From positions 1 through 36,736 of the IMG/VR virus record IMGVR_UViG_3300032083_003562: a stretch of DNA of 36,736 nt; one strand, 5' to 3'. This stretch comes from a virus. The translations under genes were made by a program, and so were the position numbers. Position 1 is the stretch's first letter; each line of letters opens with the position of its first letter. This document shows, one piece after another, positions 1 through 36,736 of the stretch. The notes under the pieces were generated by a model. The model did no database searches. It was not told the DNA's origin and worked only from the letters and a program-made list of their open reading frames with translations.

Positions 1-73
1 TGTGTACCCTGGAGTTACCCTTAAGGCCAAAATGTATGTCTGTGAAACAAGCTACTTTTTTAAAGAATGCCAT
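1..73 (-). CDS. gp47: Recombination endonuclease subunit gp47, N-terminal 24 codons only
   Basis: Only the start of this gene lies in the window. The reverse strand from 73 reads MAFFKKVACFTDIHFGLKGN and then SRVH before the edge. The TDIHFG segment (D-x-H) is the first metal-binding motif of the calcineurin-like phosphoesterases of the SbcD/Mre11 family. T4 gp47 is the phage member and works with the SMC-like ATPase gp46 in recombination and host DNA degradation. The ATG lies three bases after the gp55 stop codon, so the two are probably co-transcribed, and gp55 next to gp47 is the order known in T4-like phages. The family call rests on 24 residues and the neighbourhood, but the motif is distinctive. 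Confidence 0.8.
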   Translation of the reverse strand, partial: MAFFKKVACFTDIHFGLKGNSRVH

Positions 74-76
74 GTG

Positions 77-1063
77 TTACCATTTCTTCTTGACGGTTGG
101 TTTATGATTTGTCATGTCTATCTTGTTCTTGAACTTGATGTCATCGAAGTCGTCCTTGAGATCGAGCTTGCCGGTCTTCTTGAATTTCTTGTTCAGTTTC
201 GCGAGTCCGGTCTTGTTGACCTCGTGTACATCTCCATGCACGGTCTCCATCATCTTCTTGTATGATGGTGCACTGGTGGAATTCTCATTCTGTCTTGTGA
301 AACTTGGCATCATGTTGTTGTACTCCAGCAGGTCGTCTCTGATTGCTTGATTTTTCTTTTCTATGTTCAATATCCTCGTGAAACTGTTTGTTATGGCCGC
401 CGTGTAGTACGCGAAAGGGTTGTCTGATTTTGATTCATCGAACTGTAGACCTATCTGTGACAGTTGCATCAGTGCCTGTGATTGCATCTCGTCGTTGTAG
501 GTGTAACCTCTCCAGTTGGATCTGGTTCCGTATCTCTCACACAACTTCATGTACATCATCGCAAGTGTGTTGGTCATCTTGCCATGGTCACATGAGAAGT
601 GTCCGTTGTCCATGCCACCAACCCAGTGTGACTTTCCCACACATACCACTTTCCCTTTGTTATCTAGCCTGTAGTGCTGGAATGGTGGGAAGTTCACTTT
701 TGTGTGGTGATCTGAAGTTTGTTTAGGATTCTTCTTCCTTTCGCTGTCCAATGGCACATGATCAAACATCATGACCCTGAACACAAGATCGGTCTTGTCT
801 ATCTTTCTAGGTGATACTGTGTAGTCCACCAGTTTAATTTTTTTCAGTCCTGATTCTTTCGCCGTTTCCCATGCTTCCTGTGTGAGCCTCTTGGCCTTCG
901 CCTTCCTGGCCATTGCTATTGCGTTGGCATTGATCTTCTTAAGATTGGGTACTATCAGATCAAATTGTGCATCTTCTGGCGTAACATATGAACAATATGT
1001 ATTCTTGCTGGCATGTATCTGTAACAGTAGATCACGGTTATTTAGGTACTTTACTCTCTTCAT
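77..1063 (-). CDS. gp55: Late-transcription sigma factor gp55
   Basis: 328 residues from the preferred start. Late sigma factors of T4-like phages direct host RNA polymerase to TATAAATA-type promoters together with the sliding clamp and gp33. The N-terminal VKYLNNRDLLLQI resembles the start of T4 gp55 (YVNNKELLQAI). The sigma region-2-like core lies roughly at residues 175-265 and includes SNWRGYTYNDEM, then NPFAYYTAAITNSFTRIL and the basic IEKKNQ stretch. T4 gp55 is 185 residues; the extra length lies mainly between the N-terminal motif and the core. The frame is open 12 codons further upstream, but the ATG at 1063 has a GGAG Shine-Dalgarno a few bases before it and gives the family-like N-terminus. 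I see no obvious clamp-binding tail like that of T4. Transcribed divergently from the baseplate genes. Confidence 0.9.
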   Translation of the reverse strand: MKRVKYLNNRDLLLQIHASKNTYCSYVTPEDAQFDLIVPNLKKINANAIAMARKAKAKRLTQEAWETAKESGLKKIKLVDYTVSPRKIDKTDLVFRVMMFDHVPLDSERKKNPKQTSDHHTKVNFPPFQHYRLDNKGKVVCVGKSHWVGGMDNGHFSCDHGKMTNTLAMMYMKLCERYGTRSNWRGYTYNDEMQSQALMQLSQIGLQFDESKSDNPFAYYTAAITNSFTRILNIEKKNQAIRDDLLEYNNMMPSFTRQNENSTSAPSYKKMMETVHGDVHEVNKTGLAKLNKKFKKTGKLDLKDDFDDIKFKNKIDMTNHKPTVKKKW

Positions 1064-1078
1064 TGTTTCTCCAGTAAT
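1064..1078 (-). promoter_or_regulatory. Shine-Dalgarno site deciding the gp55 start
   Basis: On the minus strand the bases before the ATG at 1063 read ACTGGAGAAACA, a GGAG core with spacing of about five bases. This favours the ATG at 1063 over the in-frame ATG at 1099, which would add 12 residues unlike the family N-terminus. Confidence 0.7.
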
Positions 1079-1153
1079 GTTAATGTAAAATGACCACAAA
1101 CAGGTCTGTTGATCTGTGTCGTATGGGTAATTAAGTGTGCCTAAAATAATGCC

Positions 1154-1161
1154 TATAAATA
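1154..1161 (+). promoter_or_regulatory. T4-type late promoter, TATAAATA
   Basis: An exact match to the T4 late-promoter -10 consensus, in the divergent intergenic region 1064-1205. It points towards the baseplate block; initiation about six bases downstream would give a leader of roughly 38-40 bases before the ATG at 1206. It is the only plus-strand candidate upstream of the gp48/gp53/hub/gp5 block. Confidence 0.8.
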
Positions 1162-1205
1162 TAGTTTAAGTATACATAATTTTACAAGGGAAAGCAACCG
1201 TTAAG

Positions 1206-2039
1206 ATGGCAATAGATACATTTGGAAAAATAGTCAAGAACGTGGGTACAGGCATACTGAACAGAACAGTGGGCAGGCTGTTTGGATCTGGTATTAGGGG
1301 CAACAGCAACATAAAAAGGGCCACTGCCCGTTGGAGTGGAAGGGCGGACAGCCAAGATTGGCGTGTGAAACTGACAGTGCCAAATGGTCCGTTGACCGGT
1401 TTCTTTGATTTTGACACTAACCCATTGATGCAACCATTGGCAGGCATTGGCGGCATATTCTGGCCCCTGACACCATCGATGGTGATACAGCACTCGGCCA
1501 ACTACAATGCCATGGACATGACACACAGCAACTTCCCACACCAGGCATACCAGAATTCACAGGTAGATAGTCTGAACATCATTGGGGAATATCCTGTGCA
1601 GAATCAAGACGATGCCAAGCACTGGGTTGCAACAGTTAATTTTTTAAGAACGGCGACCAAGATGTTCTTTGGCCAGGACGATGGTACAGGATTGAAAGGC
1701 AATCCACCACCAATACTGCACCTGTCAGGCTACGGAGATCACATGTTCCAGAAAGTGCCAGTGGTACTGAACTCGTTCAATGTTGAGCTTAGGGCAGGCA
1801 TAGACTACATTTCTACAAAACAGGAATCCACTTCTTTCAAACAACTGAATGGACCGGATGCAGGATTTGATTTGTCAGCCAACAGCACCGAGCCCATGAC
1901 CTGGGCACCAACACTGTCAAACATATCAGTGCTGGTGACACCGATCTACTCAAGGGATTCTGTCAAGAACTTCTCCATGAAGAAATTTGTGAACGGAGAG
2001 TTGAACGGCAGGGGTGACAACGAGGTAGGATTCATCTAA
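1206..2039 (+). CDS. gp48: Baseplate tail-tube cap protein, gp48/gp54-like
   Basis: 277 residues. In T4 the gp54 and gp48 proteins sit on the hub and start tail-tube polymerisation; both have a tail-tube-like fold. This protein opens with a short basic, glycine-rich N-terminus (residues 1-45) followed by a beta-rich body with LTVPNGPLTGFFDFD and NPLMQPLAGIGGIFWPLTPS, which I associate with the gp48-type proteins of marine T4-like phages. T4 gp48 is 364 residues, so this is a compact version. It is the first gene of the rightward baseplate block and its stop overlaps the next start (TAATG). gp48 rather than gp54 is chosen from wording and position and is not certain; a role in the tube cap or initiator is more secure. 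Confidence 0.65.
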   Translation: MAIDTFGKIVKNVGTGILNRTVGRLFGSGIRGNSNIKRATARWSGRADSQDWRVKLTVPNGPLTGFFDFDTNPLMQPLAGIGGIFWPLTPSMVIQHSANYNAMDMTHSNFPHQAYQNSQVDSLNIIGEYPVQNQDDAKHWVATVNFLRTATKMFFGQDDGTGLKGNPPPILHLSGYGDHMFQKVPVVLNSFNVELRAGIDYISTKQESTSFKQLNGPDAGFDLSANSTEPMTWAPTLSNISVLVTPIYSRDSVKNFSMKKFVNGELNGRGDNEVGFI

Positions 2040-2338
2040 TGGCTGATTACTCAAACACATCACCATACGCAGACACAGGCGAGACGGGAGATAATTTGGA
2101 TATACTGAACCCAAGGACTCTCACAGCAGAGCAGGACGACCAGAGCTACACCATAGAAAGGACCTACGCATACAGACCAGACCTACTGGCCTATGACCTT
2201 TATGGTTCACCTAGGCTGTGGTGGGTTTTCGTGCAACGTAATCCAGACCAGCTGGAAGATCCCATATACGATTTCAAACCGGGCGTGACCATACAGTTGC
2301 CCAAGAAGGAAAATCTTCTCAAAGACCTGGGGATCTAA
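2039..2338 (+). CDS. gp53: Baseplate wedge protein gp53-like
   Basis: 99 residues. In T4, gp53 (196 residues) clamps adjacent wedges together. The C-terminal half, with LYGSPRLWWVFVQRNPDQ, then DPIYDFKPGVTIQLP, is the typical LysM-like end of gp53-type wedge proteins: a tryptophan-rich helix followed by a hydrophobic strand and IxLP. The protein is about half the T4 length and has only a short disordered, acidic N-terminus (residues 1-35). It starts on the stop codon of the preceding gene, suggesting translational coupling. The symbol is given by motif and context. Confidence 0.75.
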   Translation: MADYSNTSPYADTGETGDNLDILNPRTLTAEQDDQSYTIERTYAYRPDLLAYDLYGSPRLWWVFVQRNPDQLEDPIYDFKPGVTIQLPKKENLLKDLGI

Positions 2339-2341
2339 TCC

Positions 2342-4555
2342 ATGGCAAGAGAGAAAGCACCACCTGGCAATTATTTCAACATACATGGTGATGGTGATCT
2401 AAGCAAGAAAACAACCAAGACATACGTAGAGGTCGTTAATGACCCCAACCAACTGCACCAGTACGCTTCCTACAACACGTTGTTCACGCTGTCGGCACTG
2501 AGTGAGGCCGAGCTCAAGGACACCAGGACACTGGACGGTGTACCACATGACATCATAATCAAGAGTTCAGGCATATCAGATGCCAATGCAGGCAACACAG
2601 GGCAACCACTGAATGCTGAGAACAAAAGGACACTGTACGGTAACAGACAAAGTGAGGACGGCAACGCAAGGATGGCCGCGACACTTGATAAGAGCAGGAA
2701 GACGTACAAGCTGGACCGGGACATGTACTTCCAGACAGTGAACATGAATTCCATACCCGGACTGAACGAGAAGAGAAGATTGACATCGGTGACACAGATA
2801 GACATGACGATCATAGAACCGGCAGGCATAACCCTGTTCGAGAGACTGAGGGCGGCGGCGGCCAACAACAACTATCTTGACCACATTGACGCACCATACT
2901 TACTGACGGTGGAGTTTACGGGATTCGATGAATTTGGGAAGGTTTTGTCGGCGGAGCAAAAGAAAAGCATGAAGAGGGTGATACCCATAAAGCTGACACA
3001 GGTGGAGATGGATGTCAACACGGGAGGGACTGTGTACACGGTCAAGGCAATACCCTACAATGAATTCGCATACGTGGACAGATACAACTGGGTCAAGACA
3101 TCAGGATCATTGTACGGCACGACACTGAACACAGTAGCGGTGGAACTGGAAAATCTACTGAACCAACAGAACAAGGACGATATAGGAAAAATAGAGATAC
3201 CAGACCAGTACGAGATATACATTGACAAATTCTTCAAGTCTGACACTACACAGCTTGATAGGACAAGTTTGGAATCCTCGGCCATGTCATCACAGGCAGT
3301 GGACACGGGAGATGTACCAGTGGACTTCATGAAGATCAACACAGGTAATTCCATAACGAAGATACTGGAAGAGACCATGAAATCACACCCCATGTTCTCC
3401 ACTGATAAATTCGAGGAATGGAAGACCAAGGTGGCAGATCAGTTTGTAGCGGCACAGAATAGAGCAGGTGCCGAAGGCGTGTACGAGACCGCCAAGAGTC
3501 GGCCCAACATGTATTTCGACTACTTCAGGATCAGGTCCAGCCTGATACCGCTGTCACGGTTCGACAACAAGAGACAGACAAACGCCAAGCTGATCAAATT
3601 CGTGGTAGAGCCCTACCGGGTGCATGCCTATTCACTGGCCATACCAGGTGTCAGCACAGGCGATAATTTCAAGAGTTTCGTGTACAAGACCTACAACTAC
3701 ATGTTCACGGGCGACAACGTGGATGTGTTGGATCTCAACATAAACTACAAGTATGCGTACTTCCAGAGCAAACTCAAGGACGTGGATGCATCGGATGGTA
3801 GGCAGAACAAGGTAGAAAAAACAACATCAGAACGAACAGGTGGGATATCAAATCCCAAACCGGTCTACGACGACAACCTTACCTTGAAGAGTGAGGTGAC
3901 AATTACCAAGTCAAGTGGCACAGGGAAAACGGGAAAATCTTTCACACTGGTGGACCAGTTCATAGACGAACTGACACACCCCATGGCGGACATGGTGAAC
4001 ATCAGGATGGAGATACTGGGAGATCCAGCATGGTTGGGACAGTCACAGTTCATACCGGCAAACCCCGAGGAGCAGGCACCAGGTGTCAGCAGTGACAAGG
4101 ACATAGGGTACTGGAGGAACAATCTGGAGTCCATATGGGATTCGAAACGTAGGTGCTACAACCCAGACCTGGCGGAACCGATCGTGATGTTGAATTTCAA
4201 GATGCCGACTGACGTGGATGACAAGCGTGGAGTATACGAGATGGGATCGAACCAGCAGGCCATGTTCTCTGGACTGTACAGGGTGACACAGGTGGAACAC
4301 AGCTTTGACAGTGGGAAATACACCAACGTACTACACCTGACCAGGTTCAACAACCAGGGAGTATACATATCCAGTCCAGCGGCGGAGTACACATCCAGTA
4401 CATACAAAGGGCAAAGCACGATACTGAACAAAAAACAGTACCAGGCATTCCTAGAAACAGAGGGCGGCGCAATCTCAGACGTAATTAACATTGGTAGAAA
4501 GATACAAACTCTCTACGCAGACGCAAAGAGTAAAATAAAAGGATTTTTAACATAA
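2342..4555 (+). CDS. Baseplate hub-like virion structural protein (gp27 position)
   Basis: 737 residues. It lies between the gp53-like gene and the gp5-like spike gene, where a hub component is expected, and marine T4-like phages carry a large structural protein at this place. A beta-rich region at about residues 180-255 contains YLLTVEFTGFDEFGK and IPIKLTQVEMDV. Near the C-terminus (about 640-670) the sequence FSGLYRVTQVEHSFDSGKYT then NVLHLTRF resembles the closing strands of phage hub proteins, which wrap the spike base. T4 gp27 is 391 residues, so this would be an enlarged or fused form; direct homology cannot be shown by eye. The start is an ATG three bases after the previous stop. The last base of its stop codon is the first base of the next start codon (ATAATGA). 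Confidence 0.6.
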   Translation: MAREKAPPGNYFNIHGDGDLSKKTTKTYVEVVNDPNQLHQYASYNTLFTLSALSEAELKDTRTLDGVPHDIIIKSSGISDANAGNTGQPLNAENKRTLYGNRQSEDGNARMAATLDKSRKTYKLDRDMYFQTVNMNSIPGLNEKRRLTSVTQIDMTIIEPAGITLFERLRAAAANNNYLDHIDAPYLLTVEFTGFDEFGKVLSAEQKKSMKRVIPIKLTQVEMDVNTGGTVYTVKAIPYNEFAYVDRYNWVKTSGSLYGTTLNTVAVELENLLNQQNKDDIGKIEIPDQYEIYIDKFFKSDTTQLDRTSLESSAMSSQAVDTGDVPVDFMKINTGNSITKILEETMKSHPMFSTDKFEEWKTKVADQFVAAQNRAGAEGVYETAKSRPNMYFDYFRIRSSLIPLSRFDNKRQTNAKLIKFVVEPYRVHAYSLAIPGVSTGDNFKSFVYKTYNYMFTGDNVDVLDLNINYKYAYFQSKLKDVDASDGRQNKVEKTTSERTGGISNPKPVYDDNLTLKSEVTITKSSGTGKTGKSFTLVDQFIDELTHPMADMVNIRMEILGDPAWLGQSQFIPANPEEQAPGVSSDKDIGYWRNNLESIWDSKRRCYNPDLAEPIVMLNFKMPTDVDDKRGVYEMGSNQQAMFSGLYRVTQVEHSFDSGKYTNVLHLTRFNNQGVYISSPAAEYTSSTYKGQSTILNKKQYQAFLETEGGAISDVINIGRKIQTLYADAKSKIKGFLT

Positions 4556-6342
4556 TGAGTCTACACAACTATTTAAAAGGTGATGCATCAAACGCCAAAG
4601 CCCCGGGCAAAGACCAGAGTTGGTCACGAGAATCCCCAGGACCATACATAGGCATAGTCAAGGGCAACGTGGATCCCACCAGGATGGGTAGGCTGAGGGT
4701 GCTGATACCATCACTGGCACAGACCAGCAACGGAACGGAACAACAACTGATTACGTGTGAATATCTTTCTCCTTTCTATGGAGCCAAGGGAACGAGACAC
4801 AATATTCCGGGATCAACGGAATACAGCGACAGCCAACACTCATACGGATTCTGGGCAGTGCCACCTGATCTAGAGACCAGTGTATTGGTCATATTCGCAG
4901 AGGGAAAAATGAACCAGGCCTTCTGGATAGGTTGCGTACAGGATCCCTACACCAATCACATGATACCAGGGATAGCCTCCAGCACCAACACCTACGATGC
5001 ATTAGACGGAACATTCGAAGGTGCAGATGCAGGGTTCCAGAAAGACAAGACATCTACATACGGCTCAAAAAATGTACCCTCAGGAGAAATGAACAGGACA
5101 TCTCCAAATGCCTTACCGAACAACAACTATGATGCAATTCCAAAACCCATACACCCGTTTGCTGAAATACTTCGAGAACAGGGTTTGAGTGCAGACGACA
5201 CAAGGGGTAACACGTCAAGTTCTGCAAGACGTGAATCTCCAAGCCAGGTATTTGGTATCAGCACACCGGGTAGAAAAAATTTAGATACGACCAAACGACA
5301 GGTGGGTGCGAAAGATTCCGGAGCAACAGATCATGTTGTAAGGAAATCAGGACACACATTTGTCATGGACGACGGAGACGTCAATGGAGACAACCAGCTG
5401 ACAAGGATAAGGACGGCATCGGGACACCAGATACTAATGCACGACACGGAAGGAACGGTTTACATAGCCAACGGTTCGGGCAAGGCATTCATAGAGATGG
5501 AACAGGACGGAACGATCAGTGTGTTCTCAGATGCAGGAATGAATTTAAGGAGTAAACAGGACTTCAATATACACTCTGACATAAACATCAACTTCCATGC
5601 AAGGGGCAGTTTGAATTTCACGGCAGAACAGAATGTCAATCTTAACGCAGAAGGCTATGTTCACACAATGGGAGAAAAAGGAATACTGAACAGTTCACAG
5701 AAAGGTTCTGTGAGGAACTTTGGCAGGGACGGGATAACATCTTTCACAGATGGGCCACAACTGCACGGAGCAAAAGGCAGAATCGATCTAGCAGGATCTG
5801 AGGTCCATTTCAACTCTGTGCCGGCACGTGAAACATGGGGACCTGGATGGTTGAAACCAGATCATTCCAACGTTGGCATCAAGGTAACCGGAGGTCCTGG
5901 AGGACTAATAGACATAGACAGCGAGACACCATTGCAGGGTGGCAAGCCCAACAAGGTAGAGAACAAGACCACGGTGTCGGACTTCGTGACCCATGAACCA
6001 TACACCAGGACCAGCAGTACCGCCTTGAAGAAAACATACATCAACGAAGCGATGGCGGATATCAAGTTAAACAACCCCGACTTTTCAGCACAGGAGTTGC
6101 AGGACATCAAAACACAACTGCTTAAAAAGTCTAGTATCAGTGCTGTGTCAAACCAGCTAGAAAAAATAGTGAAACTAAATGACAAGGTGAAGCTACCCCT
6201 TGCAAAATTAACGGATCTCAAAAATAAAGCGGAAAATTTAGAAAGCACGATCAAGAACATGGCAACAGGTTTCATACAAGGAAAGATAACAGAATATAAA
6301 ACAGCGGCGATCAGTGCGGTGAGGAGTTTCTTTAGATTTTAG
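4555..6342 (+). CDS. gp5: Baseplate central spike protein gp5-like, without a visible lysozyme domain
   Basis: 595 residues. T4 gp5 forms the membrane-piercing spike: OB-fold, lysozyme domain, then triple-stranded beta-helix. Here the OB-fold is clear at about residues 28-150 (GPYIGIVKGNVDPTRMGRLR, later FWAVPPDLETSVLVIFAEG). A beta-helix-like region at about 265-400 has many short alternating strands, for example AFIEMEQDGTISVFSDAGMN and NINFHARGSLNFTAEQNVNL. A charged helical tail occupies about 525-595. Between the OB-fold and the helix (about 160-255) the sequence is polar and low in complexity, and I find nothing resembling the phage lysozyme catalytic E...D/C...T arrangement. Its start overlaps the previous stop by one base. 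The gp5-type assignment is firm; loss of lysozyme is an inference from inspection. Confidence 0.85.
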   Translation: MSLHNYLKGDASNAKAPGKDQSWSRESPGPYIGIVKGNVDPTRMGRLRVLIPSLAQTSNGTEQQLITCEYLSPFYGAKGTRHNIPGSTEYSDSQHSYGFWAVPPDLETSVLVIFAEGKMNQAFWIGCVQDPYTNHMIPGIASSTNTYDALDGTFEGADAGFQKDKTSTYGSKNVPSGEMNRTSPNALPNNNYDAIPKPIHPFAEILREQGLSADDTRGNTSSSARRESPSQVFGISTPGRKNLDTTKRQVGAKDSGATDHVVRKSGHTFVMDDGDVNGDNQLTRIRTASGHQILMHDTEGTVYIANGSGKAFIEMEQDGTISVFSDAGMNLRSKQDFNIHSDININFHARGSLNFTAEQNVNLNAEGYVHTMGEKGILNSSQKGSVRNFGRDGITSFTDGPQLHGAKGRIDLAGSEVHFNSVPARETWGPGWLKPDHSNVGIKVTGGPGGLIDIDSETPLQGGKPNKVENKTTVSDFVTHEPYTRTSSTALKKTYINEAMADIKLNNPDFSAQELQDIKTQLLKKSSISAVSNQLEKIVKLNDKVKLPLAKLTDLKNKAENLESTIKNMATGFIQGKITEYKTAAISAVRSFFRF

Positions 6343-6344
6343 GG

Positions 6345-6352
6345 AGTAAATA
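6345..6352 (+). promoter_or_regulatory. Candidate late promoter AGTAAATA, six bases before the gp25 ATG
   Basis: TAAATA box just after the gp5 stop codon (6340-6342), with exactly six bases between the box and the ATG at 6359. T4-type late initiation falls about five to seven bases after the box, so the transcript would begin at or next to the start codon. The first two bases deviate from TATAAATA. An AGGGAG at 6341-6346 lies about 12 bases from the ATG, further than usual for a Shine-Dalgarno. Confidence 0.45.
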
Positions 6353-6358
6353 TAGTAC

Positions 6359-6772
6359 ATGGCATACGGAGATTCAGGTTCAGGAGACATATCAAACAAG
6401 ACAGTGACCTTCAAAGGGTTCAGTTCACGTGCGGAACAGAAGAACTTCAAACTGTACGACTTCGAAGTTGCCAAGCAGGATCTCATAAACAGGTTAAGCA
6501 TACGTAAGGGCGAGAGGGTGGAGAATCCAGAGTTCGGCACTATAATATACGATGCCATATTCGAACCATTCACAGATGCACTGAAGGACGACATTATAGA
6601 GGACATCACAGCTAACCTAAACGCAGATCCACGTATATCCACAGAGGAGATACTGGTGTCTGAGGCCGACAAGGGCATAGCAATACAGGCGACTATCACG
6701 TATGTTCCCCTGAACATCACTGAGAAACTGAGATTCAACTTTGATGAGAACTCACTGTTGCGCCTATCTTAA
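6359..6772 (+). CDS. gp25: Baseplate wedge protein gp25
   Basis: 137 residues, essentially the length of T4 gp25 (132). gp25 has a lysozyme-like fold without enzyme activity and links the wedge to the tail sheath. The family core is plain at about residues 48-72: RKGERVENPEFGTIIYDAIF followed by EPF, where most relatives have EPR. Next comes the helix DDIIEDITANL, then the closing strands. The EPR motif has been described as important for the core bundle, so F in place of R is a small departure. Ile codons are strikingly skewed: I count 11 ATA, 3 ATC and 1 ATT of 15. It lies between gp5 and gp6 as in other T4-like marine phages and has its own candidate late promoter. Confidence 0.9.
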   Translation: MAYGDSGSGDISNKTVTFKGFSSRAEQKNFKLYDFEVAKQDLINRLSIRKGERVENPEFGTIIYDAIFEPFTDALKDDIIEDITANLNADPRISTEEILVSEADKGIAIQATITYVPLNITEKLRFNFDENSLLRLS

Positions 6773-6792
6773 AGTACGCATATTTCCTAACA

Positions 6793-6800
6793 CATAAATA
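6793..6800 (+). promoter_or_regulatory. Late promoter CATAAATA before gp6
   Basis: Seven of eight matches to TATAAATA, in the 52-base gap between gp25 and gp6. Initiation about six bases downstream would leave a leader of roughly 18 bases before the ATG at 6825. No clear Shine-Dalgarno follows; the leader is AT-rich. Confidence 0.65.
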
Positions 6801-6824
6801 TCGTTGTTAACACATTAATACATT

Positions 6825-9800
6825 ATGGCCACAACAGACAGACAGAACAGATTACTAGTTGCCGAGGATTGGAGAAAGATCTACCAGTCATTCCAACAGG
6901 CAGATTTCAAGAGTTACGACTTCGAGACACTGCGAAGGACCATGGTTGCATACCTTCGTGAGAACTACCCAGATGATTTCAATGACTTCGTGGAAAGTTC
7001 TGAGTATGTTGCACTGATCGATCTGATCGCCTACATAGCACAGGCACTCTCGTTCAGGGTGGACCTAAACGCAAGGGAGAACTTCCTGGAAACAGCAGAA
7101 AGAAGAAACTCCGTGCTGAGATTGGCGAGACTGATCAACTACAATGCAAAGAGAAATCTACCGGCAACAGGACTTTTGAAGATTGATGCAATATCAACAA
7201 CACAGGATGTCGCAGATTCAACAGGAACGAATCTAGCCAACAGCACGATCATTTGGAATGACAGTGCAAACTCAAATTACAGAGAACAGTTCACAGCAAT
7301 ACTGAATGCGGCAAATCAAACAGGACAACTATTTGGAAATCCAAGAGAGTCAAACAAGATTGGCGGCATTGACACAGAAGTTTATACATTAAGTTCAAAT
7401 CAACTAGATCTACCAATATTTTCTTTCAACACTGGTGTTGGTGGAATCAACAGGCAGTTCGAGATAGTGCCAAGCACGATTAACAATTCAGAATCAATAT
7501 ACGAGTCATCACCGGTGCCAGGAACAGGGCTGACGTACACCTACAGATCGGATGGATCAGGAGACAGTTCCAACAACACAGGATTCTTCTTCCTGTTCAA
7601 ACAGGGATCGATGCAACAGATTAGTTTTTCGGTGGACACTGCCATAACAAATTATGTCAAGAGCTTAAACATCGCGAACATCAATGACTCAGATGTATGG
7701 TTGTACAAGCTAGACCAGTTCGGTCAGCTGGCTGAAGAGTGGACCAAGGTACCATCACTGTCAGGGAACAATGCAATTTACAACTCACTTTCAAAAACAG
7801 AGCGGAACACATACAATGTAGTGACGAAGGCGGACGACTCGATCGACCTTGTTTTCGGCGATGGTAACTTCTCAAACTTACCATTGGGTGCATTTAGAAC
7901 ATATCACAGGGCCAGTGACAATGCCAAGTTTGCAATACAACCAGCGGACATGCAGAATGTGACACTGAATGTGCCATACACGGATGCCAATGGTGCACAA
8001 CAGAGTTTGACGCTAACATTGGGACTGAAGCAATCAGTTTATAACAGTGCCGCAACAGAATCAAATGCTTCGATAAAAGATAAAGCAGGACAAGTTTATT
8101 ATTCTCAGAACAGGATGATCACTGCCGAGGACTACCAAGTGGTACCTCTGTCAGCATCGCAGGAGATAGTAAAGGTCAGGTCAGTGAACAGGTCAGCATC
8201 GGGCATATCAAGGGCCAAGGAGGTTTTAGATCCCACGGGTGCATACTCCAACGTGAACGTGTTCGCGGATGACGGAATAGTGTACAGGGAAGAAAGCACA
8301 CAGCAGTTCACATTCTCGTTCAACAACAGGAGCGAGATACAGTCAACTATTGATGTATCAGTAGAAGCAAAATTAAAGGAAGCATATGCCAGACAGTTCT
8401 ACTATCTGAAGTATGCTACCAAGGATGTTAGTAATCTGAGTGCAACATGGAACTCCACTACAACATCAACAAACACCAATACAGGATATTTCACATCAGG
8501 TGGTGCATTGGTCGTTGGAGACTCTGCAACATCAAATTTGAAATATGCAAAAGTAGGTGCACTGATCAAATTCACATCACCGGACACGAGGGAATTTTTA
8601 AACAACACGCTAGTCACAGCAGGAACAGACAATGCAGAGGACAGGGCATGGGCCAAGATCGGTGCAGTTGTGTTGGATGGTGCAAATGGCGGTGTAGGAA
8701 ATCTAGAGGACGGGACAGGACCAGTAACACTTACCGATGTGATACCAAATGGATCTGTAATCAATGCAGTGATACCTGCGTTCACTACATCGTTCTCAGC
8801 AACATTTGAAAAAGACATCGTTGACAGGATTGAAGCATACGAGGAATTTGGTATTAGGTACGACCAGGACGCAGGAGAATGGAAAGTTATCACAAGCACA
8901 AACCTGAGTGACAGCGCCGTGTTCGGCACAGCAGGAGCAGGCTCGACAGCAGGCACGAATCTGGACGCCAGCTGGTGGTTCAAATTCACCAATGATGGAA
9001 ACACATACACGGTTGTGTATAGAAAGCTGGATTACATATTTGAATCTGAATCACAGAACAAGTTCTACTATGATGCACAGGAAAAAATTTACGACTACAA
9101 GACAGGTAAGAGTGTCAAAGACACTGTTAAGATTTTAAAAACAAATGACATATTGTCAACAGGCAACAGCATAGGTTATCCAATCACATGGCAGGTTGTG
9201 GACACGGTCACAGAGGCAGATGGCTTCCAGGACAACAGGAAGATCAAGGTCGGCTTCTTTGATGATGACGATGACGGAGTTGTTGACAATCCGGAAATCT
9301 TTGATATATTCGTTGAGCCGGACACTTCGGTTTCTACTAAATTTGTGTTCTTTGAGAAATACATATCTTACGACACCATAGAGAGATACAGATTCTATGC
9401 CGCAACAAATTTTGTTGTGACAGAGAACGAGACAGATATAAACGTAAACAGCACTGTGTACACAGACGGGCAGTTGTTTTATTTCTATGACAGTGCCGAG
9501 GACGTGATCAAGAAATACAGCACAACCACTAACACACTGACAACAACAACAGATTACATAGCAAGGAGAGGCAGGAGTTCTATCAGCTTCCAGTACAAGC
9601 ACAACGCAGGGCAGGAGACTAGGATTGATCCCAGTGTGTCAAACATCGTGGATGTCTACATGCTAGAAAGAACTTACGATAACCTTTACAGAATATGGTT
9701 ACAAGATGGCGGAGTAAAACCAGACGCTTCAACTTCGGACCAGCTGAGGATATCTTACTCTGCAACATTGGACAAACTAAAATCATTATCAGATCAGGTG

Positions 9801-10313
9801 GTGTATCATCCAGTGAAATACAGGATACTGTTTGGATCAAATGCAGATGAGGAATTACAAGCAACTTTCAAGGTTGTTAAAAATTTAAAAACGAATGTCA
9901 CAGACGCAGTGATCAGAACAAGAGTCATTGCCGCAATAAATGAATTCTTCGCACTGGACAACTGGGATTTCGGTGACAGTTTTTACTACACAGAATTAGC
10001 CGCTTACATACACAATCAGTTGGCACCGGATCTGCTTACAGCAGTTATTGTGCCAAATCAAACAGGACAGAGTTTTGGATCTCTGTTCCAGATCAATTCC
10101 GCGGCAGACGAGATTTTTATCAGTGGGGCCACCGTTGATGATGTTTCAATAATAACTGCACTGGGAGCCAACCAATTGGCGGCATCCGGTACAGTGGTTA
10201 CATCAACATCAACTGCCACAACAAACACCACAACAGGATCAGCAGTGTCAGGCTCTACTACATCAGGTTCGGGATCAAGTTCAAGTTCCGGCAGTAGTGG
10301 ATCAGGATACTAA
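6825..10313 (+). CDS. gp6: Baseplate wedge protein gp6
   Basis: 1162 residues. gp6 is the main wedge protein that forms the inner baseplate ring with gp7 and gp53. The N-terminal signature is unmistakable for the marine T4-like version: DFKSYDFETLRRTMVAYLRE, then EYVALIDLIAYIAQALSFRV and the helix RENFLETAERRNSVLRLARL (residues about 28-105). A J-like core follows, with MITAEDYQVVPLSASQEIVK at about 428-447. T4 gp6 is 660 residues; the extra length is in the middle (about 520-900) and in a Ser/Thr/Gly-rich tail (about 1118-1162) ending SGSGY. Residues 813-824 read DDDDDGVVDNPE, a perfect EF-hand-type calcium loop. The stop overlaps the next start (TAATG). Confidence 0.88.
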   Translation: MATTDRQNRLLVAEDWRKIYQSFQQADFKSYDFETLRRTMVAYLRENYPDDFNDFVESSEYVALIDLIAYIAQALSFRVDLNARENFLETAERRNSVLRLARLINYNAKRNLPATGLLKIDAISTTQDVADSTGTNLANSTIIWNDSANSNYREQFTAILNAANQTGQLFGNPRESNKIGGIDTEVYTLSSNQLDLPIFSFNTGVGGINRQFEIVPSTINNSESIYESSPVPGTGLTYTYRSDGSGDSSNNTGFFFLFKQGSMQQISFSVDTAITNYVKSLNIANINDSDVWLYKLDQFGQLAEEWTKVPSLSGNNAIYNSLSKTERNTYNVVTKADDSIDLVFGDGNFSNLPLGAFRTYHRASDNAKFAIQPADMQNVTLNVPYTDANGAQQSLTLTLGLKQSVYNSAATESNASIKDKAGQVYYSQNRMITAEDYQVVPLSASQEIVKVRSVNRSASGISRAKEVLDPTGAYSNVNVFADDGIVYREESTQQFTFSFNNRSEIQSTIDVSVEAKLKEAYARQFYYLKYATKDVSNLSATWNSTTTSTNTNTGYFTSGGALVVGDSATSNLKYAKVGALIKFTSPDTREFLNNTLVTAGTDNAEDRAWAKIGAVVLDGANGGVGNLEDGTGPVTLTDVIPNGSVINAVIPAFTTSFSATFEKDIVDRIEAYEEFGIRYDQDAGEWKVITSTNLSDSAVFGTAGAGSTAGTNLDASWWFKFTNDGNTYTVVYRKLDYIFESESQNKFYYDAQEKIYDYKTGKSVKDTVKILKTNDILSTGNSIGYPITWQVVDTVTEADGFQDNRKIKVGFFDDDDDGVVDNPEIFDIFVEPDTSVSTKFVFFEKYISYDTIERYRFYAATNFVVTENETDINVNSTVYTDGQLFYFYDSAEDVIKKYSTTTNTLTTTTDYIARRGRSSISFQYKHNAGQETRIDPSVSNIVDVYMLERTYDNLYRIWLQDGGVKPDASTSDQLRISYSATLDKLKSLSDQVVYHPVKYRILFGSNADEELQATFKVVKNLKTNVTDAVIRTRVIAAINEFFALDNWDFGDSFYYTELAAYIHNQLAPDLLTAVIVPNQTGQSFGSLFQINSAADEIFISGATVDDVSIITALGANQLAASGTVVTSTSTATTNTTTGSAVSGSTTSGSGSSSSSGSSGSGY

Positions 10314-13300
10314 TGGCTGACAATAATACAAACTCATTAACAAATAACGAAGTTGTCAAACAAGGTGACAACGAGTACAGGAGAACTGTACAGCACCTAC
10401 CTGCATTCTACAGAACAGACGCCAACCAAAGATTCCTATCAAGCACACTAGATCCCTTAGTGCAGAAAGGATCATTGGAAAGACTTGATGGATTCATAGG
10501 CAGACAGGATGCCTACACCAGATTAGTAACGGACAGATACCTTACAGCCACCGACAGGAACAGGATGGCGTATCAGTTGGAACCTACAGTGACATACACA
10601 GACAGGGACACTACATCAGTTAATCCCGAGGATCAGGTCAAGTTCACGGGAACATACGATGACTACATAAATCAGATCAAGTATTTTGGAGGCAAGGTGG
10701 ACAACCATGACAGGCTCAACAAGGAAACTGTATACGGTTGGAACCCAGCGATAGATTATGACAAACTGATCAATTACAGGGAATACTTCTGGATCCCAAA
10801 CGGACCCAACGCAATAGAGATAGACTCCATAGGACCATCGGCCGTGGCAGAATACAATGTGAGCAACTGGCCCCTAGACGGAAGTTCAGCAAGGGCATGG
10901 AATTTCCCACACAGAGAAGATGAGAGAAATCCTATTATAAAACTCTACAGGGGAAACACATACAAATTTAATGTAAACGCAAAAGGACACCCTTTCTGGA
11001 TTATGACAGAGCCATACAAGAGCATGGTAGCCGAGGACGGCTCAACGTCCACGGTACACTCGACCGGGGTCACAAACAATGGTGCTGATTATGGAACAGT
11101 TACATTTACAGTTCCGCTGACAGGCGGTCCAGACACTTTATACTATCAGTGCGGTAATCACGATGCCATGTATGGTATATTGCAAATCAGGGCAGTCAAC
11201 ACACTGTCAAAAATTGATCCCGAGAATGACATAGTGGGTGTTAAGAATTACAGCTTGAGAACATTGGATCTTTCCAATGGTATGAAAGTCAAATTTACAT
11301 CAAGCGAACTGGCAACAGGTTCAGCATATCTAAACAAGGAGTACTACGTAGAGGGGGTTGGTGAATCAATAACACTTACTGACGTGGAGAATCTTATCAC
11401 ACCGGCAAGTTATGCTACGGAAAGCACCATAGCTTACGATACAGTTGAGTATGATTCAAGACCCTATGCCAAAGCATACTACACGCCTGACAACAAGGAT
11501 TACATAACAATCAAGAGAGATTCACGTGATCAGAATGCATGGTCCAGATACAACAGGTGGTTCCACAAATCGGTCATAGAGGAAACAGCAAGGATAACAG
11601 GGTTCACAGCGAACTTGGATGAGACCGACAGGGCCAAGAGACCCATTATTGAATTCGATTCGGGACTTGCACTTTACAATCACGGAACGGTGGCAAAACT
11701 ATCTGTGACATTGTATGACACAGTGACAACTGATGCCTTTAGTGATGTTGTGCTTCAGACTGGTTACATAGTTGATGGTATCGCCCTTACAGAGGGAATG
11801 AGAGTAATATTTGCCGCGGACACTGATCCCACAGTAAACGGTAGGATATACAAAGTCAGCTTTGCAACAGCAGGAGACAGCTCACAGGTCATCTCACTAA
11901 CTGAAGAATCAGACGGAGTACCAGCCGACAAGGACAGCATTTTTGTAGAATTTGGAACGGCCAATCAAGGCAAAACCTTATATTACAACAATGCTACTAA
12001 GGCCTGGACAGAATCACAGCAGAAAACTGGAGTAAATCAACAGCCATTGTTTGGCATGTGGGACGAAACGCACACCAGCTTTGATGACGAGACAACATAT
12101 CCCAACTCCTCATTCACAGGAGCCAAGGTGTTTGAATTCGCAACGTCAGATACAGCGACAACAGACACGGTGCTGGGCATAAAGGTAAAATACAACACCA
12201 TCAACAATGTTGGTGATATTGTATTTGATTCAGACCATACATCAGGAACGTTCACTTACAAATCCGGATCAACTACTGTGACCAAGAAATTAGCAGAAGG
12301 ACACCTTCACTACACAACAGGCAGGGAAACGCACAATTCAAAGAGTGCCTGGATCAAGAGGACCAATGAGAGCAAACAGAGGACAGTGAGGACCTTTACT
12401 GCAGACGAAACGGAGAAACAGTTGTTCCCGATTGACTTCTACAAGAATTCAGCCTCACTAACAGACCTGGAAGTATCAGTGTCAGTGAACGGTGCAAGGA
12501 AAACACGGTCAACGGATTACACACTAGTTGACGGGACAACAAACAGATACGTCAAATTTGTTAATGAATTGGCAGTTAATGATCAAATTAGGATTGCTGG
12601 TCACAGCAGTGCTGACAAGGTGGCGAATAAAGGAATTTACGAAGTACCAGAAAGTTTATCTACAAACAGTTTGAATCAACAGTTGGGAACATTCACGTTT
12701 GGACAGATACTTGGACATGTTAGGGACATATTTGACAAGAACCAAGATGTGACAGGATCAATACCAGGCACATCAAACCTCAGAGACAAACCAGATGCGA
12801 GACTCAAGGGTGGTAGCATACACCAACACGAAGCACCATTGCTTCCGGCAGTGTTTGGTCTGATTGATCAGGATACTAACGTGATAACAGCGATGGACTA
12901 TGCCAGCCAGGAATATGAAAAATGGTACAACGCATTCCTAACACACGCAACAGGAACAGCATATGAGGGAGTTGCCGCAGACAGGGTTGACGAGATCATA
13001 ACATCAATTACACCAGGAAGGAACAGCACTTTCCCATTCTTTTATGAGGACATGTTAGGTTGGGGAGAAAATGTTTCAACTAGGACTTACACAGTGCTTG
13101 GATCGTCCCAAGTAGATTACGCACTTGACTCACAACACAATATAACAACGCCTAGCAACAGGGCAGTCTATGTCTATCTTAATGACGTGCAATTAATATT
13201 AGGCACAGACTACACGTTCAGCACAACAGACGACAGCGTGACAATATCGGCCACACTTGCGGAAGGAGACATTGTCAAGATCAAGGATTACACAGATACA

Positions 13301-16300
13301 ACCGGCAGTTATATGCCACCAAGTCCGACTAAACTTGGAATGTATCCAAAATCGAAACCAGAGTCCTTCACAGACACAACTTATCTAACTGACACGACAG
13401 TGATTAGGAGGCATGATGGATCTATCATAAAAGCATATGGAGACGAGAGGGATGATCTAATACTTGAATTGGAGAAAAGAATCTACAACAATCTTAAGAC
13501 AGCATACGATCCAGCCTTGATCGACATACATGATGTGACGCCAAGTGCATTCACTTCAACAGAATATACACTGCAAGAAATTAATGATGTTGCGGCAACT
13601 GATTTCTACACATGGTCAGGCAGGAACAATGTGCAGTACATCAATAACACTACATTCTCCGAAGGTTCACCTTTCACTTACAACTATGCGAGAAGCACTG
13701 ACAGATTGAACCTTCAGACTCTTCCAGGTCACTGGAGGGGGATATACAACTACTTCTATGACACAGATGCACCTCATGTGAGACCATGGGAGATGCTAGG
13801 ACATTCAGAGAAGCCAACGGACTGGGAAACACTTTATGGTCCAGCACCATACACATCGGCCAATGATGTTCTTTGGGACGCCATTGCAACAGAACCAGGC
13901 AGGTATGGTAAACCAGAAATCAAAACTTACCTACCAGTTGATGCATCAGGTAACCTATTAGATCCGCTAGCGGCAGGGCTTATTCAAAACTTTGACATAC
14001 CGGGCAGGCAGGCTTCTTGGAAATTTGGAGACTGGGGACCAGCAGAAACATCATGGAGAAGGTCAAGTGCATATCCTTTCACCGTATTAAAGACACTGGC
14101 ACTAACAAAACCGGCTAAGTTCTTTTCAAACCTATTTGATAATTCGAGACTATCAACGAACACAGCAGGTAATCAGATTGACACAGATACAGGCATCAGG
14201 AAGACACTGAGCACGTCCAAGTACCACTTGGAAACTGTAACTGACAATACCACTGGGGTCACAACAAGGTATATGACAGCAGGATATCAACCATTTGTGG
14301 TCAACTATCTAATATCACGTGATTTGGATGTATCTACATTCTATTATAAGAAGATGAAAAATTTAACTGTGCAGTTAGCATACAAACTGGGTGGATTCAC
14401 AGACAAGGAAAACATTAAAATTTTGACAGATTCTGTGTCTCCGGGATCAACATCAGGCTCAAAATTCATACCAGATGAAAACTACAAAATACTTTTTAGG
14501 ACATCAAACCCTGTTGAAAGTTTTGAATATTCTGGTGTGTTGATAGAAAAGAACACAGACACCAGCACAGACGGATCAACGATATTAGGTGGATACAAGA
14601 TACTGGGATATTCAACAACAAAACCATTTTTTAAATACAACTATCCTGTCAAGACAACAACACATTCAGCAGTCTCAGTAGAGGGAGCGACATCAGTCAA
14701 ACGATACAATGCCTTCCAGGAGGCTACACAGACCATACCTTACGGATATGTGTTCAACACGATACAGGATGTGACAGACTTCTTGTTTGGATACGGACAC
14801 TGGTTGGAAGATCAAGGATTTAAATTCAACAAGTATTCAAACGAATTAAAGGAAACGCTGAACTGGGCGAACGCGGTCAGGGAATTCCTGTTCTGGACAA
14901 CACAGGAGTGGGCACCGGGAAGTGCAGTCACAGTTTCACCTGCCGCTGATGGTTTTGAACTGGACACAGACAACTCGATTGTTGGCAAGTTGAGGAATCT
15001 TGCAGGAGACTATTCATTATTAGACGCAGGTGGAAGGAAGATAGACATCAGGGAGATATCAACGAAACGTATTGGTAAGACATTTGATCTGTCTATTAAG
15101 TCAGACGATATAGGTCTTTACAACATAGCACTGAACACAGTGCAGAAGGAACAAATACTATTGTTTGACAACAGCACAGTTTTCTCAGATATAATATATG
15201 ATCCGTACACGGGATTTAGACAACAGAGATTGAAATTAGTCGGTTGGAAGACCGCAGGTTGGAACGGAGACTACTACGCACCTGGTTTCGTGTTCGACGC
15301 GGCGCAGGTAACATACTGGACTGCCAACACGGACTACAGGATAGGTGACACAGTCGAGTACCAAGGCAAGTTCTATGTGGCATTAATTAATCATAACTCA
15401 ACAGTAAAGTTTGAAAAATCCAGCTGGACACTTAAAGCAGACAAACCAGCACCGCAGTTGATTCCAAACTTTGATTACAAGATCTCACAGTTCAATGATT
15501 TCTACAATCTAGAGACCAACAACTTTGATGAGTCACAACAGAAACTGGCACAGAGACTGATAGGATACCAGTCAAGGGATTATCTTGAGAATCTATTTGT
15601 CAATGATGTTTCACAGTACAAGTTCTACCAAGGTTACATCAGGGAGAAGGGCACACAGAATGCCATAGACAGCATATTGAAAGCCCAATACGAGGGAGAA
15701 GACATCAATCTGGAATTACATCCAGAATGGATGATAAGGACAGGAAGATTTGGAAACACGGATTCTGTGGAGAACATACAAATTATATTAACAGACAAAA
15801 ATATACTTGCAGATCCACAAAGTATAGAACTGTTTGACACATCAAACGATACAAGAGAGTATTCGAGATCATTTTATGTCGCCAAAGAGGATTTGTATTA
15901 CAAACCGGTGGAGTACACGGCCTCAACTACTTTTGGAAGATTGGACTACACAAAGGAAGGAGTGGACAGGGACCATGCACAGGTATACAAGACAGCAGGG
16001 TATCCGCAGTTGGACCAGGTACAGCACACTGCCTTTGACATAACTGATCTTTCTAACCTAGACATGAATCGCATAACGGCAAATGATCTTGTATGGGTAG
16101 CGAACAAATCCAACAAAGATTGGGACGTGTTCAGGATAACTAGTGCCAGACTCAAGATAGCACAGCTAAGGTCAATAAATGATGTAACACAGCTAGAAAT
16201 AACATTCACAGACTCACACGGACTGACAGGAAACACATCAACGAAACTTGCAGACTACTTTGGGATATCAAATAGTCAGGAACCAACACTGAACGGTGTG

Positions 16301-19300
16301 TACCAAGTGTCCAGTGTTACAGATCACAAGACTGTGATAATAGACTACGAAGGCAACACAGGATTCATACCATCACTTGAAGATGGGTCAACAGCAGATA
16401 GCTACGGAAATGTTTACAAGTTCGTGTCAGTGAGATTATCCTCAATGAACAACGTAAATGATCTGATCAACTATGCCGACTACAATGACAAGGATGATGC
16501 CATAGAAAAACCTGGCGACAAGGTTTACGCCGATGTGGATGCCTCGGGACTGTGGCAGGTGTACGAAAAGCAAGATCCATACACAACAAAAACACTTTTA
16601 TCATCAGATGTTTCAACATCGGACCAGAATTTTGGATCTCAGATAGTGGCAAGGTCAGACGGCAGGACACTTGTTGTTGGAGCCCCGGGAAAATCTCAAG
16701 GAGAAGTACACTTCCTGTTCAGGAGAGAAGCAGTGGCAGGAACAACGTTCCAGACAAATTCAGTGCAAACAATGACAGAGAATGATGACACTACTAGCAA
16801 ATTAGGATCGTCACTGTCAATGAGCACAGACGAGAACTTCGTTGTAGCAGGTGCACCTTTCACGAACACGATAAGTTCGGACGGTAGCACAAGATACACA
16901 GACAATGGATTAATAAAAATTTACATATGGGATCCAAGCACATTCAAGTATAGTTTGCTCAACACAATCACGCCACCGGAAGATGGATCAACAACAGATT
17001 CTAGCCAGGCTCAAAGATTTGGACAATCTCACAAGATTTCAGAACCGGGTGCAAGTTCGGTCAGAGACACAGCGACAAAATATCTATTCGTGGGTGCTCC
17101 TGGACACGACAATGACACAGGACGTGTGTACATGTATGAATGGGGTATTGGAGCAGATGGGTCGACCTACGACACATGGACTCAAAACTTAACGTTAGAG
17201 AGTGCTGATCCAGGTAGAGGTAAACAATTTGGCCATGTCATGGAAGCCAATGACAATGGTGACATACTGGCAGTGGGCTCGATAGCACCAGGACAGGCAG
17301 GCAAGGTAGAAATATACATAAGAAATTCACAGGCAAATGACGGTAGCACGGATCATTCGTTCGCTCTTGCACAGACACTTACAGGCACGAGTGCAGACGG
17401 TTCATCATTGAACACAGCTTTTGGAGAGTCTATGTCGATGAGCAAAGACGGAACTGTTTTGATAATAGGTGCCCCGGGTGTTGCTGGTGAAGATTCAACG
17501 ACACAGCCAGATGCCGGTGCGGTGTACTACTACAAGTGGAATGCTGACGGATCAACTAACACATATACACTACAACAAATATTACTTGCACCAGATTTAA
17601 AAACAAACATGAAGTTTGGATCAAGTGTTACTATGGATCCATCGGCAACAAGATTGGTGATAGGTGCAGAACAGGCATCGACTCCTAGGGAGATGAAAAT
17701 TGACTTGGGTGAGACCACTTTTGATCTACAGGACACAACGATAGGTGATCTAAACACAGGATCAGGTGCGGCATACACAGCAACCATGTACAACTCACAT
17801 TTTGTGATAGATGACAAGCTACTGACTGACAATGTAACAGGGGCTGACGACTTTGGAAAAGGTGTTTGTGTAATAGGTAACACTGTGTTTGTTGGAGCAC
17901 CGGAGGATGACGGGAATGTTGCTCTTGCCAACGACGGAACAGTGGCAATATTTGATCTGACAGTGTCTGGCGAGTATGCATGGAAGAACATAGCATCAGA
18001 AACAGCACTGATTGACATAGAAAAACTTGGGCAGGTTTTTGAATTTGACAACAGATCCAAACAGATCAGAGACCATTACGATCTTTATGATCCCATCAAG
18101 GGAAGGATACTAGGTGTCGCTGACAGAGAGATCAACATCAAGACGCCATGGGATCCGGCAGTGTACAACACAGGTCCAAATGCCAACACCAAGACACCAT
18201 GGGCACAGGAACACATAGGAGAAGTATGGTGGGATCTATCAAAAGTCAAATGGACATGGTATGAACAGGGAGATCAAGAATTCAAAACAAACAACTGGGG
18301 CAGAATCTTCCCAGGATCCAGCATAGACATATACGAGTGGACGGAATCAACCGTACTGCCAGACCTCTGGGTGACGAGATCAAAAACACAACAAGGTGTC
18401 TCGGAAGGTATATCAGGAACACCACTGAATCCCGACAATTCACAGTACACGGTGATACAGAAATACAGTTCCAAACTAGACACTTTTGTGAATTACTATT
18501 ATTACTGGGTAAGAAATAAAATAACAGTGCCAACAAACAGCGTGGTCACTAGGAAGAACTCAACAGCATTCGTTAAAAACTTGATAGAAAATCCTAAGAG
18601 ATCACAATTAAAATACTATTCGGTGTCAGACACCAACAAACTTATACTGAACAACACCGACAAACTTTCCGGCCAAGACATAGTGTTGAATATTGACTGC
18701 AGGACCAACACATTTGATGGTGATGCACACTCTGTGTGGAAACTGGCCAGAGAAGGCGACAAAGATTATAGACCAGGCACAAAGATAGAAACACGTTGGT
18801 GGGATTCTCTTGTAGGACAGAATGAATCAGGAGATCAAGTGCCAGATATAAGTCTTCCAATCAATGAGAGGTACGGAAACAGCACAAGACCAAGGCAGAG
18901 TTGGTATGTGGACAGATTCACAGCACTAAAAGAAATCATAGACTACTCTAACACTGTGTTAAAGAAATATCAATTGGTTGGAACGTTCAATCTTACAAAT
19001 CTAGATTCCAAGGAACCAGAACCGACTGCTGAGAGTTTGGAATGGGACACGACCATAGACACATATGCGGAACTGACGTACATTGACACAAGAGACCTAT
19101 CAGGAACAGTAAAATTCCTAGTCAAGGCGGATGAGACAGCCAACGGATACTGGGCGATATACACATGGGATGGTACGGAATTCTCAAGGACACGATTACA
19201 GACTTACAACACATCATCGTATTGGAGTTACACAGACTGGTATGGAACAGATCCTGCTGTACATGGAATGCTTCATAGCGAAAATACTAAAATTGACAAA

Positions 19301-22300
19301 CAGGTAACATACGAGTACGAACTAGATGCTCTCACACTTGCAGTAGGCAAGCATGTCAAGGTCACTAGTGCTGACACGGGTGGATGGAAACTGTTCATGA
19401 AGACTGCGACAGGTTACACAAACGTGGGAACAGAGAACGGCACGATAAGATTATCAACAAAACTCTATGACTACACACAGGACGCCACAGGGTTCGCAGG
19501 TGAGGACACGTTTGACGACAACTTCTTTGATCAGGAACCAGCACAGGAAACAAGGAAAGTTCTAACTGCACTGAGGGATGACTTGTTCATTAATGATCTT
19601 GCTGTGGAATACAACACACTGTTCTTCACAGGATTGAGGAAAGTGCTGGCTGAACAAACCTATGTTGACTGGATGTTCAAAACATCATTCATCAATGCCA
19701 AAAACTCTGTGAGACCATTGGACCAAAGGAAGTCATACACAACAGGAACAGACAATTGGATAGAAAGTTACATAAACGAAGTGAAACCTTTCCATACAAA
19801 ATTGAGAGAATACAGATTAGGACACACAGGTACTGACACACAGGACGGTTTATTCACAGACTTCGACAGTCCAACATTCTATGACGCAACAACAGGCAAG
19901 ATCAGAGGATTGAATGTGGACAAGGACACAGACAAACTTACAGAATACCCATGGCAGATGTGGAATGACTACCATAAGAAATATGTTTCATCAATAACCA
20001 TCAGTAAGGGTGGATCAGGCTACACTAAAACTCCAACAGTCACGGTAGTGGGAGGAACAGTAATGGCAACAGGCCCATTCCAAATACTGGCAACAAGTTC
20101 TTTTGGATCAACATCGGGCAGTTATGGTTACTTCTATCCATTGTTCAGCAGTCAAACACAGGCAGAAATCTATGACACACAGAATGGGGGTGCAGGAACA
20201 ACAAACATTTATAGATTTGATGGGTACACAGGCACGTACTATGGACCAAGCACGAGCATCACAGCCCAATCAACGATATCAGGTGCATTCAAGATGTACA
20301 CAACACCTAACACGACAGCGGCAACTGCCACAGCAACAGTTGTAGATGGTGTAGTCACTAAGATCACCTTGACAGGTACTGGTGCAAACTACACTACAAC
20401 ACCCATGGTAGTGATAACTGGAGGTGCAGATGACGGGTCAACACCAACAGACACGGCGAAAGCATATGCAAATCTGAACAACGACTTGGTTAGAGATATT
20501 ACTACAACAGTGAAATTTGACAGGGTGTCAAGCACATCTAGTGTGGTTGATTGGACAGCATCTACTAGCTATGAGTACAACCAACTGATCAGACACAAAA
20601 ATGAATTATACAAAACAACAAAAGCCTTTACTGCAACAACAAATTTCAATGACAACGCAGGAGATTTATATAAAGTGTACGGTGATGAAACAGGACTGAC
20701 AGCGGCGGACAGGACAAAAGGTTTCTACACACCAGGAACAGGGATGGCAGGCAATGAACTGTCTCAGGTAATGTCGGGTGTTGACTACGGCGGAACTATG
20801 GTAACAGGATTGTTGTTCTCGCAAGAAGCTGGTTGGGACAAGGCAGGTTGGTATGATTTCCCATGGGACAACTACGGTGAGTCCAGAGTCAAAGCCTTCA
20901 GTGCTACTGGAGCCTCAGCAAACTTTGTTATTACTCCGGCACCGGCTGTTAGTGACGTGTACCAAGTATACGTAACATCAGGTGACAGCACGAGGAAAAA
21001 ATTAAACGATATATTCAGGGGTGACGGATCTACTACATCTTTTGTGCTGTCAAGCATGCCAGATGCAGGTGCATTGGTAGAGTTCATACCTTTTGATGAT
21101 GACGGTGTACTGACTCCCACAGACGACAGGACCCTTGACTCGATAATCAAAGGTGGACTTTTTGGATCTGCGATAGGATCAGCACCAAGTGACATATTGC
21201 TAGAAGGTGATGATTTCATATCACCAGAAACCAGCTATGCTCCAGAAGAGACTGTTCCAGGACAGCTATTTGATGCACTAGATATCAAAGTTTACACATC
21301 TCCTGAGTCAGGAGTGCCATTCATTTCAAGCAAGAATCACAGAGGTGATGGAAGTACTTTGACATTTAGCATTGGCGACTACCCTGGAACACTAGGTTCT
21401 GTCATGGTTTCAGTAAATGGAGCAACACAGAAAGTTTCATTAGATGGTTCAACTGCAGGAGATTATTCAGTTGACGTTGCAAACAAGACAATAACATTTT
21501 TAAGCACGGCGCCAGCGGCAAACAGTGTGGTAGCGACAAGAGTTTTTGCAATAAGTGGAGAGAATTACAGGGTACTGGACCAATACACAGGAGATGGAAG
21601 CACAGTGGCATTCACTACATCGACTAGGGGTGAGTTTAATTTGGATTCAACTGTGTCTGACATTTACATAACCATAGACGGTGTGCCAACCACAGCATTC
21701 ACAACAACTACAACTGCCAACACAATTACAGTAACATTTAGTTCTGCACCGCTGGCAGATGCATTTGTTCAGATTGCAGGGTTCAACAAGTCTACAACAA
21801 GCACAAGAAGTTTTGCCAGCGTAAGAAATGAAAAAATTACATATGATGGATCAACAAACAGATACACTTTAACTTATCCACCAGGATCCATAGGTCCACT
21901 GTCAGGATTAACAATAATCGAATTGAATGGCAAAGTTCTGAGAGGACCAGATGTAAGTTACTACACGGGTGACGGAAGCACTTACAGTTTCAATCCAGTG
22001 GCCGGATTGGGTGACGATTCAACGATAGATCCAGCCAAGGTTATCACAAGTGCCTCACAAATACAAGTACACATAAATGGTGTATTACAGGAATTGAACA
22101 CAGACTATGTTGTTAACCTAGGAGCATATGATAAAACTGCAGACGTAACCACAACACTTGCTGACACAAGCACACTGACTGCAGACACTATAGGTTCTCC
22201 AGAAAGGATAGAACTTGTAAATCCAGCATCAAGCACAGACTTGGTAGCAATAACAACTTTAACCGATAACCAATATTACAATGAAGGGTCGGACATAATT

Positions 22301-23299
22301 TTAGACGTGGCACAGATAGATGCAGACTCAAGCACTTTAGGATATCATTTAAATCCAGCTGATGTATTGTCAGTGACTACATTCAACAACGCACTTGGAA
22401 TGAAATTGAGAAGAGAGGTCCTAGAAGGCAGAACAAACAATGTGTTCAGCTTGAGATTTGAACCTTTGAACGGTGCATACACTTATGTTTGGTTAAACGG
22501 AGATCAACAGACACAGGGATATGACTTTACAATTAGTGGCAACACAATAACATTTGTTGGCAAGACAATAACAGCTTCGGACAGACTTGACGTCATGTAC
22601 TTCGCAACAGAGTCTGCCGCGAGTGCAACAGGATTTAGGATATTCAAGGACATGCTGAACAGGACATTCTACAAACGTATCAGCAAAACAGCAACAACAG
22701 AACTGGTCGATGATCTGACCGATACAATAGACACAATGCAGGTAAAAGACGGAACTGCATTGCCAGAGCCTGATGCGTCAAACAACATGCCGGGTGTGGT
22801 CTTTGTAGACAAAGAAAGAATAGAATATTTTACCAAGAACGGAAACACGTTGGGACAACTAAGACGTGGAACACTTGGAACAGGAATTAAGGACCATAGC
22901 GATGGCACATTAGTGGTAGATGCCAGCGGATCTCAAACTATACCTTATGCGGACACAATATACACCAACACCTTCACAGGTGACGGTAGCACTGTTATTT
23001 TCGCACTATCACAAGCCCCAGCCTCCGCTAGTGAGTTAGACATATTCATTGGTGGCCAACGATTGTTGCTTACTAGCGAGGATGGATCAACTATAAACTA
23101 TTCTGTGGATGGATCTACTACGGCAGTCACATTAAGCACTGCTCCAGCAGACGGAACACAGGTTAAAATCTTACACAAGAGAGGACAGGTATGGTACACG
23201 GCATTAGATGGCAATCCTGCTGACGGTAAGGGCTTACAAGCTTCTACATCACAACAGGCTAAATTCATTGCTAACGAACCAACAAACGCACCTGAATAA
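10313..23299 (+). CDS. Giant 4328-residue mosaic virion structural protein, probably baseplate or tail periphery
   Basis: A single uninterrupted frame of 13 kb directly after gp6, where marine T4-like phages carry one very large structural protein and T4 has gp7. The N-terminus (YRRTVQHLPAFYRTDANQRF, residues 22-41) and NYREYFWIPNGPNAIEI are conserved-looking. Visible parts in order: cupredoxin-like domain (about 200-300); beta modules with DYTLVDG/DYTFSTT turns (about 690-760 and 925-1000); CBM5/12-like module (about 1665-1710); seven FG-GAP-like blades (about 2100-2550); a tryptophan-rich stretch IGEVWWDLSKVKWTWYEQ (about 2635); GGSGYTKTPTVTVVGG and GANYTTTPMVVITGG turns (about 3233-3375); second CBM-like module (about 3410-3450); five GDGST modules (3570-4223). 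No signal peptide or membrane segment is seen. Contact with the cell surface is inferred from the domain types. Homology to gp7 is not shown. Confidence 0.75.
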   Translation: MADNNTNSLTNNEVVKQGDNEYRRTVQHLPAFYRTDANQRFLSSTLDPLVQKGSLERLDGFIGRQDAYTRLVTDRYLTATDRNRMAYQLEPTVTYTDRDTTSVNPEDQVKFTGTYDDYINQIKYFGGKVDNHDRLNKETVYGWNPAIDYDKLINYREYFWIPNGPNAIEIDSIGPSAVAEYNVSNWPLDGSSARAWNFPHREDERNPIIKLYRGNTYKFNVNAKGHPFWIMTEPYKSMVAEDGSTSTVHSTGVTNNGADYGTVTFTVPLTGGPDTLYYQCGNHDAMYGILQIRAVNTLSKIDPENDIVGVKNYSLRTLDLSNGMKVKFTSSELATGSAYLNKEYYVEGVGESITLTDVENLITPASYATESTIAYDTVEYDSRPYAKAYYTPDNKDYITIKRDSRDQNAWSRYNRWFHKSVIEETARITGFTANLDETDRAKRPIIEFDSGLALYNHGTVAKLSVTLYDTVTTDAFSDVVLQTGYIVDGIALTEGMRVIFAADTDPTVNGRIYKVSFATAGDSSQVISLTEESDGVPADKDSIFVEFGTANQGKTLYYNNATKAWTESQQKTGVNQQPLFGMWDETHTSFDDETTYPNSSFTGAKVFEFATSDTATTDTVLGIKVKYNTINNVGDIVFDSDHTSGTFTYKSGSTTVTKKLAEGHLHYTTGRETHNSKSAWIKRTNESKQRTVRTFTADETEKQLFPIDFYKNSASLTDLEVSVSVNGARKTRSTDYTLVDGTTNRYVKFVNELAVNDQIRIAGHSSADKVANKGIYEVPESLSTNSLNQQLGTFTFGQILGHVRDIFDKNQDVTGSIPGTSNLRDKPDARLKGGSIHQHEAPLLPAVFGLIDQDTNVITAMDYASQEYEKWYNAFLTHATGTAYEGVAADRVDEIITSITPGRNSTFPFFYEDMLGWGENVSTRTYTVLGSSQVDYALDSQHNITTPSNRAVYVYLNDVQLILGTDYTFSTTDDSVTISATLAEGDIVKIKDYTDTTGSYMPPSPTKLGMYPKSKPESFTDTTYLTDTTVIRRHDGSIIKAYGDERDDLILELEKRIYNNLKTAYDPALIDIHDVTPSAFTSTEYTLQEINDVAATDFYTWSGRNNVQYINNTTFSEGSPFTYNYARSTDRLNLQTLPGHWRGIYNYFYDTDAPHVRPWEMLGHSEKPTDWETLYGPAPYTSANDVLWDAIATEPGRYGKPEIKTYLPVDASGNLLDPLAAGLIQNFDIPGRQASWKFGDWGPAETSWRRSSAYPFTVLKTLALTKPAKFFSNLFDNSRLSTNTAGNQIDTDTGIRKTLSTSKYHLETVTDNTTGVTTRYMTAGYQPFVVNYLISRDLDVSTFYYKKMKNLTVQLAYKLGGFTDKENIKILTDSVSPGSTSGSKFIPDENYKILFRTSNPVESFEYSGVLIEKNTDTSTDGSTILGGYKILGYSTTKPFFKYNYPVKTTTHSAVSVEGATSVKRYNAFQEATQTIPYGYVFNTIQDVTDFLFGYGHWLEDQGFKFNKYSNELKETLNWANAVREFLFWTTQEWAPGSAVTVSPAADGFELDTDNSIVGKLRNLAGDYSLLDAGGRKIDIREISTKRIGKTFDLSIKSDDIGLYNIALNTVQKEQILLFDNSTVFSDIIYDPYTGFRQQRLKLVGWKTAGWNGDYYAPGFVFDAAQVTYWTANTDYRIGDTVEYQGKFYVALINHNSTVKFEKSSWTLKADKPAPQLIPNFDYKISQFNDFYNLETNNFDESQQKLAQRLIGYQSRDYLENLFVNDVSQYKFYQGYIREKGTQNAIDSILKAQYEGEDINLELHPEWMIRTGRFGNTDSVENIQIILTDKNILADPQSIELFDTSNDTREYSRSFYVAKEDLYYKPVEYTASTTFGRLDYTKEGVDRDHAQVYKTAGYPQLDQVQHTAFDITDLSNLDMNRITANDLVWVANKSNKDWDVFRITSARLKIAQLRSINDVTQLEITFTDSHGLTGNTSTKLADYFGISNSQEPTLNGVYQVSSVTDHKTVIIDYEGNTGFIPSLEDGSTADSYGNVYKFVSVRLSSMNNVNDLINYADYNDKDDAIEKPGDKVYADVDASGLWQVYEKQDPYTTKTLLSSDVSTSDQNFGSQIVARSDGRTLVVGAPGKSQGEVHFLFRREAVAGTTFQTNSVQTMTENDDTTSKLGSSLSMSTDENFVVAGAPFTNTISSDGSTRYTDNGLIKIYIWDPSTFKYSLLNTITPPEDGSTTDSSQAQRFGQSHKISEPGASSVRDTATKYLFVGAPGHDNDTGRVYMYEWGIGADGSTYDTWTQNLTLESADPGRGKQFGHVMEANDNGDILAVGSIAPGQAGKVEIYIRNSQANDGSTDHSFALAQTLTGTSADGSSLNTAFGESMSMSKDGTVLIIGAPGVAGEDSTTQPDAGAVYYYKWNADGSTNTYTLQQILLAPDLKTNMKFGSSVTMDPSATRLVIGAEQASTPREMKIDLGETTFDLQDTTIGDLNTGSGAAYTATMYNSHFVIDDKLLTDNVTGADDFGKGVCVIGNTVFVGAPEDDGNVALANDGTVAIFDLTVSGEYAWKNIASETALIDIEKLGQVFEFDNRSKQIRDHYDLYDPIKGRILGVADREINIKTPWDPAVYNTGPNANTKTPWAQEHIGEVWWDLSKVKWTWYEQGDQEFKTNNWGRIFPGSSIDIYEWTESTVLPDLWVTRSKTQQGVSEGISGTPLNPDNSQYTVIQKYSSKLDTFVNYYYYWVRNKITVPTNSVVTRKNSTAFVKNLIENPKRSQLKYYSVSDTNKLILNNTDKLSGQDIVLNIDCRTNTFDGDAHSVWKLAREGDKDYRPGTKIETRWWDSLVGQNESGDQVPDISLPINERYGNSTRPRQSWYVDRFTALKEIIDYSNTVLKKYQLVGTFNLTNLDSKEPEPTAESLEWDTTIDTYAELTYIDTRDLSGTVKFLVKADETANGYWAIYTWDGTEFSRTRLQTYNTSSYWSYTDWYGTDPAVHGMLHSENTKIDKQVTYEYELDALTLAVGKHVKVTSADTGGWKLFMKTATGYTNVGTENGTIRLSTKLYDYTQDATGFAGEDTFDDNFFDQEPAQETRKVLTALRDDLFINDLAVEYNTLFFTGLRKVLAEQTYVDWMFKTSFINAKNSVRPLDQRKSYTTGTDNWIESYINEVKPFHTKLREYRLGHTGTDTQDGLFTDFDSPTFYDATTGKIRGLNVDKDTDKLTEYPWQMWNDYHKKYVSSITISKGGSGYTKTPTVTVVGGTVMATGPFQILATSSFGSTSGSYGYFYPLFSSQTQAEIYDTQNGGAGTTNIYRFDGYTGTYYGPSTSITAQSTISGAFKMYTTPNTTAATATATVVDGVVTKITLTGTGANYTTTPMVVITGGADDGSTPTDTAKAYANLNNDLVRDITTTVKFDRVSSTSSVVDWTASTSYEYNQLIRHKNELYKTTKAFTATTNFNDNAGDLYKVYGDETGLTAADRTKGFYTPGTGMAGNELSQVMSGVDYGGTMVTGLLFSQEAGWDKAGWYDFPWDNYGESRVKAFSATGASANFVITPAPAVSDVYQVYVTSGDSTRKKLNDIFRGDGSTTSFVLSSMPDAGALVEFIPFDDDGVLTPTDDRTLDSIIKGGLFGSAIGSAPSDILLEGDDFISPETSYAPEETVPGQLFDALDIKVYTSPESGVPFISSKNHRGDGSTLTFSIGDYPGTLGSVMVSVNGATQKVSLDGSTAGDYSVDVANKTITFLSTAPAANSVVATRVFAISGENYRVLDQYTGDGSTVAFTTSTRGEFNLDSTVSDIYITIDGVPTTAFTTTTTANTITVTFSSAPLADAFVQIAGFNKSTTSTRSFASVRNEKITYDGSTNRYTLTYPPGSIGPLSGLTIIELNGKVLRGPDVSYYTGDGSTYSFNPVAGLGDDSTIDPAKVITSASQIQVHINGVLQELNTDYVVNLGAYDKTADVTTTLADTSTLTADTIGSPERIELVNPASSTDLVAITTLTDNQYYNEGSDIILDVAQIDADSSTLGYHLNPADVLSVTTFNNALGMKLRREVLEGRTNNVFSLRFEPLNGAYTYVWLNGDQQTQGYDFTISGNTITFVGKTITASDRLDVMYFATESAASATGFRIFKDMLNRTFYKRISKTATTELVDDLTDTIDTMQVKDGTALPEPDASNNMPGVVFVDKERIEYFTKNGNTLGQLRRGTLGTGIKDHSDGTLVVDASGSQTIPYADTIYTNTFTGDGSTVIFALSQAPASASELDIFIGGQRLLLTSEDGSTINYSVDGSTTAVTLSTAPADGTQVKILHKRGQVWYTALDGNPADGKGLQASTSQQAKFIANEPTNAPE
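10895..11215 (+). other. Cupredoxin-like domain inside the giant protein, with type-1 copper ligands
   Basis: Residues about 200-300. Strands around TYKFNVNAKGHPFWIM and TVTFTVPLTGGPDTLYYQCG lead into CGNHDAMYGIL. The candidate ligands are H226 (GHPF), C280, H283 and M286, a C-x2-H-x2-M closing loop as found in many plastocyanin-like domains. Whether copper is bound is inference; all four residues are present. Confidence 0.75.
16600..17965 (+). repeat. Seven FG-GAP-like repeats forming a predicted beta-propeller in the giant protein
   Basis: Residues about 2100-2550. Seven units each begin with an FG/LG turn and most have a hydrophobic strand ending in GAP: NFGSQIV...LVVGAPGK; KLGSSLS...VVAGAPF; RFGQSHK...LFVGAPGHDNDTGRVYMY; QFGHVME...LAVGSIAPG; AFGESMS...LIIGAPGV; KFGSSVT...LVIGAEQ; DFGKGVC...VFVGAPEDDGN. 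This is the integrin-alpha-type FG-GAP pattern, and seven is the blade number of such propellers. The DHDNDTG-like and EDDGN loops could bind calcium. Confidence 0.75.
21020..22993 (+). repeat. Five GDGST beta-modules at the C-terminus of the giant protein
   Basis: GDGST turns begin at residues 3570, 3678, 3760, 3886 and 4223, each followed by a strand (TSFVL, LTFSI, VAFTT, YSFNP, VIFAL) and usually by a turn such as VNGA, IDGV or INGV and then a strand ending with AP. This pattern recurs in large structural proteins of marine phages. Further GDGST-like variants (DDGST, EDGST, VDGST) occur elsewhere in the protein. Confidence 0.7.
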
Positions 23300-23302
23300 A
23301 TA
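23295..23302 (+). promoter_or_regulatory. Candidate late promoter AATAAATA overlapping the stop of the giant gene
   Basis: The TAA stop codon (23297-23299) forms part of the box. Six bases separate it from the ATG at 23309, so initiation would fall at the start codon. No Shine-Dalgarno is visible in the nine bases between the genes. Confidence 0.5.
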
Positions 23303-23308
23303 CACTAG

Positions 23309-24034
23309 ATGACACAGGACAACAAACCACAAGAAACAGAAGAAGAGAACAAAAAGCCTCAAGATCAAAGCGGAGTTATGATAGAAGGGCACATTAAAAT
23401 TTTTGATCCGGAATCAGGCGAAGTAATGGTGGACAAAAGAAACGCAATCCACTATGAAAACATGTCACAGGCACTGGCTAATTCATTAGCTAACAAGACA
23501 ACAGGATTCGTGCATGAGATGGCATTCGGTAATGGTGGTACAACTGTTGATCCAACAGGTATAATCACATACCTTACACCAAATTCTACAGGATCAAACG
23601 CCACACTGTACAATCAAACATATTACAAAGTTATAGACGACAACTCTGCCACGAACAAAGACACAACAAGGAACAAGATGGAAGTGAGACACACGGCAGG
23701 TAACAAGTACACTGACATCGTTTGCACTTGCACACTGGACTACGGTGAGCCAACAGGACAGGCCGCGTTTGACAACACGACAGATTTCAATGGAGAGTAC
23801 GTTTTTGACGAACTAGGATTGAAAGGTTGGGAAGGAACAGAGAACGGGTCGACCAACAAACTGTTGACGCACGTCATATTTCACCCGGTACAGAAATCTC
23901 TAAACAGACTGATACAGATTGATTACACTCTAAGGATACAATCATTAACGACATTTACTGAAACAAGTTCAACGGCACTGTCTACATCAAACACAGTGAG
24001 TGGAACGACTTCAGGTAGTAACACAGGATACTAA
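23309..24034 (+). CDS. Conserved virion structural protein of marine T4-like phages, function unknown
   Basis: 241 residues. The first 22 residues are acidic and disordered (TQDNKPQETEEENKKPQDQS). A folded part follows with VMIEGHIKIFDPESGEVMVD, then KRNAIHYENMSQALANSLAN and EMAFGNGGTTVDPTGIITYL, wording I associate with proteins called virion structural in marine T4-like phages. Residues about 150-220 are a second beta-rich part. The last 30 residues are Ser/Thr/Gly-rich and end SGSNTGY, strongly resembling the end of gp6. It lies between the giant protein and the first fibre gene, so an adaptor between baseplate and fibres is possible, but no role is demonstrated. Confidence 0.7.
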   Translation: MTQDNKPQETEEENKKPQDQSGVMIEGHIKIFDPESGEVMVDKRNAIHYENMSQALANSLANKTTGFVHEMAFGNGGTTVDPTGIITYLTPNSTGSNATLYNQTYYKVIDDNSATNKDTTRNKMEVRHTAGNKYTDIVCTCTLDYGEPTGQAAFDNTTDFNGEYVFDELGLKGWEGTENGSTNKLLTHVIFHPVQKSLNRLIQIDYTLRIQSLTTFTETSSTALSTSNTVSGTTSGSNTGY

Positions 24035-24037
24035 TAG

Positions 24038-25546
24038 ATGGCATACACAGTAAACAAGACAAACAGTGCGGCATCACCGAACCAGTACACGGTACAGGAT
24101 GGTGTTGTAAACACACAGACTGATTTAAGTTTTGTTGGAAAAGGATATGCCGGTTACGGAGAAGTGATTGCAGAAAACTTCCTAGCATTGATGGAGAACT
24201 TCGCAAACGACACAGCACCCACCAAACCTATTACAGGACAGCTTTGGTATGATACTTCGGCGAACAGACTTAAAATATACACAGGTTCAACGTTCGTACC
24301 ACCAGGTGCCAATGTTCCTTATCAGTCACTTGCACCAAATGCCATGACACAAGGGGATCTTTGGATAGACTCGGACAATGGTCAGCTTTTCTATTTTAAC
24401 GGTTCTTCAAGCATATTGGTAGGTCCATCAAGTACAACTGGAAACACGAACGGTTTCATTTACGATTCACTTCTCGATTCAACTGACACAACACAGAACA
24501 TCACAAAATGGTACAACGACGGTAACCTGATAGCAATCATATCAGAGGATGAGTTCACACCAAAAACAAGCATAACAGGATTCGCAACAGTCAAGAAAGG
24601 TATAACACTTTCAACAGCAATATCAGATTTAAAATTCCAAGGTACAGCATCAGACTCAGATAAACTAGGGGGTGCATTGGCATCCACTTTCATGAAGTCA
24701 AATGCAAATGACACAACTTCAGGAACGTTGGGGGTAGTGAACGATGGTGGTTTACAGGTGGGTGCAGACAGTGACTTATCAATAACAGTAGACAGCACAG
24801 GCGTGGTTGTTTCCAATGTGATATCAGACACAGACATAACATTCAAAATGAACGATGGCGGAACAACGACCACTCTAATGACCATGGATGGCTCGGTAGC
24901 TCGCGTTGGTATCGGAACAACAACACCAACAACAAAGTTAGACGTGAGCGGAACAGTAAACGCAACAGCATTTACAGGACCAATCACAGGTGCAGTCACA
25001 GGAAATGTAGCAGGAAACATTACAAGCTCAGGTGCCAACACAATGGGCACACTGGTTTTGAGTGATAAGATTACTACGCAGGAGATTGAGCCAGACACAA
25101 ATGCCACTTATGATATTGGAACGTCAAGCAAAAGTTACAACACAGTGTATGCAAAAGCAACGTCGGCACAATACGCTGACTTGGCTGAGGTATATGAGTC
25201 CGACTCGGAGTACGAAGTGGGCACAGTTGTCATATTTGGTGGCGAGAAAGAAATCACAGTTTCAAGCATGGGTGCAGATCCAAGGGTGGCGGGTGTCATC
25301 TCTGAAAACCCAGCGTACCTGATGAACTCAGAAGCAACGGGACAACCGGTAGCATTACAGGGAAAAGTGCCATGTAAAGTTGTTGGACAGGTCAGCAAGG
25401 GAGACATGTTGGTCACACACTCACAACATCCAGGAGTCGCTAGGAAAGGAACAAATCCTTCAATGGGTACAGTGATAGGGAAAGCACTGGAAGAATACAA
25501 TTCAACCGATATAGGCACGATCAATATTGTGGCTGGAAGACTATAA
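24038..25546 (+). CDS. Tail-fibre-like protein, paralogue 1
   Basis: 502 residues. The N-terminal module (about 1-135) has MAYTVNKTN, FVGKGYAGYGEVIAENFLAL, GQLWYDT and GDLWIDSDNGQLFYFNGSS; the same module opens the genes at 25557 and 30273, which defines the family in this window. The middle (about 240-360) is a repetitive, Thr/Gly/Val-rich beta region with MNDGGTTTTLMTMDGS and VGIGTTTPTTKLDVSG typical of fibre shafts. The C-terminal module (about 378-502) starts YADLAEVYESDSEYEVGTVV and includes GVISENPAYLMNSEA; it recurs in the paralogue at 30273 and could be a trimerisation or tip domain. A distant likeness to self-cleaving chaperone domains of phage fibres comes to mind but is not supported by a catalytic motif I can name. 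Receptor binding is inferred. Confidence 0.75.
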   Translation: MAYTVNKTNSAASPNQYTVQDGVVNTQTDLSFVGKGYAGYGEVIAENFLALMENFANDTAPTKPITGQLWYDTSANRLKIYTGSTFVPPGANVPYQSLAPNAMTQGDLWIDSDNGQLFYFNGSSSILVGPSSTTGNTNGFIYDSLLDSTDTTQNITKWYNDGNLIAIISEDEFTPKTSITGFATVKKGITLSTAISDLKFQGTASDSDKLGGALASTFMKSNANDTTSGTLGVVNDGGLQVGADSDLSITVDSTGVVVSNVISDTDITFKMNDGGTTTTLMTMDGSVARVGIGTTTPTTKLDVSGTVNATAFTGPITGAVTGNVAGNITSSGANTMGTLVLSDKITTQEIEPDTNATYDIGTSSKSYNTVYAKATSAQYADLAEVYESDSEYEVGTVVIFGGEKEITVSSMGADPRVAGVISENPAYLMNSEATGQPVALQGKVPCKVVGQVSKGDMLVTHSQHPGVARKGTNPSMGTVIGKALEEYNSTDIGTINIVAGRL

Positions 25547-25549
25547 ATA
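25542..25549 (+). promoter_or_regulatory. Late promoter TATAAATA overlapping the stop of fibre 1
   Basis: Exact match to the T4 late consensus. It contains the TAA stop codon of the preceding gene (25544-25546) and ends seven bases before the ATG at 25557, so a transcript from it would have almost no leader. No Shine-Dalgarno precedes the ATG. Confidence 0.7.
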
Positions 25550-25556
25550 TAAGCAA

Positions 25557-26951
25557 ATGGCATACACAATTAACAAAACAGACGGATCAGTAATAGCTAC
25601 AATCACAGACGGTACAGTAGATAATACTACGTCGGTACAACTTTTTGGAAAAAGCTTCTCAGGATTTGGTGAAGGCCTTAACGAAAACCTTGTAAAACTA
25701 TTAGAAAATTCAGCAGGAACATCAGCACCATCGGCACCTTTGACAGGTGAGCTTTGGATGGATACCGCAGTAGGACAATTAAAAGTATATAATGGATCAG
25801 CATTTGAACCAACAGGTGGAGCAAAGTCACAATCAACGGCACCAACAAGTCCAGGAGCAGGGGACTTATGGCACGACTCAGATGATGATCAACTTTACGT
25901 ATACACAGGATCAGCATTCCAACTGGTGGGTCCGGTCTACACAGCAGGACAGACACTTTCAGGTTGGCAGATCGAAACATTGGCGAGCTCAGGAGGAAAC
26001 AAGGTTGTTTCTTCAATGTATGCAGGCAACACAAGAGTAGCAATATTATCAAAAGAAGATTTCACACCTAGTGTGACACAGTCAGGTTTCGCGGCAGTCA
26101 AGGCAGGAATCACATTGAACTCAACACTTGGTGCTGTGTTTGATGGAACAAACACACAGGCATCGTTTATTGATGTATCAGGAACATCAAACACTTCCGG
26201 CACAGTAATCGCAGGTGGAAACTTCCTGAGAACAGACGCGGCAGACACCACAACAGGAGCACTGACTGTAGACACAGATGCAGGAATTATCATAGGTGAT
26301 GCACAAGAACTTACAGTAACGGTTTCAAGCAACGATGTTACAGTTGCACAGACTTCACAGGACAAGGATTTAAAATTCACAGTAAACGATGGCGGAGTTA
26401 CTAAAACACCTCTAACACTTACAGGTGCAGACGGCGGCATAGACTTGGTAGGAGACCTTACTATAACAGGTAATCTGAACGTCAGTGGTGCATACAACTA
26501 CACTTCGTCTGAAATAGTTCAACACTCAGACACTTTCTTGAAAGTGAACGCAGGTGGTTCAGAAGCGGATGCAGGACTTATTGTAGAAACGGCAGACACA
26601 GATGATGCAAGATTATTTTATGATGTATCTGAGAATCGTTGGTCAGCAGGTGAGAACCAAACATATTCTAAACTATTACTGTTTTCAGACATGACAGACG
26701 ACGGTGACACAAACAAAGGCACAAAACCATTAACAACAGATGCATCAACAGGTGACTTGAAAGTTACTACATTGACATTGAATGCAGTAGGTACAGCAAT
26801 AACAACATCAAACACTGCACTAACAACTGCGGCAACTATTGGACAGGTGGCAACATACGGACTACAATGGGGCGGCTCTCTAAAAACAGTTTCAACATCA
26901 GATCCAAGTGGTGGCAGTGATGGTGACTTCTGGTTCAAGTATGAGGCATAA
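25557..26951 (+). CDS. Tail-fibre-like protein, paralogue 2, with a different C-terminus
   Basis: 464 residues from the ATG at 25557. The frame is open to 25527, but the extra ten codons lie over the end of the previous gene and across the late promoter, and the paralogues start at the same MAYxxN, so 25557 is chosen. The N-terminal module has LFGKSFSGFGEGLNENLVKL, GELWMDT and GDLWHDSDDDQLYVYTGSA. The middle has FTVNDGGVTKTPLTLTGADG and GNLNVSGAYNYTSSEIVQHS, followed by a region (about 330-380) with FLKVNAGGSEADAGLIVETA that resembles fibre shaft segments. It lacks the YADLAE C-terminal module of its two paralogues and ends with GGSDGDFWFKYEA. A fibre or fibre-adaptor role is inferred. It ends two bases before the Hint-bearing gene. 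Confidence 0.72.
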   Translation: MAYTINKTDGSVIATITDGTVDNTTSVQLFGKSFSGFGEGLNENLVKLLENSAGTSAPSAPLTGELWMDTAVGQLKVYNGSAFEPTGGAKSQSTAPTSPGAGDLWHDSDDDQLYVYTGSAFQLVGPVYTAGQTLSGWQIETLASSGGNKVVSSMYAGNTRVAILSKEDFTPSVTQSGFAAVKAGITLNSTLGAVFDGTNTQASFIDVSGTSNTSGTVIAGGNFLRTDAADTTTGALTVDTDAGIIIGDAQELTVTVSSNDVTVAQTSQDKDLKFTVNDGGVTKTPLTLTGADGGIDLVGDLTITGNLNVSGAYNYTSSEIVQHSDTFLKVNAGGSEADAGLIVETADTDDARLFYDVSENRWSAGENQTYSKLLLFSDMTDDGDTNKGTKPLTTDASTGDLKVTTLTLNAVGTAITTSNTALTTAATIGQVATYGLQWGGSLKTVSTSDPSGGSDGDFWFKYEA

Positions 26952-26953
26952 CC

Positions 26954-28405
26954 ATGCCTACAGTAATTAAAAAATTCCAATACTCAGGAACACTAAACCA
27001 AGTAAGTATACCAGCAGGCACAACTACCGTAGACATGTATCTATGGGGAGGTGGCGGAGCTGGTGGCGGAGCAGACGCAGGAGGTAGCGGTGGCTCAGGC
27101 ACAGCAGGACATTATGTTTCAAAAACAAGTTATTCACTAACATCCAACGTCGGTGACGTTCTCGAAGTAGCAGTTGGTGGTGGTGCCGCAGGTGGTGGTG
27201 CCGGCGGAAGCGCCAATGGTGGTGCTAACGGAAAAGGCAAGACAGGATTCTCAGGTGGTAACGGTGGTGCTTCAGGCCCACAGGGTTCATCAGGAGCAGG
27301 TGGTGGAGGTGGTGGAGCCACAACAGTATTCATAGATGGTTCAGCAGTCGCAACAGCAGGCGGTGGCGGCGGTGGAGGAGGAGCAGGTAGGACCTCTAAC
27401 GGGACATCAGGTATCAGCACAAATTCAGCAACAGCACGATCCCCAGGCACACTGGGAGAGAACGGTGCGGGCCACTCCGGAGACGGTGGTGGTGGAGGAG
27501 CCGGAGGTGGAGGAGCCGATGGCGGTACAGGCGGAAACGGTGGATCTAATGACACTGGAGGCACAGGTGGTAGAGCAGGATCAGACCTAGTACCATCATC
27601 AGGATCTAGTTCAGCGGGTTCAGGTGTTACACCAGGAGTGGTTACTCTAGAGATAGGTGGAGTTCAATATTATGATTCAGGAGTAGCAGTAGGATCATCC
27701 GGCAGTTCAGGATCAGCAGGAAATGGATTAGCAGTACTTGTGTTTAATGTCGGAGTACAGGCCAGTACCAAGATCAATGGAACATGGACAGATATATCAA
27801 ACATATATACAAAAATTTCAGGGGTATGGACGGAAATCACAGCAGGATATGTGAAAGTGTCAGGAGCATGGAAGGCACTATTCAACTCAGGAATAACTTT
27901 TACACAAACAGCCGCAGGGTTTGGTGATTCGTCAGGTGGAGCAACTTCAGGCTCGGGTGGATCAGGACCAAGTGGTGGTTGTTTCATAGCAGGAACAATG
28001 ATATCAATGAACGATGGTTCGTTGAAACCGGTTGAGCAAGTGGACATAGGTGACACAGTTTCAGTTGGTGGCAAGGTGTTCGCAACAGGTAAGTTCTTGA
28101 TAGACAACTTGTATGACTACGACGGAATCCAAGTATCAGGAACGCACATGGTCAAAGAAGATGGCGCATGGACAAGAGTTGAGGACAGTAGACTAGGAGT
28201 ATCACTGGGTGATGACGAAGTGATCGTGTACGTGTTCGGTAGCGAAAACAGAAGAATTATTATAAACAACACAGAATTCACAGATTACTTCGAATTAAGT
28301 GAACAGCAAGAACTAACCAACCACGGTGAACAATTTTTTAGTAATTGGCAAGATCATGATAGACAGATACATGATAAAAATGTTAATATACTGAATGCTC
28401 GATAA
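26954..28405 (+). CDS. Glycine-rich adhesin-like protein ending in a Hint (Hedgehog/intein-type) domain
   Basis: 483 residues. The start IKKFQYSGTLNQVSIPAGTT followed by VDMYLWGGGGAGGG (residues about 5-40) is the usual opening of glycine-rich phage adhesins. Glycine tracts fill about 35-220, interrupted by TTVFIDGSAVATAG, and could form packed polyglycine-II helices. A short repeat, INGTWTDISNIYTKISGVWT then EITAGYVKVSGAWKALFNSG, covers about 275-315. After the linker SSGGATSGSGGSGPSGG comes C343: CFIAGTMISMNDGSLKPVEQ then VDIGDTV, the Hint block A signature, and S395-G-T-H398 as block B. A C-terminal strand region VIVYVFGSENRRIIINNTEF follows. There is no homing endonuclease and no C-terminal extein to splice, so N-terminal cleavage or ester/thioester transfer is more likely than splicing. 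Overlaps the next gene by 11 bases. Confidence 0.8.
   Translation: MPTVIKKFQYSGTLNQVSIPAGTTTVDMYLWGGGGAGGGADAGGSGGSGTAGHYVSKTSYSLTSNVGDVLEVAVGGGAAGGGAGGSANGGANGKGKTGFSGGNGGASGPQGSSGAGGGGGGATTVFIDGSAVATAGGGGGGGGAGRTSNGTSGISTNSATARSPGTLGENGAGHSGDGGGGGAGGGGADGGTGGNGGSNDTGGTGGRAGSDLVPSSGSSSAGSGVTPGVVTLEIGGVQYYDSGVAVGSSGSSGSAGNGLAVLVFNVGVQASTKINGTWTDISNIYTKISGVWTEITAGYVKVSGAWKALFNSGITFTQTAAGFGDSSGGATSGSGGSGPSGGCFIAGTMISMNDGSLKPVEQVDIGDTVSVGGKVFATGKFLIDNLYDYDGIQVSGTHMVKEDGAWTRVEDSRLGVSLGDDEVIVYVFGSENRRIIINNTEFTDYFELSEQQELTNHGEQFFSNWQDHDRQIHDKNVNILNAR
27041..27570 (+). repeat. Glycine-tract region of the adhesin-like gene
   Basis: A dense run of GGN triplets encodes Gly tracts up to nine residues long with Ala, Ser and Asn interruptions. 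On the DNA level this is a GGTGGT/GGAGGA-rich region, a natural place for slippage and variation in tract length. The opposite strand is open and proline-rich only because it mirrors these codons. Confidence 0.8.
27980..28340 (+). other. Hint domain at the C-terminus of the adhesin-like protein
   Basis: Residues 343 to about 463. Block A is C343-F-I-A-G-T with DGSLKPVEQVDIGDTV; this Cys would make the N-S acyl shift. Block B is S395-G-T-H398 in place of the usual T-x-x-H. The size, about 120 residues, fits a minimal Hint domain. The C-terminal end (ILNAR) has no conserved His-Asn plus nucleophile, so the second half of intein splicing is not expected. Confidence 0.75.
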
Positions 28406-29063
28406 ATCATATTACCACGGACAGCAAGGCGAATGTTTCCTGAGACTAGAAAAACATTTCGCAGAGATCAAACACGAGTTTGACTCACAACCCAACAAGA
28501 CATTCTTAGATCCAGAAGACTTCTCAGATAGCGTAAGGGGACTTCCGGATGACTTTGATGACAAGTCAGGTGACTATGTGCATGGACAGTGGAAAGCACT
28601 GGGAATACAGTCAGGAGAACACGAGGGACAATCGTTCAATGACTATCCCATGCTGTATTCGATACTGAGAAAATTCCCATACAAGACCAATGTGGCAATA
28701 ATGACTGTTGGACCAGACACAAAGATTGGTAATCATACGGACAACGAAGGTGGTTGGAGATACCAGATGTGTTTGGATGACGGAGGAGGAGACCAGAGTG
28801 GTATGCACGTGATGAACTTAGAAACCCGTAAACAGGAACTGATGACTTGGAAGACAGGTGAAGCGTTCGTTTTCCAACCAGATATACAGGTACACAACGG
28901 TTTTAACAACAATCCAGGCGAGAGAACCACGTTATTAATTGACTTTTTCAAAGAATCACTGTACACTAAAGATAAGTTCGAACAATATTACCAACACTAT
29001 TCGGAATGTTTCGAAGGGTTGGAAAATCTAGTGGATGTGTATGAATCAAGGAAACAAAAATAA
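28395..29063 (+). CDS. Aspartyl/asparaginyl hydroxylase-like 2OG-Fe(II) oxygenase, copy 1
   Basis: 222 residues. Enzymes of this group use Fe(II) and 2-oxoglutarate to hydroxylate a protein or small-molecule substrate. The double-stranded beta-helix core shows the expected facial triad H114-x-D116 (IGNHTDNEGG) and H167 (QVHNGFNN), with R177 ten residues later (GERTTLLIDF) for 2-oxoglutarate. The strand MTVGPDTKIGNH before the HxD and the turn WKTGEAFVFQPDIQVHN are typical of the AspH-like subgroup. The length is normal for a stand-alone catalytic domain. The start lies inside the end of the Hint-bearing gene (11-base overlap), so the two are co-transcribed and perhaps coupled; no Shine-Dalgarno is evident. 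The substrate is unknown; the neighbouring adhesin is an attractive but untested candidate. Confidence 0.8.
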   Translation: MLDKSYYHGQQGECFLRLEKHFAEIKHEFDSQPNKTFLDPEDFSDSVRGLPDDFDDKSGDYVHGQWKALGIQSGEHEGQSFNDYPMLYSILRKFPYKTNVAIMTVGPDTKIGNHTDNEGGWRYQMCLDDGGGDQSGMHVMNLETRKQELMTWKTGEAFVFQPDIQVHNGFNNNPGERTTLLIDFFKESLYTKDKFEQYYQHYSECFEGLENLVDVYESRKQK

Positions 29064-29616
29064 AATAGCAATCATAGGGCACACCAAAGGGATAGGTAAG
29101 GCCATAGCGGACCTGTATCGGAAAAAGAATTACACAGTCGTTGGGTTGAGCAGTAGCAACGGATACGATTTACAATGTAGTCAAGTAGAGATAATGGAAC
29201 AGCTGGATGACTGCCAATTGATCGTACTCAATGCGTATGTTGGCAGAGGCCAAATGACCTTGTTGAAAAGAATATACGGCAAATTTGTTTTCAAGGACAA
29301 GAAAGTTGCAGTGATCACAAGCACGTCAGGTACTCCTATTGGAATGGATGAGGATTTACAAAATACGGAATACACAGACTACTGCGAGAACAAGAAAAAT
29401 CTAATAGATTACATAGAAGAGCTACAACAAGAATTATTAAACAAACCTTTGTCAGTTTATGATGTCTGTCCGGATGTGGTGGACACGGACATGACAAAGG
29501 GCTTGTGGGAAGACCTACCAAAATTAAGAGCAAACGAAGTTGCAGAAGCAGTGCGTTACTGTTTTGAATCAACATTCAACGTCAACAAGATAGTGATGCA
29601 AAAAAATGTTAGTTAG
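29035..29616 (+). CDS. Short-chain dehydrogenase/reductase (SDR) family protein
   Basis: 193 residues. SDRs are NAD(P)-dependent oxidoreductases with a Rossmann fold. The cofactor motif is G15-H-T-K-G-I-G21 after the strand KIAIIG, a variant of TGxxxGIG. The structural NAG is represented by LNAYVGRG. Catalytic residues appear intact: a Ser in ITSTSG (S96 or S98) and Y116-C-E-N-K120 for YxxxK. PDVVDTDM after the last core strand fits the usual PG-x-V-x-T-x-M cofactor loop. At 193 residues it is shorter than the usual 240-270. Two start codons are possible, 29035 and 29041; neither has a good Shine-Dalgarno. It overlaps the oxygenase by 29 bases and the next gene by 11. The substrate is unknown. 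Confidence 0.8.
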   Translation: MCMNQGNKNKIAIIGHTKGIGKAIADLYRKKNYTVVGLSSSNGYDLQCSQVEIMEQLDDCQLIVLNAYVGRGQMTLLKRIYGKFVFKDKKVAVITSTSGTPIGMDEDLQNTEYTDYCENKKNLIDYIEELQQELLNKPLSVYDVCPDVVDTDMTKGLWEDLPKLRANEVAEAVRYCFESTFNVNKIVMQKNVS

Positions 29617-30070
29617 AGCCTGGGACAGAGACAAGGATTATGACACACTGGTCAAGTGGTGGACACAGTGGGAGTTTGGCACGGTGCCCAAGGAATGCCT
29701 GCCACCGGACGGGATAATTGTGGAAGTGGACGGAGAGCCTGTGTGTGCTGGAGGGTTATACATAGGTGAGGGAACACAGTTCGCTTTCATGGAATGGATA
29801 GTCACGGACAAGACAGCAGAATCAAGGAATGTGCATAAATGTCTAAAATTGTGTATCGACGGCATAATGAAATTGGCAAAAGACAAGGGAATGAAACTGG
29901 TGTACACCGCTACAAAGGAACAAGCTCTGCACAAAAGGTATCAAAAATACCACGATATGGTGCTTACGGAGAGCAACGTCAAGACTTTCCTGAGGGATCT
30001 GGACGGATCATATTCCGAGGATTTAACCTGGATATCAGACGATGAGCAGATAGAAGAACATAATAAATAA
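29606..30070 (+). CDS. GNAT-like acetyltransferase
   Basis: 154 residues. The order of elements fits the GNAT fold: an N-terminal strand and helix (MLVRAWDRDKDYDTLVKWWT), a pair of strands (GIIVEVDGEPVCAGGLYIGE), the strand AFMEWIVTDKTAE, a helix after SRNVHKCLKLCIDGIMKLAK and the strand GMKLVYTAT. The acetyl-CoA loop is only a weak match to R/Q-x-x-G-x-G/A (ESRNVHKCL), so activity is less certain than fold. The start overlaps the end of the SDR gene by 11 bases. The stop codon of this gene lies on an AATAAATA box. The acceptor is unknown; amine or sugar acetylation would both be possible. Confidence 0.6.
   Translation: MLVRAWDRDKDYDTLVKWWTQWEFGTVPKECLPPDGIIVEVDGEPVCAGGLYIGEGTQFAFMEWIVTDKTAESRNVHKCLKLCIDGIMKLAKDKGMKLVYTATKEQALHKRYQKYHDMVLTESNVKTFLRDLDGSYSEDLTWISDDEQIEEHNK
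30062..30069 (+). promoter_or_regulatory. Late promoter candidate AATAAATA before the 58-residue gene
   Basis: Seven of eight matches to TATAAATA, overlapping the last codons of the GNAT-like gene. It is followed by an AAGGAG Shine-Dalgarno (30075-30080) and the ATG at 30090, a normal leader of about 14 bases. This contrasts with the leaderless-looking sites elsewhere in the window. Confidence 0.6.
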
Positions 30071-30074
30071 GCAT

Positions 30075-30080
30075 AAGGAG
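30075..30080 (+). promoter_or_regulatory. Shine-Dalgarno AAGGAG for the 58-residue gene
   Basis: Strong ribosome binding site nine bases before the ATG at 30090. It supports the small gene as real. Confidence 0.75.
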
Positions 30081-30089
30081 TACATTTAA

Positions 30090-30266
30090 ATGGCAACAAA
30101 AGAAGAAGTAGCAGATTACATCAACGATAACAACGAGACAGTTTGGTCAACAGAAGAGCAAGCCAAGATTGAGGCAATGTTGACACCTGAACTTGCGACT
30201 ATATTAATCAAGTTAGTGGGAGATGTCAGTTTCTTGACCGAGGTCAGGGACAACGCATCAAACTAG
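30090..30266 (+). CDS. Small 58-residue protein, function unknown
   Basis: The frame reads MATKEEVADYINDNNETVWS, then TEEQAKIEAMLTPELATILI and KLVGDVSFLTEVRDNASN before TAG. It is acidic, predicted mostly helical, with no membrane segment and no recognised motif. A strong Shine-Dalgarno and a late-promoter box precede it, and it fills the space exactly between the GNAT-like gene and the third fibre paralogue (six bases after its stop). A small chaperone or assembly factor for the following fibre is one possibility, from position only. Confidence 0.65.
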   Translation: MATKEEVADYINDNNETVWSTEEQAKIEAMLTPELATILIKLVGDVSFLTEVRDNASN

Positions 30267-30272
30267 TAAGCT

Positions 30273-31919
30273 ATGGCATACAAGATTAACAACACATTTG
30301 GGACCTTGTTGGTCACGCTGGCAGACGGAACTATTGACGTAGCCACAACTGACCTTGCACTGATCGGAAAAGGTTATGCGGGTTTCGGTGAGAAGTTAAA
30401 TGAAAACCTTGTAAAACTACTAGAGAACTTCAACAACACATCAGCACCAACAAATAAAATTACAGGTCAGCTTTGGTATGACCAGACAAACAAACAACTT
30501 AATGTTTACACAGGAACAAAATTTAAACCAGTAGGGTCAACTACTAACTCAGCGTCAGCACCAACAAACGCTGTGCAGGGTGATGGATGGTTTGACACAT
30601 CTAACACACAATTTTACGTTTACAATGGTACAGCATGGACACTGATCGGACCAACAACAGTTGCTGGATCTGGAGTGACGCAGGTCATTTCAGAAACTTC
30701 GCCAGACAACGCAGGAGTTAACCAATCGTATCTAAAACTAGTGGCCAATGATGCAGTAGTTGGTGTAGTATCGAATGTGGCTTTCACACCAAACGCAACA
30801 GACACTGATTCAGCGGCACTGATATCAGCAGGTTTCTCAAGTGTGGCACAGGGTATACAGCTTTCATCAACAGTATCAAGTGCGAAATTCAGGGGAACAG
30901 CAACAGACTCAGACTCACTAGGCGGAGTTGCGGCGGCCAATTATCTGAGATCAGACCAAAACGATTCCACAAACAGTTCATTCACTATTGCGAATGACAC
31001 AGGATTAATTTTAGGTGCAGGATCAGACATAACGATGAGTCTGTCAAGTGATAACCTGACCATTGCACAGACAACACAAGACAAAGATATTATTTTCACA
31101 GTAAACGATGGCGGAGTAACAACAACAATGATGACCATGGACGGGTCAACAGGGTTATTGGAACTTCCATCATGTGGAGATGTAAGGGTGAAAGGAAATT
31201 TGACTGTTGATGGAACACAAACAACATTCAACACAACAACACTTACGATCGAAGACAACATCATAGAACTGAACAGGAACATATCATCGAACAGTGGTAT
31301 GCCTAATTACTCGGGTATAAAGGTCAACAGGGGTGAAACGTCAACAGCCACAGAACAGGATCTTTTCTGGGTGTGGGACGAGACATTCGCGGATGACGGT
31401 ACAACAATTTACGGAAACGCAGGCGGTGCCTGGACAGCTTTCAAGTCAGGTGGTGGAGATGACGAACTGTCAGCCGCTACACTGGTAGACATCAGAGCCA
31501 ATATTGTACACGCCACATCAACATCGGCGATGTATGCTGACTTGGCAGAGCGATATGCCACAGATACTCCGGTAGAAACTGGAGAAGTAGTGAGCCTAGG
31601 CGGAAATGAAGAGATAACAAAATGCATGGATGAAAAATCTGATGCAGTGTTTGGTGTTGTATCCGAAACTCCGGCATATTTGATGAATTCTGAAGCAGGA
31701 AATAACGACACACACCCAGCAATAGCACTGCAAGGACGTGTCCCTGTTAGAGTCACAGGAAAGGGATCAGCAGGTGATCGTATAGTATCTGCAGGATATG
31801 GATTAGCACGTGTGGCGGCAGAGGGCGAAGCGACCACTTTCAACACCCTGGGTAGACTTATTAAGCATAAATATAATGAAGAAACAGCACTCACAGAGTG
31901 CGTGATAGGAGTTAAATAG
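30273..31919 (+). CDS. Tail-fibre-like protein, paralogue 3
   Basis: 548 residues. It starts like the two other fibre paralogues: MAYKINNTFGTLLVTLADGT, LIGKGYAGFGEKLNENLVKL, GQLWYDQTNKQLNVYTGTKF, then GDGWFDTSNTQFYVYNGTAW (residues 1-130). The middle includes FTVNDGGVTTTMMTMDGSTG and the fibre segment VDGTQTTFNTTTLTIEDNII (about 312-331), a common shaft motif in phage fibres. The C-terminal module (about 421-548) begins YADLAERYATDTPVETGEVV and contains GVVSETPAYLMNSEAG, matching paralogue 1. DNA-level identity with paralogue 2 includes an 18-base and a 23-base exact match, suggesting duplication or recombination rather than distant paralogy. Receptor binding is inferred. Confidence 0.75.
   Translation: MAYKINNTFGTLLVTLADGTIDVATTDLALIGKGYAGFGEKLNENLVKLLENFNNTSAPTNKITGQLWYDQTNKQLNVYTGTKFKPVGSTTNSASAPTNAVQGDGWFDTSNTQFYVYNGTAWTLIGPTTVAGSGVTQVISETSPDNAGVNQSYLKLVANDAVVGVVSNVAFTPNATDTDSAALISAGFSSVAQGIQLSSTVSSAKFRGTATDSDSLGGVAAANYLRSDQNDSTNSSFTIANDTGLILGAGSDITMSLSSDNLTIAQTTQDKDIIFTVNDGGVTTTMMTMDGSTGLLELPSCGDVRVKGNLTVDGTQTTFNTTTLTIEDNIIELNRNISSNSGMPNYSGIKVNRGETSTATEQDLFWVWDETFADDGTTIYGNAGGAWTAFKSGGGDDELSAATLVDIRANIVHATSTSAMYADLAERYATDTPVETGEVVSLGGNEEITKCMDEKSDAVFGVVSETPAYLMNSEAGNNDTHPAIALQGRVPVRVTGKGSAGDRIVSAGYGLARVAAEGEATTFNTLGRLIKHKYNEETALTECVIGVK
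31911..31918 (+). promoter_or_regulatory. Candidate late promoter GTTAAATA at the stop of fibre 3
   Basis: The TAAATA core overlaps the TAG stop codon (31917-31919) and ends five bases before the ATG at 31924. A second box, CATAAATA, lies inside the fibre gene at 31866-31873 and would give a leader of about 45 bases containing AGGAG; either could serve the next gene. Confidence 0.4.
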
Positions 31920-31923
31920 ATTT

Positions 31924-32904
31924 ATGGCATACGTAGCAGGAGATACAATTTTAGACGACGAATATAATGCGTTCTTGACTAATACAAGTGGTACAATTGG
32001 TATCAATCATACCATGGGAACCGGTGCAACAGTTTACGGACTGGGACAGACAGAATTAGCCACGGTACAAGGTGGAACAGATTCAGGAACCACAGTAACA
32101 GCGGCCCAATGGAATTCACTGTTGACAGCAATGGACAACATTGGAAATCACACTAACGATACACTGACAGCCAGGACACAGGTTGCGGCAGGAGACACTA
32201 TCGCGATCAAGGCGGCCGTAGCGGCAGATCTAGTATCATTGGCGGCAGAAGTTGCAGGAGGCAGTGCCAGTGCAGACGCGATATCGGAAGGATCAGAACT
32301 GCAGAGTTCAGTATCAAGTACAAGATGGGCAGGATCACACACAGTAGAACACACGGTGACATTCTCGAATGCCAACGAGATGAGATTCTTCTTCAACGCA
32401 GGTGGCAAGATCAGAGTAAACCTTACAAGGAATGGGAACGGTGGTTCATCAGCAACATCAAAAGATGGATCAGTCGATGAGTTAATCACAGCAATGGGCA
32501 ACTTCGACATAGCCTCTCTTGCTTCAACAAGATCGGGTTCAGGTGAGACACTGACCACAGACGGTTTCGCGATTGGATTCCAGGACGTGACAACATCATA
32601 CCAGACAGTGTTCCTACTGACTCAGGCCAACGGCACATACACTTCAATGACCTTGAAGGGTGAGATCAAAGGTAACGCCACACAAGGCTCAACTACAAAC
32701 GTCACGATAAAGATGACACTGACAGATGCGGATGGTGGAGACATACTTTACACTTCAGGCAATCTATCAAGTGTTGACCAGTACGAGAACTTCATTGGAC
32801 AGACAGACTTCGCAACCAAGCTGATGTTACCAACGACAGCACAGGGATTAAATCCAGTATACACACTGTCAGGCAGTGCTGAAACAAGTAATACCACAGC
32901 ATAA
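31924..32904 (+). CDS. Virion-type protein of unknown function, tail-fibre region
   Basis: 326 residues. It begins MAYVAGDTILDDEYNAFLTN and continues with GTGATVYGLGQTELATVQGG, then VTAAQWNSLLTAMDNIGNHT, an opening I associate with structural proteins in the fibre region of marine phages. Residues about 135-326 are beta-rich (SHTVEHTVTFSNANEMRFFF; DVTTSYQTVFLLTQANGTYT; TNVTIKMTLTDADGGDILYT) and suggest a jelly-roll or Ig-like fold, but I recognise no specific family. It is rich in Ala, Thr and Gly and has a single-domain look, with no membrane segment or signal peptide. It could be a fibre tip or a head or tail decoration protein; position favours the former. Confidence 0.6.
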   Translation: MAYVAGDTILDDEYNAFLTNTSGTIGINHTMGTGATVYGLGQTELATVQGGTDSGTTVTAAQWNSLLTAMDNIGNHTNDTLTARTQVAAGDTIAIKAAVAADLVSLAAEVAGGSASADAISEGSELQSSVSSTRWAGSHTVEHTVTFSNANEMRFFFNAGGKIRVNLTRNGNGGSSATSKDGSVDELITAMGNFDIASLASTRSGSGETLTTDGFAIGFQDVTTSYQTVFLLTQANGTYTSMTLKGEIKGNATQGSTTNVTIKMTLTDADGGDILYTSGNLSSVDQYENFIGQTDFATKLMLPTTAQGLNPVYTLSGSAETSNTTA

Positions 32905-32929
32905 TAATTTACAGCCAACTTTTCATGCA

Positions 32930-32937
32930 ATTAAATA
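32930..32937 (+). promoter_or_regulatory. Candidate late promoter ATTAAATA before the second oxygenase gene
   Basis: Lies in the 39-base gap and ends exactly six bases before the ATG at 32944, the same spacing as at gp25 and at 23309. No Shine-Dalgarno is present. The first two bases deviate from the consensus. Confidence 0.45.
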
Positions 32938-32943
32938 TTGCAC

Positions 32944-33894
32944 ATGCAAGTACACATACACACCAAGACTGATGTACAGATAGAATGCCAGGATCTTGAT
33001 CGTAACACCGTAACACACGATCTGGTATTTGATCTAGCGCCAGGATGGCACAAGGTCACTATACCTTTGCCTAGGAAAGATATAACCAGGATAGAAGTCG
33101 ACGGAGAGGACATAAGGTATTACATCAACGCCGGACACAACACAGAAAAAGGATACGTGCTGTGGTTGAACAGTGACCTGGATCAGTTTTACACCAGGAC
33201 ATCAGAGTGCATGGCACAGGACGACTTGCTGAGATTTAAGGACATGTCCAAGAAGTACATGCACACAGTCAGTTGGAATGAGAAAGTAGAAGGTGATTTC
33301 ATACCCGAACACATAAAGAGATTCTTTGCCAAGGGGGACGGTCCCTTCTGGTACATAAGGAGTGAATATCACAAACTTCCTTACATAGAGTACACTGGTG
33401 GACCTGTTCCCGAAATAGATCCTGCTACAGACCTGGACGAGGACTTGGATTTCATTGACGAAAAGTTCCAGGGTGCTGGAAAGTGTAAATCATTGAAACA
33501 AAATCCAGTACTGCCAACAATAATGACGGAACAGTTGAAGAATAAAAACCTAAGGAATCTTTTCCTACAGCTTGGCTTCACTGAAATGTTGCAGATAACG
33601 TATGTTGAACTGGGACCGAAATCAATAATACCCATACACAGGGATGATAGCACCTATTTTGACGCAAACCATATACTGCAAGGTCCTTCACAAGGATGGC
33701 TACGCATATCGGGAGATCATGAAAAGGTCAAATTCAAATTCAAGAATGCAGGACTGATAGATGTGAGCAAACCCATGTTCATAAACAACAGAGAGTTCGT
33801 ACACAGCCTGGTACACTCGGGTGACAAACCACGCGGAGTATTACTTTTCACCGGTATCAGTTCGTTGACAAATAAGTCATTCCTCGAAAAATAA
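32944..33894 (+). CDS. AspH-like 2OG-Fe(II) oxygenase, copy 2
   Basis: 316 residues from the ATG at 32944; a TTG two codons upstream is in frame but unnecessary. The first 80 residues form a small beta domain (VQIECQDLDRNTVTHDLVFD; ITRIEVDGEDIRYYINAG). The catalytic half shows H232-R-D234 (IIPIHRDDSTYF), H287 (FVHSLVHSGD) and R297, which is ten residues after the distal His as in the oxygenase at 28395. FINNREFVHSLVHSG and RGVLLFTG fit the last strands of the AspH-like core. H291 is a second possible distal His. It follows the last fibre-region gene and precedes the sugar-transferase-like group. The substrate is unknown; it could be a virion protein, a host protein or a small metabolite. The N-terminal domain has no counterpart in copy 1. 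Confidence 0.7.
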   Translation: MQVHIHTKTDVQIECQDLDRNTVTHDLVFDLAPGWHKVTIPLPRKDITRIEVDGEDIRYYINAGHNTEKGYVLWLNSDLDQFYTRTSECMAQDDLLRFKDMSKKYMHTVSWNEKVEGDFIPEHIKRFFAKGDGPFWYIRSEYHKLPYIEYTGGPVPEIDPATDLDEDLDFIDEKFQGAGKCKSLKQNPVLPTIMTEQLKNKNLRNLFLQLGFTEMLQITYVELGPKSIIPIHRDDSTYFDANHILQGPSQGWLRISGDHEKVKFKFKNAGLIDVSKPMFINNREFVHSLVHSGDKPRGVLLFTGISSLTNKSFLEK

Positions 33895-33908
33895 AAATTT
33901 TTTGGGTG

Positions 33909-33937
33909 TTGATTTTACCAATAATTAAATGTATAAT
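33909..33937 (+). promoter_or_regulatory. Sigma70-like promoter TTGATT-N17-TATAAT
   Basis: TTGATT at 33909-33914 and a perfect TATAAT at 33932-33937, separated by 17 bases, the ideal spacing for a host-type promoter. Only six bases lie between the -10 box and the ATG at 33944, so initiation would be at or beside the start codon. It lies in the 49-base gap after the second oxygenase gene and would separate the following small-protein and sugar-transferase-like genes from late transcription. Confidence 0.65.
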
Positions 33938-33943
33938 TGAGTT

Positions 33944-34261
33944 ATGGATATTGGCAATATTAAGAAACACTCGGACCTCAATTTTGAGGTAGCTCAGGCT
34001 AAAAAGAATGCACTGGAGAAACTGCGTTCAAGACAGCTGATGGCCTACAACGAAAGGCTGTTCACGGCAGATGCTAACACCATTAATATAGTAAGCACAC
34101 TCAAACAACACAACAAAGATTTCTACATGTTAGATGTTAATGATAATCCTTGTCACATCAAGGATCCGAATGATTTCCTAAACAAATTAATAGAAAGAAA
34201 CCAGGAAACACTGAACTCGTACCAACAGCTACACCAAGATCTCGCAAAAAAGAGAAAATAA
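33944..34261 (+). CDS. Small conserved-type protein of unknown function, 105 residues
   Basis: 105 residues, mostly helical and charged. The first half (EVAQAKKNALEKLRSRQLMA) and the last (DFLNKLIERNQETLNSYQQL) look like helices able to form coiled coils, around a small strand region FYMLDVNDNPCHIKD. No enzyme motif, membrane segment or signal is visible, and I do not recognise the family. It is the first gene after a sigma70-like promoter and its stop overlaps the start of the GT-A-like gene (TAATG), so the two are co-translated. A helper or partner of the following protein is possible by position. Confidence 0.6.
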   Translation: MDIGNIKKHSDLNFEVAQAKKNALEKLRSRQLMAYNERLFTADANTINIVSTLKQHNKDFYMLDVNDNPCHIKDPNDFLNKLIERNQETLNSYQQLHQDLAKKRK

Positions 34262-35013
34262 TGACAACCGGTGTACTGATGTACTGTTTTGACACACCTG
34301 AATTAAATTATCACCGTTTGGCTGAACGTTGTGTGGAACAGATACGGAAGTACTTAAAACTAGAAATAACAATAGTAACCAATTTAGAAACTTTCAAAAA
34401 GTTTAAGCCACTGGGAATGATCAATTACAAGTTGGTAGAAAACAGCACAACCAACACAAGACCTTACAGGGGAAAAAGTGTGGCATGGTACAACAAGGAA
34501 CGTGCCCTGGCATATGAACATTCGCCCTACGACACGACCATACTGATGGACTGTGACTATTTCGTATTTTCTTCCACACTGTTAGAATTGGCAAACACAG
34601 AATTTGACATGATGTTGCACGATCGAGTGCATGACCTTACAGGTAAAAACATGATCTTGGGTAAGGACGAAAGTACACTGCCTTTGGTATGGGCAACAGT
34701 AACACTTTTTAAGAAGACTGCAAACACAAAGGCAATATTCGCCATGATAAATCATGTACAGGAATACTATCCACACTACAGGAATCTTTACAGGATACGT
34801 TATATAAATTACAGGAACGATTATGCTTTCGCAATAGCACTGCACCAATTGAATCTGGGAAACCGCATACCCACACCCATGACCATGTTGGCGGACAGTG
34901 TGGATGTTATAGACAGTGACGGGGATGGCATTGTGTTCAAACACGGAGATAACGTCATGTTCACGTCGGGGCAGGATGTACACGTGATGGACAAGGAGTG
35001 GTGCAATGGATAA
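34261..35013 (+). CDS. GT-A-like glycosyltransferase, protein 1
   Basis: 250 residues. The order of elements fits a GT-A nucleotide-sugar transferase: N-terminal strand GVLMYCFDTPELNYHRLAER, second strand LEITIVTN, then the helix VAWYNKERALAYEHSPYDTT and the strand ILMDCDYFVF with D97-C-D99 as the DxD metal and nucleotide site. WATVTLFKK and the later helix YRNDYAFAIALHQLNLGN resemble the acceptor side. Similar proteins are common in marine T4-like phages without assigned substrates. The start overlaps the preceding stop. The stop lies eight bases into the next gene, so the GT-like genes are coupled. Glycosylation of a virion protein, DNA base or host glycan cannot be told apart from the sequence. 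Confidence 0.65.
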   Translation: MTTGVLMYCFDTPELNYHRLAERCVEQIRKYLKLEITIVTNLETFKKFKPLGMINYKLVENSTTNTRPYRGKSVAWYNKERALAYEHSPYDTTILMDCDYFVFSSTLLELANTEFDMMLHDRVHDLTGKNMILGKDESTLPLVWATVTLFKKTANTKAIFAMINHVQEYYPHYRNLYRIRYINYRNDYAFAIALHQLNLGNRIPTPMTMLADSVDVIDSDGDGIVFKHGDNVMFTSGQDVHVMDKEWCNG

Positions 35014-35818
35014 GGGATATGTATGGTTCGCACTGAACAACTCAACAACAGATTACATAGAGCTCAGCAGAGAACTGGCCAAAAGCATAAAGAAATTTAA
35101 CAAGCACAACAAAGTATGTGTGATAACAGACAAACCGGTCAAGGACGAACTGTTTGATTTTGTTAAGGTATTGAAGCAAGATGACAGTGCAGATCAGGAA
35201 TGGAAACTCAACAACGAATACAAAGTATTCCACTACACACCATTCACGCACACCATAAAACTCACAGCCGATATGTTATTCACACAGAACACTGACTGGT
35301 GGTGGAACTATCTATGGCAACATGATCAAGTGTTCTCATACCATTGCAGGAACTATCAGGACGAAGTGATAAAACACAGTTTCTACAGGACGTTGTTCGC
35401 AAGGAATGATCTTCCCGATGTGTATGACGGTTTGCACTACTTCAGGAAGAGCACAAAAGCAAAACATTTCTATGACTTATGTGAGACAATCACAAAAAAC
35501 TGGAAACAAGTCAAAGAAACAGTTCTAGTGGACTGTCATGATGAGCAACCAACAACAGACGTGGTGTATGCCCTGGCCAACAAGATACAGGATCCTTTAC
35601 AGCAGGACAAGGTAGAGTATGAGTGGTTCAAGTTCATGCACAACAAACAGCACATAAACAAAATAGGCAAGAGATTTGAAAATGACAACTACCTGAATTC
35701 CATGAAGATCGGAAACAGGCTGTACATGGGCGGACACAGACAGCACAGGATAGTACACTACCACAACAAGAAAATGATAGGAGAATTAAGTGAACGAACT
35801 TTTGAAAGCACTAGATAA
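35006..35818 (+). CDS. GT-A-like protein 2, possible glycosyltransferase
   Basis: 270 residues. It resembles the preceding gene product in layout: N-terminal strand KGYVWFALNNSTTDYIELSR, strand NKVCVITDKP, a helix region, then FTHTIKLTADMLFTQNTDWW, where D89 in TADM occupies the DxD place but the second Asp is absent. DVYDGLHYFRKSTKAKHFYD and the late stretch MGGHRQHRIVHYHNKK look like acceptor-side and C-terminal loops; HxxH-like His residues could replace part of the metal site. A missing second Asp lowers the confidence in activity. It overlaps the previous gene by eight bases and the next by 29. No Shine-Dalgarno is obvious apart from AAGGAG at 34993-34998, about seven bases before the ATG. 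Confidence 0.5.
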   Translation: MDKGYVWFALNNSTTDYIELSRELAKSIKKFNKHNKVCVITDKPVKDELFDFVKVLKQDDSADQEWKLNNEYKVFHYTPFTHTIKLTADMLFTQNTDWWWNYLWQHDQVFSYHCRNYQDEVIKHSFYRTLFARNDLPDVYDGLHYFRKSTKAKHFYDLCETITKNWKQVKETVLVDCHDEQPTTDVVYALANKIQDPLQQDKVEYEWFKFMHNKQHINKIGKRFENDNYLNSMKIGNRLYMGGHRQHRIVHYHNKKMIGELSERTFESTR

Positions 35819-36101
35819 TCTACCACCTGTTAAAAAGAAAATACACACTGTGACCATACAGGGAAAGACCATCGAAGTCAGTCTCGAAAAAAAATTAGAA
35901 ATCTTGAAAGCCACGAACGGTGAAGATGCATTTACATTAGATGGGGATAAAATAATTCCAAAACCTGTGGAAAAAAAAAGTAAACGTAGATTGCCCACTC
36001 TTAAAAAAGATAAAACGGGCGGTCATTTCCACAACGGTGATCCTTTCTGGTTAGAAAGAATAGCAGAGGAGGGGTACACATGGCAGACAGAATCAGAGTA
36101 A
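35790..36101 (+). CDS. Small basic protein of unknown function, 103 residues
   Basis: 103 residues. The N-terminal half is helical and charged (NELLKALDNLPPVKKKIHTV, then TIQGKTIEVSLEKKLEILKA). A basic linker follows at about 65-80 (KPVEKKSKRRLPTLKKDKTG) and the C-terminal end reads GGHFHNGDPFWLERIAEEGY. No family is recognised. It overlaps the preceding GT-A-like gene by 29 bases and the following one by 22, so it belongs to the same transcript. A role as an accessory of its neighbours is possible by position only. Confidence 0.55.
   Translation: MNELLKALDNLPPVKKKIHTVTIQGKTIEVSLEKKLEILKATNGEDAFTLDGDKIIPKPVEKKSKRRLPTLKKDKTGGHFHNGDPFWLERIAEEGYTWQTESE
36067..36072 (+). promoter_or_regulatory. 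Consensus Shine-Dalgarno AGGAGG for the last gene
   Basis: A perfect AGGAGG inside the previous gene, seven bases before the ATG at 36080. It fixes the start of the truncated last gene despite the 22-base overlap, and it is the strongest ribosome binding site in the window. Confidence 0.8.
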
Positions 36102-36736
36102 GTGATCTAGATTTCGTGTACATCAGTTACGCAGAGCCCAACAAGGAACAGAACTGGGCCGACCTCAAGAACAAGGTACCATGGGCAAAACGTGTGGACG
36201 GTGTAAAAGGATTTGATTCAGCACACAAGGCCGCGGCAGAGACAGCAGAAACAGATTTCTTCATAAGTGTGGACGGTGATAACATCATTGATGAAACGTT
36301 CCTACTGCAAACGTTAGACTGGTCAAAAACAAATAAGAAAGCTGTACACAGATGGAGGGCAAAGAACAACATCAATGGGTTGGTTTACGGCAATGGTGGT
36401 CTGGTTGGATGGGACAAGGAAACTTGCCTCAACATGCGGACACACGAGAACGCTGACACTGACGAAAATCAAATGGACTTCTGTTGGGGAGTACCACACG
36501 AGAACCTACATAACTGCTATTCTTCAACAATCATAAACGCAACACCGCAACAGGCATTCGTGGCAGGATATAGGGAAGGAGTGAAAATGAGCACCGAAAA
36601 GGGCAAACCTATAAGTGCAAAAAATTATTACAGGTCCATATGGAGAAACAATCTAAACATCTTGAGCACTTGGTGTACCATAGGTGCAGACATTGAGAAT
36701 GGCAAGTATGCCATGCTGGGTGCAAGAATGGGTTGC
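36080..36736 (+). CDS. GT-A-like glycosyltransferase, protein 3 (cut by the window end)
   Basis: 219 codons are visible with no stop before the edge. The start reads MADRIRVSDLDFVYISYAEP, then NKEQNWADLKNKVPWAKRVD, typical of a family frequent in marine T4-like phages. The DxD motif is D65-G-D67 in FFISVDGDNIIDETFL, following the usual helix of GT-A enzymes (GFDSAHKAAAETAETDF). RWRAKNNINGLVYGNGGLVG and later FCWGVPHENLHNCYSSTIIN fit the acceptor region. The start is fixed by an AGGAGG. The C-terminus is outside the window. Substrate unknown. Confidence 0.65.
   Translation, partial: MADRIRVSDLDFVYISYAEPNKEQNWADLKNKVPWAKRVDGVKGFDSAHKAAAETAETDFFISVDGDNIIDETFLLQTLDWSKTNKKAVHRWRAKNNINGLVYGNGGLVGWDKETCLNMRTHENADTDENQMDFCWGVPHENLHNCYSSTIINATPQQAFVAGYREGVKMSTEKGKPISAKNYYRSIWRNNLNILSTWCTIGADIENGKYAMLGARMGC

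Follow-up and report, generated by a model that had tools for sequence, protein, structure and literature searches.

Type 1 copper cupredoxins, among them amicyanin, plastocyanin, pseudoazurin, rusticyanin, and the copper domain of the nitrite reductase of Hyphomicrobium denitrificans (2dv6), are alike in fold and in the order and spacing of their His, Cys, His, and Met ligands. Phage tails are not usually regarded as copper proteins. Iron has been proposed to sit in tail fibers that carry HxH motifs, where it forms part of a Trojan horse idea (PMC11705849). Cupredoxin folds can also change their role, as in the ephrins, which lost copper and are now binding domains (PMC6485061).

Here we describe a predicted cupredoxin domain in a giant virion protein of an uncultured, probably marine phage. 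The window, meaning the whole stretch of DNA that was analyzed, is the complete virus record of 36,736 bases. The domain has the fold and the ligand order and spacing of the type 1 copper proteins but differs from them in sitting inside a virion protein without a known redox partner, and its copper is putative. It resembles the HxH fibers in that a metal is proposed in the tails of marine phages, whereas the metal, the fold, and the ligands differ; residues 168 to 301 contain no HxH motif. The ephrin ectodomain is a metal-free, protein-binding cupredoxin, a state that may also hold for the ligand-free sister lineages described below; it belongs, however, to an animal protein, and the window's domain retains its ligands.

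Among phage protein families, the C-terminal domain of phrog_677, the cyanophage “baseplate wedge tail fiber protein connector” (gp9-like), is homologous to the domain in the window and has the same four ligands. The phrog_677 profile matched the window at 4e-17 over profile positions 327 to 409 of 412, a relationship at the domain level only, and 66 of 66 aligned members matched the ligand set. The phrog_677 copies lie in another parent protein and at another position, while the window's copy is part of a giant wedge-type protein. A plant family, PF25489 (At5g54830-like), gave a weak match along most of the domain (best member, 2.4e-6), with the window's domain itself at 21 bits, under the curated cutoff of 27 bits. 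PF00127 (Copper-bind) had no match to the window's domain at an E value of 0.1 and matched 11 of 66 relatives weakly (best, 0.0011).

Genomic context of the giant protein

The giant open reading frame (ORF) follows genes for a hub protein with an OB domain, a gp25-like protein, and a gp6-like protein (Table 1), and its start overlaps the final base of the gp6-like ORF. It matched phrog_10938, “virion structural protein,” at 1,126 bits. Orthologs were found in the jumbo phages PA5oct, Atu_ph07, the RaK2 group, SCTP-2, XaC1, and Vibrio 2.275.O, and the PA5oct record carries an ESI-MS/MS note on the ortholog and on the adjoining gp6-like protein. The initial annotation had called the parent protein baseplate-type, a description that the gene order and the PA5oct note support. 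Its position in the virion is deduced from gene order and names, and gene order alone, namely its place after gp25 and gp6, suggests the role of T4 gp7; a sequence search against the PDB returned no useful match.

TABLE 1 Coordinates of the giant protein, its upstream neighbors, and the cupredoxin domain with its predicted ligands
Feature	Position	Strand	Basis or remark
gp5-like baseplate hub/spike protein	4555..6342	+	phrog_13211 and PF04717 OB domain
gp25-like baseplate wedge subunit	6359..6772	+	phrog_261 and phrog_43
gp6-like baseplate wedge subunit	6825..10313	+	phrog_10646, 962 bits; phrog_219; weak PF21379
Giant virion protein, parent of the cupredoxin domain	10313..23299	+	4,328 aa; baseplate-wedge position
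Cupredoxin domain (predicted), residues about 168-301	10814..11215	+	AlphaFold2, Foldseek, VIA-align
H226, predicted first His ligand	10988..10990	+	Invariant in the window's clade; codon changes synonymous only
C280, predicted Cys ligand, end of strand 275-280	11150..11152	+	Conservation, predicted structure
H283, predicted second His ligand	11159..11161	+	Conservation
M286, predicted axial Met ligand	11168..11170	+	80/81 close relatives (other, Gln); 77/79 diverse copies

The giant protein contains just three cysteines (280, 2519, and 2796). Residues 1669 to 1699 and about 2419 to 2455 hold a CBM5/12-type carbohydrate-binding module and FG-GAP repeats, both of the adhesion type. Elsewhere in the window, 26954..28405 encodes a glycine-rich protein whose C-terminal part (CFIAGTMISMNDGSLKPVEQVDIGDTV...) looked Hint/intein-like by eye and matched nothing in Pfam at 0.01. 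The tail genes are followed directly by 28395..29063, which encodes an aspartyl/asparaginyl beta-hydroxylase-type protein (PF05118, 1.5e-10), a possible modifier of virion proteins.

Predicted fold and ligand geometry

An AlphaFold2 model of the domain, built from 66 diverse rows, had a pLDDT of 88 and a pTM of 0.81. Rusticyanin was the top Foldseek match in the PDB (6e-4). Next came pseudoazurin carrying an engineered amicyanin loop, then amicyanin and plastocyanin, and further down the list some immunoglobulin-like folds; the TM-scores of these single-domain matches were modest (0.41 to 0.46). By VIA-align, the domain model had a Z of 8.7 to 2dv6 and superposed on rusticyanin (1a3z) at 2.2 Å over 85 residues. 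The model together with the Foldseek and VIA-align matches identifies the domain as a Greek-key beta-sandwich of the cupredoxin type.

A second AlphaFold2 model, covering residues 1 to 465 (pLDDT 78), gave a Z of 8.8 to 2dv6, the copper nitrite reductase (2.2 Å, 100 residues), and cupredoxin-fold proteins made up 50 of the 50 Foldseek PDB matches listed (best, 1e-5). The cupredoxin part thus filled the list, and no fold was identified for the remainder of the protein in this search. At the sequence level, the family profile retrieved mostly copper proteins from the PDB at nonsignificant scores, among which 6hbe and 9cck aligned in register at C, H, and M, and a search with the single domain sequence returned nothing useful.

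In the predicted secondary structure, H226 immediately precedes strand 228-231, strand 275-280 ends with C280, and the loop that leads into strand 287-293 holds H283 and M286. In the model, this is the canonical placement for type 1 copper sites, which speaks against a geometry that would keep the ligands from meeting. The order His ... Cys-x(2-4)-His-x(2-4)-Met, with Cys at a strand end and His and Met in the next loop, is likewise present. All four ligands stand exactly where the initial annotation had read them, with TLYYQ directly before the Cys. It had placed the domain at 10895-11215, which covers the larger part; because VIA-align spans residues 168 to 301, we extend the domain by about 27 residues at the N terminus, to a start near residue 168, not 195.

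The loop C-x2-H-x2-M is of amicyanin length. Pro follows the first His ligand in the window's domain; in plastocyanin and azurin, Asn does. The two residues in C-x2-H fall within the 2 to 4 that separate Cys and His in blue and red cupredoxins (PMC4059628). Given the composition of the giant protein, about 0.0004 C-x2-H-x2-M motifs would be expected in it, and H-x(40-65)-C-x2-H-x2-M was found in 0 of 5,000 shuffles of it. The shuffles, the fold search, and the conservation reported next rule out a chance match of the ligand motif.

Conservation of the ligands in the window's clade

In the close relatives and the window together (80 + 1), the two His and the Cys are invariant and the Met is present in 80 of 81, the remaining sequence having Gln. 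The scan for close relatives, like later ones, had the Cys-His stretch among its search patterns. Because those patterns included the Cys and the second His, we repeated the conservation test with patterns taken from outside the domain, from residue 304 onward. All four ligands were kept in 79 of the 79 readable loci fetched in this way (78 by pattern and L334 by reading), which rules out that the conservation is an artifact of the search patterns. At the DNA level, across 67 unique sequences, the codons of the two His and the Cys vary synonymously only (for H226, 53 CAT and 14 CAC), and third codon positions differ at 52% of sites on average.

The ligands are also kept beyond the giant proteins. 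Among 79 nonredundant copies from phages and bacteria, fetched with a pattern that contained the Cys and the second His and not the first His or the Met, 77 carry all four ligands, one differs in having Gln in place of Met, and the last is a decayed copy in L215. In neither sample did the homologs show the lack of conservation that would have told against the site. The predicted structure, the fold searches, the sample chosen independently of the ligands, and the synonymous-only change of the His and Cys codons uphold the initial reading of a cupredoxin fold with an intact type 1 ligand set.

Conservation of four residues cannot distinguish copper from another soft metal. Zinc, for example, fits Cys/His sites, and the site might take such a metal or form a metal-free thiol/His cluster. 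Yet the nearly invariant axial Met, replaced once by Gln as in stellacyanin, is the type 1 copper pattern (PMC4059628), the nearest folds are copper proteins, and the domain has C280 as its one Cys, with no second Cys for a disulfide. We therefore regard another metal, or none, as very unlikely.

Distribution of the module

The module occurs in cyanophage gp9-like connectors, tail fibers, and wedge proteins, including those of the cultured cyanophages P-SSM2, Bellamy, and S-ShM2. The initial annotation had called such a domain unexpected in a tail. This wording is too strong, since the module is common in tail proteins of marine T4-like phages. In the open-access papers searched, we found no report of a cupredoxin in a virion (weak evidence of absence). 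In six cultured jumbo-phage orthologs, the corresponding segment is without a cupredoxin domain. A tree of the domains, weakly resolved, kept those of the giant proteins largely separate from the others.

Several further architectures occur. In L215 (1835-2188 and 3962-4258), a single protein combines the decayed module copy (H,S,T,L) with an intact copy. Four alphaproteobacterial proteins (L172, L173, L175, and L176) have two tandem cupredoxin-type modules, both ligand intact, of which the first contains a long insert. The giant phage protein is also encoded on contigs assigned to Pelagibacter and Betaproteobacteria TMED41 bins (L166, L167, and L168), which probably represent phage sequence within these bacterial bins.

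The recurrence of the module in many tail-fiber and connector proteins would suit a part in host recognition, in which the copper-loaded domain is bound by copper-uptake or copper-binding proteins of the host surface or presents an adhesin face that includes the metal, a copper analog of the iron Trojan horse. The iron proposed in tail fibers (PMC11705849) and the turn of cupredoxin folds into binding domains in ephrins (PMC6485061) favor it as well. However, the ligands are far more constant than a usual receptor-binding surface, receptors are not usually bound by wedge proteins, and the same site recurs in phage and bacterial proteins with unrelated partners. On balance, we consider host recognition unlikely.

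The module is also found in bacteria, among them short proteins that read from their sequences as secreted or lipoprotein-like (L177, L179, and L180). Such members, and the fact that electron transfer is the usual job of cupredoxins, could speak for a true electron-transfer protein that was taken over from bacteria with its activity preserved. Against this, the domain is buried in a structural protein of 4,328 aa, and other lineages lose the site. A place in an electron-transfer chain is further disfavored because it needs a partner, and no redox partner gene was recognized within the window. We think it highly improbable that the domain transfers electrons in this way.

Sister lineages without the site

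Ligand conservation does not extend to the whole family of the giant protein. A deep scan, with an alignment led by Atu_ph07 and patterns outside the domain, collected 80 deep relatives, whose ligand states were read from alignment columns. Fifty have the domain with His-Cys-His-Met, 27 have the fold in the same place with an incomplete set, and 3, Atu_ph07 itself among them, have no domain. At the 27 loci, the Cys is replaced by Ser, Asn, or Asp, the second His is gone, the Met is nearly always gone, and Met, Glu, Tyr, or Asn often stands in for the first His; a few of the 27 matches are incomplete or atypical (e.g., L369). These sister groups of uncultured phages, with the site lost, rule out the view that the ligands are always conserved. 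In the upstream part of the giant protein across L354-L433, several of the 27 metal-free loci have long inserts within the domain.

A tree built from the downstream core unites the metal-type sequences in a single group of 52 rows (SH-aLRT, 100), including one partial loss (L408), and two changes suffice to separate metal-type from metal-free. Many independent losses of the site are therefore unsupported, and the difference is largely one deep event. Because bacterial and cyanophage copies have the site, the simpler assumption is that the metal-free lineages lost it. That the fold is kept where the site is lost implies that the fold can serve without metal and that, in the window's clade, the site is maintained by selection.

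Three of the four long contigs with a metal-free giant protein hold a ligand-intact copy elsewhere (G003, G004, and G006). These extra copies (L438, L439, and L441) lie in another, shorter protein. No further copper-type copy was found in 15 metal-type contigs, and no intact copy was found in 12 shorter contigs with a metal-free domain, nearly all of them fragments. Relocation of the copper site to another protein in the metal-free lineages is a lead from few near-complete genomes.

The metal-free lineages also bear on a role as a trigger, in which the domain would be changed by reduction, uptake, or loss of its copper at the surface of the host and would help to fire or lock the baseplate. 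The axial Met and the other ligands are all held, the parent is a baseplate protein, and type 1 sites are redox active as a class (PMC4059628). Nevertheless, sister lineages function with the fold and without the site, the jumbo-phage orthologs lack the domain, and no partner or relay was seen. Cupredoxin sites are also typically rigid, and a large conformational switch is unlikely. A trigger of this kind seems to us rather improbable. The same doubt attaches to a virion-borne blue-copper center with a redox function. Its sites would tune or gate infection by being reduced, or by taking up or losing copper, when the virion meets the host surface, and some lineages would have given up the metal and kept the fold.

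Discussion

Judging from its sequence and predicted structure, the domain probably binds copper and does not act within an electron-transfer chain. The explanation we favor, to which we give about an even chance, is that it is a copper-binding, metal-stabilized structural or interaction module of the baseplate, with a type 1 site of amicyanin length, near the N terminus of a giant wedge-type protein. Each subunit would carry one copper ion at H226, C280, H283, and M286; the ion would stiffen the beta-sandwich, and the beta-sandwich would serve as the structural or interaction module. We infer occupancy of the site by copper, exposure of the domain in the virion, and a stabilizing role for the metal.

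The parent protein exists without the fold in the jumbo-phage orthologs, and the fold exists without the full ligand set in the 27 deep relatives; these metal-free sister lineages favor a structural role for the fold as such. In the window's clade, the retention of every ligand, the axial Met included, fits a metal that adds stability or sets a surface in a cysteine-poor virion protein. If stabilization were the only role, more frequent loss within the clade might be expected than the single partial loss in L408.

For a predicted type 1 copper-type cupredoxin domain in a phage baseplate protein, the nearest idea under discussion is iron in HxH tail fibers (PMC11705849). If the sites are occupied, virions would be carriers of protein-bound copper, and a second metal would join iron in the Trojan horse discussion. 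The metal-type and metal-free lineages of one protein amount to a natural experiment on what the metal contributes to a baseplate, and the presence of the module in the cultured cyanophages makes it experimentally accessible now.
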